This document shows positions 1 to 64,000 of a stretch of DNA of 64,000 bases, one piece after another. Both the position numbers and the translations under genes were made by a program. The stretch is from contig JAHQXD010000001.1 of assembly GCA_019449655.1 (NCBI GenBank), forward strand, positions 523,562-587,561. The letters run 5' to 3'. The stretch comes from Ferrigenium straubiae (GTDB taxonomy: Bacteria; Pseudomonadota; Gammaproteobacteria; Burkholderiales; Gallionellaceae). Under the pieces are notes generated by a model, which was not told the origin of the DNA, made no database searches, and worked only from the letters and a program-made list of their open reading frames with translations. Every line of letters begins with the position of its first letter. Within the stretch, counting starts at the first letter, position 1.

Positions 1-787
1 AGCCGGTGTCCAGGCCCAGCCGTTGCCCTTGCGCGAGACGCTGGGTTTGTACGGCATCCAGTTGCAGCCTGGGCATGTCAGGCATCAGCACTTCCAGCGG
101 CAGCACGCAGGCATCGCGCTCGGCTTCGGTCATCGCCTCCAGTTGCGGCAGGCTATGGGCATTCCGCAAGTCGAAATGGGCAATGGCTGTGCGGCGCAGC
201 CCGATCAGATGTGCACCGCAGCCGAGCGCTGCGCCGATGTCTTCGGCGAGCGTGCGTATGTAAGTCCCCTTGCTGCAGCGTACGGTGATGTCCATCTCGT
301 TGCCGCCAAAAGCGTTCAGCACCAGTTCGTGGATCGTTACATTGCGCAGTTCGCGTTCTATGGTTTCGCCCTTGCGGATGTATTCGTAGAGCGGTCTGCC
401 CTGATGTTTGAGCGCGCTGTGCATGGGCGGAAGCTGCCGGATCTCGCCGCGAAATTTTGCCAGCACGGCATCGACATCGGCCTGCGTAACCTCGACCGGA
501 TGTTCCGCGATGATCTCGCCCTCCGCATCGCCGGTGCTGGTAGCTTGCCCGAGGCGCAACAGGGCGCGATAGGTTTTGTCGGCGTCCAGAAGCGCGGTGG
601 AAAATTTGGTGGCCTCGCCGAAACAGACCGGCAGCAGGCCGGTGGCCAAGGGATCGAGGGTGCCGGTATGCCCGGCCTTCTCGGCCTGGAACAGGCGGCG
701 GATTTTTTGCAGCGCGGTGTTGGAGCTCAGCTCAAGGGGTTTGTCAAACAGCAGCACGCCGTCAAGCGCGCGGAAAGTGCGTGCCAT
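1..787 (-). CDS. truB: tRNA pseudouridine(55) synthase TruB (3' end beyond window)
   Basis: Converts U55 to pseudouridine in the T-loop of tRNAs. About 262 residues are visible, starting MARTFRALDGVLLFDKP. The family signature GHTGTLDPLATG is at residues 39-50, with catalytic Asp45. SKGTYIRTLAEDIG follows later, as in other TruB proteins. The carboxyl terminus lies to the left of position 1, so the gene is partial only because of the window edge. It is the last visible gene of a minus-strand block rimP-nusA-infB-rbfA-truB, the conserved translation/ribosome-maturation operon order. A 113-bp gap filled by a palindromic repeat separates it from rbfA. Identification is firm. Confidence 0.93.
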   Translation of the reverse strand, partial: MARTFRALDGVLLFDKPLELSSNTALQKIRRLFQAEKAGHTGTLDPLATGLLPVCFGEATKFSTALLDADKTYRALLRLGQATSTGDAEGEIIAEHPVEVTQADVDAVLAKFRGEIRQLPPMHSALKHQGRPLYEYIRKGETIERELRNVTIHELVLNAFGGNEMDITVRCSKGTYIRTLAEDIGAALGCGAHLIGLRRTAIAHFDLRNAHSLPQLEAMTEAERDACVLPLEVLMPDMPRLQLDAVQTQRLAQGQRLGLDTG

Positions 788-812
788 GAAAGTTATCCAG
801 AAAAAAACACTT

Positions 813-893
813 CACCACGAAGGGCACGAAGATCACGAAGGTTTTTCATGAGGCTACTAGCTTTTCTTCGTACTCTTCGTGAGCTTCGTGGTT
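813..893. repeat. CACGAAG palindromic intergenic repeat, copy 1
   Basis: Three CACGAAG units, about 9 bp apart, occupy 813-841. They are answered by inverted CTTCGT units at 861-893, so the element can fold into a long imperfect hairpin with a loop of about 20 bp. It fills the rbfA-truB gap. Two more copies occur at about 15531-15675 and 37662-37784, always between genes. It has no coding capacity. Confidence 0.75.
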
Positions 894-900
894 AAAAGAG

Positions 901-1269
901 TTATTCGGGTTTATCGGAATGTTGCTTATCGCTGGCCACTGCCTGGTCGATGAGCTGCGACAGGCGGCTGCCGCGCTCAACGGAGGCGTCATAAACGAAA
1001 TGCAGCTGCGGCATCACGCGCAGTTTCAGGCTGTGCGCGAGCCGGCCACGCAGGAAACCGCTGGCACGCTCCAGGCCTTGCTGCGCCTCGGCGTGCTTGC
1101 CATCCAGCCTTGTGAAAAAAATCTTGGCATGAGAATAGTCGCCTGCAACTTCGACGCCGGTGATAGTCACCAGTCGCACGCGCGGATCGTTGATTTCAAG
1201 GCGCACCAGTTCGGCCAATTCGCGCTGAATCTGCTGTGCAACCCGATCCGTTCTTGCAAAGTCCGCCAT
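901..1269 (-). CDS. rbfA: Ribosome-binding factor A
   Basis: A 122-residue KH-like 30S maturation factor that acts late in 16S 5'-end processing and cold adaptation. [22 protein letters not shown] at the start and the central INDPRVRLVTITGVEVAGDYSHAKIFF block are typical. Length matches the family. Its ATG overlaps the infB stop codon by one base (TAATG), showing translational coupling to infB. The identification is supported by both sequence and the infB-rbfA-truB order. Confidence 0.95.
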   Translation of the reverse strand: MADFARTDRVAQQIQRELAELVRLEINDPRVRLVTITGVEVAGDYSHAKIFFTRLDGKHAEAQQGLERASGFLRGRLAHSLKLRVMPQLHFVYDASVERGSRLSQLIDQAVASDKQHSDKPE

Positions 1270-3842
1270 TACAGCGCGCGCGCAACCTCAACGATTTCGT
1301 ACACTTCGAGCTTGTCGCCCACTACCAGATCGTTGTAGTTTTTCAGCGACAGGCCGCACTCGAAGTTGGACTTCACTTCCTTCACGTCGTCCTTGAATCG
1401 CTTCAGCGAATCCAGCTCACCATCGTGGATCACCACGTTGTCGCGCAGCAGGCGCACCCTCGCACCGCGCTTCACCATGCCTTCCAGCACATAGCAGCCG
1501 GCAATCGTACCCACCTTGGAAACAGTGAACACCTGGCGCACCTCGACCATGCCGAGGACAACTTCCTTCTTCTCGGGAGCCAGCATGCCAGAAAGCGCTG
1601 CCTTGATCTCGTCCACCATCGCATAGATGATGTTGTAGTAGCGGATATCCACGCCCGAGGTCTCGGCCAGCTTGCGCGCAGCCGCATCGGCACGGGTGTT
1701 GAAGCCGATCACGATCGCCTTGGAAGCCAGCGCCAGGTTGATGTCAGACTCGGAGATCGCACCTACGCCGCCATGGATCAGGTTGACCTTGACCTCGCTG
1801 GTGGAGAGTTTCTGCAAGGATTGTGCAATCGCCTCGGCAGAGCCCTGCACATCGGACTTCACGATCAGCGATAAGGTGCGTACTTCACCCTCGGCCATCT
1901 GCTCGAACATATTTTCCAGCTTGGCGGCCTGCTGTTTGGCCAGTTTCACGCCGCGATACTTGCCCTGACGGAACAACGCAATTTCGCGTGCCCGCTTTTC
2001 ATCGGCCATTACCAGCAATTCCTCACCGGCCGATGGGACTTCGGACAGGCCCTGAATCTCAACCGGAATGGACGGCCCTGCTTCGCTGACCGCCTTGCCG
2101 TTCTCATCCAGCATGGCGCGCACGCGCCCGAATACCGACCCAACCAGGACCGCATCGCCGCGCTTCATGGTGCCGGACTGGATCAGCACGGTGGCGACCG
2201 GCCCCTTGCCCTTGTCCAGGCGAGCCTCGATCACCAGCCCCTTGGCATGGGTCGCGCGCGGCGCCTTCAGCTCCAGCACCTCGGCCTGCAACAGCACACC
2301 TTCAAGCAACTGGTCGATGCCCTGGCCTGACTTGGAGGAAACTTCGACGAACATTGCGTCGCCGCCCCAGTCTTCCGGCACCACGCCTTCGGCAACCAGC
2401 TCCTGCTTGACGCGTTCTGAATTGGCTTCAGGCTTGTCAATTTTTGTGACGGCCACCACGATCGGCACGTTGCCGGCTTTGGCATGGTGGATCGCTTCTT
2501 TGGTCTGCGGCATTACGCCGTCATCGGCGGCCACCACCAGGATCACGATATCGGTCGCCTTGGCGCCGCGCGCACGCATCGCGGTAAATGCCTCATGGCC
2601 CGGTGTATCGAGGAAGGTAATCATCCCGCGCGGCGTATCGACGTGATACGCGCCAATATGCTGGGTAATGCCGCCCGCTTCGCCGGAAGCAACGCGGGTG
2701 CGGCGGATGTAGTCCAGCAGCGAGGTTTTGCCGTGATCGACGTGGCCCATCACGGTGACGACCGGCGCGCGCTGCTCCAGCGCCACATCGTGTGGCGCTT
2801 CGACATCCAGCAGATAGGCATCCAGATCATCCACCTTGGCGGCCTTGGCGATATGCCCCATTTCCTCCACAACGATCATCGCGGTTTCCTGGTCCAGCAC
2901 CTGGTTGATGGTTACCATCGAACCCATCTTCATCAACACCTTGATGATTTCGGCAGCCTTGACGGCCATCTTCTGCGCCAGTTCGGCGACGGTGATGGTT
3001 TCCGGAACAGCCACTTCGCGCACGATCGGTTCGGTCGGCAACGAGAAGGCATGCTCGGGCTCGGCAGCATGCTTGTGCTTGTCGTGGCGCGGCGCGCGTA
3101 CCGGCGTCGCCCAGGTTCCCGTTTTCTCACCGGTTTTGACGGGAGTGCGCTTCTTGTGCCCTTTTTCGTCCCATGGGCTGGCCTTGACTTCGGTCTTGGG
3201 TTTTTTGCTTGGCTTGACCACCTTGTCGCCGGGCTTTGGCGTCGGCTTGTGCAGCGTGCCCTCGGCCAGATCGACCACCGGCGCTGCCACAACGGGCGCG
3301 GCTTCTTCTTTGACTGCCGGCGCAACGGCTTTCTGTTCCGGCTCAGGCTCAGCCTCCTTCTTGGTAGTCTTGCGCTTGCCGCGCTCCTGCTTGGCTTGCA
3401 CTTCGGCTGCCTGGCGCGCCGCAAGTTCGGCCTGCAAGCGTGCTTCCTCTTCGCGCGCGGCCAGCTCCTGCTCATCCAGCACCTTCTTGGGCGCTTCGCC
3501 TCCCCTGGGCAAAGCGTCAGGCGCTGGCGCAGCCGCTTCTGCGGCAGCGGTCGGAGCCACTACACGGCGTTTGCGCACTTCAACCTGAATGGTGCGAGCC
3601 CGGCCTGTACTGTCGGCTTTTTTGATTTCCGTGGTTTCGCGGCGCGTTAACGTAATCTTCTTGGCGGGTTTTTCGGCGCCATGCGACTGACGCAAATGCT
3701 CCAGCAATTGCGCCTTGTCCTTTTCGGAAACCGGGTCGGCCTCCTGTTTTTTACTTACCCCTGCCGCCTTCAACTGCTCAAGCAACAAGGCAACCGGCAA
3801 CCCGAGTTCCGTCGCAAATTGCGCTACGTTCATTTTTCCCAT
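1269..3842 (-). CDS. infB: Translation initiation factor IF-2
   Basis: An 857-residue GTPase that brings initiator fMet-tRNA to the ribosome. It has an N-terminal IF2_N domain (about 1-52), a long Ala/Pro/Lys/Glu-rich linker to about residue 280, a second IF2_N-like segment, then the G domain from about residue 360: G1 GHVDHGKT, G3 DTPGHEAF, G4 TKID. The C-terminal domains ([12 protein letters not shown] and [15 protein letters not shown]) are intact. The start at 3842 has AAGGA seven bases upstream; an alternative Met4 exists (MNVAQFA). It lies 30 bp downstream of nusA in the same operon. Confidence 0.97.
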
Positions 3843-3872
3843 TAGCCGTCCTTAAGAGAATCCTTAACCGAT

Positions 3873-5345
3873 TCAAGCAAACCAGGGCGCGCGTGCCGCC
3901 ATGATCAACGTATTGGCGCGTTCGCTGTCCATGCCGGTAAGCTCCACCAGCTCATCCACATCCAGGTCTGCCAATTGATCCTGCGTCGCCACTCCCTTTG
4001 CCGCAAGGGTGCGCGCGATTTGCTCGTCCATGCCATCAAGCTTGAGCAGGTCTTCGATGCCATGCTCCACTTTTTCCTCGTTGGCAATCGCGGCGGTCAG
4101 CAATGAGTTGCGCGCGCGGCTGCGCAACTCGTTCACCGTCGCTTCGTCGAACGACTCGATTTCCAGCATTTCTTCCAGCGGCACGTATGCCACTTCTTCC
4201 AGCGTATTGAAGCCTTCCTGCACCAGGATGTCGGCAACTTCTTCGTCCACGTCCAGTTTTTCCATGAATATTTCGCGCGTCCTGGAGAACTCCTCGGCAT
4301 GCTTCTCGTTGGACTGCTCGACGGTCATGATGTTGAGCTCCCATCCCGTCAATTCGCTGGCCAGGCGCACATTCTGGCCGCCGCGCCCGATCGCCTGCGC
4401 CAAGTTTTCCTCTTCGACCACGACATCCATGCTGTGCTTCTCTTCGTCCACCACGATGCTGCTCACCTCGGCGGGCGCCAGCGCGTTGATGACGTAAGTG
4501 GCGGGGTCTTCCGACCAGAGGATGATGTCCACGCGCTCGCCGGCCAACTCGTTGGTCACGCCTTGCACGCGCGAACCGCGCATGCCGACGCAGGTGCCGA
4601 TGGGGTCGATGCGCGGGTCGTGCGACAACACCGCAATCTTGGCGCGCGAACCGGGGTCACGCGCGGCACTGACGATTTCCAGCAGCTTTTCCTCGATCTC
4701 CGGCACCTCCAGCTCAAACAGCTTGGTCAACAATTCCGGCGAGGTGCGCGACAGAATCACCTGCGGGCCGCGCGCGCTGCGATCCACGCGCAGCAGATGC
4801 GCCTTAACGCGGTCGCTGACGCGCAGGTTTTCCTTCGGGATCATCTGCTCGCGCGGCAGCAAGGCCTCGATCTTGCCGAATTCGACAAGTGCGTTACCGC
4901 GCTCCAGCCGTTTCACCGTGCCGGAAACCAGGTGCTCCTTGCGATCCAGAAAATCGCTCAGCACCTGCTCGCGTTCGGCGTCGCGTATCTTCTGGAAGAT
5001 CACCTGCTTCGCGGCCTGCGCGCCGATGCGGCCGAAATCGATGGATTCCAGCGGCTCTTCGATAAACTCGCCGAGCTGGATATCGGCCTCGCGCTTTTGC
5101 GCCTCTTCCAGCTTGATGTGCATGTCCGGCGTTTCGAAGGTTTCGTCGTCCATCACCTCCCAGCGGCGGAAAGACTCGTATTCTCCGGTATTGCGGTCGA
5201 TCGAGACACGCACGTCGGCTTCGTCCGCAAAGCGTTTCCGGGTCGCGGAAGCCAGGGCGGATTCAAGCGATTCGAACACGACCTCCTTGTCCACGTTCTT
5301 CTCACGGGACAGCGCATCCACCAGTAATAAAATTTCACGGCTCAT
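3873..5345 (-). CDS. nusA: Transcription termination/antitermination factor NusA
   Basis: A 490-residue RNA polymerase-associated factor: NusA N-terminal domain, S1, two KH domains and two acidic C-terminal helix-hairpin repeats ([17 protein letters not shown] and [19 protein letters not shown]). The reading frame continues to a TTG at 5357. The ATG at 5345 is preferred because it gives the canonical [20 protein letters not shown] and has GGAG six bases upstream. It sits between rimP and infB as in most proteobacteria. NusA commonly autoregulates this operon through leader termination; see the hairpin before rimP. Confidence 0.96.
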
Positions 5346-5385
5346 ACCATTCTCCAACTAATTGTCTGTCTGTCAGCAGCAGGCG

Positions 5386-5817
5386 TTAAAAACTGATCTC
5401 CGGCACCAATCGCGCCTTGTCCAGATTCGACAGTTCGATTGCCACCCAACTGCCATCCACATCCAACTGCAATATTCCGTTGCTTACTTCACCTATGATG
5501 CCGATGAAGTTTTTGCGCCCCGCCAGCGGCAGGCGCAGCTTGAGTTGCACCTTCTGCCCGGCGAAACGCACAAAATCCGCTTCCTTCTTCAGCGGCCTGT
5601 CCAGCCCCGGCGACGAAACTTCGAGGCGGTCGTAAGCCACGTTCTCGACCAGGAACAGCCGCGTGAGCTGATGGCTGACCGTCTCGCAATCCTCCACTCG
5701 GATGCCTTCCGGCTTGTCGATGAACACGCGCAACAGGCCGCGCCCAGAGCGCTCGAAATCCACCAGCTCATAGCCCAAGCCATTTACCGTCGTTTCGACC
5801 AGTTCCATCACATCCAT
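5386..5817 (-). CDS. rimP: Ribosome maturation factor RimP
   Basis: A protein of about 143 residues needed for 30S assembly; first gene of the rimP-nusA-infB-rbfA-truB operon. Core motifs include [32 protein letters not shown] and a small Sm-like C-terminal domain. The frame is open farther upstream (to 5874), but [20 protein letters not shown] at 5817 matches the usual N-terminus. The extra 19 residues would overlap a terminator-like hairpin. The ribosome-binding site is weak (GGGCGG), so the start is moderately certain. Confidence 0.9.
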
Positions 5818-5834
5818 AAATGACCGCCCACAAA

Positions 5835-5855
5835 TAAAAAACGGGCTCGAAGCCC
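5835..5855 (-). terminator. Terminator-like hairpin between nadE and rimP
   Basis: Read on the minus strand, GGGCT-TCG-AGCCC is followed by G and six T residues. The stem is only 5 bp (7 with a wobble), so strength is uncertain. It lies about 18 bp before the rimP start. It may end nadE transcription, or act as a leader attenuator for the rimP-nusA operon. Confidence 0.5.
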
Positions 5856-5872
5856 ATCTCAAAACGCGGCGC

Positions 5873-5878
5873 ATTGTA
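5873..5878 (-). promoter_or_regulatory. Candidate -10 element for rimP-nusA operon
   Basis: The minus strand reads TACAAT, one mismatch from consensus, between nadE and rimP. No good -35 hexamer is present at 16-18 bp. If used, transcription would start near 5866, just before the hairpin at 5855-5835. That would make the hairpin part of the operon leader. Confidence 0.35.
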
Positions 5879-5920
5879 GCAAAACTTGGACTTAAAGGGA
5901 ATTAACTTTAAGGCAGCTTC

Positions 5921-7525
5921 TTAAAAGTTATCCTGGTAACGTGCCGTTATCGGATAGCGCCAGTCCTTGCCGTAACTGCGTTCCGTGATACGGATGCCTA
6001 CTGCGGACTGGCGGCGCTTGTATTCGCTGATGCGGATCAGGTGCACCATGCGGCGCACATCGGCTTCCGCATAGCCGCGCGCGACGATTTCCGGAATCGT
6101 GAGGTTCTGTTCGACATAGCAGGTCATGATGGCATCCAGCACATCGTAGGGCGGCAGGTTGTCCTGGTCGGTCTGGTCCGCGCGCAGTTCGGCACTCGGC
6201 GCGCGCGTGATGATGCGTTCGGGGATCGCCTGTCCCAGCGTATTGCGGTAGCGCGCCAGGCGATACACCAGCGTCTTGCTCACATCCTTCAGCACCGCGA
6301 AACCGCCCGCCATGTCGCCGTAGAGCGTGGCATAGCCCGCGGTCATTTCCGACTTGTTGCCGGTGGTCAGCACCAGCGAGCCGAACTTGTTCGACAGAGC
6401 CATGAGCAGGGCACCGCGGATGCGCGCCTGCAGGTTCTCCTCGGTGGTGTCCGCCGCACGTCCGGCAAAGGCAGGGTTCAGCGCAGCCAGATAGCTCTGG
6501 AACATAGGCTCGATGGGAATCTCGTCGTAACGTACGCCGAGAATCTTTACCATCTCGCGCGAATCGTCCAGGCTGATCTGCGCGGTGTAAGGCGACGGCA
6601 TCATCACCGCATGAACCTTGCCCGCGCCCAGCGCATCGACCGCTATCGCGAGAGTCAATGCGGAATCGATCCCGCCCGACAACCCCAGCAATACGCCAGG
6701 GAAGCGGTTCTTGCCGATGTAGTCGCGCACGCCGAGGCACAGCGCACGATAGACCTCGGCTTCCTCGCCCAACGCCTCGGCAATCTCGCCCACAGGACGC
6801 AAATCGTCCCGGATTTCCAGCATCAGCAAGGCCTCCTCGAAGCGCGGCCCCTGTGCGGTCAGGTCGCCATTGCAATCCATGGCGAACGAGCCGCCGTCGA
6901 AAATCAGTTCATCCTGGCCGCCGGCCAGGTTGGCATAAACCACCGCGAGGCCGGTTTCTGCAATGCGCTCGCGGATGGCGCCGTAGCGCGCCTCCTGCTT
7001 GCGCATCGCATAGGGCGACGCGTTGGGCACCAGCAAAACCTGCGCACCTGCATTGCGCGCCTGGTGCGGTGCATCGGGCTCCCAGACATCGCCGCAGATA
7101 TTCAGGGCGAAGCGGATGCCCTCCATCTCGAACACGCAAGGCTCGCTGCCGTGATCGAAGTAACGCTTCTCGTCGAACACCGCGTAGTTCGGCAGCTCAT
7201 GCTTGAAATAGGTTGCGACGATGGTCCCGTCGCGTAGCAACGAAGCCGCGTTGTAGCGCTTCCCGCCCTGCTGATGGGGATGCCCCACCACCACGGTAAT
7301 GCCGGAAGTTTTCCCGGCGAGTTCGGCCAGTGCCTGCGCGCATGCCCGGTAAAACCCGTCGCGCAGCAGCAGGTCCTCCGGCGGATAACCGCACAGGCCG
7401 AGTTCGGGAGACAGCAACAGTTGCGCACCTTGCCGTTTGGCCTGTTTGGCATACTGCGAAATCTTTGCAACATTCCCCGCCAGATCGCCCAGCACACAGT
7501 TGATTTGCGCAATTGCCAGTTTCAT
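5921..7525 (-). CDS. nadE: Glutamine-dependent NAD+ synthetase
   Basis: A protein of about 534 residues with an N-terminal nitrilase-type glutaminase domain and a C-terminal ATP-pyrophosphatase synthetase domain. It converts nicotinate adenine dinucleotide, glutamine and ATP to NAD+. Catalytic-triad neighbourhoods are visible: SPELGLCGYPPEDLLLRDGF (Glu), FKHELPNYAVFDEKRYF (Lys) and LNICGDVWEPDAP (Cys). The synthetase P-loop is LGLSGGIDSALT, and TTGNKSEMTAGY also fits. A GTG two codons upstream (7531) is possible. ATG at 7525 is favoured by MKLAIAQINCVLGD and GAAG five bases upstream. Confidence 0.95.
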   Translation of the reverse strand: MKLAIAQINCVLGDLAGNVAKISQYAKQAKRQGAQLLLSPELGLCGYPPEDLLLRDGFYRACAQALAELAGKTSGITVVVGHPHQQGGKRYNAASLLRDGTIVATYFKHELPNYAVFDEKRYFDHGSEPCVFEMEGIRFALNICGDVWEPDAPHQARNAGAQVLLVPNASPYAMRKQEARYGAIRERIAETGLAVVYANLAGGQDELIFDGGSFAMDCNGDLTAQGPRFEEALLMLEIRDDLRPVGEIAEALGEEAEVYRALCLGVRDYIGKNRFPGVLLGLSGGIDSALTLAIAVDALGAGKVHAVMMPSPYTAQISLDDSREMVKILGVRYDEIPIEPMFQSYLAALNPAFAGRAADTTEENLQARIRGALLMALSNKFGSLVLTTGNKSEMTAGYATLYGDMAGGFAVLKDVSKTLVYRLARYRNTLGQAIPERIITRAPSAELRADQTDQDNLPPYDVLDAIMTCYVEQNLTIPEIVARGYAEADVRRMVHLIRISEYKRRQSAVGIRITERSYGKDWRYPITARYQDNF

Positions 7526-7580
7526 TGTCACTTCAGAAGAATGTCAGGGACGCGCATCTTACCATCACGGTGCGGGCAAT

Positions 7581-7606
7581 AAAAAAGCGGGCTGTTGCCA
7601 GCCCGC
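7581..7606 (-). terminator. Intrinsic terminator after the OmpA-family gene
   Basis: Minus strand: stem GCGGGCTG / CAGCCCGC (8 bp), loop GCAA, followed by six T residues. It lies 25 bp past the OmpA-family stop codon and 56 bp before nadE, so it separates the two transcripts. Confidence 0.85.
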
Positions 7607-7630
7607 CTTCGGGATTTGCGCCAGATGAAA

Positions 7631-8674
7631 TTACTGGACGCGCACTTTTCTTTCTTCGCGGATGGTGTAGCGCACCTCGACGCGGCGATTTGCCGCGCGC
7701 CCTTCCTTGGTCTTGTTATCCGCTACCGGCATGGTCTTTCCATAGCCCTTGGCAGTGATGCGGCCGGCGGCAACTCCCTTCTTCACCAGATAAGCCTTCA
7801 CCGCAGCGGCGCGCTGTTCCGACAATTTCTGGTTATATGCGTCTTTGCCCACATTGTCGGTATGGCCGGTTACTTCCAGATTGGCCTCAGGATATTTTGC
7901 GGCGAAATCGACCACCTCCTGCAACTTGACATCCGCCGTCGGCTTCAGCTTCGCCGAAGCCGTATCGAAGCTGGCGCCCTCGATGCGCACCGGTTTCTCT
8001 TCCATGATCACCTTCCAGGCTTCCTTGGGCGCAGGTGCTGGTGCGGGCGCCGCCTTGGGTTCAACCCTGGGCTCTTCCTTCTTCATTACCGGGGCCGGGG
8101 GCGGCGGCGCAATATAGGGCTTTTCGAAGTAGTAATTTATGCCGATGGTCAGGTTGTCGTTATCCAGCCGGGTAGCGGCATTCTTGGCGGAGTTGTTCGT
8201 CCATTCGCCAGTGACGCTCCATTGAGGTGCGAATTTGTATTCGACGCCGATACCGAGGTGCGCATCGTTATCGCCGACAGCAGAGGCGTAAGCATCGCCG
8301 CGCCCGCTGACATGTGCGTAACCCAGTTTCGCATAGGGCAGCCATTTGCCGCTCGGCAGGCCGAGCTTCAGGTCGAGGCCGTAGACATGGCTGCCGTAAT
8401 TCACCGTGGCCGGCGCGGGCGCGGCGCCCGTATGCGTCTTCTTTTCGTTGAAATCGAAGAAACCGTCCACGCCCAGCGTGAAGCCGCTCATGTTCCAGTT
8501 GTAGCCGCCTTCAAGTCCAGTGGCGACAGGTGACTGCCTCGAAACAGCAGTCATGTCCGTGCGGTTTACTCCGATTTTTGCGCCGACCCAACCGCCGTCG
8601 AATTCGCTGGCTTGAGCCGCCGTAATGCCTTGCGATGCAACTGCCAAAACAATAACCATGGTGCTTTTTTTCAT
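7631..8674 (-). CDS. OmpA-family outer membrane protein
   Basis: A 347-residue two-domain envelope protein. A signal peptide MKKSTMVIVLAVASQGITAAQA is followed by an eight-strand-type beta-barrel domain (to about residue 175). A Pro/Ala-rich hinge (PPPPAPVMKKEEPRVEPK) leads to an OmpA-like peptidoglycan-binding domain. The hallmark VTGHTDNVGKDAYNQKLSEQRA and RRVEVRYT are present. The ATG at 8674 is chosen over upstream in-frame starts because AAGGAG lies nine bases before it and it begins the signal peptide. It probably tethers the outer membrane to murein. It is transcribed alone, with its own terminator. Confidence 0.9.
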   Translation of the reverse strand: MKKSTMVIVLAVASQGITAAQASEFDGGWVGAKIGVNRTDMTAVSRQSPVATGLEGGYNWNMSGFTLGVDGFFDFNEKKTHTGAAPAPATVNYGSHVYGLDLKLGLPSGKWLPYAKLGYAHVSGRGDAYASAVGDNDAHLGIGVEYKFAPQWSVTGEWTNNSAKNAATRLDNDNLTIGINYYFEKPYIAPPPPAPVMKKEEPRVEPKAAPAPAPAPKEAWKVIMEEKPVRIEGASFDTASAKLKPTADVKLQEVVDFAAKYPEANLEVTGHTDNVGKDAYNQKLSEQRAAAVKAYLVKKGVAAGRITAKGYGKTMPVADNKTKEGRAANRRVEVRYTIREERKVRVQ

Positions 8675-8827
8675 TTTTCTTCTCCTTGGTAAGGTAAGCA
8701 AACGGAAAGGCATGCTGCGCATCCATTTAGGCCTGACGGCAACTTGCTGGGCTGCATACTACCTAAAGATGCCCGTCATGGGGCAATTGTTGCGAAAAAA
8801 CTACATCAGAAAAATCCGACCCGCAGG

Positions 8828-10228
8828 TTATGAAATGCCATGCGCGGGCAGGATGGGCGCCTCTTCCGCCGCCGCATCGACCAGGCTCTGTGGAAGCTGT
8901 TTGCTTGGCTTCACGCCGAGCTCCTTCAGCATCTCCGCCTGGCGGATCACGTTACCCCGGCCGCCGGTGAATTTGCTGTACGCATTGTCATAGGCTTTCT
9001 GCGCCTGTTGCAGCCGGTTGCCGAGGGCATCCAGATCTTCGACGAAACCGGCCAGCTTGTCGTAGAGCTCCGCGCCGCGGTTGGCGATCTCCTGCGCGTT
9101 GCGGCTCTGCTGTTCCTGCCGCCACAGGTGCGCGACGGTGCGCACCACGAACAGCAGCGTGCTCGGGCTGACCAGCAGGACGTTCCTCTTCCACGCGTCC
9201 TGCCACAGATCGCTGTCCTGCGAAATGGCGAGCATGAAGGCCGGCTCCACCGGGATGAACATCAGCACGAAATCGAGCGATTGCAGGCCGTAGAGCTGCT
9301 GGTAGTTCTTCTCGGACAGTTCCCTGACATGGGCGCGCACCGAATCCAGATGCCGCCTCACGGCGGCCTCGCGCTGGTGGTCGGTTTCCGCGCTGGCGTA
9401 CTCCTCGTAAGCGGTCAGCGAGACCTTGGCATCGACGATCAGGTGCCGCTCCTCCGGCAGGTGCACGACCACGTCCGGCTGCGCGCGCGAACCGTCCGCG
9501 CGGGTGTGGCTCTCCTGCACGTCGTACTCGTGGCCCTTGCGCAGGCCGGAGGCCTCCAGCACCCGCTCCAGGATCAACTCGCCCCAGTTGCCCTGCGCCT
9601 TGGCCTGGCCCTTGAGCGCGCTGGTGAGGTTGTGAGCGTCCTTCGACAGCTGGTTGTTGAGTGCCATCAGTTGCTTCACCTGTTCGGCGAGGGCCGAGCG
9701 ATCCTTGCCCTCTTGCACATAGACCTCCTGCACCTTGCCCTGAAACTCGGCGATCCGGACCTTGAGCGGCTCCAGCAACTGGTTGAGGTTGGTCTGGTTC
9801 TGCTCGGTAAAGCGTTTGGTCTTGTCTTCCAGGATTTCGCTCGCCAGCGCCTTGAAGCGGTTGGACAATTGCTCCTCGGCGTTCTTCAGAAGCGTGATCT
9901 TCTCCGCGCCTTGCGAACGTTCCGCTTCCAGCTCGGCGGTCAACTCGGCAACCTGGTTGCTCAGGCGCTGCCGCTCCGCGACAAGCTGATCGCGCAACGC
10001 GGCGAGGCTCTCTTTCTCCCCTTCGAGGCGTTTGTTATCTTCTTGCGATGCTGTCAGCCGCTCGTTGGCGCGGACGATCTCGATTTGGCTCTCCGCCCTC
10101 GCCTGTGCTCCGGCCGAGGAAATGCGGGCGCGTAGAACCAGCCACGCGGCAGCCGCGCCGACGAGCAGACCAACGAAAAGAGCGGCAAAGAAATAGATTA
10201 GCGATTCCACCGGCAGCGATCCCCTCAT
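8828..10228 (-). CDS. rmuC: RmuC-family DNA recombination protein
   Basis: A 466-residue RmuC homologue; E. coli RmuC limits inversions at short inverted repeats. A membrane helix (ESLIYFFAALFVGLLVGAAAAWLVL, about residues 8-32) is followed by a long coiled coil (about 40-200). The conserved RmuC domain follows (GNWGELILERVLEASGLRKGHEYDVQ, PDVVVHLPEERHLIVDAKVSL, VLLVSPSTLLFVVRTV). Full length; its ATG at 10228 begins MRGSLPVESL. A possible tie to the local abundance of palindromes is speculation. Confidence 0.93.
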   Translation of the reverse strand: MRGSLPVESLIYFFAALFVGLLVGAAAAWLVLRARISSAGAQARAESQIEIVRANERLTASQEDNKRLEGEKESLAALRDQLVAERQRLSNQVAELTAELEAERSQGAEKITLLKNAEEQLSNRFKALASEILEDKTKRFTEQNQTNLNQLLEPLKVRIAEFQGKVQEVYVQEGKDRSALAEQVKQLMALNNQLSKDAHNLTSALKGQAKAQGNWGELILERVLEASGLRKGHEYDVQESHTRADGSRAQPDVVVHLPEERHLIVDAKVSLTAYEEYASAETDHQREAAVRRHLDSVRAHVRELSEKNYQQLYGLQSLDFVLMFIPVEPAFMLAISQDSDLWQDAWKRNVLLVSPSTLLFVVRTVAHLWRQEQQSRNAQEIANRGAELYDKLAGFVEDLDALGNRLQQAQKAYDNAYSKFTGGRGNVIRQAEMLKELGVKPSKQLPQSLVDAAAEEAPILPAHGIS

Positions 10229-10266
10229 GATTTCGTGCCAGTATAAACCAAGGCGAATGAGCTTAT

Positions 10267-11223
10267 TCAGACAATGCGGTTGCGCGACTCGCTTCTGTAG
10301 AAGGCTTCAATATTCAGGATGATTTCTCCGGCCAGCCGCGCCAAGGACTGCTGGCTGGCCCAGGCGACATGTGGCGTGAGGATACAGTTCGCGCCGGCCG
10401 CTTCCAGCAGCGGATTACCCGCGCGCGGCGGCTCATTGGTGAGCACGTCCACCCCTGCCCCGCCGATGCGCTTCTCGCGCAAGGCCTGTGCCAGTGCGGC
10501 CTCGTCCACCACCCCGCCGCGCGCGAGGTTGAGCAGGATCGCGGTCGGCTTCATCCGGCGCAGCTCCGGTTCCGCAATCAGATTGCGCGTCTCCGGCGTG
10601 AGCGGGCAATGCAGCGAGACCGCATCGGATTCTTCCAGCATCTGGTTGAACGGCACGCGCCCTGCGCGGATGGCTGTCGCATCCTTGCGTTCCGCGACCA
10701 GCACCCTCATGCCGAAGGCCTCCGCGATGCGCGCCACGGCCTGGCCGATGTGGCCATAGCCGAAGATGCCGAGCGTGCTGCCGTTGAGGTCGTGCAACGG
10801 ATGGCTCAGCAGCGCGAAATGTTCCGAGCGCTGCCAGGCTCCGGCAACGATGTCCGCATGATAGCTGTGGATTTGCCGTCGCAACGCGAGCAACAGCGCG
10901 AACACATGCTCCGCAACCGAATGCGTGGAATAGCCGCTGACGTTGCACACTGCGATGCCGTGCGCGCGACAGTAATCCAGATCGACGTTGTTGGTGCCTG
11001 TGGCCGCCACCGCGATGAGTTTCAATCGCGGCAGTTGCGCAAGCTCCGCCGCCATCAGCGGCACCTTGTTGGAGATCGCCACCTCTGCATTTTTCAGGCG
11101 CTCCACGACCTGCTCGCGCGCCGTAACCTCATGCTCACACCATTGCAGCGGTAGCGCGGGCGGGCGCATCGCGACCGGCAGCGTGCCGCGGTCGAGGAAG
11201 ACGATATGGGAGGGAGGATTCAT
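10267..11223 (-). CDS. D-isomer specific 2-hydroxyacid dehydrogenase
   Basis: A 318-residue NAD(P)-dependent dehydrogenase resembling glycerate dehydrogenase (HprA) and related enzymes. It has the Rossmann motif GIFGYGHIGQA, substrate/cofactor segments ATGTNNVDLDYCR and LNLARGGVVDEAAL, and the catalytic His region LTPHVAWAS. Arg and Glu positions (ARGG, TNEPP) are also present. Exact substrate cannot be read from sequence. It lies alone on the minus strand next to the IS30-disrupted locus. Confidence 0.88.
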   Translation of the reverse strand: MNPPSHIVFLDRGTLPVAMRPPALPLQWCEHEVTAREQVVERLKNAEVAISNKVPLMAAELAQLPRLKLIAVAATGTNNVDLDYCRAHGIAVCNVSGYSTHSVAEHVFALLLALRRQIHSYHADIVAGAWQRSEHFALLSHPLHDLNGSTLGIFGYGHIGQAVARIAEAFGMRVLVAERKDATAIRAGRVPFNQMLEESDAVSLHCPLTPETRNLIAEPELRRMKPTAILLNLARGGVVDEAALAQALREKRIGGAGVDVLTNEPPRAGNPLLEAAGANCILTPHVAWASQQSLARLAGEIILNIEAFYRSESRNRIV

Positions 11224-11565
11224 GCAAGCCGTTCGAAGAAAGGTTGGAATTCATTATCCCAGATTGCGCAGCCCCCATGATTGGCCTTGTAACGGATGCA
11301 GGCGTCGGATAATCTGCACCCATCAACAAGTTAGTAATCTGAATAGCTTTTTAGAGGAAACATCATGCTCATCCGCAACTTTGGTCATCTGTGGGAACGT
11401 CGTTACGTGTTTTGGGGGCATGGTGGAGTAAAGGGGCACCTGCGTGGCTATCGCACCCCAACGGATGTCGGCTCCGATTTTCGTACCCAAATTGGTATCT
11501 ACATTCTCTTCGACAAGAACTATGTGCCCGTTTATGTTGGACAGACCGGCAAGGGGTGGGGGTGC

Positions 11566-12788
11566 GGATTCAACCCGTCGATGCAACACACTAAACTTTG
11601 CGAAAGCGAAAGGAGTGTTGCAGATGAAACAAAGACCTCGCATTCATTACACTGAATCCCAGAAGGCGCTGATGTGGGATCGCTGGCAGAAAGGCGATTC
11701 CCTTCAGCAGATCGCGCAGCTGTTTGATCGATACCATTCATCAATCGAGCGAATTTTGTCTGAGGCCGGCGGCATTCGGCCGATTCCTCGACGTCGTTCG
11801 AGACTGGCACTAACCTTGTCTGAACGTGAAGAAATCTCTCGATCAGTCGTTGCAGGGGATTCAATCCGCTCTATCGCCAAGAAGCTTGGCCGTGCCGCTT
11901 CGACAATTAGTCGAGAGATCGAACGTAACGGTGATCGAAAGAGCTATCGCGCAAGCCAGGCCGACCAGGCTGCCTGGGAGCGTGCGCATCGCCCCCAACC
12001 TTGTAAACTGGTGAAGAACCGCGCGATGGCACATATCGTGGCAGGCAAACTGAAAATGGCATGGTCACCGGAGCAGATTGCCGGATGGCTAAAATGCACC
12101 TATCCAGATGACGAGGACTATCAGGTGTCACACGAGACCATCTATCGCAGCCTCTACATCCAGGCCAGAGGCGCATTGAAGAAGGAACTTCTGGCCCACC
12201 TGCGGCGCACGCGAGTCATGCGCCGTTCGCGGCATCATACGCAGAAGACGGATAATCATGGCCGAATCACCGATGCGGTATCGATTAGCGAGCGTCCGGC
12301 CACGGCAGAAGACCGGGCAGTGCCAGGCCACTGGGAGGGCGACCTGCTGTGTGGGACTTTAAGTAGCCAGATTGCGACACTTGTTGAGCGCCAGACACGC
12401 TATGTGATGTTGGTGAAGGTGGCAGGAAAAGATACCGAGACCGTCATAAATGCATTGATCAAACATGCTCACAAGCTGCCGCAGGAACTTTACAAATCGC
12501 TGACGTGGGATCGAGGTAAGGAGATGGCGGACCACAAGCGCTTTACCTTGGCGACCGACATCAAGGTCTATTTCTGTGACCCTCAGAATCCTTGGCAGCG
12601 CGGGACGAATGAAAATACCAATGGATTGTTGAGACAGTACTTCCCAAAAGGGATGGACATCTCCGGATACACGCAAGCACAGCTAAATGGCGTGGCGAGG
12701 AAGCTAAATGAACGTCCAAGGAAGACGCTAAACTACGAAACACCGGCTGAACGATTTAACCAACTTGTTGCATCGACGGGTTGAATCC
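11566..12788 (+). mobile_element. IS30-family insertion sequence, complete
   Basis: The element is 1223 bp. Its ends are perfect 23-bp inverted repeats beginning GGATTCAACC (11566-11588, and reversed at 12766-12788). It is flanked by a 2-bp direct repeat GC (11564-11565 and 12789-12790), the short target duplication typical of IS30. It carries one intact transposase whose stop codon lies inside the right inverted repeat. Perfect ends, an intact ORF and a host frame that re-closes exactly all indicate a recent insertion. Confidence 0.93.
11624..12784 (+). CDS. IS30-family DDE transposase
   Basis: A 386-residue transposase, the normal size for IS30. An N-terminal helix-turn-helix (MKQRPRIHYTESQKALMWDRWQKG, then SIRSIAKKLGRAASTISREIERNG) binds the terminal repeats. 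The DDE core shows GHWEGDLLCG (first Asp), SLTWDRGKEM (second Asp) and GTNENTNGLLRQYFPKG (Glu). The ATG at 11624 is preceded by AGGAG. The open frame extends upstream through the host gene, but that part is outside the element and is not transposase. Confidence 0.95.
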   Translation: MKQRPRIHYTESQKALMWDRWQKGDSLQQIAQLFDRYHSSIERILSEAGGIRPIPRRRSRLALTLSEREEISRSVVAGDSIRSIAKKLGRAASTISREIERNGDRKSYRASQADQAAWERAHRPQPCKLVKNRAMAHIVAGKLKMAWSPEQIAGWLKCTYPDDEDYQVSHETIYRSLYIQARGALKKELLAHLRRTRVMRRSRHHTQKTDNHGRITDAVSISERPATAEDRAVPGHWEGDLLCGTLSSQIATLVERQTRYVMLVKVAGKDTETVINALIKHAHKLPQELYKSLTWDRGKEMADHKRFTLATDIKVYFCDPQNPWQRGTNENTNGLLRQYFPKGMDISGYTQAQLNGVARKLNERPRKTLNYETPAERFNQLVASTG

Positions 12789-13262
12789 GCAGGCACCAGC
12801 GGCTATTCGCTCGATTACGCCAGCATCAACGTGACCACCTATGGAACCGATGGGAATATTTCTCGTGGTTTGGATTTCGTCGCGTCAATCCCGGGAACGG
12901 CAATTTGTCCGAGTTTGACCACCCGGAGAAGGTGTTTAAGGCAGCGGGTGCGTCACTACTCAATGAGATTGAAGGCGCACTTCTTGTAGCACTCGAACCC
13001 CGAATCAACAAACAAGGACCTCGCTGGAGTGACGTCGATGAGTACTTTCAATTTGTCGAAAAGGAGCTTGAAGAACGCAGCGTCTCTGAGGCGCTAAAGA
13101 AAATTGAGTTTCTTCAACAATCCATCGATCAACTGAGGGTGAAGAAATAACAACGCTCTCCAACTTTATAATAGGTGCGGTCAGGTTAGCTCAACCACGA
13201 TTTTCATAGCCTCGTTAGAACTCCCACACTTTTTGCTACGATGCCCGTAAGGAGATATAGCC

Positions 13263-13424
13263 ATGAACTCAAACTACACTGCCGTAATTAAACAGGATGC
13301 CGGCTGGTGGATAGGCTGGATCGAAGAAGTGTCCGGCGTGAATTGCCAGGAAGCTTCGCGCGAGAAGTTGTTGGAGTCTCTCCGGGAAACGTTGGCCGAG
13401 ACAATCGAATTAAACAGGCACTGA
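13263..13424 (+). CDS. HicB-like antitoxin-family small protein, orphan
   Basis: A 53-residue protein starting MNSNYTAVIKQDAGWWIGWIEEVSGV after AAGGAG. The Y-T-A-V-I-x-x-D-x-x-W-x-x-x-W/Y-x-x-E-x-x-G pattern and the following helix (SREKLLESLRETLAETIE) match the HicB/UPF0150 partial RNase-H fold. HicB usually neutralises a HicA ribonuclease, but no HicA-like frame is visible on either side (13151-13262 or 13425-13622). It has no C-terminal DNA-binding domain. It may be a solitary remnant or a stand-alone regulator. Confidence 0.7.
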   Translation: MNSNYTAVIKQDAGWWIGWIEEVSGVNCQEASREKLLESLRETLAETIELNRH

Positions 13425-13430
13425 ACAAGT

Positions 13431-13490
13431 CGTCACACCGGCGAAGGCCGGTATCGAAATACTGGATTCCGGCTTCCGCCGGAATGACGA
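13431..13490. repeat. Dispersed palindromic repeat (CCGGCGAAGGCCGG type)
   Basis: A REP-like intergenic element: CACACCGGCGAAGGCCGG is followed by GGATTCCGGCTTCCGCCGGAATGACG, two overlapping palindromic parts. It resembles the GGATTCCxGCxTxCGCxGGAATGAC elements common between genes in many proteobacteria. It is non-coding and lies directly after the HicB-like gene. Confidence 0.6.
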
Positions 13491-13580
13491 AATGGGGCTA
13501 TGTCGATTAGCAGGCGTAAGTCGGGTTCCCCCTTCTGGGACAAGAGCGCAGCAAAGCAACCCGACACCATTCAATAACCA

Positions 13581-13618
13581 GTCGGGTTACGCCCGCATGC
13601 GGGCTAACCCGACCTACG
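13581..13618. repeat. GTCGGGTTA palindromic repeat, copy 1
   Basis: A near-perfect inverted repeat: GTCGGGTTA, an inner GCCCGCATGCGGGC, then TAACCCGAC and CTACG. A second copy with two changes is at 15599-15641. A looser related stretch (GTCGGGTTCC ... AACCCGAC) lies just upstream at about 13513-13565. It is intergenic between hicB-like and typA. Confidence 0.7.
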
Positions 13619-13622
13619 ATTG

Positions 13623-15443
<1,821 letters not shown>

Positions 15444-15530
15444 GGAAACTACCTGTGCTGAATTCAAAGGGCGCGCATTCTAACACAAGGGGCGGAGCTA
15501 CCCCGCATGAACCTGAAAAAGCGATCAACC

Positions 15531-15675
15531 ACGAAGATCACGAAGGCCACGAAGCGGCCGTGGCGCACCATAGGCCATCGGGCACCCACGACCGATTCGT
15601 CGGGTTACGCCCGCATCCGGGCTAATCCGACCTACGATTGCTTTTCTTCGTGTACTCCGTGTCCTTCGTGGTGAA
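15531..15675. repeat. CACGAAG palindromic repeat, copy 2, with nested repeat
   Basis: Left arm: CCACGAAGATCACGAAGGCCACGAAG style units at about 15531-15556. Right arm: CTTCGTG units at about 15645-15675. The loop between them carries the GTCGGGTTA palindrome (15599-15641), as if one repeat had been inserted into another. This fills most of the 243-bp typA-htpG gap; no gene is present there. Confidence 0.72.
15599..15641. repeat. GTCGGGTTA palindromic repeat, copy 2
   Basis: Nearly identical to 13581-13621: GTCGGGTTACGCCCGCAT is followed by CCGGGCTAATCCGACCTACG. The left half is unchanged and two bases in the right half differ, which weakens the hairpin. It is nested in the CACGAAG repeat at 15531-15675. 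Confidence 0.7.
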
Positions 15676-15686
15676 TGGTTCGGAAA

Positions 15687-17588
15687 TCAGCCGTTCAGTT
15701 CCAACATCAACTGGTTGACGCGCTTGACGAAGGTTGCCGGGTCATCGAGCTGGCCGCCCTCGGCCAGCAGGGCCTGGTCGAACAGCACCGCTGCCCAGTC
15801 GTCGAAGCGCTTTTCCTCGGATTTGAGGCGCAGCACCACCGGGTGCTGCGGGTTGATCTCGAGGATCGGCTGCGAGGTCGGCATCGTCTGCCCAGCCGCC
15901 TTGAGCATGCGCGCGAGGTTGCCGCTCAGGTCGTGTTCCTCGGCCACGAGGCAGGCGGGCGAATCGGTCAGGCGGTGCGTGACGCGCACTTCCTTGACCC
16001 GGTCGGCCAGGCTGTTTTTGATCTTTTCGGCCAGCGGCTTGAATTCGTCGGCCTCCTTTTCCTGCGCCAGCTTCTCGGCCTCGTCCTCGAGCTTACCGAG
16101 ATCGAGCCCGCCCTTGGCTACCGAGGCGAGCGGCTTACCCTCGAACTCGGTGAGATAGCTCATCGCCCACTCGTCCACACGGTCGGACATCAGCAGCACC
16201 TCGATGCCCTTCTTGCGGAACACCTCCAGATGCGGGCTGTTCTTCGCCGCGTTGAAGGTCTCGGCGGTGACATAGTAGATCTTCTCCTGCCCTTCCTTCA
16301 TGCGGGCTATGTAATCCTTCAGCGACACGGTCTCGTCCGGCGTGTCGGCATACGTCGAGGCGAAGCGCAGCAAGCCGGCAATCTTGTCCTTGTTCGCGTG
16401 ATCCTCGCCGATGCCCTCCTTGAGCGCCTTGCCGAATTCGCCCCAGAAGGTCGCGTATTTCTCCTTGTCGTTCTCGGCCATATCCGCCAGCAGCCCGAGC
16501 ACCTTGCCGGTGCAGCCCTTGCGGATCGCCTCGATATCCTTCGATTCCTGCAGGATCTCGCGCGACACGTTGAGCGGCAGGTCCGCCGAATCGACCACGC
16601 CGCGCACGAAGCGCAGGTACAGCGGCATCAACTGCTCGGCGTCATCCATGATGAACACGCGCCGCACGTAAAGCTTGATGCCGTGGCGGGACTGGCGGTC
16701 CCACATATCGAACGGCGCATGCGCCGGGATGTACAGCAGTTGCGTGTATTCCTGGCGGCCCTCGACGCGGGCGTGGCTCCAGGCCAGCGGGTCGTCGTAG
16801 TCGTGCCCGACATGCTTGTAGAATTCCTTGTACTGCTCGTCGCTGATCTCGTTCTTGCTGCGCGCCCACAGGGCCGATGCCTGGTTGACCGTTTCGTCCT
16901 CGGCGGTGACTTCCTGCTTGCCGTCCTTCCACTCCGCCTTCTTCATCAGGATGGGCTGAACGATGTGGTTGGAGTACTTGCGCACGATGTCGCGCAGCTT
17001 GTAGCCTTCCAGAAGGTCGTCCTGGCCCTCGCGCAGGTGCAGCGTGATCTCGGTGCCGCGCGTGGCCCTCTCCACCATCTCGATGGAGAACTCGCCGCCG
17101 CCGTCGGATTCCCAGCGCACACCCTGGTCGGCGTTCTCACCAGCGCGGCGCGTGAGCACCGTCACCTTGTCCGCAACGATGAACGCGGAATAGAAACCCA
17201 CGCCGAACTGGCCGATCAGGTGCGCGTCCTTCTGCTGGTCGCCGGACAGCCGCGAGAAGAATTCGCGTGTGCCCGACTTGGCGATGGTGCCGAGGTTGCT
17301 GATCACCTCGTCGCGGTTCATGCCGATGCCGCTGTCGGCAATGGTCAGCGTGCGCGCAGCCTTGTCGTAGGCGATGCGGATACTCATATCCGATTCATTT
17401 TCGAACAAGGCCGCGTTGTGCAGCCCCTCGAAGCGCAGCTTGTCGCAGGCGTCGGAAGCGTTGGAAACCAGTTCGCGCAGAAAAATCTCGCGGTTGGAAT
17501 ACAGCGAATGGATCATCAATTGCAGCAGCTGCTTCACCTCGGCCTGGAAGCCCATGGTTTCACGGTTGAGGGTGGCGTTTTCGGTCAT
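15687..17588 (-). CDS. htpG: Molecular chaperone HtpG (Hsp90 family)
   Basis: A 633-residue ATP-dependent chaperone dimer. The N-terminal GHKL ATPase shows [34 protein letters not shown] and [17 protein letters not shown]. The middle domain has [23 protein letters not shown] and DVREILQ-like elements, and the C-terminal dimerisation domain is complete. Length and motifs match bacterial HtpG. It starts at ATG 17588 and lies 98 bp from the preceding diguanylate cyclase stop; both genes run on the minus strand. Confidence 0.97.
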
Positions 17589-17667
17589 GTTTGCTCCGGT
17601 TTGTTGTTAGAAGGCAACCCACCATTTGGGGATTATCCGGAAGTTTTTCAAGAGGCGGCGCCGGGAA

Positions 17668-20493
17668 TCACGAGCCGTAGAAATGCACCCGGTTGCGCCC
17701 ACCCTCTTTCGCCCGGTACATCGCCAGATCCGCCCATTTGATGAGATTTTCCGGGCCGGCCTCGTCGCCGATAAACAGCGTCACGCCGATACTCGACGTG
17801 CAGTGATGCTCGACAATAGTTTCTGCGTGGCCCTCCCGCTTGAATTGCAGGATATAAGGCTCGGCCAGGATGGTGCGGATTTTCTCCGCAACCACGCGCG
17901 CCTGCGAGATGGATCCGGTTCTATCCTCATCCAGCTCGCCGAGCATCACCACAAATTCATCGCCGCCAAAGCGCGCGACAGTGTCCGCCTTGCGCACACA
18001 GCCGGTAATACGGCGCGCCGCTTCCACCAGCAGCGAATCGCCCACCTCATGGCCATACGTATCATTGAGGGGTTTGAAGTTATCCAGGTCGAAGAACATC
18101 AATGCGCCATACAGGCCGCTGCGTTTGCTGGTAGCCATTGCCTGCCTGAGCCGGTCGTCGAGCAGACGGCGGTTGGGCAACTCGGTCAATGCGTCGTAGA
18201 AAGCCAGGTTGCGTATCTGCTCCTCGGCCTGCTTGCGCTCGGTAATATCGCGTGCAAAACCGACCGTGCCCAGTAAATTGCCGTTCTCGTCGATGACCGG
18301 ACTCTTGAAGGTTTCCACCCAGAGCATCCTGTCGCCGTCAAGCGATGGCTCCTCAATGCGCTGCTGCTGGCACGAGGCCATTACCTCGGCATCGTTGGCG
18401 CGGTACTTCTCCGCCAGTTCTTTGGGCCACAGGTCGAAATCGGTCAAACCCACGACCTGCAGGGTATCTTCAAGCCGGGCATGAGCGGCATAAGCCTTGT
18501 TTACCTTGAGGTAGCGGCCTGCAGGGTCTTTCAGCCATGTCAGATAGGGTGAATTATCCAGGATGGCGCGCTGGTTCGCTTCGCTTTTCCGGAGGCGTTC
18601 TTCTCCTGCCTTGCGCTCGGTGATGTCATGAATCGTTCCCAGCATGCGGACCGGCTGATCTTTTGCATCGAATTCGACCTTTCCGGTTACATGGCATGCC
18701 AGTTCCTTGCCGCTGTCAGCAACGATCCGGCAATCCATGGCATACGCTTTTCTGTCGCGCAGGGCCGCCCGGACGGCATTATCGAGAGATTCCCTGTCGT
18801 CCGGATGCACCTTGCCCAGAAATAACTCATAGGAAGGCGCGACCGAACCCGGCGCAAACCCCATAAGGCGGAATGTTTCATCGCTCCAGACCAGATCGCC
18901 CGTAGCCGGGTTCCAGTCCCAGGTTCCGACTTTTCCAATCGCCGTGGCGAAATCGTAGCGTTCCTTGGTCTGTTTCAGCTCATCTTCGATTTTCTTGCGC
19001 TCGGTGATGTCTTCGGTAATGCCCATCAGCTTCAGCACCTTGCCGCCTTCATCCTTGATCGGGATGAAGCAAGACTTGAAATGCCGCGACATATCGCCGG
19101 CAGCAACAAATTCAAAATAACTTGAGGTTCCGTTGGAGATGGCGTCCTGCATAAGCGCGCTAACGCTCTCAGCATCCTGCCGGCTTACCGCACCAAGATA
19201 CGACAAGCCACAGACATTTCTGGCATCCTTCAGGCCGAGCATATCAAGCCCTGCCCTGTTCATGGACTGGATACGCCCTTCCAGATCGATCTCGTGGATG
19301 CAGAGCGGTGAGGACTCGACCAGCAGCCGGTAGCGGTGCTCGCTGGTGCGCAACGCTTCTTCGACCCGCTTGCGCTCGGTGATGTCCTGCACCGTGCCGA
19401 TACCGGTAAGCGGCCTGCCTTCTGGATCACGCTCAATCCGCGCACGCTCCCTCACCCAGCGTTCCTTCCCATCGACCGCGATGCGATGTTCGATGTCATA
19501 GGGAGTGCCAGCCATCGCCTCGCCCCATGCCCTGAGCACAAAATCGCGGTCATCGGGATGAACGATCGCGACAAAGGTTTCCATGTTGATAGCATCCTGT
19601 TGCGGGGTGCCGAATATGCGATAGGCCTCCGACGACCACTCCAGCCGGTTGGCAGGAATATCCAGAAACCAGCTGCCGATCTGTGCAACGGATTGGGCAA
19701 CACTGAGAGTTTCCTCGCTATGGCGCAGCGCCGTTTCCAATTGCTTGTGCTCGGTGATGTCCCGCATGGTGACGAGCACGCCGTTGATCGCCGGATTGGC
19801 AAACAAATTTACACCGGTACTCTCCACATCGATCCAGCGGCCATCCTTGTGACTGACGCGGTACCGGGTCGTGTACGGCTCGCCGGGGTGCTCCATCACA
19901 TAGCGCTGCGCGTTGATCACGGCATTCATGTCGTCCGGGTGGATGACCAGGGCGCTTGGCCGACCGACCAGTTCCACGGGCAAGATGCCCAGCAGACGCG
20001 TGACGCTGGGCGATACATAGGCCATGTTCAGGTTCGCATCGATCAGCCAGACGGTGTCGGAGATGTTGTCCAGATAGGCACGCAGTTTCTCCTCGCTTTG
20101 CCGGAGGCGCTCCTCGCCGTTCTTGCTCTCGGTGATGTCGGTGAGGAAACCTTGCCAGAGCGTGGAGCCGTCCGCCTCGCGCTGCGGCAGCCCGTTGCCG
20201 CGCAGCCAGCGCACCGTGCCGTCGTCGAACTTCAGGCGGTATTCATGCTGGAACGGCGTCAGGTCCTGTGCCGAGGCGCGGATGGAGGCCATGAGCCCCT
20301 CCCTGTCCTCCGGGTGGACAGGGAGGAACATCCTGGAGGCATCTTCGCGAAGTTCCGCAGGGTCGAGCCGGAACAACTCGTATATCTCGCGGGTGGCCTC
20401 GCTGGCGCAGGGAACGCAGGTGCTGCCATCCGGGCGCAAGCGGAACTGGTAGACGATTCCCGGCATCAGGTTGATGATTTTTTGAAGGTCCAT
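17668..20493 (-). CDS. Six-PAS diguanylate cyclase
   Basis: A 941-residue cytoplasmic sensor enzyme. Six PAS/PAC modules of about 125 residues are each closed by a DITE(R/H/S)K linker (GFLTDITESK, VTMRDITEHK, GTVQDITERK, GITEDITERK, GTIHDITERK, GFARDITERK). They are followed by a GGDEF domain: FYDALTELPNRRLLDDRL, MFFDLDNFKPLNDTYGHEVGD and the active site RFGGDEFVVML. The inhibitory I-site RxxD is present (RKAD). It would make c-di-GMP from GTP in response to ligands or redox cues. No membrane segment or EAL domain is seen. A receiver gene is divergent, 220 bp away. Confidence 0.92.
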   Translation of the reverse strand: MDLQKIINLMPGIVYQFRLRPDGSTCVPCASEATREIYELFRLDPAELREDASRMFLPVHPEDREGLMASIRASAQDLTPFQHEYRLKFDDGTVRWLRGNGLPQREADGSTLWQGFLTDITESKNGEERLRQSEEKLRAYLDNISDTVWLIDANLNMAYVSPSVTRLLGILPVELVGRPSALVIHPDDMNAVINAQRYVMEHPGEPYTTRYRVSHKDGRWIDVESTGVNLFANPAINGVLVTMRDITEHKQLETALRHSEETLSVAQSVAQIGSWFLDIPANRLEWSSEAYRIFGTPQQDAINMETFVAIVHPDDRDFVLRAWGEAMAGTPYDIEHRIAVDGKERWVRERARIERDPEGRPLTGIGTVQDITERKRVEEALRTSEHRYRLLVESSPLCIHEIDLEGRIQSMNRAGLDMLGLKDARNVCGLSYLGAVSRQDAESVSALMQDAISNGTSSYFEFVAAGDMSRHFKSCFIPIKDEGGKVLKLMGITEDITERKKIEDELKQTKERYDFATAIGKVGTWDWNPATGDLVWSDETFRLMGFAPGSVAPSYELFLGKVHPDDRESLDNAVRAALRDRKAYAMDCRIVADSGKELACHVTGKVEFDAKDQPVRMLGTIHDITERKAGEERLRKSEANQRAILDNSPYLTWLKDPAGRYLKVNKAYAAHARLEDTLQVVGLTDFDLWPKELAEKYRANDAEVMASCQQQRIEEPSLDGDRMLWVETFKSPVIDENGNLLGTVGFARDITERKQAEEQIRNLAFYDALTELPNRRLLDDRLRQAMATSKRSGLYGALMFFDLDNFKPLNDTYGHEVGDSLLVEAARRITGCVRKADTVARFGGDEFVVMLGELDEDRTGSISQARVVAEKIRTILAEPYILQFKREGHAETIVEHHCTSSIGVTLFIGDEAGPENLIKWADLAMYRAKEGGRNRVHFYGS

Positions 20494-20713
20494 TCTTGCT
20501 TGGTGTGCCGATTCGCCTGCTCAAAAAATAATGCGTGGCGGATTATAACAGCAGGCGCTTCGCAAATTATGTTCGCCACCGCACGTTCGCACAGGTTGCC
20601 GCACCGGGAATCCCACAAAAAAATCAGTGGAATACCCCCGGAAAAATGTTGCGCCCGGAATCAAAACGGGCTTTAATCCGGCCTCATACCGACACTCGAT
20701 ATGCCCTGCATCG

Positions 20714-21172
20714 ATGACAATCCGCCTGTTAGTGACCGATGACCATGAACTGGTTCGCGCGGGACTGGTCCAGTATCTGGGGATGTCACCCGGTATTGAA
20801 GTCATTGCCGACGCAGCCAATGGCGACGAACTGCTGGAAAAGTTGCGCTCAGCCACCCCCGATCTGCTGTTGCTCGATATGTCCATGCCCGGCATATCCG
20901 GCGAGGGTTTGATCGCGCATATCAAGAGCCTCTATCCCGGCCTGCGGATTCTGGTGCTCAGCATGCACAATGAAATCCAGGTCGTATCGCGCGCCATGGG
21001 GGCAGGCGCATCCGGCTATATCACCAAGGACTCCCCGCCGCATGTTCTGCTGGAAGCCATTCGAAAAACCATCGAGACAGGTCTATACCTCAATCCGGCA
21101 ATAGCCGCGCAATTGGCGCATATCGCCACTTCCGAGCCAATCCGCAATACTCCTCCGGAAGCTCCAGCTTAG
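20714..21172 (+). CDS. NarL-type response regulator receiver without output domain
   Basis: A 152-residue protein with a complete receiver: acidic pocket DDH, phosphoacceptor Asp in LLLLDMSMPGISGEG, Thr/Ser at LVLSMH and Lys in YITKDSPP. The sequence is of the NarL/FixJ type, but the LuxR-type helix-turn-helix that normally follows is absent. The last 30 residues (AAQLAHIATSEPIRNTPPEAPA) look unstructured. It may act through protein contacts, perhaps with the divergent diguanylate cyclase. The start at 20714 (MTIRLLVTDDHELV) has no strong ribosome-binding site. Confidence 0.82.
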   Translation: MTIRLLVTDDHELVRAGLVQYLGMSPGIEVIADAANGDELLEKLRSATPDLLLLDMSMPGISGEGLIAHIKSLYPGLRILVLSMHNEIQVVSRAMGAGASGYITKDSPPHVLLEAIRKTIETGLYLNPAIAAQLAHIATSEPIRNTPPEAPA

Positions 21173-21814
21173 CCGAGCAGGCATAGCTGGTTCCATTACC
21201 CTCAGCACCAAACCGCAACAGGGCGAGTCAACTTTAGCGCCGCTGCCATAGCTGCCAAATTAGCAAATACCCATAATTTCTCCCGGAAAAAACTGTAGCT
21301 TTCAGTATGAGGGGATTCGCAGAATGCGAATCACTACGTATTTCCATCTGGCAACCATACATAGTTTCCGGCACCGCAAATACCGCATGCTGCCCATGGG
21401 AAGCCGCCGCTCATGCAGATCACCCCGGCGCGAGCGATAGCGTCGCAACCTCTGCGTGAGAAACAATCTCATGCCTGTGTTCTCCCATTGTAAACAGCGC
21501 ATTGCTTCAGGTATGCACCTACCCCGCAAAGCAGGGGTATACCTTATTGTTTTGGACTGGCTTGAGTCTATATTGACAAGTACGGCTTGCGCATTGGCGT
21601 TTTCTTTCTGAACTCAAGGAGGAACGAAACCATAGTGCGATCCGGGGTAGCAGCGTTTTCCCGCATAAAAGGGATTGTCCATTCGGGATAGGCTCAATAT
21701 TGTTTTGATTGCGAGCTTCACTTCAAGCTTTCTCACGCGCAATCCCGGATTCAAGTATCCATGAGTATCCATGCGGGATATTTCAAATTTTTCAGGAAGA
21801 AAGGAAACGACAAC
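21173..21814. other. Intergenic region with csp leader
   Basis: This 642-bp stretch has no convincing gene. It holds a small perfect inverted repeat GATTCGCA-GAA-TGCGAATC at 21314-21332. A promoter-like element lies at 21532-21574. If that is used, the csp mRNA has a leader of about 235 nt, in keeping with the long 5' UTRs of cold-shock genes. AAGGAGG at about 21618 precedes GTG 21634 and an 18-codon frame. This could be a leader peptide but is not strong enough to call. Confidence 0.6.
21532..21574 (+). promoter_or_regulatory. Palindrome-linked promoter upstream of csp (element B)
   Basis: CAGGGGTATACCTTATTGT at 21532-21550 is followed, 15 bp after TTGT, by GTCTATATTG with -10 TATATT at 21569-21574. 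The same right half, same spacing and same GTCTATATTG occur at 42801-42845. The palindrome here is one base shorter than at the other sites, so this is the weakest member of the family. Confidence 0.5.
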
Positions 21815-22021
21815 ATGGCAACCGGTACAGTCAAATGGTTTAACGATGCGAAGGGTTTTGGCTTTGTCACTCCCGATGATGGCGGCACGGATTTGTTCGC
21901 GCACTATTCCGCAATCAACATGAGCGGTTTCAAGTCGCTCCAGGAAGGTCAAAAAGTCATCTATGACGTGGTGCAAGGACCCAAGGGCAAGCAGGCATCC
22001 AATATTGTCAACACCCTCTGA
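21815..22021 (+). CDS. Cold-shock domain protein (CspA family)
   Basis: A 68-residue single OB-fold RNA/DNA-binding protein: [34 protein letters not shown] contains RNP1 (KGFGFV) and the RNP2-like LFAHYS. Such proteins melt RNA secondary structure. AAGGAAA precedes the ATG at 21815; the longer open frame upstream is leader. It is first in a small stress cluster with Hsp20 and a DUF3460-like protein. Confidence 0.93.
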
Positions 22022-22039
22022 ATGGCTCTCGAGCCGGGA

Positions 22040-22063
22040 AACCCGGCATGAAAGTGCCGGGTT
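22040..22063 (+). other. Stable hairpin between csp and hsp20
   Basis: A perfect 9-bp stem AACCCGGCA / TGCCGGGTT with loop TGAAAG, 18 bp after the csp stop. No T-run follows, so it is not a classical terminator. It may stabilise the csp transcript or partly block read-through into hsp20. Confidence 0.5.
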
Positions 22064-22110
22064 CAAGATAGCCAATTTCATGCTTCGCCACTCTACAAGG
22101 AGAAATAGCC

Positions 22111-22557
22111 ATGGCAAACATCATTCAGCACAACCCGCTTTTCAGCAGGCTTACCCGTTTCGACCCATTCCGCGATGAAGACTGGCTAAAGGGCTTTGGA
22201 ATACGCCCATTTAACGGCGAGCTGGAAGCTACTCCCCAGATCAGGATCGATCTGACTGAAAACGACCGCGAATATTCGGTCAAGGCAGAAATTCCCGGCG
22301 TCAGGAAGGAAGATATCAATGTGGAAGTGGAAGGCAACCGGGTTTCCATCAGCGCCGAAACCCGGGAGGAAAAAAAGGAAATAAAGGACGAAAGGGTCAT
22401 TTGCTGCGAGCGTTCCCATGGGGCGAGCTACCGGAGCTTCAGCCTGGCCAGCGAAGTGGATGAGACCAAGGCCGAGGCCAGCTACGAAAATGGCGTGCTG
22501 GCGCTGAAGTTGCCGAAAAAATCCGGCAGCACCGCCAAACATCTTCAGGTCAAGTAA
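22111..22557 (+). CDS. Small heat-shock protein Hsp20 (alpha-crystallin family)
   Basis: A 148-residue holdase chaperone. A short N-terminal arm is followed by the alpha-crystallin domain (IRIDLTENDREYSVKAEIPGVRKEDINVEVEGNRVSISAE ... ASYENGVLALKLPKK), with the A-x-x-x-n-G-V-L signature intact. AAGGAG lies eight bases before the ATG. It sits 89 bp after csp and 103 bp before the DUF3460-like gene on the same strand, suggesting co-regulation under stress. Confidence 0.94.
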   Translation: MANIIQHNPLFSRLTRFDPFRDEDWLKGFGIRPFNGELEATPQIRIDLTENDREYSVKAEIPGVRKEDINVEVEGNRVSISAETREEKKEIKDERVICCERSHGASYRSFSLASEVDETKAEASYENGVLALKLPKKSGSTAKHLQVK

Positions 22558-22660
22558 GCCTCGGCGCAAGCAGGGCTCCGGGCTTCTTTCCTTGCCACCG
22601 CATCAACCGGCTGAGCAGCGAGGGGAACGTGATTCATTGCCCGAGAGAAGGAGGCAAAAA

Positions 22661-22894
22661 ATGGATAAGCACTACGTTTCCGAATTCACGAATTTTATGG
22701 ACCACTTTCTGGAAGAGCATCCGGAAGTGGTCGAAGAGCAAATGCGCAATTTCAACTTTTTCTACAACCCGGAAATAGATCGGGATGAGTTGGAAAACGC
22801 CAACGAAGGCATCGTCCCGGACGATCACTACGGGTTTGCCAGCCTGTTCGAAGCGCCCGGTCGAAAAACAGGCAGACAGCGCACGACACACTGA
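22661..22894 (+). CDS. DUF3460-like small protein
   Basis: A 77-residue acidic protein, MDKHYVSEFTNFMDHFLEEHPEVVEEQMRN, with GAAGGAGG just upstream of the ATG. The Y-x-S-E-x-T-x-F-x-x-x-F-L-x-x-H-P-x-V-x-x-x-Q pattern resembles DUF3460, a betaproteobacterial family of unknown function. No membrane segment or enzyme motif is visible. It is third in the csp-hsp20 cluster, directly before the hydrogenase island. The family assignment is tentative. Confidence 0.65.
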   Translation: MDKHYVSEFTNFMDHFLEEHPEVVEEQMRNFNFFYNPEIDRDELENANEGIVPDDHYGFASLFEAPGRKTGRQRTTH

Positions 22895-22917
22895 TCCTGG
22901 TTCCGTATGGAGCGGGT

Positions 22918-22950
22918 GCTGCCCGGTTAAGCCTCATATTTCCGGGCAGC
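22918..22950. other. Hairpin upstream of the hydrogenase operon
   Basis: A perfect 9-bp inverted repeat GCTGCCCGG / CCGGGCAGC with a 15-bp spacer. It is followed by AAAAATAAA rather than T residues. The same GCTGCCCGG half appears in the hypA-hupE gap (about 31556). Its function is unknown; it could be an operator or transcript boundary. Confidence 0.4.
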
Positions 22951-22963
22951 AAAAATAAAGGGA

Positions 22964-22979
22964 TGGCTGTATTGATGCT
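22964..22979 (+). promoter_or_regulatory. Candidate sigma-54 promoter for hup operon
   Basis: TGGC-N8-TGC at 22964-22978 gives the invariant GG-N10-GC spacing of sigma-54 promoters, about 70 bp before hupH. Hydrogenase structural operons of several proteobacteria are sigma-54 dependent. Outside the core, the match to the consensus is poor. No NtrC-type activator gene is in the window. Confidence 0.35.
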
Positions 22980-23020
22980 GCGCTTGATCATACCTAGCAT
23001 TCGAATACCCAGACATTCCA

Positions 23021-23057
23021 CGACTTGATGGTTACGTTAGGAGACTAGCATGGCAAT
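23021..23057 (+). repeat. Twin leader sequence, copy before hupH
   Basis: From CGACTTGATGGTTACGTTAG through the shared GGAGACTAGC ribosome-binding region and ATG to GCAATC, this leader matches the one before hupE (31624-31660) at about 33 of 37 positions. It contains the AGGAGA ribosome-binding site. The two genes are otherwise unrelated. Confidence 0.75.
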
Positions 23058-23577
23058 CGAAAGCGTTGCGTCAGGCCTGATTCACGGTGGTTTGCAGACC
23101 CCGCCCCACAGCGCGCACAAAGCGCACCACCCGCACCGCCCCATTTTCTGGATGCGCCCCGCCAAACCTGCGCTAACTGTCGAAGCGGCGCCGGGCACAT
23201 CGGCACAGGCGATCGCCTCAGAGATCGAGGTATGCGCCGCACGCTTTGCCGCAGACGGGGAGGACAACTCCATCGACCTGCGCTTCCTGAAGGCCATGCC
23301 CCAGGAGCGCGAAGCGCTCGCCACCCTGCTCGGCCAGGGAGAAGTCTCGGCCGTCGTGAGTGCGCTGGGGCGCACCGAGATACGGGAAACCGCCATTCCC
23401 TGCGTCTGGTGGGTGCGCCACCACAATGAGGAAGGCGAAATAGTCGGCGAACTGATTGAGATTACTGCCGTACCGGAAATTATCACAGGCGACCGGATGG
23501 CGGTCGCCCGGGGACTCGAAGCCTTCCGCTCCGCCCGCAGGGTGCCCACCGCCCCTCCCTCCCACAATGCGAGGTAA
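23050..23577 (+). CDS. hupH: Hydrogenase maturation protein, HupH/HyaF family
   Basis: A 175-residue protein whose C-terminal two-thirds match the HupH/HyaF fold: NSIDLRFLKAMPQEREALATLLGQGEVSAVVSALGRTEIRETAIPCVWWVRHHNEE. The GEGEVSA-like segment and the IRET-x-x-P-x-x-W-W-V motif are characteristic. Members assist small- or large-subunit maturation in aerobic hydrogenases. It is shorter than the usual 270-285 residue two-domain forms and has one such domain. AGGAGA precedes the ATG. It is first in the operon, five bases before hupS. Confidence 0.8.
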   Translation: MAIESVASGLIHGGLQTPPHSAHKAHHPHRPIFWMRPAKPALTVEAAPGTSAQAIASEIEVCAARFAADGEDNSIDLRFLKAMPQEREALATLLGQGEVSAVVSALGRTEIRETAIPCVWWVRHHNEEGEIVGELIEITAVPEIITGDRMAVARGLEAFRSARRVPTAPPSHNAR

Positions 23578-23582
23578 CCACC

Positions 23583-24620
23583 ATGAACAAACAAATTACA
23601 GTCTCCGATTCGCTGTATGACCAGGGAATATCGCGCCGCAGCTTCCTAAAGTTCTGCGCCATCACCGCATCCACGCTGGCCATTACGGGAGCCGGGGTCA
23701 AGGCGTTCACCCAGGTGCTTGCCGTTGCCCGGCGCCCTTCCGTGATCTGGCTGTCGTTCCAGGCCTGCACGGGCTGCTCCGAGTCGCTGATGCGCTCGGG
23801 CAACCCGTTAACCGACCGGCTGACGGTCGAGAACCTCATCCTCAATTTCGTCTCGCTCGACTTCCACGGCACCTTGCAAGTGGCGGCAGGCGCCCAGGCC
23901 GAGGCGGCACGCCGGGCAGCGATGGAAGAGAATTTCGGCCAGTACGTCCTGATTGCGGACGGCGGAATTCCAACCGGGGATGGCGAATGGTTTTCGGCGG
24001 AAAACGGGCAGTCCGCATTGGGCCTGCTGCGCGAGACCATCGAAGGCGCGGCGCTGGTGATCAACGTGGGAACCTGCGCCAGCTTCGGCGGCCTTCCCGC
24101 CGCTGCACCCAATCCGACCAAGGCGATGGGCGTGGGCGACCTGATGGCTGCCGGGCTGGTGCCGTCGCGGGCGCTGTTGAACATCTCCGGCTGCCCGCCG
24201 GTGCCGGAGGTCATCACCGGAAGCATCGCCTACTTCCTGGTGAATGGCGCACTGCCGCCGCAGGACAGCCTGCGGCGTCCGATACTCTATTTCGGCAAGA
24301 CGGTGCACGATTGCTGCCCGCGCCTGCCGCATTTCGAGGCAGGACGCTTCGCCGCATCGTTCGACGACGACGGGGCGAGGCAGGGCCACTGCCTGCTGCT
24401 GCTAGGCTGCAAGGGGCCGGACACCTTCAATGCCTGCACCACCAATAAATGGAATCAGGGCACCAGCTCTCCGACCCAGGCGGGACATGGCTGCATCGGC
24501 TGTGCCGAGCCCAATTTCTGGGATCACCCCGGCGGCGTGTACGGAATTGTCGGCGAGTTCGAACTGGGGGATGGCACTGCCTGCGTCACGCCAGCCCATC
24601 CGCAACTACCGGTGGTCTAG
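23583..24620 (+). CDS. hupS: [NiFe] uptake hydrogenase small subunit
   Basis: A 345-residue Fe-S electron-transfer subunit exported by Tat (SRRSFLKF, twin Arg 18-19). Proximal 4Fe-4S ligands sit in ACTGCSES, GTCASFGG and SGCPP. Distal cluster ligands are VHDCCPR (His, Cys), GHCLLLLGC. Medial cluster ligands are NACTT and GHGCIGC. The two extra Cys that make the oxygen-tolerant six-Cys proximal cluster are Gly here (CTGC, not CTCC; SFGG, not SWGC). The protein ends about 30 residues after the last Cys with no hydrophobic C-terminal anchor. This suggests a soluble or differently docked periplasmic enzyme. hupL follows 47 bp downstream. Confidence 0.95.
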   Translation: MNKQITVSDSLYDQGISRRSFLKFCAITASTLAITGAGVKAFTQVLAVARRPSVIWLSFQACTGCSESLMRSGNPLTDRLTVENLILNFVSLDFHGTLQVAAGAQAEAARRAAMEENFGQYVLIADGGIPTGDGEWFSAENGQSALGLLRETIEGAALVINVGTCASFGGLPAAAPNPTKAMGVGDLMAAGLVPSRALLNISGCPPVPEVITGSIAYFLVNGALPPQDSLRRPILYFGKTVHDCCPRLPHFEAGRFAASFDDDGARQGHCLLLLGCKGPDTFNACTTNKWNQGTSSPTQAGHGCIGCAEPNFWDHPGGVYGIVGEFELGDGTACVTPAHPQLPVV

Positions 24621-24667
24621 GTCAATCGCCGCCATACCGAATCCAACCAGATTAAGGAGCCCAGGCT

Positions 24668-26425
24668 ATGAGCACCGTTGTCATTGATCCCATCACGCGC
24701 ATCGAGGGACACCTGCGCATCGAGGCCGAGACCAACAGTTCCGGCATGATCACAAAAGCATCCGCCAGCGGCACGATGGTGCGCGGCATCGAAATCATCC
24801 TGAAGGGACGCGATCCGCGCGACGCTTGGGCCTTCACCCAGCGCATCTGCGGTGTATGCACCGTGGTGCATGCACTGACCTCGGTGCGCGCCGTGGAGAA
24901 TGCGCTCGGCTACGCCATCCCGACCAATGCGCGCCACATCCGCAACCTGATGATGGGTACGCAACTGGTCCAGGACCATGTCACGCATTTCTACCAACTC
25001 GCCTCGATGGACTGGGTGAATGTGGTATCAGCAAGCCAGGCCGATGCGACCGCGACTTCCAACCTGCAGAAATGCACTTCGGGTTGGCACAAAAATTCGC
25101 CTGCCTATTTCGAGGCGGTGCGCCAGAAGCTCGCGGGCTTCATCGCCGGCGGGCAGCTCGGCCTGTTCGGCAATGCCTACTTCGATCATCCGGCGTACAA
25201 GCTGCCGCCCGAGATGAATCTTATGCTGTTCGCGCACTGGCTGGAGGCGCTGGAATGGCAGCGCAAGGTGCTGCGCGTGCACGCTGTATTCGGCGGGCGC
25301 AACCCGCATCCGAATTTCGCCATCGGCGGGGTACCGTGCACCTTCAACATGTCCCCCAATGCCGCAGGCGTACTGGTACCCACCCCAGGCACGACGGGCG
25401 TAGACCAGACCGGGCTCGACCTGGTGCAGGGCTGCATCACCGAGATACGCGAATTCGTCGCCAAGGTGTATCGCCCGGATGCGCTCGCGCTGGGCGCACA
25501 CTACAAGGACTGGTTCGGGCGAGGCGAAAGTCTGGGCAACTTTCTCACCTTCGGCGAATACCCCCAGGACGATAGCGCGAATATTTCCTCCAGCCTGTTC
25601 GTGCCGCGCGGCGCGATCATCGGGCGCGACCTGTCCAACGTGCAGCCGGTCGATCTCCGTAATCCGGACGAGGTGCAGGAATTCGTCACGCATAGCTGGT
25701 ATGACTATTCACTGGGCAAAAACACCGGCCTGCATCCGTTCCAGGGCGAGACCACGCTGAACTACACCGGGCCGCAGGCTAACTACCAGAACCTTGATGT
25801 GAACCAGTCCTATTCCTGGGTAAAAGCGCCGCGCTGGAAGGGCAATGCCATGGAGGTGGGGCCGCTTGCCCGCGTGCTGATGATGTATGCCACGGGTAAC
25901 CGCACCGCCCGCGACCACGTAGACCGGGCGTTGCGCGACCTCAAGCTGCCGTTTTCGGCGATGTACTCGACCATGGGGCGCATGCTCGCGCAGTCGATCG
26001 ACGCGCATCTCGTCGCCGACGAATTGCAGGTGTGGTTCAACCAGCTCACGGCGAATGTCGCCGGCGGCGATTTCCGCACCCACAATGCTGCAAAATTCGA
26101 CCCCGCCACTTGGCCCGCCACGACACAGGGCATAGGCTTCACCGAGGCACCGCGCGGCGCGCTGGGGCACTGGCTGGCCATCGACAGCGGCACTATCGCC
26201 AATTACCAGTGCGTCGTGCCGACCACCTGGAATGCTGCGCCGCGCGATGCCGCGGGGAACGGCGGCCCTTACGAGAAGGCGCTGGTGGGGCATGTGCTCG
26301 CCGTGCCGGACAAGCCGCTGGAAGTGCTGCGCACGATACACAGTTTCAATCCCTGCATGGCCTGCGCGGTACATCTCTTCGACCCGCAGCCGAACGAAAC
26401 CCTCAACGTCACGGTAAGCGCCTGA
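24668..26425 (+). CDS. hupL: [NiFe] uptake hydrogenase large subunit
   Basis: A 585-residue catalytic subunit. N-terminal Ni ligands are in RICGVCTVVHA. The C-terminal pair is in SFNPCMACAVH, followed by a 16-residue extension (LFDPQPNETLNVTVSA) that the HupD protease should remove after His. Other active-site residues are present: Glu in DPITRIEGHLRIE, Asp in TQLVQDHVTHFYQL, Arg in EAPRGALGHW. The residue two before the third Cys is Asn (codon AAT at 26350-26352). The family consensus is Asp at this position (D-P-C-x-x-C). That Asp is a canopy residue studied in E. coli Hyd-1. It is exported with HupS as a complex. Confidence 0.96.
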   Translation: MSTVVIDPITRIEGHLRIEAETNSSGMITKASASGTMVRGIEIILKGRDPRDAWAFTQRICGVCTVVHALTSVRAVENALGYAIPTNARHIRNLMMGTQLVQDHVTHFYQLASMDWVNVVSASQADATATSNLQKCTSGWHKNSPAYFEAVRQKLAGFIAGGQLGLFGNAYFDHPAYKLPPEMNLMLFAHWLEALEWQRKVLRVHAVFGGRNPHPNFAIGGVPCTFNMSPNAAGVLVPTPGTTGVDQTGLDLVQGCITEIREFVAKVYRPDALALGAHYKDWFGRGESLGNFLTFGEYPQDDSANISSSLFVPRGAIIGRDLSNVQPVDLRNPDEVQEFVTHSWYDYSLGKNTGLHPFQGETTLNYTGPQANYQNLDVNQSYSWVKAPRWKGNAMEVGPLARVLMMYATGNRTARDHVDRALRDLKLPFSAMYSTMGRMLAQSIDAHLVADELQVWFNQLTANVAGGDFRTHNAAKFDPATWPATTQGIGFTEAPRGALGHWLAIDSGTIANYQCVVPTTWNAAPRDAAGNGGPYEKALVGHVLAVPDKPLEVLRTIHSFNPCMACAVHLFDPQPNETLNVTVSA

Positions 26426-26456
26426 GCCGCCCCCGGACATACACAAGGAATCCGCC

Positions 26457-29042
26457 ATGAACACATTGCTTCTTAAATTCGGCCGGGCCCTATTGTTTGC
26501 CGCTCTCTCCGTCTCGGCGGGCAGCGCGCTCGCCACGGCGACCTTCGGCACCCGCGCCGACAACTACTGCGCCGCGCGGCCGACGCAGGCGACTGCGCCG
26601 CAGCAGAGCCGCCCTTACCGGGCCGCCAGCTTTTCCTGCTTCCTCTGCCACACCGGCAGCCCCTCGGCGAACAACCTGAACGCCTTCGGCAATGCGAGCC
26701 TGTCGTGTACCTCGACCACCTGCGGAGCGGCGATGAACCCGTTCTGCGTGGCGACCCCACCGAGCAACGCCAGCATCACTGCCCCTGCGGCCGGCACAAC
26801 CGTCGCGCAGGGGCAGTCGCTGACCTACACCGCGGGCAATGCGACCAATCCGGACGGGTTCCCGCTGAGCTTCACCTGGCTATTCACCGGCGGCATGCCG
26901 AATGCCACAGGGCAAAGCGTCTCCGTGCCGATGACCGTTGCCGGAGCTATCACCTCGACCCTGCAGGTGCGTAATTCCGTCGGCATGCTGGCCACCGGCA
27001 CCCCCCCAACCCGTTCGGTGACCGTCACCGGAGCGGCGAACCAGCCACCGGTCGCCACCATCAACGCGCCGGCCGCCAACGTGACCGTCGCGCAGGGCGG
27101 AACGGTGAACTTCCAGGGTTCGGGCACCGATCCCGACAACAACCTGCCGCTGACCTACAACTGGAACTTCGGCGGTGGCGCACCCAACTCGACGGCGCAG
27201 AATCCGGGTGCGGTGACGTTCAATACCGCGGGCACCTTCACGGTCAGCTTCACGGTCACCGACAGCCTCGGCCTGTCCTCGACGGCGATCACACGCACCG
27301 TCACCGTCACGTCGCCGGCGAACCAGCCGCCGGTCGCCACCATCACTGCACCTGCTGCCAATGCGACCGTCGCGCAGGGCGGAACGGTCACGTTCCAGGG
27401 CTCGGGCACCGATCCCAACAACAACCTGCCGCTCACCTACAACTGGAACTTCGGCGGCGGCGCACCCAACTCCACTGCACAGAACCCCGGTGCGGTGACG
27501 TTCAACACCGCAGGCACCTTCACGGTCAGCTTCACCGTCACCGACAGCCTGGGATTGTCATCGGCAGCGGTTACCCGCACGGTCACCGTCACACCGCCGG
27601 CGAACCAGCCGCCGGTCGCCACCATCAACGCGCCGGCCGCCAACGTGACCGTCGCGCAGGGCGGCACGGTCAACTTCCAGGGTTCGGGCACCGACCCCAA
27701 CAACAACCTGCCGCTCACCTACAACTGGAACTTCGGCGGCGGTGCACCCAACTCGACGCAGCAGAATCCCGGTGCGGTGATGTTCAACACCGCAGGTGCC
27801 TTCACGGTGACGTTCACGGTGACCGACAGCCTCGGCCTGGCTTCGACGCCGGTCACGCGCGTCGTGACGGTGACGGGCGCGGGGCAACAGCCGGTTGCCA
27901 TCATCGAAGAACCCAAACAGGACCGTGCCATCGTCCAGGGAAGGCCGGTCGAATTCCATGGAAGGGCGCAGGGTGGCGACGACGGCCTGAGCTTTAACTG
28001 GAGCATCCCGGGCGGCACACCGGCCAGTTCGACCCGCAATGAGGTCAAGGTAATCTTCAACGCCGCAGGCACCTTCACGGCCAGCCTCACCGTGACCAAC
28101 AGGCAAGGCGTCGCATCCGCTCCGGCCATGCGGGCGATCACCGTCACGCCATCGCCTAATGCGCCCGTGGCCATCATCAACGCACCAGCCGCCAACGTGA
28201 CCATCACACAAGGCGGAACGGTGAACTTCCAGGGCTCCGGCACCGATCCAGACAACAGGCTGCCGCTGACCTACAACTGGAACTTCGGCGGTGGCGCTCC
28301 CAACTCCACGCAGCAAAATCCTGGCATGGTGATGTTCAATACCGTGGGGACATTCACCGTGACCTTCACCGTTACCGACAACAGGGGACTGGTTTCCGCC
28401 TCGGTTACGCGCGTGGTTACGGTAACCCCGGTGAATCAGGCGCCCACCGCGACCATCAACGCGCCGGCGGACAACGTGACCATCGCACAGGGCGGAACGG
28501 TTAACTTCCAGGGCTCGGGCGTCGATCCGGACAACAACCTGCCGCTGACCTTCAATTGGGACTTCGGCGGTGGCGCGCCCAACTCCACGCAGCAGAATCC
28601 GGGTGCTGTGACGTTCAACACTGCGGGTGCCTTCACGGTGACTTTCACCGTCACCGACAGCCTCGGCTTGTCCTCGGCCGCAGTCACACGCACGATCACC
28701 GTGACGGCAACTCCTCAGCCTGCCGTGACCATTGTGGCACCGGCAATGAACGTGTCGGTGCTGCCGGGAGGAACGGTGACGTTCAGGGGGGCTGCCACAG
28801 GCGAGGCAAATGAACGGCTGAGATACCGTTGGAGCTTCCAGGGCGGTTCGCCGGACGATTCGACGCGGCAAAATCCGGGCGCAGTCAGGTTCAGGGAGGT
28901 GGGAACGCACACCGTTACCCTGACCGTCACCGGGCGCGGGGGGCGCAGTTTGGGCACTGCCACCAGAGTGGTCACGGTTGCACCGCCTAACCAGCGCCCC
29001 CGCCTTAATGACGATTGTCGCAATGGCGACGACGACGATTGA
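26457..29042 (+). CDS. Secreted PKD-repeat protein with one CxxCH haem site
   Basis: An 861-residue protein with a signal peptide (MNTLLLKFGRALLFAALSVSAGSALA) and a short Cys-containing head with CFLCH at 61-65, a c-type haem motif. Other head cysteines lie at NYCAAR and TSTTCGAAMNPFCVA. About eight PKD/Ig-like repeats of 90-95 residues follow, each with ...VAQGGTVNFQGSGTDPDNNLPLTYNWNF-like cores and ending TVTVT. An acidic tail NDDCRNGDDDD closes it. The repeats are near-identical at DNA level (27040-28720). It occupies the place normally held by the HupC/HyaC cytochrome b. It may be an extracellular electron acceptor or tether for the hydrogenase; this is inference. Confidence 0.85.
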   Translation: MNTLLLKFGRALLFAALSVSAGSALATATFGTRADNYCAARPTQATAPQQSRPYRAASFSCFLCHTGSPSANNLNAFGNASLSCTSTTCGAAMNPFCVATPPSNASITAPAAGTTVAQGQSLTYTAGNATNPDGFPLSFTWLFTGGMPNATGQSVSVPMTVAGAITSTLQVRNSVGMLATGTPPTRSVTVTGAANQPPVATINAPAANVTVAQGGTVNFQGSGTDPDNNLPLTYNWNFGGGAPNSTAQNPGAVTFNTAGTFTVSFTVTDSLGLSSTAITRTVTVTSPANQPPVATITAPAANATVAQGGTVTFQGSGTDPNNNLPLTYNWNFGGGAPNSTAQNPGAVTFNTAGTFTVSFTVTDSLGLSSAAVTRTVTVTPPANQPPVATINAPAANVTVAQGGTVNFQGSGTDPNNNLPLTYNWNFGGGAPNSTQQNPGAVMFNTAGAFTVTFTVTDSLGLASTPVTRVVTVTGAGQQPVAIIEEPKQDRAIVQGRPVEFHGRAQGGDDGLSFNWSIPGGTPASSTRNEVKVIFNAAGTFTASLTVTNRQGVASAPAMRAITVTPSPNAPVAIINAPAANVTITQGGTVNFQGSGTDPDNRLPLTYNWNFGGGAPNSTQQNPGMVMFNTVGTFTVTFTVTDNRGLVSASVTRVVTVTPVNQAPTATINAPADNVTIAQGGTVNFQGSGVDPDNNLPLTFNWDFGGGAPNSTQQNPGAVTFNTAGAFTVTFTVTDSLGLSSAAVTRTITVTATPQPAVTIVAPAMNVSVLPGGTVTFRGAATGEANERLRYRWSFQGGSPDDSTRQNPGAVRFREVGTHTVTLTVTGRGGRSLGTATRVVTVAPPNQRPRLNDDCRNGDDDD

Positions 29043-29076
29043 GGCTGATCGACGCAATCGCGAAGGAGCCCGACGA

Positions 29077-29679
29077 ATGACACAAGAAAACATCCTGATG
29101 CTCGGCATCGGCAACCTGCTCTGGGCGGATGAGGGCTTCGGGGTGCGCGCAGTGCAGGCGCTCCATCGCCAGTGGCGCTTTCCCGGGCAGGTCACGCTGA
29201 TGGATGGCGGAACACAGGGACTTAACCTGCTGCCCCATGTGCAGGAGGCGCACAAGCTGATCGTGTTCGATGCCATCGACTACGGCCTGCCTCCCGGAAC
29301 GCTCAGGATGCTGGCCAACGAAGAGGTGCCGAGGTTCATGGGCGCCAAAAAACTGAGCCTGCACCAGACCGGCTTTCAGGAAGTGCTGGCCATTGCAGAG
29401 TTGACCGGCAGCCTGCCGGATGAGCTGGTGCTGATCGGCGTGCAGCCGGAGGATTACGAGGATTTCGGCGGAAACCTGCGCGCGGTCGTCGGCGCGCAGA
29501 TCCAGCCGGCGCTGGAAGCCGCACTTGCCTGCCTGCGGCGCTGGGGCGTGAAACCGGAGCAGCGGGAAGGCGAGCCTGGAACCGTTGAGCCGCTCCTGCC
29601 CGCGAGCCTTGATGTGGATTTTTTCGGGGCAACACATTCCGGCGCAACGGCGATGCCCTCCCCGCTCAAGACTGCCTGA
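29077..29679 (+). CDS. hupD: Hydrogenase maturation endopeptidase HupD/HyaD
   Basis: A 200-residue nickel-dependent protease that removes the large-subunit C-terminal tail. MLGIGNLLWADEGFGVRAVQAL carries the conserved Glu. VFDAIDYGLPPG has the Asp and LSLHQTGFQEVL the His that bind Ni in this family. AAGGAG precedes ATG 29077; the upstream in-frame region overlaps the end of the PKD gene and is not used. Its stop overlaps the hupF start (TGATG). Confidence 0.93.
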   Translation: MTQENILMLGIGNLLWADEGFGVRAVQALHRQWRFPGQVTLMDGGTQGLNLLPHVQEAHKLIVFDAIDYGLPPGTLRMLANEEVPRFMGAKKLSLHQTGFQEVLAIAELTGSLPDELVLIGVQPEDYEDFGGNLRAVVGAQIQPALEAALACLRRWGVKPEQREGEPGTVEPLLPASLDVDFFGATHSGATAMPSPLKTA

Positions 29680-29993
29680 TGTGCATCGGCATTCCCATGC
29701 GCGTGCTGGAGACTGACGGGGTCACCGCGCTGTGCGAGGGACGCGGCGAACGGAAACGGCTCAACATGCTGATGGTGGGTAACTGTCCGCCGGGCAGATG
29801 GGTGCTGTCCTTCCTCGGATCGGCGCGCGAAATCCTCACGGAAGAGGATGCGGCACGCACCAATCATGCGCTTGACGGACTGGAAGCGGCGCTGCGTGGC
29901 GATTTAAATTTTGAAGAACATTTCACCAGCCTTGCCGGGCAGGACGGCGAAAAAGACACCACTGGCTTGCATGGGGACACTTTCCTATCGTGA
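29679..29993 (+). CDS. hupF: HypC/HupF-family hydrogenase chaperone
   Basis: A 104-residue HypC paralogue beginning MCIGIPMRVLE, with the essential Met-Cys N-terminus. Members hold the large subunit or the Fe(CN)2CO precursor during assembly. It is longer than canonical HypC (about 75-85) because of a C-terminal tail, as in HupF. It overlaps hupD by one base and hupK by four. A second, canonical HypC is encoded at 40124-40378. Confidence 0.9.
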   Translation: MCIGIPMRVLETDGVTALCEGRGERKRLNMLMVGNCPPGRWVLSFLGSAREILTEEDAARTNHALDGLEAALRGDLNFEEHFTSLAGQDGEKDTTGLHGDTFLS

Positions 29994-31165
29994 CGACGGA
30001 AGGTAAGCTCCACATCGACGTGGCTTGGGATGGTGCGGCAGCGAATGCAGTCGCTGTGCGATCTTCACGCCCGCTGCAGGCAAGCCGCCTGATGGTTGGA
30101 AAACCGGCCCAGAATGCCGTCGATACCATGCCGTTGCTGTTCAGCGTATGCGGCCGCGCACAAGGCGTCGCGGCAGCCATGGCGGCCGAAGCCGCGCTCG
30201 GCATTGAAGTTGCCGGTTCGCTCCATGCGGCACGGGCGCATCTGGTTTTCGGCGAGGCCATCCAGGAGCATCTCTGGCGTGTTTTGCTCGATTGGCCCCG
30301 GCAGGTGGGTATACAACCTCGTGTGCAGCTTATGACAGAACTATGTGCCGGAATCGGCCAAATGGCAAAGCCGCTGATCGCAACGGGCGGCTGGAAGACG
30401 ATAGGCGGCAGGCTGGATGCGGACTATGATGATGCGCGGCAGTCATTCTCCCGCGTGCTGAAAAACGTTTTGCACCGAGAAATATTTGGATGCGATCCGG
30501 CACAATGGTTGGAACTGGGCACACAACAGGAGCTGGAAGCGTGGTACGAGAATACGGACACGCTGGCTGCACAAATCCTGCGCAGCCTTGCGCAATGCGC
30601 CCGGTTCGGCGCCAGCAAAGTAGCGGCCATGCCCAGCCCGAACAATATATGGCTGCAGGAGATCGCGGAGGCCATGCATGAAGACCCGGCATTTTCGCAC
30701 CAGCCCAACTGGCGGGGTGCGGCGCTGGAAACCGGGGCGCTGGCGCGCCAACGCCAGCATCCATTGCTCCGTGCTTTGACGGCGACCGAAGGCAATTCGG
30801 TTTTTGCCCGTGCATTGGCGCGCCTGATTGAATTGATGCATCTGGCAGATGCAATGCGCACCGCAACGGGCAACGCATGCGCAGGCTGGATCGGGTCGCA
30901 GCCCCTGCGCAAGGGTGTCGGCATCGCTTGGGTAGAGACCGCGCGCGGGTTGCTCACGCACCGTATTGCCAGCGATGGCGGCCGGATACTCGACTACCGG
31001 ACCATCGCGCCCACGGAATGGAATTTTCATGCAGACGGCGCACTGGTCCAGGGCTTGCGCGGAATGGCGGCCGCCAGCGAGGCCGCCGCCAGAAGCAAGG
31101 CGGAGTGGATGGTGCAATCGCTGGACCCTTGTGTGGCTTATGAAATTACGGTGCAACATGCATAG
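29990..31165 (+). CDS. hupK: HupK/HoxV-type hydrogenase assembly scaffold
   Basis: A 391-residue large-subunit-like protein. The CGVC motif has become CGRA (SVCGRAQGVAAA). The C-terminal DPCxxC is reduced to DPCVAYEITVQHA, so it cannot carry a NiFe centre. This is the HupK/HoxV pattern, thought to act as a scaffold for Fe(CN)2CO assembly in aerobically made hydrogenases. The GTG start at 29990 overlaps the hupF stop (GTGA), showing translational coupling. Confidence 0.85.
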   Translation: MTTEGKLHIDVAWDGAAANAVAVRSSRPLQASRLMVGKPAQNAVDTMPLLFSVCGRAQGVAAAMAAEAALGIEVAGSLHAARAHLVFGEAIQEHLWRVLLDWPRQVGIQPRVQLMTELCAGIGQMAKPLIATGGWKTIGGRLDADYDDARQSFSRVLKNVLHREIFGCDPAQWLELGTQQELEAWYENTDTLAAQILRSLAQCARFGASKVAAMPSPNNIWLQEIAEAMHEDPAFSHQPNWRGAALETGALARQRQHPLLRALTATEGNSVFARALARLIELMHLADAMRTATGNACAGWIGSQPLRKGVGIAWVETARGLLTHRIASDGGRILDYRTIAPTEWNFHADGALVQGLRGMAAASEAAARSKAEWMVQSLDPCVAYEITVQHA

Positions 31166-31209
31166 AATAACCACGGCACAGGATTGTCGTGCATCCACCG
31201 GGAGAATGT

Positions 31210-31551
31210 ATGCATGAAATGTCGCTCGCCGAGAGCGTGCTCGGACTGATCGAAGACTGCCTCATCAGGGAGGGCGGCCAGCGGATCAAAATGGTGCGGC
31301 TGGAAATCGGCAAGCTGTCCGCAGTCGAGCCCGAAGCGATGCGCTTCTGCTTCGATGCGGTAGCGCGCGGCACATCGGCCGAGGGTGCGGTGCTGGACAT
31401 CGTCGAGCAGGAAGGCAGCGCCTGGTGTTTCGATTGCAACCGGGAAGTGCCGCTCGCGGCGCGATACGACCCATGCACGACATGCGGCGGCTTCCGCCTG
31501 CAGGTGGCGGAAGGCACGGCGATGCGCGTCAAGGAACTGGAAATTGAATAA
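31210..31551 (+). CDS. hypA: Hydrogenase nickel-insertion protein HypA
   Basis: A 113-residue nickel metallochaperone. MHEMSLAESVL has the Ni-binding His2. The zinc domain is WCFDCNREVPLAARYDPCTTCGG with two CxxC pairs. The ATG at 31210 follows GGAGA and gives the universal MHEMSL start; an upstream in-frame Met at 31189 is rejected. It delivers Ni with HypB. It is separated from hupK by 44 bp and from hupE by about 100 bp. Confidence 0.94.
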   Translation: MHEMSLAESVLGLIEDCLIREGGQRIKMVRLEIGKLSAVEPEAMRFCFDAVARGTSAEGAVLDIVEQEGSAWCFDCNREVPLAARYDPCTTCGGFRLQVAEGTAMRVKELEIE

Positions 31552-31623
31552 AAAGCTGCCCGGAAATACAGAAAATGCCGTATGGCTTAAGTCACAAAAC
31601 CGGCTTAGCATTTGGCCGTCCTG

Positions 31624-31660
31624 CGACCTGATTGTTACATTAGGAGACTAGCATGCCAAT
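31624..31660 (+). repeat. Twin leader sequence, copy before hupE
   Basis: CGACCTGATTGTTACATTAG, then the same GGAGACTAGC, ATG and CCAATC. It is about 90% identical to the leader of hupH at 23021-23057. It supplies the hupE ribosome-binding site. Confidence 0.75.
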
Positions 31661-32255
31661 CACAAACAAATCCGTCTTGCTGCGCTCATCCACGGTTGTC
31701 GCAATCGGCACATTGATGCCGTCCCTCGCCTACGCACACACCGGTATCGGAGATGCAAGCGGCTTCCTGCATGGCTTGGCGCATCCGGCTGGCGGGCTGG
31801 ATCATGTCTGCGCGATGCTCGCCGTCGGGCTGTGGGCGGCGCAGACGGGCGGGCGCTCCCTGTGGGCGGTGCCGCTGACCTTCGTCGGCGTCATGGCTCT
31901 GGGTGGGGCATTGCCGATGCTGAGCATCGGCCTGCCCTTCGTCGAACAGGGCATCGTGTTGTCCGTGCTGCTGCTGGGCGTATTGATCGCCGCATCGATC
32001 CGTCTGCCGCTCTGGCTTGCCGGCAGCATGGTCGGCCTGTTCGCTCTGTGGCACGGGCAGGCGCATGGCGCGGAGGTGCCGGCGTGGGCTTCCGGAATGT
32101 CTTACGCGCTGGGATTCGCGCTGGCCACGGCATCGCTGCACGCTGCCGGCATTGCATTCGGCCTGGGAATGCAACGTCACCGGCTGCATGAACGGTTCGT
32201 ACGACTGACCGGATCGGGCATCGCCCTGTGCGGCATCTATCTGGCGGTGGCATAA
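31653..32255 (+). CDS. hupE: HupE/UreJ-family nickel or metal transporter
   Basis: A 200-residue membrane protein: cleavable-looking N-terminus (MPSLAYAH), then HTGIGDASGFLHGLAHPAGGLDHVCAMLAVGLWAAQ, the HupE/UreJ metal-binding signature with several His and Asp. About five further hydrophobic helices follow. HALWHGQAHG-type sequence (LFALWHGQAHGAEVP) is also conserved. Members are believed to import nickel for hydrogenase. Good AGGAGA ribosome site. It is followed by a hairpin terminator. Confidence 0.92.
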   Translation: MPITNKSVLLRSSTVVAIGTLMPSLAYAHTGIGDASGFLHGLAHPAGGLDHVCAMLAVGLWAAQTGGRSLWAVPLTFVGVMALGGALPMLSIGLPFVEQGIVLSVLLLGVLIAASIRLPLWLAGSMVGLFALWHGQAHGAEVPAWASGMSYALGFALATASLHAAGIAFGLGMQRHRLHERFVRLTGSGIALCGIYLAVA

Positions 32256-32289
32256 CCGGCGTGCAGCAGTTGCAACGCAGTCAAAAAAA

Positions 32290-32313
32290 CCGGCGGGCAG
32301 GTTTGCCCGCCGG
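32290..32313 (+). terminator. Hairpin terminator after hupE
   Basis: A perfect 10-bp stem CCGGCGGGCA / TGCCCGCCGG with loop GGTT, preceded by seven A and followed by TCTGCATTTTG. The weak T-tract may allow partial read-through to hypB. Confidence 0.65.
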
Positions 32314-32378
32314 TCTGCATTTTGGGATGATGGACAGGAAACGAATAACCCTGCACTCAGGATGAAACAGGAGAAACC

Positions 32379-33242
32379 ATGTGCGCAGTATGCGGTTGCA
32401 GCAGTCATGATGTGAAAATCGAAAGCAGCGGGGAACACACGCATACCCATGCCGACGGAACGACGCATTCCCACAGCGGCGCGCACCGCCACCAGCACGA
32501 CCTGCACTACGGGCTAGGCTCAGCCCGTGCGCATGCCACCGGGATGAGCCAAGCGCGCATGGTCAAGGTCGAGCAGAACATTCTCGCCAAGAACGACGCC
32601 TATGCCGGCGAAAACCGCGACTACTTCCACAGGCGCGGAATTTTCGCGCTCAACCTGGTTTCGAGTCCCGGTTCCGGCAAGACCACGCTGCTGGTGCGCA
32701 CCGTCGAGGCCCTGAAGCATCGCCACCCGATCTGCGTGATCGAGGGCGACCAGCAGACCACGCTTGATGCCGACCGCATCCGCGCCACCGGCGTACCCGC
32801 GTTGCAGATCAATACCGGGCGCGGCTGCCACCTGGACGCACACATGGTCGGGCATGCGCTGGAACGGCTGCAACCCAGGGACAACAGCCTGCTGCTGATC
32901 GAGAACGTCGGCAACCTGGTCTGCCCCGCTTCCTTCGACCTCGGCGAAGCGCACAAGGTGGCGATCCTCTCAGTGACCGAGGGCGAGGACAAGCCGCTCA
33001 AGTACCCGGACATGTTTGCCGCCGCCGGCCTGATGCTGCTCAACAAGGCCGACCTCCTGCCGCACCTCGACTTCAACGTTTCGCTCGCGATCGAATATGC
33101 GCGCAGGATCAATCCCGGCATCCGCGTGATCGTCACCTCGGCGCGTTCCGGCGAAGGCATGGAGGAATGGCTGGGCTGGCTGGAAGAACGGCTGTCCGCC
33201 GTCGCCCTGAAGCAGGAAGCGGCAGAACCCGCAGCCGGTTGA
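32379..33242 (+). CDS. hypB: Hydrogenase nickel-incorporation GTPase HypB
   Basis: A 287-residue SIMIBI GTPase that supplies Ni to the large subunit. The N-terminus MCAVCGC (CxxCGC) is a high-affinity metal site. A His-rich stretch ([21 protein letters not shown]) can store nickel. P-loop [11 protein letters not shown] at about residue 95; later [19 protein letters not shown] and NKADLLP are typical. The hypF start follows two bases after its stop, so the two are coupled. Confidence 0.96.
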
Positions 33243-33244
33243 GG

Positions 33245-35575
33245 ATGCGCGCCGCCCTTGCCGCCGAGACCCTGACCCGTTGCCGCATACAGGTGCGCGG
33301 CCAGGTTCAGGGCGTCGGCTTCCGCCCTTTCGTCTACCGGCTTGCCAATGAACTCGACCTGTCGGGCTGGGTGCGAAACTGCGGCGTCGGCGTGGAAATC
33401 GAGGTGCAAGGGCATGGTGAAAAAGTCGATTCCCTGCTGCGCAGGCTGCGCCTGGAACCCCCGCCGCTCGCGCGCATCGCGGAAGTGTCGGTGGCAAGCG
33501 CCGAACCCGAGCCGGGGCATGGCTTCGCCATCCTCGAAAGCGAAGGCGGCGCGGTCGCGACGCGGATCGCGCCGGATACCGCAATCTGCCGCGATTGCCT
33601 CACCGAACTTTTTTCGCCGGGTGACCGCCGTTATCGTTATCCGTTCATCAACTGCACGCATTGCGGCCCGCGCTACACCATCGCCGCGCGGCTGCCCTAC
33701 GACCGTGCCCACACCTCCATGGCGAAGTTCCCCCTGTGCCCGGAATGCCTCGCCGAATACCGCTCTCCAGCGGACCGCCGTTTCCACGCCGAGGCCAATG
33801 CCTGCCCGGCATGCGGCCCGCAACTGGCGCTGCTCGATGCCGGCGGCGAACCGGTTGCATCCGAAGACGCGATCGCCGCCGCCGTCGCAAGGCTGCGGGG
33901 CGGCGAAATCCTCGCTATGAAGGGGCTGGGTGGCTTCCATCTGATGTGCGATGCGAAAAATCCGGCGGCGGTCGCGCGCCTGCGGCAACGCAAGGCGCGC
34001 GAGGAGAAGCCCTTCGCGGTGATGGCGCTGAACGCCGCCTCGCTTGAAGGCCTCGCGCAGTGCAACGCGGACGAGCTCGCGCTGCTGCAAAGCGCGGAGC
34101 GCCCCATCGTGTTGCTCGAAAAAAACGGTGCATTGATCGAGAAAAACGGCGAGCTGTCCGGCGTCGCCGACGGCCTGCCCGAGCTCGGTGTGCTGCTACC
34201 CTACACGCCGCTGCACTACCTGCTGTTCCACGAGGCGGCGGGCCGCCCGGCAGGCAGCAACTGGCTGGCGGAGCCGCTACCCTTCCTGCTGGTATGCACC
34301 TCGGCGAATCCCGGCGGCGAGCCGCTGGTGCATCACAACGAAGAGGCCGTGCTGCACCTCAAGGGAATCGCCGACGGTTTTCTGGTTCACGACCGCGACA
34401 TCCTGCTGCGCGCCGACGACAGCGTGCTCAGGCTGACCGGACAGGCGCCGGGCTTCATCCGCCGCGGCCGTGGCTACACTCCCGCGCCGATTGAGCTGGG
34501 CATCTCCGGCCCGGCCGTACTCGCGGCCGGAGGCTTCTTCAAGAATGCGATCTGCGCGACGCGCGGAAGCGAAGCGTTCCTGTCGCAGCATATCGGCGAG
34601 CTCGACAACGCCGCAACCTGCATAGCGCTGGAGCAGACCGTCGAATATTTATTGAACGTCCTCGAGATCGAACCCGAACTGGTGGTTCACGACCTGCATC
34701 CCGACTTCTTCAGCTCTCACTTCGCCGCAGCCTATGCCGCCAGATGCGGCATCCCTGCCTTGGGCGTGCAGCACCACCATGCGCACATCGGTGCGGTGGC
34801 TGCGGAGCATGGGATCCAAGAACCGGTATTGGGACTGGCTCTCGACGGCGTAGGACTCGGGACCGACGGCGCCGCCTGGGGCGGCGAGCTGCTGCGCGTG
34901 GACGGAGCGAAGATGGAGAGGCTCGGCCATCTCTTTCCCTTGGCGCTGCCCGGCGGCGACCGCGCCGCGCGCGAGCCGTGGCGCATGGCGGCAGCTGCCT
35001 TGTCCGCCTTGGGACGCGGCGGAGAAATCCCGGTGCGTTTTTCCGAGCCGTCCGCGCCCATGCTGGCCGAGCTGCTCGAACGCGGCAGGAATGTTGTACA
35101 GACTTCAAGCTGCGGCCGGCTGTTCGATGCGGCAGCCGGCCTGCTCGGCGTGAAAAGCCGCAGCAGCTTCGAAGGGCAGGCCGCGATGCTGCTCGAAGGC
35201 CTCGCAAAGAGTCACGGCCCGATTGCCCCGCTGGCGGATGGCTTCGTTTTCGACGGCAAGACGCTGAGCTTCCTGCCGCTGCTGGACCGGCTCGCAGATT
35301 GCCACGATACCGGGGAAGGCGCGAGCCTGTTCCATGCCACCGTGGCGGCAGGGCTTGCCGCGTGGGTCATTCCCGTGGCACGGCAGCAGGGATTAAACAG
35401 AGTTGCATTGGGCGGCGGCTGTTTCCTCAACCGCATCCTGAGCGCCGAACTGGCCGACCTGTTGCAGGCGGCAGGCCTCGAAGCCCTTCAGGCGCGGCTC
35501 GCACCGCCCAACGACGGGGGGCTGGCGCTGGGGCAGGCATGGGTCGGCTTGAGTTCGCTGGAGCGCGGCACCTAA
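33245..35575 (+). CDS. hypF: Carbamoyltransferase HypF
   Basis: A protein of about 776 residues that makes the cyanide precursor from carbamoyl phosphate and passes it to HypE. Domains: acylphosphatase-like (RIQVRGQVQGVGFRPFVYRLA), two zinc fingers (CRDCLTELF ... CTHCGPRYT and CPECLAEYR ... CPACGP), a YrdC-like domain (AMKGLGGFHLMCDA, KPFAVMA), and a Kae1-like domain with HHHAHIGAVAAEH, DGVGLGTDGAAWGGE and LGGGCFLN. The ATG at 33245 is chosen; the earlier frame overlaps hypB. Confidence 0.95.
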   Translation: MRAALAAETLTRCRIQVRGQVQGVGFRPFVYRLANELDLSGWVRNCGVGVEIEVQGHGEKVDSLLRRLRLEPPPLARIAEVSVASAEPEPGHGFAILESEGGAVATRIAPDTAICRDCLTELFSPGDRRYRYPFINCTHCGPRYTIAARLPYDRAHTSMAKFPLCPECLAEYRSPADRRFHAEANACPACGPQLALLDAGGEPVASEDAIAAAVARLRGGEILAMKGLGGFHLMCDAKNPAAVARLRQRKAREEKPFAVMALNAASLEGLAQCNADELALLQSAERPIVLLEKNGALIEKNGELSGVADGLPELGVLLPYTPLHYLLFHEAAGRPAGSNWLAEPLPFLLVCTSANPGGEPLVHHNEEAVLHLKGIADGFLVHDRDILLRADDSVLRLTGQAPGFIRRGRGYTPAPIELGISGPAVLAAGGFFKNAICATRGSEAFLSQHIGELDNAATCIALEQTVEYLLNVLEIEPELVVHDLHPDFFSSHFAAAYAARCGIPALGVQHHHAHIGAVAAEHGIQEPVLGLALDGVGLGTDGAAWGGELLRVDGAKMERLGHLFPLALPGGDRAAREPWRMAAAALSALGRGGEIPVRFSEPSAPMLAELLERGRNVVQTSSCGRLFDAAAGLLGVKSRSSFEGQAAMLLEGLAKSHGPIAPLADGFVFDGKTLSFLPLLDRLADCHDTGEGASLFHATVAAGLAAWVIPVARQQGLNRVALGGGCFLNRILSAELADLLQAAGLEALQARLAPPNDGGLALGQAWVGLSSLERGT

Positions 35576-35585
35576 CTATTTACCC

Positions 35586-35723
35586 CTACAGCATGAGGGA
35601 AACAACAACTGTCAGCACCCCCGCTAGAGCAATCAGAGGCAAAGCAAAGTGTTTGTATTGCGTAAGCTTATCTAATTCAATGGCTACGGCTGTAATAATG
35701 ACACCGATAATTGTGGTAGTCAT
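35586..35723 (-). CDS. Small two-helix membrane protein
   Basis: A 45-residue protein, MTTTIIGVIITAVAIELDKLTQYKHFALPLIALAGVLTVVVSLML: two hydrophobic segments around a short polar turn. GGAGGAG lies six bases before the ATG, a strong site that argues for translation. It is the distal gene after hypX on the minus strand and is convergent with hypF. No family is recognised. Confidence 0.6.
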   Translation of the reverse strand: MTTTIIGVIITAVAIELDKLTQYKHFALPLIALAGVLTVVVSLML

Positions 35724-35923
35724 ATCAACTCCTCCAATATGCTTCAAGTGGCCATTTGATAGAACTCGACCTGGCAAAGTTCAAAGCCTGATGAATGAAT
35801 AGTTGAAATTTTTGGCCGTGGGGGAGATTTCGGAATTTCCCAGGGGCGGCAGCCGCGCAGGGTGCAATAACCGAAAGGCATTGCGCCGCATGTAAATTCC
35901 ATCTGGCGCTACGCTAATCCGCC

Positions 35924-37642
35924 TTACGCAAAAGAAGAAGTAATGCGGCGATGCCGCGCCAGATACAGCGGCGTCCACGCGTGGGGAACCTTGTAGACAA
36001 AGTTGTAGCGCGCCACGTGGTAGCTGGGATCAAAACCGTAGAAGTTGAGCTTCATGTGTTGCAACTCCTCGGCGCGGTAGGCATCCAGCGGTTTTTCTTG
36101 CTCGTTGCATTCACGCCGCACGATCTTCTCCCGCAATAGCGCGGAATAGTCCGGGCTGGCGGCGAGTTCTTCGGCGATCTGCATTACCCTTGCGAGAAAC
36201 TCCTCCCGGTTGGTTCCGAAGCAGCCGTCGATCAGGCCCATCTCCTGTGCTTCGGGCGCGCCCACCGGCAGGCGGTTCTGCGTCAGCGCCGCCGCCCTCG
36301 CCTCGCCTACCCGCCTCGGCAACAAATAGGTCCAGTATTCCGAACCGTACAGGTTGCCCATGCCCTTGTAGTGCGGGTTGAACACCACGCCCTCGCGCGC
36401 ATAGACATGATCCGCCGCGAGCGACAGAAATACGCCGCCCGCTCCTGCGTTCCCTTGCAGCGCGGCGATGGTGATCTGACCGGTAGTGGCGGCGATGGCG
36501 CGCGTCAGGTCGTTCATCGCGTTGATGTTGCGCCAGGATTCGTCCGCCGGGCTGGCGGCATTCTCGATGCAGTTGAGGTGGATACCGTTCGACCAGAAGT
36601 CCGCGCCGCCCATCAGCACGATCACGCGCACATCGCGCTGCGTGGCGGCCAGGTAGGCGTCGCGCAGCCGTTCGCACTGCCCGGTGCTCATCGCGCCGTT
36701 GTAGAACGCGAAATGCAGGTAGCCGACGTTGTTTTTCTGCTCGAACCAGATGTCGCGGTAAGTTTCGCCGGTGCATGGCGAGAGCAGATCGAGCGGAGCT
36801 TCCGGTATGTCGGCGAGTTGTCCTTCAAGCGCCATGGCAGCGGGTAATTTCAGCGTCAGATCGCCATCTGATTTGCGCTTCAGATGGCCGACCCACACCG
36901 CGCCGTCGAGTGTGGTGCGGCAGATCGCGCCGTTGCGCCGCGCGATGATCGCACCCGGTTCGCTGCCGCGCAATGTGTCTTCCGCGCAGGCATCGAACAG
37001 ATAATATTCATCTCCACGCAGCTGGTCGAGCACGCCCGGGAAGCCGTCGGCGGCGTGGATTTTTCTCAGTATCGTGCGCGTGCCGTCGCGTCTCCAGTCG
37101 ATGGCGCGGTCGGCCTGTTTGATCGGGGCGTGCAAGCGGCCCAGCACCTCGGGGCGGGAATAATCCAGCGGCGTCGGCTTGTGATTGCCTGAATGGAAAC
37201 GCTCCACCGCCGCGAGCACCGCGCGCACCGCCGCCTCGAGCACTTCGTTGCGGTACAGGCTGCTCTTCTTCGCCAACCGCATCGGGAAAGTTTCCGCCGC
37301 CCAGATGTCGCCCGCATCCATCTCGCCGCTGGCCTGCAGCACCGTAACGCCCCATTCCGGCAAATCGCGCATGATCGCCCAGTCCAGCGCCGACGGGCCG
37401 CGGTCGCCGATGATGCCGGGGTGCACCACGAAACAGGTGTGGTTGCGCCATATTTCTTCTGGAATCGCGCGCTTGAGGAACGGCGCGACGATCAGATCGG
37501 GACAATAGAGCTCAACTGCCTGCTGCGTGACCGCATCGTTGATGTCGAACTCGATGGACACCTCATGTCCGCATCGCACCAGCTCGATGTACAGGCGCTG
37601 CGCGAGGCTATTGAAGCTGTGGGTGAGGAACAGGATTTTCAT
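35924..37642 (-). CDS. hypX: HypX/HoxX, CO-forming hydrogenase maturation enzyme
   Basis: A 572-residue two-domain enzyme. The N-terminal part resembles formyl-tetrahydrofolate transferases (HPGIIGDRGPSALDWAIMRDLPEWGVTVLQASGEMDAGDIW), and the C-terminal part enoyl-CoA hydratases (ALQGNAGAGGVFLSLAADHVYA, GMGNLYGSEYWTYLLPRRVG). HypX turns the formyl group of formyl-THF into CO for the active-site Fe and is found mainly in organisms making hydrogenase in air. It follows hypE across a 158-bp gap filled by a CACGAAG repeat. Confidence 0.94.
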   Translation of the reverse strand: MKILFLTHSFNSLAQRLYIELVRCGHEVSIEFDINDAVTQQAVELYCPDLIVAPFLKRAIPEEIWRNHTCFVVHPGIIGDRGPSALDWAIMRDLPEWGVTVLQASGEMDAGDIWAAETFPMRLAKKSSLYRNEVLEAAVRAVLAAVERFHSGNHKPTPLDYSRPEVLGRLHAPIKQADRAIDWRRDGTRTILRKIHAADGFPGVLDQLRGDEYYLFDACAEDTLRGSEPGAIIARRNGAICRTTLDGAVWVGHLKRKSDGDLTLKLPAAMALEGQLADIPEAPLDLLSPCTGETYRDIWFEQKNNVGYLHFAFYNGAMSTGQCERLRDAYLAATQRDVRVIVLMGGADFWSNGIHLNCIENAASPADESWRNINAMNDLTRAIAATTGQITIAALQGNAGAGGVFLSLAADHVYAREGVVFNPHYKGMGNLYGSEYWTYLLPRRVGEARAAALTQNRLPVGAPEAQEMGLIDGCFGTNREEFLARVMQIAEELAASPDYSALLREKIVRRECNEQEKPLDAYRAEELQHMKLNFYGFDPSYHVARYNFVYKVPHAWTPLYLARHRRITSSFA

Positions 37643-37661
37643 GGTGATCTAAATCCATCCG

Positions 37662-37784
37662 TTAAACCACGAAGAACACGAAGAAGAACAAGCTGGTGCC
37701 CTGAAAATGGAATCGCCCTGTCATTGAGTGTGAAATATCCTGGACGCCCTGTTATCTTCGTGGTTTCTGTGTCCTTCGTGGTGG
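37662..37784. repeat. CACGAAG palindromic repeat, copy 3
   Basis: The left arm AACCACGAAGAACACGAAG starts near 37665. The right arm ATCTTCGTGGTTTCTGTG and CCTTCGTGGTGGA ends near 37784, with a loop of about 65 bp. It lies between hypX and hypE inside the apparent operon, so it is probably transcribed. Confidence 0.72.
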
Positions 37785-37800
37785 AGTGTGTTTTCAAGGT

Positions 37801-38850
37801 TTAACAAATCCGGGGGAGCTGCTCACCGGTCAGCCAATCGACCACGCGCCGCCCGCCGAACGCGGTCTCCATCTGCACGAAATGGTGCGGGTCTTCGATC
37901 ACCTCACCCACGATGGCGGCGTCGCTTCCGAGGGGATGCGCGCGCATCGCCTGCAGCAGGCGCTCGGCATCCTCTGGCGCACAGATCGCCACCAGCTTGC
38001 CTTCGTTGGCGACGTACAGCGGGTCGAGGCCGAGGAACTCGCATGCCGCGTTGACCTGCTCGCGGATCGGCAACCTGCTTTCATAGAGCATCATGCCCGC
38101 CGCCGACTGGTGCGCGATCTCGTTGAGCGTGGTGGCAAGCCCGCCGCGCGTGGGGTCGCGCAGCACGTGGATGTCCGGCACCGCCTCCAGCATCGCCGCC
38201 ACCAACTCATGCAAGGCCGCCGTGTCGGATTCGATGCTGGTGTGGAAGGTCAGGTTCTCGCGCAGTGAAATGATCGCCACGCCGTGGTCGCCCAGCATTC
38301 CGGACACCAGTATCTTGTCGCCCGGACGTGCGCGGTCGCCGGACAGGTTGATGCCTTCCGGCATGACACCGATGCCGGTGGTTGTGATGAACACGCCATC
38401 GCCCTTGCCCTGCTCCACCACCTTGGTGTCGCCGGTGACGATAGGCACGCCCGCCGCGCTTGCGGCCATGGCCATGGATTCGGCAATGCGTTTCAGGTCG
38501 GCGAGCGGGAAGCCCTCTTCGAGGACGAACGAGGCCGACAGGTACAGCGGCCTGGCGCCCATCACCGCGACGTCGTTGATCGTGCCATGCACCGACAGGC
38601 AGCCAATGTCGCCACCCGGAAAGAACAGCGGCGACACCACATGGCTGTCGGTCGCCATCACCAGCCGCCCGTTTGCCGGCGGCAGCACCGCGCCATCGTT
38701 GCCCTGTGCCAGATAGGTGTTGCCGAATGCGGCGGCGAACAGTTCGGTAATCAGTTGCGCCATCGCGCGCCCGCCGCTGCCGTGCGTCATATCCACGCGG
38801 CCATGCTTGAAATCGAGCGGGCGCATGTAGTTGGATTTGATCGTGCTCAC
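37801..38850 (-). CDS. hypE: Hydrogenase maturation protein HypE
   Basis: A protein of about 349 residues of the PurM/AIR-synthetase fold that dehydrates its C-terminal thiocarbamate to thiocyanate and donates cyanide. The essential C-terminus PRIC is intact. MTHGSGGRAMAQLI, GNDGAVLP, DSHVVSPLFFPGGDIG and VTGDTKVVEQGKGDGVFI are conserved. The GTG at 38850 is preferred: GGAG lies eight bases before it, and it overlaps the stop of a hypD remnant (GTGA). The next in-frame ATG is at 38826. Confidence 0.92.
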   Translation of the reverse strand: MSTIKSNYMRPLDFKHGRVDMTHGSGGRAMAQLITELFAAAFGNTYLAQGNDGAVLPPANGRLVMATDSHVVSPLFFPGGDIGCLSVHGTINDVAVMGARPLYLSASFVLEEGFPLADLKRIAESMAMAASAAGVPIVTGDTKVVEQGKGDGVFITTTGIGVMPEGINLSGDRARPGDKILVSGMLGDHGVAIISLRENLTFHTSIESDTAALHELVAAMLEAVPDIHVLRDPTRGGLATTLNEIAHQSAAGMMLYESRLPIREQVNAACEFLGLDPLYVANEGKLVAICAPEDAERLLQAMRAHPLGSDAAIVGEVIEDPHHFVQMETAFGGRRVVDWLTGEQLPRIC

Positions 38851-38935
38851 TGGGTTGTCTCCCTGAAACGTCCGTAACTGTAATGCGCCGCACATGCGCC
38901 TTCACTTGACACCATACAGGAGCCGATCGGGTTGT
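38847..38935 (-). pseudogene. Remnant duplicate of the hypD 3' end
   Basis: On the minus strand this encodes NPIGSCMVSSEGACAAHYSYGRFR then ETTQ-stop. It nearly repeats the end of hypD (NPVGSCMVSSEGACAAHYSYGRFR then SGDDLVAA-stop). DNA identity is about 90% over 70 bp. Its stop overlaps the hypE start by GTGA, the arrangement expected of an original hypD-hypE junction. Confidence 0.8.
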
Positions 38936-38984
38936 GGCTACGGCCGGCACTGTGTGCCTTAACATTCGCTTCGCTCATGTTAGC

Positions 38985-40127
38985 CTACGCCGCAACCAGG
39001 TCATCGCCGCTGCGAAACCTTCCATAACTGTAATGTGCCGCACATGCCCCTTCACTTGACACCATGCAGGAGCCGACCGGGTTGTCCGGCGTGCAGACCG
39101 TGCCGAACAGCTTGCAGTCCTGCGGGCGCTTCACGCCGCGCAGGATCGCGCCGCATTCGCAGGCCTTGTTGTCGGCGATCGATATCTGCGGCACCTGGAA
39201 GCGCAGCTCGGCATCGAAATCCGCGTAGGGCGCCTTGATGCGCAGCGCGCTGTAGGGTACCGGCCCGAGGCCGCGCCATTCGAACACGCGGCGCAACTCG
39301 AACACTTCCGCCACCAGCAACTGCGCCTTGACGTTGCCGTCGCGCGTCACCGCGCGGGAGAATTCGTTTTCCACCTCGGCGCGTCCTTCGTTCAATTGCC
39401 GCACCAGCATCAGGATGGCCTGCATCACGTCGAGCGGCTCGAAGCCGGCGATCACCACCGGCTTCTGGAACTCCTCGGCGAAATATTCGTAGGGATGGCT
39501 ACCAATTACCGTCGAGACATGCGCCGGGCCGATGAAGCCGTCCAGTGGCACCAGCCCGAGCTGCCGCACCTCGGGAGATTGCAGGATGTGCGAGATCGCC
39601 GAGGGGGTCAGTACGTGGTTGCAGAATACGCTGAAATTTCTGAGGCCGAGCGCCTGCGCCTGCCGGATCGCCACCGCCGTCGGCGGCGTGGTGGTCTCGA
39701 AACCGATCGCGAAAAACACCACCTCCCGCTGCGGATTGTCCTGCGCGATCTTCACCGCATCGGCGCTGGAATACACCATGCGCACATCCCCGCCGCGCGC
39801 CTTCGCTTTCAGCAGGCTCATGCCGTTGTCCGCCGGCACGCGCAGCAGGTCGCCGTAACAGCACAGGATCAGCCCCGGCGTCTGCGCAAGCTGGATGGCG
39901 TTCTCCACGCGCCCCGTCGGCAGCACACACACCGGACAGCCGGGGCCGTGGATCATGCGTACGTTGTGGGGCAACAGGTCGGCGATACCATAACGCGAAA
40001 TCGCGTGGGTATGGCCGCCGCAGAATTCCATCAGGTGATAGCGGCGGCGCGGATCGGCCTCGTGCGCAATATTGGCGGCGATATTCCTGGCCAGCGCGCC
40101 GTCGCGGAACTCATCCACATATTTCAT
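38985..40127 (-). CDS. hypD: Hydrogenase maturation protein HypD
   Basis: A 380-residue 4Fe-4S scaffold on which the Fe(CN)2CO unit is built with HypC. MEFCGGHTHAISRYG, HGPGCPVCVLP, FFAIGFETTTPPTA, FCNHVLTP and the C-terminal Cys cluster region (CECGAILRG, CKLFGTVCTPDNPVGSCMVSSEGACAAHY) are all present. It overlaps hypC by four bases (ATGA). The last eight residues differ from the duplicate remnant downstream, so the present 3' end may be a recombined version. Confidence 0.95.
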   Translation of the reverse strand: MKYVDEFRDGALARNIAANIAHEADPRRRYHLMEFCGGHTHAISRYGIADLLPHNVRMIHGPGCPVCVLPTGRVENAIQLAQTPGLILCCYGDLLRVPADNGMSLLKAKARGGDVRMVYSSADAVKIAQDNPQREVVFFAIGFETTTPPTAVAIRQAQALGLRNFSVFCNHVLTPSAISHILQSPEVRQLGLVPLDGFIGPAHVSTVIGSHPYEYFAEEFQKPVVIAGFEPLDVMQAILMLVRQLNEGRAEVENEFSRAVTRDGNVKAQLLVAEVFELRRVFEWRGLGPVPYSALRIKAPYADFDAELRFQVPQISIADNKACECGAILRGVKRPQDCKLFGTVCTPDNPVGSCMVSSEGACAAHYSYGRFRSGDDLVAA

Positions 40128-40378
40128 GCCGCGCTGCCCGGCGCTTCTTCCGGCAGGCCGTTCATCGCGCTCAACTCGGCAAATAGCGCCAGAGTGCGCT
40201 CGGCTTCGGCCGGATCGAGTTTCTGCAGCGCGTAACCGACGTGCACGATCACATAGTCGCCGACCGCGACATCCTCCACTAGGGTGAGGGAGATTTCCTT
40301 GCGCACTCCGCCGAGATTGACGATGGCGCTGTCTTCAGCAACAAATTGTTCGATGCGGGCGGGAATGGCGAGACACAT
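40124..40378 (-). CDS. hypC: Hydrogenase maturation chaperone HypC
   Basis: An 84-residue HypC with N-terminal MCLAIPARIEQF (essential Cys2), then VNLGGVRKEISLTLV and VGDYVIVHVGYALQKLDP. AAGGAAAAT precedes the ATG at 40378; the longer upstream frame lacks the required Met-Cys start. First gene of the minus-strand hypC-hypD-hypE-hypX operon, with a promoter-like palindrome about 85-130 bp upstream. Confidence 0.95.
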   Translation of the reverse strand: MCLAIPARIEQFVAEDSAIVNLGGVRKEISLTLVEDVAVGDYVIVHVGYALQKLDPAEAERTLALFAELSAMNGLPEEAPGSAA

Positions 40379-40461
40379 ATTTTCCTTATGACCCAGTCGT
40401 TTAACCTGCCTGTTTGTTCCGCTTTTCATCCTGCTGCATTCGCCTTCAACAAGGCCGGAGC

Positions 40462-40506
40462 ATCATGTAGCGGGCTCGATAATTTTCAAATAGGTAGGAT
40501 TACCTA
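40462..40506 (-). promoter_or_regulatory. Palindrome-linked promoter of hypCDEX (element D)
   Basis: Minus strand: palindrome TAGGTAATCCTACCTA (40506-40491), then TTTGAA, and 16 bp later ACATGAT, giving -10 CATGAT at 40467-40462. The first 23 bases and the exact spacing are the same as at 62032-62076. The predicted start near 40455 leaves a 77-nt leader to hypC. Confidence 0.6.
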
Positions 40507-40559
40507 AGAGCCTATTTCAGCAGGTTTTAGGTTTCATTCCCCCGCTTGGGTTTTTGGGG

Positions 40560-40604
40560 TAGGTATTTCACCTTATTGTCCGCTGGACTTGCGGCGATTA
40601 TAAA
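40560..40604 (+). promoter_or_regulatory. Palindrome-linked promoter of nfeD-slipin (element C)
   Basis: TAGGTATTTCACCTTATTGT at 40560-40579 is followed by -10 TATAAA at 40599-40604. Taking TTGTCC as -35, the spacer is 17 bp. It is arranged back-to-back with element D in the same intergenic region. The predicted start is about 46 bp before the nfeD ATG. Confidence 0.6.
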
Positions 40605-40656
40605 ACATACCCAATGCCCAACACCGAGAGGATGCGATGCCCCCCGGAAAGGAACG

Positions 40657-41994
40657 ATGAAGCGCCTCCTCTGCCTTACCGTCGCGCTGCTGCTCCTGCC
40701 GCTTGCAGCCTCCGCCGGGATGGTCGTGGTGGCGGAGATCGACGGCGCCATCAGTCCGGCCAGCGCCGCCTATTTCCTGCGCGCCCTGGATGAGGCGAAG
40801 CAGAGCCGCGCGGAACTGCTGGTGCTCAGGCTTGACACGCCGGGAGGGCTCGACACGGCGATGCGCAATATGATCCAGGGTATCCTCGCCTCGCCGGTGG
40901 CGGTGGCGACCTACGTCTCGCCTTCCGGCTCCCGCGCAGCCAGCGCCGGCACCTACCTGCTCTACGCCAGCCACATCGCCGCGATGGCGCCGGGCACCAA
41001 TCTGGGCGCCGCCACACCCGTAGCCATCGGCGTCGGCGACACCGGCAAGCCCCCCGAGGAACGGGCCGCAAACGGGAAGGCACGCGCACCGGGCGGCAGC
41101 GCGATGGAAAAAAAGGCGGTACAGGACGCCGCAGCCTACCTGCGCAGCCTCGCCCAACTGCGCGGCCGCAATGCCGATTGGGCGGAGAAAGCAGTACGCG
41201 AGGCAGAAAGCCTGTCGGCCGAAGATGCGCTGAAACTGAAGGTGGTGGATTTCTTCGCAACCGACCTGCCCGACCTGCTGCGCCAGGCCGACGGGCGCAA
41301 TGTACGCCTCGCGGAAGGCGATCACAAACTGGCGCTCGGCGGCGCCGCCATCGTCAGCATCGAGCGCAACTGGAAGGAGCGCCTGCTGATGGCGGTGGCC
41401 GACCCCAACACCGCGCTGATCCTGATGATGCTCGACATCTACGGGTTGCTGTTCGAGTTTTACACGCCGGGGATCGGCGTGGCCGGCGTAATCGGCGCCA
41501 TCAGCTTGCTGCTGGCGCTCTACGGTTTCGCCATGCTGCCGATCAACGCGACCGGCGCACTGCTCCTGCTGGTGGGTCTTGCGCTGATGGCAGCGGAAGC
41601 CTTCACGCCCAGTTTCGGCGTGCTAGGCATCGGCGGCGTTGTTTCCTTCGTCGCCGGCGCGCTGATGCTGATCGACGCCGACATTCCCGGCATGGAAGTT
41701 TCGCTCGCATTTATCGTGCCGCTGGCCGTAGTCAGCGCCCTGGTGCTGGCCGGCATCGGCGCCTTCGCGTTGCGCGCAAGGCGGCGGCCCATGGTCAGCG
41801 GCAGCGAGGCGATGCTGGGCGGTACGGCAGTGGCACTCGAAGATTTCGAACGTGAAGGCTGGGTGCTGGCCTTCGGCGAACGCTGGCAGGCGCGCAGCGA
41901 GTCGGCAGTGGCGCGCGGTACGCGCGTCAGGATAGTGGCATTGGACGGACTTACTCTGGTAGTTCAACCTGAACAGAAAGGAGAACAGCCATGA
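40657..41994 (+). CDS. NfeD-family membrane-bound serine protease (long form)
   Basis: A 445-residue protein: signal peptide MKRLLCLTVALLLLPLAASA, then a ClpP/SppA-like protease domain with the catalytic-Ser region SPSGSRAASAGTYLLYASHIAAMAPGTNLGAATPV. A Lys further on lies in MEKKAVQDAAAYLRSLAQLRGRN. Four to five membrane helices follow, and a C-terminal OB-fold NfeD domain (LGGTAVALEDFEREGWVLAFGERW). Long NfeD proteins cleave stomatin partners. AAAGGAACG precedes ATG 40657. It overlaps the slipin gene by four bases (ATGA). Confidence 0.92.
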   Translation: MKRLLCLTVALLLLPLAASAGMVVVAEIDGAISPASAAYFLRALDEAKQSRAELLVLRLDTPGGLDTAMRNMIQGILASPVAVATYVSPSGSRAASAGTYLLYASHIAAMAPGTNLGAATPVAIGVGDTGKPPEERAANGKARAPGGSAMEKKAVQDAAAYLRSLAQLRGRNADWAEKAVREAESLSAEDALKLKVVDFFATDLPDLLRQADGRNVRLAEGDHKLALGGAAIVSIERNWKERLLMAVADPNTALILMMLDIYGLLFEFYTPGIGVAGVIGAISLLLALYGFAMLPINATGALLLLVGLALMAAEAFTPSFGVLGIGGVVSFVAGALMLIDADIPGMEVSLAFIVPLAVVSALVLAGIGAFALRARRRPMVSGSEAMLGGTAVALEDFEREGWVLAFGERWQARSESAVARGTRVRIVALDGLTLVVQPEQKGEQP

Positions 41995-42725
41995 TCTGGG
42001 ATTTCGGCTGGAGCGGCGCCCTGCTGCTCATCATCGCTTTGGCGATAACAAGCGTCCGCATTCTGCGCGAATACGAACGCGGCGTGGTCTTCATGCTCGG
42101 GCGTTTCTGGAAAGTGAAGGGGCCTGGCCTCATCATCGTCTTGCCGGGCATCCAGCAGATGGTGCGGGTGGACCTGCGCGTGATCGTGATGGATGTGCCG
42201 AGCCAGGATGTCATCTCGCGCGACAATGTGTCGGTAAAGGTGAACGCGGTGGTGTATTTTCGCGTCATCGACCCGCAGAAGGCCATCATTCAGGTGGAAA
42301 ACTTCATCGAGGCGATTTCGCAACTGGCGCAGACCACACTGCGCTCGGTGCTCGGCAAACATGAGCTGGACGTCATGCTGGCCGAGCGCGAACGCCTGAA
42401 CGCCGATATCCAGCAGATCCTCGATGCGCAGACCGACGCCTGGGGCGTCAAGGTGTCCACCGTGGAGATCAAGCGCGTGGACATCGACGAGTCGATGGTG
42501 CGCGCCATCGCCAAACAGGCCGAGGCCGAGCGCGAGCGGCGTGCCAAGGTGATCCACGCCGAAGGCGAGTTGCAGGCTTCAGAGAAGCTGCTGCAGGCCG
42601 CGCAAGTGCTGGCGCAATCGCCGCAGGCCATGCAACTGCGCTACCTGCAAACCCTCAACGCGATCGCCGGCGACAAGAGCAACACCATCGTATTCCCACT
42701 GCCGGTAGAACTATTCAAGCCATAG
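41991..42725 (+). CDS. Slipin / stomatin-like SPFH protein
   Basis: A 244-residue membrane-associated protein: an N-terminal hydrophobic hairpin (WSGALLLIIALAITSVRIL), then SPFH/band-7 domain (REYERGVVFMLGRFWKVKGPGLIIVLPGIQQMVRVDLRV, DVISRDNVSVKVNAVVYFRV) and the coiled AEAERERRAKVIHAEGELQASEKL tail. It is the standard partner and substrate of long NfeD and is translationally coupled to it. It is probably a membrane quality-control or scaffold pair. Confidence 0.94.
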   Translation: MIWDFGWSGALLLIIALAITSVRILREYERGVVFMLGRFWKVKGPGLIIVLPGIQQMVRVDLRVIVMDVPSQDVISRDNVSVKVNAVVYFRVIDPQKAIIQVENFIEAISQLAQTTLRSVLGKHELDVMLAERERLNADIQQILDAQTDAWGVKVSTVEIKRVDIDESMVRAIAKQAEAERERRAKVIHAEGELQASEKLLQAAQVLAQSPQAMQLRYLQTLNAIAGDKSNTIVFPLPVELFKP

Positions 42726-42800
42726 ACCGGACGGCGTGTTAGCCGCTGAAACCTCCGGCCTGCGCCACTAGGGAAAATGGGAAGGGTACTCCCTGCAGGG

Positions 42801-42844
42801 TAGGGGTTTTACCCTATTGTAACGATGCGGCAGATGTCTATATT
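42801..42844 (+). promoter_or_regulatory. Palindrome-linked promoter of receiver/kinase cluster (element A)
   Basis: Palindrome TAGGGGTTTTACCCTA at 42801-42816 runs directly into TTGTAA (-35). A 16-bp spacer leads to TATATT (42839-42844). GTCTATATTG and the spacing are shared with 21532-21575. The predicted start near 42851 gives a leader of about 130 nt for the first receiver gene. Confidence 0.62.
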
Positions 42845-42982
42845 GCATACATACCGGCCCGGCGTCGATAAGGGATCCAATCCGGCAGGCTTCGACTTCT
42901 GGATGCCTCGTGAACATCAGGTTCGCGAAGGGTGCATAACGGTTTGCAGCCTGCATGAGCAGATCAGATGAAGGGGAATACG

Positions 42983-43438
42983 ATGCCAGTTTCTTCCGAG
43001 CACCCCACAGTGCTGGTAGTGGACGATGAGCCGTTCAATTTAAGCCTGATGGAGGAGATATTGGGTAAAGACTACAACGTCAAGCTGATCGACAACAGCC
43101 TCAAGGCAATTGAGCTCGCCTTTGCCGACCCGCCGGATTTGGTCCTGCTGGATGTGATGATGCCGGATATGGATGGCTTCGAGGTCTGCCGCCGCCTGAT
43201 GAGCAACCCCGCCACAAGTCATGTGCCGGTGATCTTCATAACTTCCAAAAACGAAACCAGGGACGAGGAATTGGGGTTCTCGGTGGGTGCATCCGATTTC
43301 ATTCACAAACCCATCAGCGCGCCGATACTCGCTGCGCGCGTCAAGGCGCACCTCAAGATCAAATTCATGCAGGATTATTTACGCCACGAAAATACGCAGG
43401 CTGTAATGCGCAGTTATTTCTGGCTAAGGGCGGCATAA
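42983..43438 (+). CDS. Single-domain response regulator, tandem copy 1
   Basis: A 151-residue receiver: VLVVDDEPFNLSLMEEIL (acidic pair), LVLLDVMMPDMDGFEVC (phospho-Asp), FITSKN (Thr/Ser) and IHKPIS (Lys). No output domain; a C-terminal helix (ARVKAHLKIKFMQDYLRHEN) follows. Met 42983 has AGGGGAATACG before it; the ATG at 42968 overlaps that site and is less likely. It is a close paralogue of the next gene, and both lie upstream of a hybrid kinase. Confidence 0.88.
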   Translation: MPVSSEHPTVLVVDDEPFNLSLMEEILGKDYNVKLIDNSLKAIELAFADPPDLVLLDVMMPDMDGFEVCRRLMSNPATSHVPVIFITSKNETRDEELGFSVGASDFIHKPISAPILAARVKAHLKIKFMQDYLRHENTQAVMRSYFWLRAA

Positions 43439-43481
43439 CGGTTTACGGTCATCCGAATCGACTTAATGAAAGGGGAATATG

Positions 43482-43985
43482 ATGTCAATCTCTTCCGAAC
43501 GTCCGACGGTGCTGGTGGTAGACGATGAACCGTTCAACTTGAGCCTGATGGAAGGCATATTGGGCAAGTACTACAACGTCAAACTGGCCGATGATAGCCT
43601 CAAGGCGCTCGAGCTTGCCTTCGCCGAACCTCCTGACCTGGTTCTGCTCGATGTAATGATGCCGGATGTGGATGGTTTTGAAATCTGCCGCCGCCTGATG
43701 AACAACCCTGCGACGAATCACGTGCCGGTCATCTTCATAACGGCCAAAAATGAAGTCAAGGATGAAGAGCTGGGATTCTCGGTGGGTGCGTCCGATTTCA
43801 TCCACAAGCCCATCAGCGCGCCGCTGGTCGCTGCGCGTGTCAGGACGCACCTCAAGATCAAATTCATGCAGGATTATTTGCGCAGCGAGAATGCCAAGCT
43901 GCAGGAAAGCGCCTACGAAAAGTCGTCCGAGCTGCAGCAATTAAAGGACTTCATGTGGGGTTCCGATCAGTATGCCAGGCATTGA
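43482..43985 (+). CDS. Single-domain response regulator, tandem copy 2
   Basis: A 167-residue receiver very similar to copy 1 through FIHKPISAPxxAARVxxHLKIKFMQDYLR, then diverging to NAKLQESAYEKSSELQQLKDFMWGSDQYARH, a coiled tail. The phospho-Asp is in LVLLDVMMPDVDGFEIC. The leader ATAACGGTTT ... AAAGGGGAATATGATG repeats the leader of copy 1, so the duplication included upstream DNA. Two adjacent ATGs occur (43479, 43482); the second has better spacing. Confidence 0.88.
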   Translation: MSISSERPTVLVVDDEPFNLSLMEGILGKYYNVKLADDSLKALELAFAEPPDLVLLDVMMPDVDGFEICRRLMNNPATNHVPVIFITAKNEVKDEELGFSVGASDFIHKPISAPLVAARVRTHLKIKFMQDYLRSENAKLQESAYEKSSELQQLKDFMWGSDQYARH

Positions 43986-44040
43986 CTTTGGCCTTTCCGC
44001 AACCATCTGTTGAGCCGGGCAGCTTAATGAGGGGGCAGGC

Positions 44041-47000
44041 ATGAGGCCGGTATTGCCCATGAAAGCCGCCCTCACATCCAATTCGTTTTACCGCAACTTT
44101 TTCATCCTGGCCATTCTGTTGGCGGTACTGGTTTCTCTGGCTGCAATTTATCGTTACAACCAGGCAATCGACGATCAGAAAACCATCCTCAGGGCGGACA
44201 GTTCGCTCAACGTACTGGCCAATGGACGTGAAGTCGAACGCTCGCTTGGCGAAGCCGTCCGCTATGTCACCTACCTCGCGGCCAATCCGGGACTGGCCGC
44301 CGCAGCGGAACAGAAAACTTCCACGAACATGGAGAACCTGCGCAGGGATTTTGTCCTGTTCTCCATGTCGCACCCGATTTATTACCAGACATCCTGGATA
44401 AACGGGAATGGCATGGAAATGCTGCGGATAAACAATATCGATGGCCAGATCAGCATTACCGATCAAAACAAGCTGGAAAACAAACGCGACCGGCACTACT
44501 TCCAGAAGAGCATCGGGCTGGGGCCGGGCCAGATTTACGTATCCCAGCTATATCCGGAAATTGCAGATGAAGAGATTCTCGCTCATCGCCTTCCCGTCAT
44601 CAGCATCGCCACTCCCGTTTTCGACGCTCGGGCTCGCCGCCATGGCGTGCTGGTGGTCACAGTAGCCGTCAAGGAATACCAGGCTCTCGTGGGGGCCTAC
44701 CGGAGCATAGCCAGCAGCTACAACATGCTGCTGGATGGCGATGGGTACTGGTTGATGGGCGATAACCCGGATGACAAGCTGGAGGCCATGTTCAATCGCT
44801 CGGGAACCCTTGCTACCAGTTTTCCCGCCGCATGGGAAAAGATTGTATCGGCGGAGCATGGCCAGTTCGAGGATAAAACCGGCCTGTGGAGCTTTGAAAC
44901 GGCCTATCTGCTGAAACCGCGCAAGGATGCCGGCATCCCGATACGCACCAGCACCGGTATCGATCGTTATTTCTGGAAAGTGGTTTCTTATGTCCCCGCA
45001 AACCGGATCGCAGAATTGAATTCCGGGGTGATGTGGCCCACCGTGCTCTATGCGGCGGGAACGCTGCTGCTGCTGCTGATCGGTTCCTGGTATTTCACCA
45101 AAATGCGCTATTCCCAACTCAAGGCCAAGCAGGATCTGAACATTGCCGCCGCAGAATACGCCAAACAACTGGTCATCCGCGATACTGAAGCGCGCATGTA
45201 TGCGATTCTCCACACCATCGCGGACGGGATCATCACCTTCAACGAAGACGGCATCATCGAGGAATTCGCCGCCAACGCCGAGCACATTTTCGGTTATCCC
45301 ATCGACGAAGCCGTCGGGCAAAATATCGGCATGCTGATGCCGGAGTTTGTCCAGTTGCTGCACAGCGACTGTCTGTTGCGCGAGAGCAAAGATGTGTGCT
45401 TCACCGGCGGCGAGAGAGAGATCACAGGGCAGCGCAAGGATGGTAGTGCCTTCCCCCTGGAATTGGCGGTGAGCGAGGTGATGCTGGGTGGAAAGCGCCA
45501 TTTTACCTGCATGGTGCGCGACATCACCCGGTACAAACGAAACCAGCAGGAGCTGATTGCCGCCAAATACGATGCAGAACTGGCCAGCCAGGCCAAAAGC
45601 TATTTCCTCGCCAATATGAGCCACGAAATCCGCACACCGATGAATGCAATCCTGGGCTTCACCCACCTGTGCCTGCAAACCGAGCTGACACCCGTACAGC
45701 GGGATTATCTGGAAAAGGTTTCTCTTTCGGCAAACTCGCTGCTGGGCATCATCAACGACATTCTGGATTTTTCCAAGATCGAATCCGGCAAGCTGGATAT
45801 GGAAAAAGCGCCCTTCAGCCTGGAGGGAGTCCTGAAAGGCGTAGCGGCCGTCATCAGCATCCGCGCGGAAGAAAAGCACATCGAGTTCCTGATCGACAAG
45901 GAATTCAGGATTCCGCAGTTGCTGGTTGGCGACTCATTGCGCCTGGGGCAGGTGCTGAACAATCTTGCCAACAATGCGGTGAAATTTACCGAGGCTGGCG
46001 AGGTCGAGATTCGAATCCGGATAATAAACCGGGCTGCCGATCGGGTTATGTTGCGCTTCACCGTAAGGGACACCGGCATCGGCCTGACATCCGAGCAGCG
46101 CGAAAAACTCTTCCAGTCCTTCAGCCAGGCAGATGTTTCCACCACCCGGAGATACGGCGGGACGGGGCTGGGGCTGGCCATCTCCAAACGCCTCGTGGAG
46201 TTGATGGACGGACGGATAGAGGTGGAAAGCACGCCGGGGCAAGGTAGCGTTTTTTCCTTCGATATTTCCTTCGCCTATCTGCCCGATGAAGCCCGCAACC
46301 TGGAATATCTGAACGTGCTCAGAGTGCTGGTGGTCGATGACAACGATAACGCGCGCCGCCTGATGCTATCCTGCCTGGAGTCATTCGGCATCGAGGCGAT
46401 GGCCGTCTCCGGCAGCCTCGAAGGGATTGCTGCGATCGAGAAGGCCGAAGGAACCGAAAAGCCGTTTACCTGCGTGGCGCTGGACTGGAGCATGCCCGGC
46501 ATCAGCGGCCTGGAAGCGGCCAGGCGCATCAAACGGGAGCTGCCGCTGCGCCAGCAGCCATGCATCATTTACCTTTCCGGCCATAAGCATACCGAAATGA
46601 TTCATGAGTCGGAGGCAGCGGCGCTGCTGGACGCAATCATCAACAAACCGGTCATGGCATCCAACCTGTTCGACGCGCTGATGACGTGCAATTCGGGTAT
46701 GGGCATGCTGTCCTCGCCCGAGCCGGGGAAAGAGACACATGTCGACCTGACGGGATTGCACGTATTGCTGGTGGAAGACAACAAGTTCAACCAGCAGCTG
46801 GCCAACGCGCTGCTGATGCGTGCCGGAGTGGAAGTCGGCATCGCCGACGACGGAATCGAGGCGATGCAGGCATTGCAGCGGGAACGGTTCGATGCGGTAC
46901 TCATGGATATGCAGATGCCCAAGATGGATGGCCTGGAAGCAACGCGCCTGATCAGGGAAAACCCGGCACTGGCCGATTTGCCCATCATCGCCATGACGGC

Positions 47001-47514
47001 CAACGCCATGATCGGCGACCGGGATGCTTGCCTTGCCGCGGGCATGAACGATTATATTTCCAAGCCGGTGCAGTACGAGGCGATGTACGCCACCCTGGCC
47101 CGCTGGGTGCACCGCCAGGAGCGGATGCCCAGGCAATCCGCAGCGGAAACCCGGCAATCGCCCGAAGCTCCGGCCGCTTTCGATCCCGAAAAGGCCATAG
47201 CCGGCATGGGAAGCAAGGATATTTACCTGACCATGCTCGGCAAGTTTGCTCCCAGCCAAGGGCAGGCAGTGCAGTCTATCCGGGACGCGCTTGCGGCCGA
47301 TGACCGGAAAACGGCGGAGCGCCTGGCGCACACGCTGAAGGGAGTCGCAGCGACCATCGGCGCCTATTTGCTGGCGGAAACCGCCGGCCAGCTGGAGAAG
47401 GCCATTGCGGAAGAAGATGCCGGCAAATGCCGGCAACTGGTTGAGGCCGCTGCCGTCAGGCTGGCCGAGGCGATAACCTCGGTAGAGACCTACCTCAAGG
47501 AACACAAGGCTTAG
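44041..47514 (+). CDS. Hybrid sensor histidine kinase (Cache-PAS-HisKA-HATPase-REC-REC-Hpt)
   Basis: A 1157-residue BarA/EvgS-like phosphorelay kinase. A transmembrane helix at about 17-38, a periplasmic Cache-type sensor (to about 335), and a second helix ([18 protein letters not shown]) come first. Then PAS (about 380-500), HisKA with [17 protein letters not shown], HATPase ([36 protein letters not shown]), receiver 1 ([15 protein letters not shown]), receiver 2 ([23 protein letters not shown]) and a C-terminal Hpt domain ([13 protein letters not shown]). It probably works with the two receivers upstream. Confidence 0.94.
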
Positions 47515-47531
47515 GGCCTCGCTTTCATCGA

Positions 47532-48143
47532 CTAGAGGGGCTCTGCCTGATACATCTGGTAAAAACCCAGCACCTGCGGCACATAGTTTTTCGTCTCGGG
47601 GAAGGGCGGAATGCGGTTGCCGTATTTCAGCACCGACCCTTCGCCCGCGTTGTAGGCAGCGAGGGCCAGGCTGATATCGTTGTTGAATATCTTCAGCAGA
47701 TACTGCAAGTGCCTTGCGCCGCCATGGAGGTTCTGCACCGGATCGAAAGAATCGGTGACGCCATAACGCCTCGCAACCTTCGGCATGAGTTGCATCAACC
47801 CCGCGGCGCCTTTCCTTGAGACGGCTGTCGGGCTGTAGCCGGATTCAACCGAAATTACGGCATGGAGCAGCGCGCTGTCCAGGCCGTAAACGTGCGCGAT
47901 TTCGGCAACGATCCGCTCATACTGCGCCTTGTTGGCAAGTTTCAGCAAAGGCCTGCGGTTACCCGCTGCAGGCATTTCTTCCGGCGGCGACGGAAGCAGG
48001 AGGGTGTAGCGACTGTTTGCCGGCACATTGCTCAAATTCACCGAACCATCGTCGGCGTTGTAGACGTAGATACCCGCCCAAACCGGCTGCATCAGGCAGA
48101 GCCCAAACATGATTAACGTTGGAATGCACTCAAGCTGCCTCAT
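47532..48143 (-). CDS. Lytic transglycosylase, SLT domain
   Basis: A 203-residue secreted murein hydrolase. Signal peptide (MRQLECIPTLIMFGLCLMQPVWA), a DUF4124-like short segment (GIYVYNADDGSVNLSN), then an SLT domain with catalytic Glu in ISVESGYSPTAVSRKGAAGLMQLMP and AYNAGEGSV. It is convergent with the hybrid kinase (18 bp apart) and downstream of the cytochrome/binding-protein gene on the same strand. It could help a large envelope complex pass the cell wall; this is inference. Confidence 0.9.
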   Translation of the reverse strand: MRQLECIPTLIMFGLCLMQPVWAGIYVYNADDGSVNLSNVPANSRYTLLLPSPPEEMPAAGNRRPLLKLANKAQYERIVAEIAHVYGLDSALLHAVISVESGYSPTAVSRKGAAGLMQLMPKVARRYGVTDSFDPVQNLHGGARHLQYLLKIFNNDISLALAAYNAGEGSVLKYGNRIPPFPETKNYVPQVLGFYQMYQAEPL

Positions 48144-48264
48144 GGTTCCTCCTGTGCGGGTGATTTTCCTGTCGCGTTTTTCAGGTTAGGCAGGGCCATT
48201 CGTTTTTTCAATACAGTGAAAACTGTAGATCGCTGCTTCAATACCGGGGGCCGCTACGGAGTGG

Positions 48265-50031
48265 TCAGGGGACGAGCCAATCCGACTCGGCAACGAGCCT
48301 GTCATCATCCTTGCCGGCAAAGCGCACGATGTAACCGCCCTTGGAGGCAAAACGCTGGGTCTGCCCCAAGCTCAGGCGCGGGTAGATGGTTGTGCTCTCA
48401 TGCCTGCCGAGCGGTGCGGTCCCCTCCCCGCCCTGCCTTCCGATGGCCCCCCCGGCGGTTCTCAACAAGCCGCGGTCGCGCGCCTCGGCCTCGGCCTTGC
48501 CGCCCTCGCGCTGGCTGACCATGCTCTCGGCCCGCTCCAGCAGGTAATCGCGATAAAGGTTATCCAGCATCTCCGCGACCGTATCGGTCAGGAAATTCAA
48601 GGCAAAAAAGATTTCCGCCTGGAGCGGCTCGTCCACCAGCGCTATCCTGCGCAACTGGAGCCACTGGTGAAAGTAAGACAGATTGATTGCGCGTTTTTCC
48701 GGCAGTTCATAGGGATACACTAGCCGTACGCTATCCTTCCAGGCTACCGGGAAATGCCCATGCTCGCCGCCACCCAGCCGGGCGGAAAAATATGCCCCGG
48801 CGGCCGGCATCACCTGATCGAGCATGGCCAGGTCGGACTGGCGCAGCCAGAACATCAGGCTGTCTTTCTCCCCGGCATCCGCCAGCGCGCGGCGCAAAGC
48901 ATCCGGCCCATCGCCCTGCAGGACGCGATCCTCCACTGTGACCCCCGAGCCGGACAGGGATTGCCTCATGGCCTGCGCCGCACCCCGGCCTACATAGTCA
49001 TCACGGTATACCTGCACTAGCCGCCGCGGCGGCTTACCGCCGGACAACAAATGCTTCGCCAGCACGTCCGCCTCAAGCGTTACACCGCGTGAAAAATAGA
49101 CCGGATAGAATGCCTGCTCCTTTACGGGCGGCAGGCTGACGCTGGGAAACCAGCACGGCACCCGTTCGCATTCACAAAAATCATGCACAGGCTCCCACGT
49201 GGAATTCGATAAGCCGGAAACCACGGCAAATACGGGCTGGCGTCGATAGAATTCATCCAGTTGCCCCGCCCAGGTTTCCGGCGCCCCTTGCAGTTCCCAC
49301 ACCTCCAGTTGCCAGGTGCGCTCGGTGCCCAAGACCATCTCCGCCGCCGATGTCATGTGCCGTCTTCTGCCCGCCTGCCTGCTGGTTACCGTGCTGCCGT
49401 TCTTCTGCACAAAGGCGGAGCGCATCATGTCAACCAGCAGCCTGCGCCTTTCCGGTTCCACTTCGGGTGTAATGACGGTGGCAAAGCGGATCGTGTCCGC
49501 CGTAACCCCGGGTGACCATTGATCCGACAATTGTTTGAGATAGGCGATGAGCGCTTGCGCCTCCCGGTCACCCAACTCATAACGCGGCATCACAACGTTC
49601 ATCTCCTGGCCGCGGTTGTTCATCCCGCGGCGGATAGCCTTGTCCAGCGATTGATCGGTGTAAGGATCGTGCGCCTGGTTCATCCGCTTGCCGCTGCGCG
49701 TATCCATGATCGCCAGCACCCTGTCTTCACGCTGCGCAAACAAGAATCGGCCGTTGATGGGTGGTACCTGGATGCCGCCTTCGACGGCACCCATGCCGCT
49801 GCGGCGGTGGCAGCTCATGCAGGCTGCGGCTGCGCCCACCACGGCACCGCCCGCGCGCACGCCCTTCAGCGACGCGCCGGAAGGCAGAATGCCCTCCTGA
49901 TAGATACGCCTGCCGGCTTCCAGCTCATCTGCGGAGGGTGTCGGGCCGGCAGCATGGGCGGGGAACGCCATGAGGGAGCCGAGCATCAACAATATTTCAC
50001 AGCCTGTCGCGAATAACTTATGACGAAACAT
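48265..50031 (-). CDS. Cytochrome c fused to periplasmic binding protein, MofC-like position
   Basis: A 588-residue secreted protein: signal peptide MFRHKLFATGCEILLMLGSLMAFPAHA, cytochrome c domain with CMSCH at 71-75 and a candidate Met ligand in NVVMPRYELG. A region of about 350 residues then resembles type-1 periplasmic binding proteins (VTADTIRFATVITPEVEPERRRLLVDMMRSAF; LVQVYRDDYVGRGAAQAM). The tail (TIYPRLSLGQTQRFASKGGYIVRF) is of unknown fold. It is in the position of mofC, the cytochrome gene of the Leptothrix mof operon. Substrate unknown. Confidence 0.82.
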   Translation of the reverse strand: MFRHKLFATGCEILLMLGSLMAFPAHAAGPTPSADELEAGRRIYQEGILPSGASLKGVRAGGAVVGAAAACMSCHRRSGMGAVEGGIQVPPINGRFLFAQREDRVLAIMDTRSGKRMNQAHDPYTDQSLDKAIRRGMNNRGQEMNVVMPRYELGDREAQALIAYLKQLSDQWSPGVTADTIRFATVITPEVEPERRRLLVDMMRSAFVQKNGSTVTSRQAGRRRHMTSAAEMVLGTERTWQLEVWELQGAPETWAGQLDEFYRRQPVFAVVSGLSNSTWEPVHDFCECERVPCWFPSVSLPPVKEQAFYPVYFSRGVTLEADVLAKHLLSGGKPPRRLVQVYRDDYVGRGAAQAMRQSLSGSGVTVEDRVLQGDGPDALRRALADAGEKDSLMFWLRQSDLAMLDQVMPAAGAYFSARLGGGEHGHFPVAWKDSVRLVYPYELPEKRAINLSYFHQWLQLRRIALVDEPLQAEIFFALNFLTDTVAEMLDNLYRDYLLERAESMVSQREGGKAEAEARDRGLLRTAGGAIGRQGGEGTAPLGRHESTTIYPRLSLGQTQRFASKGGYIVRFAGKDDDRLVAESDWLVP

Positions 50032-50098
50032 CGGCCACCCCCTTCCCTTCTGGAAGCTGTTTCATTCGTATGCCCGGATCAGCCGGAGATATCCTCGA

Positions 50099-50788
50099 TC
50101 ACTTGACGGCGAGGAGTTCCACCTCAAAAACCAATGTCTCATTCGGCCCGATATCGCTTCCCACTCCCCGCTGGCCGTAAGCCGATTCCGGCGGAATGAA
50201 AATTTGCCACCGGGAACCTTCCGGCATCAGTTTCAGCGCTTCCTTCCAGCCGGCGATGAGTTGGGAAACTTTCAGCATCGCAGGCTTTCCGGGATCGGTT
50301 CCGTCAAACTCGGTTCCGTCCAGAAGAGTGCCGCGGTAGTTGCATTCCACCATGTCGGCATCCGTCGGCTTCCTGCCGCCGCCCTCCTTGACGATCTTGT
50401 ATTGCACTCCGCTTGCCAGCGCCACCACGCCATCCCTGGCCTTGTTCCCGGCCAGGAAAGCCTCTCCTTTCGTCTTGTTGTCCATGGCCGCCACACGGCG
50501 TATCCCGGCTGCCTTTTGCCTCAATTCGCCCTGAAACGAATTCATGACCTTGCGGAGGTCTTTTTCGGTCATCAGCAGCTTCTCGCCGGAAAGCCCGTCT
50601 CTCAAGCCCTTGATCAGGAATTCCAGGTCAAAATCCACCTCGTTTTTCTTGAAGCTCTTCGCTATGTTCACCCCGATGCCATAACTTTGCATGTCCTTCT
50701 GGGTCTTGAGGACCGGCACTTCTTCTCCATTTGCCTGGGCTGCGGCAAACCCGAAAACTACAACCATCATCCATTTCATCGTCATCAT
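50099..50788 (-). CDS. FKBP-type peptidyl-prolyl isomerase, MofB-like position
   Basis: A 229-residue secreted Mip/FkpA-type isomerase: signal peptide MMTMKWMMVVVFGFAAAQANG, a helical dimerisation arm (SYGIGVNIAKSFKKNEVDFDLEFLIKGLRDGL), then FKBP domain (ADMVECNYRGTLLDGTEFDGTD, VIAGWKEALKLM-like, IFIPPESAYGQRGVGSDIGPNETLVFEVELL). AAGGAAAA precedes the ATG cluster at 50788-50779. It probably assists folding of the exported multicopper oxidase, as proposed for MofB. Confidence 0.88.
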   Translation of the reverse strand: MMTMKWMMVVVFGFAAAQANGEEVPVLKTQKDMQSYGIGVNIAKSFKKNEVDFDLEFLIKGLRDGLSGEKLLMTEKDLRKVMNSFQGELRQKAAGIRRVAAMDNKTKGEAFLAGNKARDGVVALASGVQYKIVKEGGGRKPTDADMVECNYRGTLLDGTEFDGTDPGKPAMLKVSQLIAGWKEALKLMPEGSRWQIFIPPESAYGQRGVGSDIGPNETLVFEVELLAVK

Positions 50789-50981
50789 TTTTCCTTTCCG
50801 GATTAGCCGTTGCGCAGAAATTGGATTCCGCATCACGATTGATGAAGAGACACGAACCCGATTACGTTTTGCCCGTGCCCTGGAAAGCAACCGGCCACCC
50901 GGCAACCGAAAGATGGCCGCCAAGTGGACGTCATATCGAGACTTGTACCCAGGCAAAGCCAGGAGCCTGCTTCGCCGGCCA

Positions 50982-51302
50982 TCACTTCCCGGTGCCCTGG
51001 TTATTCCGGGCAGGATTTGCCGGTGGCGCCTTGGCAGCCCTGCTGGCAGCTTCCTTCTTCGCTTGTTCGGTTCTCTTTTTGGCTCGCAGCGCATTCGATT
51101 CCAGCCTTTGCTCCGCTCGAGCCCGGTCTACCTTGTCGTAGACTGGTGCCGATGCTTCCTGGGGGGCTGGCACGGCAGAAGTTTGCGTAGATTCCAAAGT
51201 GACTGAGTTTGCATTCTCATGGATGACCACCCCTTCTGCAGTTGCGCCGGATAACCATGACAAGGTAACAACGCAGCAGATGATTTTTGCAATGGATTTC
51301 AT
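50982..51302 (-). CDS. Small secreted charged protein in the multicopper oxidase operon
   Basis: A 106-residue protein: signal peptide MKSIAKIICCVVTLSWLSGATA, then a low-complexity Ala/Lys/Glu/Arg-rich body predicted to be helical (DKVDRARAEQRLESNALRAKKRTEQAKKEAASRAAKA). TTAGGAGA lies before the ATG at 51302. No family is recognised. Its place between the oxidase and the FKBP gene suggests a role in secretion or assembly; not proven. Confidence 0.7.
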   Translation of the reverse strand: MKSIAKIICCVVTLSWLSGATAEGVVIHENANSVTLESTQTSAVPAPQEASAPVYDKVDRARAEQRLESNALRAKKRTEQAKKEAASRAAKAPPANPARNNQGTGK

Positions 51303-51483
51303 TTTCTGTCTCCTAAGGATTGATGCTGTTCCGGGCAAAATTGCCACCCATCATGTTGGCCAGGCGCAGATGCAGTCAATCCTGGCATGGCAGGCACCAG
51401 GAGCCAGCACCGCTCGCAGAAAGCCCCTGCGGGCAGTGCCGTTCCTTGTTTATGCCGGGTTGGTGACATGGCCGTCATTTAAC

Positions 51484-54400
51484 CTACAGCCCCGTGCCGC
51501 TCAAAGGAGCACTCTGTGTGCCCGCCGCATCAATCACACGCAGCGCCGCTGTCTTGACACCGGCCCCCTTCGGGCTGAACGTCACGTTGACCATGCAGCT
51601 CGCGCCTGCAGCCAGGCTGGCTCCGCAGTTATTCGTCTGCGAGAAATTGGTCACATTAGCCCCGACGATCGAGATGCTGGTGATCGCCATCGGCGTTATT
51701 CCCGGGTTGGCCAGCGTCAAGGCCTGTGCTGCGCTGCTGGTGCCGACTGTTCGAGGAGCGAATGTCAGGGATGCCGGCGTTAGCGTTGCCGTTGGCATAA
51801 TGCCTGTGCCATTCAGCGCAACCTGCTGTGTTCCCGCAGCATCGGCCACACGCAGCCCCGCAGTCATGGTGCCGGCCGCTTTGGGGCTGAATACCACGTT
51901 GATCGCACAGCTTGCACCCACGGCCAGGCTGGCCCCGCAATTATTCGTCTGCGAAAAATTGGATATGTTCGCCCCCACCACCGAGATGCTGGTGATCGGC
52001 ATTGGCGCCGTTCCCGTATTGGCCAGCGTTGCAGTCTGCGCCAAGCTGCTGGTGCCGACTGTCTGGTTCGCAAACGTCATGCTCGCCGGCGTCAGCCCCA
52101 CGACTGCTACGCCGCCTGTGCCGCTCAGGCTAATCTGCTGCGTCCCTGCCGCATCGACCACACGCAGTCCCGCTGTCTTGGCGCCGGTTGATTTTGGACT
52201 AAACGCCACGTTGATTGCGCAGGTTGCACCAGCTGCCAGACTGGTCCCGCAATTGTTCGTCTGCAGGAAATTGCCCGGGTTTGCTCCGACGAGCGAGATT
52301 CCGCTGATCGAAAGAGCAGCAATGCCGGGGTTGGTCAGCGTCGCCGCCTGCGCTGCGCTGTTGGTTCCAACTGCCTGGGTCCCGAACGTCAAAGATGACG
52401 GCAGCAGGCTGACCGGCCCTTGCAGCAGCGATACCGTATTCGACGGAAGCGAATTCCCCGCGGCGTTATAGGCTACAACGCGGTACGAATAATTGGTGGC
52501 TGGAGCAATCGTCGTATCGGTAAAGCTGGTCGTATTCGCTGGAACTGTTCCTATGGCCGAGAATGCGCCAAAGCCGGCGGCTCGCTCGATCCGGAAACCG
52601 ACCTCGTTCGCCTGATTGCCCGGCGTCGCGACGGCGGCTGCCGGAGTCGTATCGGTCCAGTTCAGGGTGTTGGCGTTGTGGCTCAAGCTGGTGGGTGCAG
52701 CCGGCAGAAGCGCTGAGTACTTGAAGATGAGCGGGCGCATAAAGTCGTTCTCTTCGTGCCCCAGGATATGGCAGTGCCAGACATACTCCCAGCCGAAGTT
52801 GGTCATCGTGTTGGTGACGGTTCCATTCGGCACCGCCATCCCGAAGGTCGGGCTGCCCGGGGTATAGTCTATCTGGGTGAAGCCCATCGTGGAGCCCAGC
52901 GGCTGTGTCGGGTCCAGCGCGCGGTGGCTGTCGGGTACCCCGAAGGTGAGCACGGGCGCCTTGGCCCGGACCGCGACCACAACGTCTTCCAGCGGGTTCA
53001 TCTTGACGGTTTCCTTCCAGCCGACTTCGTTATCCGAAGGCGGTTTCACCGTGCCGTCCCAGCCTATCCGGTTGATCAGTTGCACGTTGACCAAGTGGAA
53101 GTGCACCGGGTGGGTGTCCACCCCATTGTGGGTGATCTTCCATATCTGGGTCTCGCCATCGGCGATCGTCTCGGTAGCCGGGTCGATGTAATTGAGGGGA
53201 ACGGTCGTCTGGGTCAAGGCGCTACTGAACGGCAACTCGATCCCCAGCGTGGCATTCATCCGCCCGTAGTTAGGCTCGAACAGTTCCTGGATTGCCTTGT
53301 TTTCCACCCACACCGACACCGTAGAGCCCGCCGGAGCCGTTGTTGTCGTGGTAGGCGCCGTCGTGGTCGCTGCCGTTGCAGCCTTATAGGTGATATTTTC
53401 TGGCGTCACAAAGGTGAGCGGCTCGTAATTGCCGAGGTAAGTCGCGCCGGTGTAGATTCTGGCGTAGGTATTTGCCCAGCCTGCGCCAAATGCGGCGTTG
53501 TAAGCCTCTTGCGGCACGACGGGTTTGGGCTGGCTGGCCGCATAGGCGGTCGGCAAGGCAGTGGACAGCGCGGATGCATTATAGGGAGCGGCCGGAGGAG
53601 TCGCAGCCACCTTGATCTGCATGATGGTGCGGGTGTTGGGGCCATAGCCCGGCAGGGTCGAAGGCGCGCCGCCGACGCTGGTCTGATCCGGATTACCGGT
53701 GTAGTAGTCGATGCGCGGATCGAAACCCGGAACAGGCGCTGGCCCGTCGTTGTAGACGATCAGTGTCTTGCCTGCATACTGCGAAAAGTCGACGACGACA
53801 TCCGCCCGTTCCGCCGGTCCCATGTAAAGGCCATAGGTAAAGACGTTCAACACTGTGGCACTCCTGCGATTGTACTCATAGCCGACCGGGGTGGAAGGAA
53901 TCGCCACCGGTACCGGCAAGAGGCCGCCTTCGTTGCCGATCTGGATCAGCTGCGGACCCGCGGTCAGCGGATCCGGCACACCACCCGCCCGGCCATCGGT
54001 CGGCCAGAGATCCGGCCAACAGGTTGTCCCGGCCCCCGACGGCAGACCGGTCACGGGGTCAACGGCGGCAGTGACGGTCGAACAGAGCGGCAGGGTCGGA
54101 GGGGTCGCCGCAATCATCTTCACTTCCGTGTTGATGGAAGCCATGATGGCGGCGCCTGTGCCGGCAGGATCAGTGATGGTGACAGTGGGCAGAGCGGTAA
54201 AGCCGGGGCCGGTGACCGTAGCCGTGATCCCGGTTATGACACCGGCCACGACAGTAGACGTCGCTGTAGCGGTGGTGCCGCTGGTGTCGCCTGCAGCAGG
54301 CGTGATGGTGACGGTAGGAGTAGCGGAATAACCGCTGCCGCCGGAGGTCACCGTGACGGTCAAGGGTTCGGCGACATACAGCCCCAGGTTGAATGACCGG

Positions 54401-55788
54401 TCGTTCGCGGCAGCGAGAATGCGCAGGCGGTAGGCCTTGGGATCGACGGCCAAGGTAGGATAGGCGGTGCCGTTCACGACCGGAGTATCCATGAATGCTT
54501 CGGGCGTGGTAGTCACGTCGCCGTATGCGCCGGTCGGCAGAGGATATGCCGAGGGGAACACGGGCCAGAACCATGGGCCCCAGTCCCAGCGGCCGGGCGG
54601 GTTCGTTCCATCGAAGGAATTCGGATCCTGGTTCGGCTCATAGACGTGGGCATACCATAAATCGCCCGGCTGGCCCCAATGCACCGTATCCCACTTCGCA
54701 TCCTGCTGGGCGACGTCCTGGGGCACGAACGTTTTGTCCTGAATGACCAGGGGTATCTGGGTGGCGGGTACAGGCAAGGCGCTTTCCACCGGGTCGCTCA
54801 ACAGGTATCCCGCCGCCATGCCGCCATAGACATTGATGCGGGTTATCGCGGCGGCGTGATCGTGATAGAACATCAAGCGGCCGCTCTGCTGGTTGGTCCA
54901 GATCAGCGTCTGGGAGCCATCGCCCGGGTCAGGCATGTCGGGGACATTCTGGGCGCTCGCCCCTTTCTTGTAGGAAGTGGTTTCCCCTGCCGGAGTGATC
55001 CATTGATGGGGCATGCCATCGCTGATCCACGGCGTGGCGCCGCCATGCAGGTGGATGATGGCGCGGTTTTCGGTGTATTTCTCAGTGCCGCCATTCGGGC
55101 CGGTTCCTGCCCCCATGAGGGTTTTGTCCACCGGCAGGAAGAGGTCGCCATTGCGTTTTCCCGCAGCGAAGTGCCCCTTGGGCAGCAGGTTGGAATATTT
55201 GATGCGCACCGGAACATCCTTGGTGGCGCTGATCAACGGCCCCAGGTAATGCGGGTTGTCAACCGCGTAAATCTGCGCGCCTTGGGCATTCATGATGGCC
55301 GTGCCATTGGGGTACTTCAGCGCGATATGCTTGCTCGATGCGGCATTCGCAGCTGTCTCCAGCTGAACGTAACCGCGCAGCGTGGTGGGCTTGGGCAGGT
55401 CGCTATGCATCTTCTCGGTGTACTCGACGATGCCGATTTCATAATAATCGGAGCCGGGATAGGAAGCCGCATCCTTCACCGCAACGGGAATGTACTGGCC
55501 GAGATTGTTCGTCCCGGCAGCGGTCAGGCCCGGCAGGCCATCGACGAATTTCCTTAAGGGAGTTCCGGTGTTGACCATCGCCCCCGGTGCCGCCGTCGGA
55601 GACAGGTCTGGCCGCATACCCGATGGGCTGTTGGCGTAAAAGGTAGGCACCTTGATGGGTGCGCCGGTCGAATTGGTACTATCGGCCCATCCGGCGCCCG
55701 CGTAGGCGGAATCGATTATCAACGGTGAACTGATCGCGAACAAAACCGCTACGGCCACCTGCTTTAGCTTGAATTTGCGCTGTTTCAT
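51484..55788 (-). CDS. Giant secreted multicopper oxidase, MofA-like
   Basis: A 1434-residue exported oxidase, signal peptide MKQRKFKLKQVAVAVLFAISSPLIIDSAYA. Four copper motifs are intact: IHLHGG (about 248), YHDHAA (about 309), HPVHFHLVN (about 893) and the type-1/trinuclear HCHILGHEENDFMRP (about 1006). A GGSGY-rich insert occurs near 475-545. The C-terminus has an FnIII-like module (about 1040-1120) and three near-identical repeats of about 100 residues of choice-of-anchor D/ASPM type (LTPASLTFAxxxVGTSSxAQ ... AGTQ). Size, motifs and neighbours match MofA, a candidate Mn(II)/Fe(II) oxidase. The ATG at 55788 follows AAAGGAAC. Confidence 0.88.
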   Translation of the reverse strand: MKQRKFKLKQVAVAVLFAISSPLIIDSAYAGAGWADSTNSTGAPIKVPTFYANSPSGMRPDLSPTAAPGAMVNTGTPLRKFVDGLPGLTAAGTNNLGQYIPVAVKDAASYPGSDYYEIGIVEYTEKMHSDLPKPTTLRGYVQLETAANAASSKHIALKYPNGTAIMNAQGAQIYAVDNPHYLGPLISATKDVPVRIKYSNLLPKGHFAAGKRNGDLFLPVDKTLMGAGTGPNGGTEKYTENRAIIHLHGGATPWISDGMPHQWITPAGETTSYKKGASAQNVPDMPDPGDGSQTLIWTNQQSGRLMFYHDHAAAITRINVYGGMAAGYLLSDPVESALPVPATQIPLVIQDKTFVPQDVAQQDAKWDTVHWGQPGDLWYAHVYEPNQDPNSFDGTNPPGRWDWGPWFWPVFPSAYPLPTGAYGDVTTTPEAFMDTPVVNGTAYPTLAVDPKAYRLRILAAANDRSFNLGLYVAEPLTVTVTSGGSGYSATPTVTITPAAGDTSGTTATATSTVVAGVITGITATVTGPGFTALPTVTITDPAGTGAAIMASINTEVKMIAATPPTLPLCSTVTAAVDPVTGLPSGAGTTCWPDLWPTDGRAGGVPDPLTAGPQLIQIGNEGGLLPVPVAIPSTPVGYEYNRRSATVLNVFTYGLYMGPAERADVVVDFSQYAGKTLIVYNDGPAPVPGFDPRIDYYTGNPDQTSVGGAPSTLPGYGPNTRTIMQIKVAATPPAAPYNASALSTALPTAYAASQPKPVVPQEAYNAAFGAGWANTYARIYTGATYLGNYEPLTFVTPENITYKAATAATTTAPTTTTTAPAGSTVSVWVENKAIQELFEPNYGRMNATLGIELPFSSALTQTTVPLNYIDPATETIADGETQIWKITHNGVDTHPVHFHLVNVQLINRIGWDGTVKPPSDNEVGWKETVKMNPLEDVVVAVRAKAPVLTFGVPDSHRALDPTQPLGSTMGFTQIDYTPGSPTFGMAVPNGTVTNTMTNFGWEYVWHCHILGHEENDFMRPLIFKYSALLPAAPTSLSHNANTLNWTDTTPAAAVATPGNQANEVGFRIERAAGFGAFSAIGTVPANTTSFTDTTIAPATNYSYRVVAYNAAGNSLPSNTVSLLQGPVSLLPSSLTFGTQAVGTNSAAQAATLTNPGIAALSISGISLVGANPGNFLQTNNCGTSLAAGATCAINVAFSPKSTGAKTAGLRVVDAAGTQQISLSGTGGVAVVGLTPASMTFANQTVGTSSLAQTATLANTGTAPMPITSISVVGANISNFSQTNNCGASLAVGASCAINVVFSPKAAGTMTAGLRVADAAGTQQVALNGTGIMPTATLTPASLTFAPRTVGTSSAAQALTLANPGITPMAITSISIVGANVTNFSQTNNCGASLAAGASCMVNVTFSPKGAGVKTAALRVIDAAGTQSAPLSGTGL

Positions 55789-56167
55789 GGTTATGTTCCT
55801 TTCAGGATTGTTTGGAATTCCCACGTGTTCTCCCAAGTGGTGCTGTACGCGTCACTCCCGTTGCAGGGTGGGTTGTCGGCAGCGGTTCGCAATTCGAGTA
55901 TTACTGCTGCGGCAAACTGATGCACTACGCAATGGACTGCATATTTGCATCAGGAAATGTTGCATTTTTTCATTCACTACCGGAGGCTGAGGAGATATTG
56001 GATTCGATCCCTCACGGACGCGTGATCGCTCTGCGGTAAAGGTTCACCTCTGCGGCTCAAAGCCCGCTTCGACAGGGTTTCATACCTTGGGGGGAACGGA
56101 AGGATGCAAGGACAATATGGCGAACGCCATATGGCGATAAACTTCAGGCAACCGGGTATTACGGCGG
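55789..56167. other. Intergenic region upstream of the multicopper oxidase
   Basis: This 379-bp stretch has no gene. It contains the 18-bp palindrome at 56115-56132 and AT-rich DNA with repeated TGCAT/ATGCAA words (about 55945-55970). No clear -35/-10 pair could be assigned for the oxidase, and no terminator was found for the regulator upstream. Confidence 0.5.
56115..56132. promoter_or_regulatory. Perfect palindrome ATATGGCG-AA-CGCCATAT
   Basis: An 8-bp arm on each side of a 2-bp centre, in the gap between the NarL-type regulator and the oxidase, followed directly by a third GGCGAT. It may be an operator. It lacks a T-run, so it is not a terminator. Confidence 0.45.
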
Positions 56168-56824
56168 CTAATTGGTAACCAGCCCTCTTTCTATGGCATA
56201 GGCAGTTATCATCGATGCATTGTGCAGATTGAGTTTTTTCATCAAATTGGATCGATGTTTTTCGACCGTCTTGATGCTCAGGCAAAAGTAGTCGGCAATG
56301 AACTTGTTCGGATGCCCTTCGGCCACGAGCTTCAGCACTTCCCTCTCGCGGTGGGTCAACGTATCCCAAGTGCTGACCGGGCTGGATGATTTGTCGGTAT
56401 CCAGATAACCGTTGATCACTTTTGCCGATATGTCCGGGCTCAGGTAAGTCTTGCCGTTCAGCACGCTGCGGATTGCGATGCGCAATTCATCGTGCGATGC
56501 ATCCTTGAGGATATAGCCGTCGGCGCCCGCACGCATGGCTTCAAAAATGTATTCGTCCGTTTTATGGATCGTGAGCACCAGTACGCGGACGCCGGGGTAG
56601 CGCCGCTTGATGTCTACGATGGATTCGATGCCATTCATGCCGGGCATGGAAAGGTCCGTCAGCACCAGATCGGGAGCGGTCGTCGCAATCATACGGACGG
56701 CATCGCGGCCATTCTCCGCTTCGCCGACAATCTCGATCTCCGTATCCTGGGATAGCAATGCCTTGAGGCCGGCCCTCAACAGGGTATGGTCTTCGACGAT
56801 CAGAACGCGTTTTTTCTCTTTCAT
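56168..56824 (-). CDS. NarL/FixJ-family response regulator
   Basis: A 218-residue regulator: receiver with VLIVEDHTLLRAG, phospho-Asp in LVLTDLSMPGMNG, LTIH and YILKDAS. A LuxR-type helix-turn-helix follows (LTHREREVLKLVAEGHPNKFIADYFCLSIKTVEKHRSNLMKKL). GGAGG precedes adjacent ATGs at 56827/56824; the second has better spacing. It is second in an operon with a truncated paralogue and lies upstream of the multicopper oxidase on the same strand. It is a candidate regulator of that operon. Confidence 0.92.
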   Translation of the reverse strand: MKEKKRVLIVEDHTLLRAGLKALLSQDTEIEIVGEAENGRDAVRMIATTAPDLVLTDLSMPGMNGIESIVDIKRRYPGVRVLVLTIHKTDEYIFEAMRAGADGYILKDASHDELRIAIRSVLNGKTYLSPDISAKVINGYLDTDKSSSPVSTWDTLTHREREVLKLVAEGHPNKFIADYFCLSIKTVEKHRSNLMKKLNLHNASMITAYAIERGLVTN

Positions 56825-56826
56825 CA

Positions 56827-57318
56827 TTACCTCCAGTCAGTCGCATGCCGCACAGCGCAAATGTAGTGGCCTTTGCCGTGATTCAATGAATCGCGGGCAT
56901 CCAGGCAACCGTTGGTAGCCGATATTCCGTAACTCAGATATTTCTTGCCGTTCAGCACGCAGCGAATTGCGGTGCGCAATTCGTCATGTGCATCATCCTT
57001 GAGAACGTAGCCATCGGCGCCAGCCAGCAGGCTTCCATGAACGCATTCGACCGCCTTGTGCATGGTAAGAACCAGTACGCGGGTGTCCGGGTGGTGCCGC
57101 TTGATATCCGCAATGGCCTCCATGCCGCTCATGCCGAGTATGGGCAGATCCATCAGCACCAGGTCGGCGGCGAAAACCTTGACCAGAAGCGCGGCATCGC
57201 GGCTATCGTCAGATTCACCGGCAACCTCGATATCCGCTTCCCGCGACAATAATGTCCTGATGCCAATTCTCAGCAGTGGGTAATCCTCGATGATCAGGAT
57301 GCGTTTCTTTTTTCCCAT
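56827..57318 (-). CDS. Truncated NarL-type regulator (receiver only)
   Basis: A 163-residue paralogue of the next gene: ILIIEDYPLLRIGIRTLLS, LVLMDLPILGMSG (phospho-Asp kept, MPG changed to ILG), LTMHK, YVLKDDAHDELRTAIRCVLNGKKYLS. After that the homology breaks and it ends HGKGHYICAVRHATDWR with no DNA-binding domain. Its stop codon overlaps the ribosome site and start of the full-length paralogue. ATG 57318 has GGAGA upstream. It is probably a decayed tandem duplicate, possibly still a phosphate sink. Confidence 0.8.
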   Translation of the reverse strand: MGKKKRILIIEDYPLLRIGIRTLLSREADIEVAGESDDSRDAALLVKVFAADLVLMDLPILGMSGMEAIADIKRHHPDTRVLVLTMHKAVECVHGSLLAGADGYVLKDDAHDELRTAIRCVLNGKKYLSYGISATNGCLDARDSLNHGKGHYICAVRHATDWR

Positions 57319-57576
57319 CGTTATCTCCGGTTTATATGTCCCATTCCGGCAACAACACCAAGGCTTCGGTGGAGTATGCATGGGGAACAGGTGGTATGTC
57401 TGAACTGCTAGCCGACAAACAGCGACCCACTCTTTTCATGATCGGACGCGATGCGCCACGCCTTGCCAAGGGCGGCAGGATGGCGGCCATTATTACAATG
57501 GTGACAGCCTCGCAAAATAAGTAAAACCACCTATTGCCCGCTAGCCGCAAACCTGTGGGCTTTCCTGCCGTATCGT

Positions 57577-58026
57577 CTACCAGTTGACGATATCGGCTGC
57601 CTCACCTTCCCCACCGGCCTGCCCGTCTCTCCCGTAGGAAATGAGGTCATACTCCCCATGCTCTCCGGGAATTCTGAAAAGATACGGGTTATCCCACGGA
57701 TCGAGCGGTACGCCCTTGGTCAGGTAAGGGCCGTCCCACCTGGGCTCATTGGGAGGACGCGTGACCAGTGCGGCCAACCCCTCCTCCGTGCTCGGATAAT
57801 GCCCGGTGTCCAGGCGGTACTGATCGAGTGCTTTTCCCAATCCGTCGAGTTGTGCGCGGGCCGCCTTGATCTGGGATTTGCCGATGTGGGAAAAATATTT
57901 TGGGCCGACGAATCCCGCAAGCAAACCGATGATTACCATGACTACCAGCAATTCAAGCAAGGTGAAGCCCTGCTGCGCTACATGAGGATGGCGGCGCGGC
58001 ACAACGGGAAATTCCGTGTTCCTCAT
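57577..58026 (-). CDS. gspG: Type II secretion major pseudopilin GspG
   Basis: A 149-residue pseudopilin. The prepilin peptidase site and N-terminal helix are QQGFTLLELLVVMVIIGLLAGFVGP, followed by YRLDTGHYPSTEEGLAALV and the C-terminal DPWDNPYLFRIPGEHGEYDLISYGRDG (calcium-binding GspG end). It stands alone without other gsp genes in the window. Its neighbourhood with secreted redox proteins suggests a role in their export, but a complete system must be elsewhere. Confidence 0.93.
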   Translation of the reverse strand: MRNTEFPVVPRRHPHVAQQGFTLLELLVVMVIIGLLAGFVGPKYFSHIGKSQIKAARAQLDGLGKALDQYRLDTGHYPSTEEGLAALVTRPPNEPRWDGPYLTKGVPLDPWDNPYLFRIPGEHGEYDLISYGRDGQAGGEGEAADIVNW

Positions 58027-58346
58027 TTCATTCCCCCGCAGTTATGTGATGGCCTCTCACCTTAACGGCCCATATCAAATTTCTCTCTGGGCGGATGACT
58101 GTATTCATTTGTACGGGATGCACCGTATTTCCTGCTCAGGGTAAATGCGCAGCAGCGTTTGCACTGGCGGATCATGCTTCCGATTCGCCATGCAACTACA
58201 GTTTTTCTCGGGAAAGAATTAAGACGATTACTAATTTCCCCTTCCAATGCTCCGCACTAAAGTTGCTTACCCTGTTTATCTCTATCGAGAGGCGCATCGC
58301 GAAACCGAGGAACATATCTGTCACAAATGCTTTGCTGGAGAAAATA
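58027..58346. other. Intergenic region between gspG and the SAP-like gene
   Basis: This 320-bp stretch separates divergent transcripts. An in-frame extension of the downstream ORF reaches 58095 but lacks a ribosome site and is not protein-like. No palindrome of the TAGGTA family was found. Promoters must lie here but none could be assigned. Confidence 0.45.
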
Positions 58347-58559
58347 ATGGCTATGACCTTGAAAGAATTGCAGCAACTGGCGTGCGAATTCGGATTAAAG
58401 GAATGCGCCACACACACATCGCAGACGGGGCTGATCCGGACAATCCAGGCGCTCCGCGGCGGCGAGCCTTGTTTCTCTACAGATAAGCGCTATGACTGCA
58501 TGGAAAATTGCGAATGGCGGAAGGACTGCAGCAAACTGAGGGCAGCATGGCAACGTTAG
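58347..58559 (+). CDS. Small SAP-like, Cys-rich protein
   Basis: A 70-residue protein: an N-terminal SAP/Rho-N-like helix pair (MAMTLKELQQLACEFGLKECATHTSQTGLIRTIQALRGGEPCF) then a Cys motif (CFSTDKRYDCMENCEWRKDCSKL) that could bind zinc. GGAG lies six bases before the ATG. SAP-like folds bind nucleic acid. It overlaps the start of the following diguanylate cyclase gene, so they are probably co-translated. Confidence 0.7.
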   Translation: MAMTLKELQQLACEFGLKECATHTSQTGLIRTIQALRGGEPCFSTDKRYDCMENCEWRKDCSKLRAAWQR

Positions 58560-60007
58560 GCAGGATGCTGCTCGGAAAGGCATCCGGGCTATTCGCAAAA
58601 GCCGACATGCTTCCAGATAGTAAAAATTTACTCGCCCAATCACCTTCATACAAGCAGAACGATACCCAGAGCCTGCTGCATGAATTGTGGTTCGACCAGT
58701 TTGAGCTGGCAAGATGCAAACAAGAATTTCTTAAATTCCGGCAGCAGCTGAAGGATACGCGCAAACACCACACCGTTCTCTTCGACCTGGTGCCTGTCGG
58801 TTGCCTGACCCTGGACGAGAAAGGGCGCACACTGACGGTCAACCAGGCCGGTGTCGCCATGCTTGGCAGGGGACGTGCCCACCTGCTGGGCAAGCACTTC
58901 ATAGCATGGCTCGCCGAAAATGACCGTTCTCAGTTTCTCAATCACCTGCACCAGGTATTCCTGTCGCGCGACAATCTTGCCATCGAGTCAAGAATCAAAA
59001 CCCCAACTGGCACCCTGCGCGATGTGCGCCTGGAAAGCAGGGTCATGGAAAGCTCAGACCATACACTCGCCTGCCATATGGTGATGACAGACCTGAGTGA
59101 ATCCAGGAGGGCTGATGAGGCGTCCCGTCTTGCTTCACGCCTGACCGAGAGCGTAGCCGAGGGGGTCATGATTACGGATGCCCGCAAAATTATCCGCTCG
59201 GTCAATCCGGCCTTCGAAAAAACCACCGGATACGCGGCCCACGAAGCTATCGGCAACACCCCCGCCATGCTCAAATCCGGCCATCATGACAAGGATTTCT
59301 ACCGGGAAATGTGGGACTCGCTGAACAAAAACGGGCAATGGCAGGGAGAAATCTGGAACCGTCACAAGAGCGGCGAGATTTATCCGGAGTGGCTGAGCAT
59401 CAGCACCGTCAAGGATAGCCAGCAACGGGTAATCAATTATGTCGGGATTTTTTCCGACGCCCATACCCAGGAATATGTTCTGGAGCGACTGCAATACCTG
59501 GCCTACTACGACGGACTCACCGGGCTTCCCAACCGGCGCCTGTTTCTTGACCGGCTCAGTGTATCCCTCTCCCATGCACGGCGCGACAGGCAAATGCTGG
59601 CGGTTATTTTTGTCGACCTTGATGAGTTCAAGCAGATCAACGATACCTTGGGGCACAAGATCGGTGACGCAGTGCTGGTGGCTGCGACAGAGCGCATGAA
59701 AAGCTGTTTACGCGAGGGCGACACGCTCGCCAGACTGGGGGGTGACGAATTCACCGTGATTATTCCGGTTATCTCTCACCTCGATGACGCAAGCAATGTC
59801 GCCAGGAAATTCCTGGAATGCCTGGCTGATCCATTGAATATCGATGGGCAGAAACTGCGTGTTACCGCCAGTATAGGCATCAGTGTTTTCCCGGATGATG
59901 GCGAAGATGCGGACAGCTTGTTGCACCATGCGGACACCGCCATGTACAAGATCAAGGGGGCGGGGCGCAACGGCTATTCGCATCACGGCGAAAATGCCCA
60001 TCAATGA
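58547..60007 (+). CDS. PAS-PAS diguanylate cyclase
   Basis: A 486-residue cytoplasmic protein. Coiled N-terminus, PAS1 (about 75-190; VPVGCLTLDEKGRTLTVNQAGVAML), PAS2 (about 200-310; VNPAFEKTTGYAAHEAIGNTPAMLKSG), and a GGDEF domain: YLAYYDGLTGLPNRRLFLDRL, VDLDEFKQINDTLGHKIGD, RLGGDEFTVII. The I-site RxxD is present (REGD). ATG 58547 with GAGG upstream is preferred to 58508. No EAL domain. Confidence 0.92.
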   Translation: MATLGRMLLGKASGLFAKADMLPDSKNLLAQSPSYKQNDTQSLLHELWFDQFELARCKQEFLKFRQQLKDTRKHHTVLFDLVPVGCLTLDEKGRTLTVNQAGVAMLGRGRAHLLGKHFIAWLAENDRSQFLNHLHQVFLSRDNLAIESRIKTPTGTLRDVRLESRVMESSDHTLACHMVMTDLSESRRADEASRLASRLTESVAEGVMITDARKIIRSVNPAFEKTTGYAAHEAIGNTPAMLKSGHHDKDFYREMWDSLNKNGQWQGEIWNRHKSGEIYPEWLSISTVKDSQQRVINYVGIFSDAHTQEYVLERLQYLAYYDGLTGLPNRRLFLDRLSVSLSHARRDRQMLAVIFVDLDEFKQINDTLGHKIGDAVLVAATERMKSCLREGDTLARLGGDEFTVIIPVISHLDDASNVARKFLECLADPLNIDGQKLRVTASIGISVFPDDGEDADSLLHHADTAMYKIKGAGRNGYSHHGENAHQ

Positions 60008-60064
60008 GGAAAAATTCGATCGGCGTACCGCAACAACCCAAAATATTATCGGCAGCCCTTCTGG

Positions 60065-60892
60065 TTAATTTTTCCTGGGAATCGAAGCTGGCCTCCACCA
60101 CATACCATGTGACAAGGCACTGCTTACGGGCCGTGCAGGGATACGGGCAGCAACAGCCTGCGGTCGTTGCGCCGACAGCAGCCGCTCAAACTCTCTTTTG
60201 ACCACCATATAGCACCCGCAGGCCTGTGCTTCCAGTTTCGGTCGATCCAGCACGACAATCCGCCCACAAGTGTAATTAACTATCCCGGCTGCATGCAGTT
60301 TTCTGGCTGCTTCGGCAATACCCTCGCGGCGCAATCCCGGCATATTGGCAATCAGATCCTGCGTCATCAGCAACTCGTTTGAAGGCAATCTATCCATGCT
60401 CGACAGCAACCAGCGGCACAGCTGCTGCTCCACCGAATGATACCGGTTGCATGCTGCAGTCTGCGCCATCATCTTGATCAGCGACTGCGTGTAGTGCAGC
60501 AGAACATTCCGTAGCGCACCGCCGAGTTCGAATTCCCACTTCAGCGCGCTGGAGTCAAGCCGGTAGGCGCAACCGGCACTTTGCACCACTGCCCGGCCCG
60601 AGATGGAAGGCCCTCCCATGAACGTGGCAATCCCGACCAGACCTTCATTGCCGATTACTGCAATCTCCGCCGGCAATCCGTCTTCCATCCGGCGAAGAAG
60701 CGTAATGACGCTATCGGTGGGGAAATAGACATGGCGCAACTGCGCCTCGTCTTCGTAGAGAATCGAACCGAACCTCAGTGGCACCAGTTCCATATCTGGC
60801 GCCAAGCGCTCATACACCGCTGCAGGAAGCCCGGCAAGAAGGTTGTTTTGCTTGTGCTCACGATATGCCGGCTGCGCAAGTATTTTTGACAT
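60065..60892 (-). CDS. Crp/Fnr-family transcriptional regulator
   Basis: A 275-residue regulator: cyclic-nucleotide-binding-like beta-roll (NNLLAGLPAAVYERLAPDMELVPLRFGSILYEDEAQLRHVYFPTDSVITLL), dimer helix, and a C-terminal winged helix (LLMTQDLIANMPGLRREGIAEAARKLHAAGIVNYTCGRIVVLD). There is no N-terminal Cys cluster of the Fnr type, so it is not an Fe-S oxygen sensor. The carboxyl tail is longer than usual. It follows the NarX-like kinase by 45 bp and is probably co-transcribed with it. Confidence 0.88.
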   Translation of the reverse strand: MSKILAQPAYREHKQNNLLAGLPAAVYERLAPDMELVPLRFGSILYEDEAQLRHVYFPTDSVITLLRRMEDGLPAEIAVIGNEGLVGIATFMGGPSISGRAVVQSAGCAYRLDSSALKWEFELGGALRNVLLHYTQSLIKMMAQTAACNRYHSVEQQLCRWLLSSMDRLPSNELLMTQDLIANMPGLRREGIAEAARKLHAAGIVNYTCGRIVVLDRPKLEAQACGCYMVVKREFERLLSAQRPQAVAARIPARPVSSALSHGMWWRPASIPRKN

Positions 60893-60937
60893 GGGTGAAA
60901 GGCTCCTGGCCAGATGGATCAGCGTAATTCTGTAGTG

Positions 60938-61789
60938 TCACAATACGATCGGATTGGCAACGATCCTCAGGCTATTGCGCCAGGTCACTTTCTGCCCTGA
61001 ATGCCTATCCTCCAATTCGCTGAGCGGCCACGAAACATTAATTCTTGTTCCTTGCCCGGCTCTGGATTCCATTACATAGGTCCCCCCGGAGAGTTCGGCA
61101 CGTTCTTTCATGCTCAAAAGGCCGAGCCCTTTGCCGAAAGGGCGGGACTTGCCAGCCTCCAGCGGGTCGAAACCATCTCCGTTATCGTCGATCGAGAGGT
61201 GCAAGGTAGCGCCGGCTCTCTTCAGGCTCACCCGGATATGGCTGGCGTTGGCGTGCTTGACGATATTGTTGGTTGCTTCCTGAATGATGCGGAAAATTAT
61301 TATCTTGAGCGGCGCAGGTATGCCGCCTTCCTGGATGCCGAAGGATTTTTCGACTTTTATCCCCTGACAGGCCATTTCAAACTCCCGGAAAAACCACGAC
61401 AGGGTCGCGAGGATGCCGAGATCGTCGATTATTGCAGGGCGCAGGTTCATGGAAACGCAGCGTAACTCTTCGAATGCCCCTTTGACCTTGAGTCTCATCT
61501 GCTGCAGCGATTCGGCCGCGCTTTTTGTCTCGTTTGCGGCCAGCAACATCACCGACTCATCCAGCATAAGCTTGATCACGGTCAACGATTGGCCGAGCAC
61601 ATCATGCAAATCGGTGGCGATCCGCCGCCGCTCGCTTTCCTGAACCTCCAGCAAGCGGGCAGATAGCCGCTGCAATTCGGTTTGCTGCCTGCATGAAACC
61701 CTGCCGGATGTGTAACGGCCCTTTGCCTCTGCCGCTGAGGCCACAGATTGGCGCCGTTGCCTTAATTGTCCTATCGATTTCGCGTACAT
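60938..61789 (-). CDS. NarX-type sensor histidine kinase, cytoplasmic
   Basis: A 283-residue kinase: an N-terminal segment of about 50 residues, then HisKA_3 (LSARLLEVQESERRRIATDLHDVLGQSLTVIKLML; His in DLHD) and HATPase (IIQEATNNIVKHANASHIRV, IDDNGDGFDP, GLGLLSMKERAELSGG). No membrane segment or sensor domain is seen, so it needs a partner or internal signal. GGGAGGTG precedes ATG 61789. Such kinases phosphorylate NarL-type regulators like that at 56168. It has its own upstream promoter-like element. Confidence 0.9.
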   Translation of the reverse strand: MYAKSIGQLRQRRQSVASAAEAKGRYTSGRVSCRQQTELQRLSARLLEVQESERRRIATDLHDVLGQSLTVIKLMLDESVMLLAANETKSAAESLQQMRLKVKGAFEELRCVSMNLRPAIIDDLGILATLSWFFREFEMACQGIKVEKSFGIQEGGIPAPLKIIIFRIIQEATNNIVKHANASHIRVSLKRAGATLHLSIDDNGDGFDPLEAGKSRPFGKGLGLLSMKERAELSGGTYVMESRAGQGTRINVSWPLSELEDRHSGQKVTWRNSLRIVANPIVL

Positions 61790-62214
61790 GTGCCACCTCC
61801 CGATATCGCATTGCATGAACGATCACCCGATTTAGTGAAAACTCTTTATGCCACCCTGATCTCCAGCTAGTGGCGTACTTTGGAATGGAAACTTGTTCGC
61901 CGTATCATCGGCCACGCTTCGATAGCACTTGCCGTCTGCGTCTGGGTCGATTGGTTATGCGGTAGCAAAAGCTCCGGGAAGAGCTGAACGCTATATTTGT
62001 TACGGTGCATTCCCTTCGACAACGTGGGAATATCATGTAACGAATCCTGTCGATTTCAAATAGGTAGGATTACCTAGCGGCAGTAGGGAAATATCGTTGC
62101 AACCCGGCAGAACGGGTAAATGGTTTTGTTAGCCCACATAGAATGACGTGTAAGAACGCCGCACGAAACCAGCGTAGCGTGCGCTGCGCAACACGACATA
62201 ATTTTTGAATTGCT
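61790..62214. other. Intergenic region upstream of NarX-like kinase
   Basis: This 425-bp stretch has no gene. It contains promoter-like element E (62032-62076) pointing to the kinase, and hence an apparent leader of about 235 nt. No terminator was recognised for the FixJ-like gene that ends at 62215. Confidence 0.55.
62032..62076 (-). promoter_or_regulatory. Palindrome-linked promoter of NarX-like kinase (element E)
   Basis: Minus strand: TAGGTAATCCTACCTA (62076-62061), TTTGAA, 16 bp, then ACATGAT with -10 CATGAT at 62037-62032. It is the same as element D at 40462-40506 over the first 23 bases and in exact spacing, although the surrounding sequences differ. Confidence 0.6.
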
Positions 62215-62835
62215 TCAGGAATCCTGCAGGTCCAACCGGAGTTGGGCGATTTCGACGACGCTACCGACATTGAGTTTTCTCATGATGTTGGCACGATGGA
62301 TATCCACTGTTTTCGGGCTGATTTGAAGTTTCTGCGCAATGACTTTGCTTGAATTTCCGGCCACCAGCAGTTCCACCACCTCAGTCTCGCGCTCGGTCAG
62401 CGAAGCAAAATAGGCGCGCCGCCGCTCGACTTCGCCGGATCGCTGGCGATTCTTTCTGTCCAGTTCGAGAGCGGCATTAACCCGATCCAGCAACTCCTGC
62501 GCGTTGAATGGCTTCTGGATAAAATCGAATGCGCCGTGTTTCAAGGCGCGAACGGCCATGGGCACGTCGCCGTGGCCGGTAATGATAATGACGGGCAGAG
62601 TAATGCCGCTGTATTTGAGCGCCTCGAGAAGCTCCATGCCGCTCATACCCGGCATCCGTACATCCAGCAGCAGGCAGCCTTCCTCATCGGGATCGCAGGA
62701 AGCCACGAAATCACTCGTGCTGGCGAACATCCTGGTTTCAAGATTCACCGATTCCAGCAGCCAGTGAATCGAGTCGCGCATGGCCTCGTCGTCGTCCACC
62801 ACGAATATCATCGGCTGTCTGTTGCTTTCATTCAT
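62215..62835 (-). CDS. FixJ/TtrR-type response regulator
   Basis: A 206-residue regulator. Receiver: IFVVDDDEAMRDS, LLLDVRMPGMSGMELL, VIIITGHGDVPMAVRALKHGAFDFIQKPF (FixJ/NtrC-like features). LuxR-type helix-turn-helix: LTERETEVVELLVAGNSSKVIAQKLQISPKTVDIHRANIMRKL. ATG 62835 lies inside the end of the kinase gene (overlap ATGAATGA), so the pair is translationally coupled. The longer upstream frame is shadow of the kinase. Confidence 0.93.
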   Translation of the reverse strand: MNESNRQPMIFVVDDDEAMRDSIHWLLESVNLETRMFASTSDFVASCDPDEEGCLLLDVRMPGMSGMELLEALKYSGITLPVIIITGHGDVPMAVRALKHGAFDFIQKPFNAQELLDRVNAALELDRKNRQRSGEVERRRAYFASLTERETEVVELLVAGNSSKVIAQKLQISPKTVDIHRANIMRKLNVGSVVEIAQLRLDLQDS

Positions 62836-64000
62836 GTTCTGCTCCGATAGGAAGAGTGAAATAGAATTCGGCGCCGAATTCGCGTTGCGTATCCGCCCAG
62901 ATCCGGCCACCGTGATTTTCGACAAAGCTGCGGCAAATGGCCAATCCGAGACCAAGCCCATCCCGTTTCGAGGACTGGAAGGGGTTGAACAGGCTCTCCA
63001 TCCCACCCGCCGGAATACCACTTCCACTGTCGCTTACCGTAACCAATATCTCACCGGATTCAACAACGCCGGTAGACAGGCGCAGTTCACGCTGCGGGCA
63101 GGAATGCATCGATTCAATGGCATTTTTGCACAGGTTCAGCAATACCTGCTCGATCTCCACCTTGCATGCCATGACTTTGGGCAAGGGAAACAAAGCCATG
63201 TGTACGGAAATACCCTGGCGCTTGATCTCGTCCTCCAGAAACGTTACGACATCCCTGGCCAACTGGTTGACGTCAATCAAAACGCGTTCGTGACCCTGCT
63301 TTCTCACCATTTCCTTCAGATGGTTGATGATCTTGCCGGCCCGCTCGGACTGTTTATGTGCAAGCTGTACTGCCCTATGGAGCTTTTCCCTGTTCCAGTC
63401 GTTTTCCTCCATGCGCCGCAGGCAGCCATCCAGGTAATTGCTGCATGCGGTCAAGGGCTGGCTCAGTTCGTGCGCCATGCTGGAAGCCATTTCCCCGGCA
63501 ATGTTAAGGCGGCCAACATGCTCCATCTTCTCCCGCATATTCTCGAATTGTTTCTGCTCGGTTATATCGACGCAGGTTCCAATATAACCGGAAAAATCTC
63601 CCTCTTCCGTAAAACGGGGAATGCCGGAATCCAGCATCCAGCGGTATATGCCGTCCTGGCGCCGCAGACGGTATTCCAGCTTGAACGGCTGTATTTGCCC
63701 GATGGCTTTGCTGTAAACATCGAGGCAGCGCTCCGCATCATCGGGGTGGACATATCTTACCCAGTCGCGCACCTGAGTTTCTTCCCGTGCATGCCCGGTA
63801 AAATCGTGCCACCGCTGGTTGAAGAAATTGCAGCCCTGATAGGCTCGTTCGTCGCTTACCTCTGCTACCCAGATGATGATCGGCGCATTGTCCACCGTAG
63901 TGCGGAACAGGTTTTCACTTTCCCGCAAGGCAACCTCCGCCAGCCTGCGCGTCGTGATATCGAACATGGTCGAACGGCTCATCACGAAATGGCCTTCCGG
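62828..64000 (-). CDS. FixL-like PAS sensor histidine kinase (5' end beyond window)
   Basis: The frame is open to the right edge (PEGHFVMSRSTMFDITTRRLAEVALRE), so the N-terminus is missing. That edge looks like the end of a PAS domain. Next come a further PAS/PAC (ENLFRTTVDNAPIIIWVAEVSDERAYQGCNFFNQRW ... GYIGTCVDITEQKQFE), HisKA (INIAGEMASSMAHELSQPLTACSNYLDG-like, His in MAHELSQPL) and HATPase (LLNLCKNAIESM, SDSGSGIPAGG, GLGLAICRSFVENHGG). It is coupled to the FixJ-like gene. The signal sensed is unknown. Confidence 0.9.
   Translation of the reverse strand, partial: PEGHFVMSRSTMFDITTRRLAEVALRESENLFRTTVDNAPIIIWVAEVSDERAYQGCNFFNQRWHDFTGHAREETQVRDWVRYVHPDDAERCLDVYSKAIGQIQPFKLEYRLRRQDGIYRWMLDSGIPRFTEEGDFSGYIGTCVDITEQKQFENMREKMEHVGRLNIAGEMASSMAHELSQPLTACSNYLDGCLRRMEENDWNREKLHRAVQLAHKQSERAGKIINHLKEMVRKQGHERVLIDVNQLARDVVTFLEDEIKRQGISVHMALFPLPKVMACKVEIEQVLLNLCKNAIESMHSCPQRELRLSTGVVESGEILVTVSDSGSGIPAGGMESLFNPFQSSKRDGLGLGLAICRSFVENHGGRIWADTQREFGAEFYFTLPIGAEHE

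Follow-up and report, generated by a model that had tools for sequence, protein, structure and literature searches.

Does one regulator act on several promoters that lie close together, near a hydrogenase cluster, in a genome of the Gallionellaceae? The question is raised by five promoter elements, A to E, in a stretch of 64,000 nucleotides (the window, G000:C4:523562-587561, where G000 is the source genome of 2.66 Mb, 99.99% complete). A preliminary description had assigned all five to a single regulator, on the strength of a palindrome abutting a -35-like hexamer. The part of that proposal that concerns a real regulon is supported by our analysis, and what we observe looks like a small, locally clustered regulon of familiar type, with the NarL-type response regulator encoded at 56168 (RR56) as the favourite for its control. 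The architecture of the motif is real and the five sites are unequally alike; they need not all be served by one regulator.

Promoter elements in the window

The five elements lie where they had been placed (Table 1), and all of them have an abutting TTG and a roughly common centre of symmetry. The shared layout of a palindromic site abutting the -35 was thus confirmed, and so was the distance of 16-17 bp to the -10. The two palindrome formulas that had been proposed apply strictly to D, E and B (for B, TAGGGG-N4-ACCCTA at 42801-42816), but C has one half displaced (TAGGTA-N4-ACCTTA at 40560-40575) and A fits neither, keeping AGG-N6-CCT on the same centre (21531-21546). D and E, each an exact TAGGTA-N4-TACCTA, have 23 bases in common, and TTGT-N15-GTCTATATTG is common to A and B, both as claimed. 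Read in the direction of the gene, D and E are TAGGTAATCCTACCTATTTGAAA-N14-TACATGAT, B is TAGGGGTTTTACCCTATTGTAA-N16-TATATT, C is TAGGTATTTCACCTTATTGTCC-N17-TATAAA and A is GCAGGGGTATACCTTATTGTTT-N16-TATATT.

Two sites are new. Site 57533 has TAATAA at the expected place and lies upstream of the receiver and RR56 genes; Site F (C4:594696) lies outside the window, 7 kb beyond its end, has its TACATGAT just as far away as D and E do, and is followed by a gene for a PAS protein and, further on, by a cold-shock gene, the latter read from its translation. D, E and F all contain TAGGTAATYCTACCTATTTRAAA, and the distance from it to TACATGAT is constant; all seven sites of G000 (A-F and 57533) fall within 50 kb.

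Table 1. Promoter elements and genes in the window, with positions counted from its first letter; products of the downstream genes were assigned by Pfam
Feature	Position	Strand	Remarks
Site A	21531..21574	+	GCAGGGGTATACCTTATTGT with TATATT; promoter of cold-shock gene, then hsp20
Site B	42801..42844	+	TAGGGGTTTTACCCTATTGT with TATATT; promoter of receiver/hybrid-kinase genes
Site C	40560..40604	+	TAGGTATTTCACCTTATTGT with TATAAA; nfeD-slipin promoter
Site D	40462..40506	-	TAGGTAATCCTACCTA 40491-40506, TTTGAAA, then TACATGAT 40462-40469; promoter of hypC-hypD-hypE
Site E	62032..62076	-	TAGGTAATCCTACCTA 62061-62076, TTTGAAA, then TACATGAT 62032-62039; promoter of HisKA_3 kinase gene
Site 57533	57490..57533	-	TAGGTGGTTTTACTTATTT 57518-57533, TAATAA 57490-57495; not in the preliminary description
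Cold-shock protein	21761..22021	+	downstream of A
hypE (AIRS domains)	37801..38895	-	downstream of D
hypD	38985..40127	-	downstream of D
hypC	40124..40429	-	downstream of D
nfeD	40657..41994	+	scanned as 40546-41994; downstream of C
Slipin (Band 7)	41991..42725	+	downstream of C
Receiver protein	42968..43438	+	downstream of B
Second receiver	43479..43985	+	downstream of B
Hybrid kinase	44041..47514	+	downstream of B, after second receiver
RR56, receiver + GerE (NarL-type) response regulator	56168..56827	-	
Receiver-domain protein	56827..57381	-	upstream of RR56, one-base overlap
Crp-like gene	60065..60892	-	downstream of HK3
HK3, HisKA_3 histidine kinase	60938..61816	-	downstream of E
FixJ-like response regulator	62215..63027	-	
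PAS histidine kinase	62828..63985	-	overlaps FixJ-like gene

The surroundings of RR56 differ among genomes. Beside it in the window (48265-55836, minus strand), genes for a cytochrome c/periplasmic-binding protein, an FKBP isomerase and a multicopper oxidase are arranged as in a mofC-mofB-mofA cluster; mofABC is described in PMC5566968. A conserved T2SS-G gene directly adjoins the RR56 pair in the window and is some 8-9 kb away from it in relatives (L209, L210, L211, L213, L215), where a second T2SS-G-like gene lies just before RR56. The sister genome G023 has two RR56 copies at 88-89% identity (contigs C18 and C47; L103, L223), one of them adjoining genes for SLT, hsp20 and csp; in the window the corresponding genes are separated (SLT at 47532; csp/hsp20 at 21761-22557).

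Strict and loose forms of the motif

To what extent the motif exceeds chance depends on how strictly it is written. The window contains 11 copies of the loose form TAGGKRN4YMCCTA with up to two mismatches, where 6.85 (sd 2.61) would be expected, a difference that is not significant (9 of 100 window shuffles reached 11), and in the whole genome TAGGTAN4TACCTATT and AGGKN5ACCYTATTGT, with the same tolerance, gave 16 matches against 14 in the reversed control and 29 against 35 in the control, respectively. Being at chance in both window and genome, the loose palindrome was rejected as a marker. Strict forms are significant: TAGGTAN4TACCTATTT is found twice in the window and ACCYTATTGTN17-19TATAWW three times, and neither occurs in 300 first-order Markov surrogates. 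The exact TAGGTAN4TACCTATT matches the genome at D, E and F only, and the exact TAGGTA-N4-TACCTATT has three copies in the 2.66 Mb, every one upstream of a gene. The preliminary description had proposed a genome scan for the placement of the palindrome as a refuting check; the exact motif alone comes through it, with 3/3 copies intergenic.

Among the 158 genomes of the family, the pattern of A, B and C (ACCYTATTGT-N17-19-TATAWW) has its three matches in G000 and none in the other 157, with one match of the control pattern across all 158. TAGGTAN4TACCTATTT with up to one mismatch gave 21 matches in 15 of the 158 genomes, against 33 in the control; G000 has three exact matches, G023 two and G119 one. 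A TACATGAT-type element accompanies the sites of G000 and G023 only, and the other matches we read as chance from their sequence. One one-mismatch match (C5:213672) was left out; it is absent from the matches of the profile R2, described below. G000 also carries AGGGTGGGCACGTTTTTGTGCCCAC-type inverted repeats (C4:93511, C4:150057, C5:150820, C5:203151, C5:633898, C5:668564), and identical stretches of 95 bases at C4:267782 and C4:274106, 6.3 kb apart, whose identity suggests a repetitive protein gene.

Conservation at orthologous promoters

In G023, sites of the D/E/F type are present before hypC, before the kinase gene and before csp, and the promoter of hypC is the same as Site D. Beyond the palindrome, on its upstream side, the DNA of these orthologous promoters is unrelated between the two genomes. 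The kinase promoter provides the widest comparison: a D/E/F-type site precedes the HisKA_3 kinase gene at 11 of the 12 loci examined, from at least two families (with a site: G000, G023, G018, G135, G147, G152, G036, L118, G335, G261 and G365; without: G021, which has a doubtful site only). Left out of these 12 loci are HK3-like genes of 37-42% identity directly beside RR56 (L210, L217, L218, L219, L120), before which the matrix gave no site, and a partial HK3 at the edge of L220. TAGGTAATY or a close variant stands before the kinase in G018, G135, G147, G152, G036 and the Sulfurimicrobium contig L118.

A matrix built from the six G000/G023 sites ranked the expected kinase-promoter position first in 5/5 other family loci, among about 25,000-40,000 positions per locus, by a slim margin in G018 (15.2) and G036 (15.7), since loci that have no site reached up to 15.1. 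In L118 the kinase promoter came second with the same matrix, after the PAS-kinase/FixJ promoter at the top. With 15 sites in the matrix, 16 positions in 480 kb scored at least 19.9, compared with a reversed-control maximum of 17.6, and two of these lay outside the training set, namely site 57533 (19.9) and L118:4430; Site A scored 4.8 although it belongs to the training set. No clear counterpart of site 57533 was seen upstream of RR56 in G023, G135, G147, G152 or G021, and the candidate in G018 scored 12.5, inside the control range. Also inside that range is a weak candidate before an S8-type protease in G018 (L106:6276).

Across 20 sites of this conserved class, five of which came from later scans and not from the first alignments, T1, G4, T5, T8, C13, A16, T17 and T18 are invariant. 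The -10-like element is at position 38 in 16 of the 20, so that the site abuts the -35 at a fixed distance from the -10, and in 15 of the 20 this element is TACATGAT or differs from it by one mismatch. G135, G147 and G152 keep the palindrome half and have no clear TACATGAT.

Co-occurrence of the sites with RR56

RR56 is a NarL/FixJ-type regulator, with PF00072 and PF00196 above their gathering scores, and its solved relatives include VraR and NarL. It falls short of the NarL equivalog NF007935 (166.5 bits, cut-off 250) and of the MctR equivalog NF052445 (181.1 bits, cut-off 300), and is below the cut-off of all 25 NCBIfam models shown, the best 25 of 114 matched. RR56 is present in 16 of the 158 family genomes at E<=1e-50, and HK3-like genes adjoin it in several relatives.

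A profile of the six D/E/F sites from G000 and G023 (R1), run on the 158 family genomes, matched at E <1e-10 in G000 (3) and G023 (3) only; next came G155 (E 0.005, partial) and then weaker matches, with 39 of the 158 genomes having one at E<=1. A, B and C were not recovered by R1 in these genomes. A second profile (R2) of 17 sites, C among them, was applied to 32 chosen genomes, where matches at E<=0.01 occurred in 8/8 genomes having RR56 at 76% identity or more (seven of which contributed training sites, G021 being the exception), in 0/8 with RR56 at 57-73% and in 0/16 without RR56, four of the latter having weaker matches (best E 0.038). In G000 this profile recovered six sites, all in C4:564019-594744, and missed A; Site C, itself a training site, was matched at E 0.04.

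Among 399 genomes of the order, R2 matched at E<1e-3 in five (G000, G018, G261, G335 and G365), of which G000 and G018 were in the training set and the other three were not, although L118, a training site, may come from a near relative of these three; ten further genomes had weaker matches (E 0.02-0.05). RR56 was found at E<=1e-60 in 10 of the 399, including all five strong-site genomes, always at 79% identity or more, and none of the ten weak ones. Two of the seven genomes of this sample with RR56 at 77% or more (G171 and G191, 77-78%) have no listed site under the stricter filters, and in G154 and G146 the recognition-helix region is almost identical to that of RR56, yet no site was found. 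The D/E/F-type sites and RR56 thus occur together across genomes, and these figures depend on phylogeny and on the kinase gene travelling with RR56.

The matches in G261, G335 and G365 include new sites upstream of the kinase. G335 has four R2 matches (one of them L291), three of which were assigned to genes, and its further sites stand before PAS-kinase/FixJ genes and, at E 0.016, before a kinase-RR56 pair. Because site 57533 precedes the receiver and RR56 genes, and because G335 has this site before the kinase-RR56 pair, autoregulation of the RR56 operon is likely. Of the two regulators that the preliminary description had named as candidates, RR56, which co-occurs with the sites, is the better supported.

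One regulator or several

The sites of G000 differ in how closely they follow the common recognition sequence. D, E, F and 57533 agree, 57533 keeping all invariant positions of the conserved class, and on their sequence these four form one class. C keeps the invariant positions, departs from the consensus at position 11, and probably belongs to the regulon; B breaks the invariant T5 and A, the weakest member, several invariant positions, so that these two are placed in the regulon less surely. By eye, the csp promoter of G023 resembles A.

Could B and A be read by a paralogous NarL-type regulator? They may, and a division of labour that gives D, E, F and 57533 to RR56, and A, B and perhaps C to another such regulator, has, in our judgement, a little under an even chance. 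The three sites deviate from the conserved class and escape the profile made from D, E and F, and there is a second promoter class, which has its centre and its abutting TTG in common with the first, and from whose pattern Site C is one mismatch away. With one mismatch allowed, this pattern (ATAGGTATTTNNNCNTATTG) is matched 67 times, compared with 8 times for the control; the matches fall in 39 of the 158 family genomes, of which 32 are without RR56. Since a class of the same layout occurs mostly in genomes that have no RR56, related systems have the layout in common. Against such a division, kinase promoters of relatives such as TAGGTAATCTCCCATATTGT in G152 bridge the gap between D/E/F and C, the seven sites of G000 are crowded into one short region, and for A and B we identified no regulator besides RR56.

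The second class is roughly ATAGRYATTTYGGCMTATTG, often preceded by CTAGGCCGAAATAT, as at G000:C1:152121-152140. Of 30 loci opened (L247-L276) and read by eye, seven precede the same small conserved protein, which we take to have a CZB-type domain, and one precedes a NarL-type regulator; adhesin- or fimbria-like and secretion genes are also found downstream.

A proposed mechanism and its alternatives

We consider it likely that D, E, F and 57533 are RR56 sites, predicted to abut a weak -35 in class II activation, with HK3 as the likely partner of RR56. This reading has its basis in the sequence, the geometry, the conservation at orthologous promoters and the co-occurrence with RR56, and from these we infer that RR56 binds, that it activates and does not repress, which kinase phosphorylates it and where transcription starts. 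The HisKA_3 kinase at 60938 would most likely phosphorylate RR56, a dimer of which would then bind the 16-bp TAGGTAATYNYMCNTA, centred near -43, and help the sigma-70 polymerase at the weak -35. RR56 would thereby activate its own kinase, a positive feedback, and probably also its own operon; the hydrogenase maturation genes hypCDE and the PAS protein with the cold-shock gene would be its further targets. As no recognised sensor domain was found in HK3, the signal probably enters via partners; candidates are the PAS protein downstream of F and the receivers downstream of B. Extended to its full reach, the scheme becomes a self-activating NarL-type system whose kinase, lacking its own sensor domain, would be fed by PAS and receiver proteins from the same regulon. 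It would tie hyp, csp and the neighbouring multicopper-oxidase/T2SS cluster into one local regulon, preserved among several families of iron and sulfur oxidisers and using promoters with a conserved non-standard -10 (TACATGAT); we regard this as a long shot. Because these genomes hold many NarL-type paralogues, another regulator could be responsible.

A regulator site in contact with the -35 is able to block polymerase, and the same sites might therefore be operators of a NarL-type repressor. The poor -35 and -10 of D, E and F and the fixed distance from site to -10 are a better fit to activation, and we think repression improbable.

The other candidate of the preliminary description, the FixJ-like regulator at 62215 with its PAS kinase, is disfavoured. 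Its gene adjoins Site E, and a site is present at the FixJ-like operon promoter in the Sulfurimicrobium contig and in G335, but at E<=1e-50 no FixJ-like protein was found in G023, G021 or G036 (completeness 99%, 80% and 82%), all of which bear sites; RR56 is for this reason the better fit, and the absence from G023, which retains three sites, argues strongly against the FixJ-like protein. It was found in 7 of the 158 family genomes, in two of which (G006 and G149) the match has 41-44% identity only and RR56 is missing. That this regulator binds the sites is very unlikely. In model score the protein stays below the FixJ equivalog NF006900 (223.1 bits, cut-off 255). That the elements have no regulatory role and are dispersed repeats or palindromes arisen by chance is hardly credible, for although the loose palindrome is not enriched and the likeness of E and F downstream of TACATGAT would allow for the copying of a promoter block, the three exact copies are all upstream of genes in the same orientation and at the same spacing, the window has no Rfam match at gathering score, and this reading is contradicted by the conservation across genomes, which at orthologous promoters extends to two families or more.

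RR56 as the regulator of D, E, F and 57533 provides a testable map from regulator to targets for the Gallionellaceae, and would connect, at the promoter level, a signalling cascade with cold-shock proteins and hydrogen metabolism. Since conservation of the strict motif extends to two families or more, it can be used to predict targets in uncultured genomes.

Comparison with known systems

The regulon looks undescribed, as no description of the motif was found in the openly licensed PMC literature among the matches listed, and the kind of control looks familiar. In class II sigma-70 activator promoters the activator site abuts or overlaps the -35, and the promoters studied here resemble them in the abutting weak -35, the 16-17 bp to the -10 and a centre that we infer to be near -43; they differ in the -10-like element, TACATGAT or one mismatch from it in the 15 of 20 sites noted above. 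NarL and NarP bind TACYYMT heptamers, which in pairs form TACYYMT-N2-AKRRGTA. The likeness to these systems consists in the receiver-GerE structure of RR56, a HisKA_3-type candidate kinase and a 16-bp dyad of halves containing TAC/GTA, whereas the halves here point the other way (TAGGTA-N4-TACCTA), the kinase is without a recognised sensor domain, and the proposed control concerns hyp, csp, PAS and kinase genes. As regards MctR/MctS, NF052445 is the second-best model for RR56 (181 bits) and NF052443 the best for HK3 (135 bits), but both proteins are far under the curated cut-offs of 300 and 700 bits and by that test are not members.
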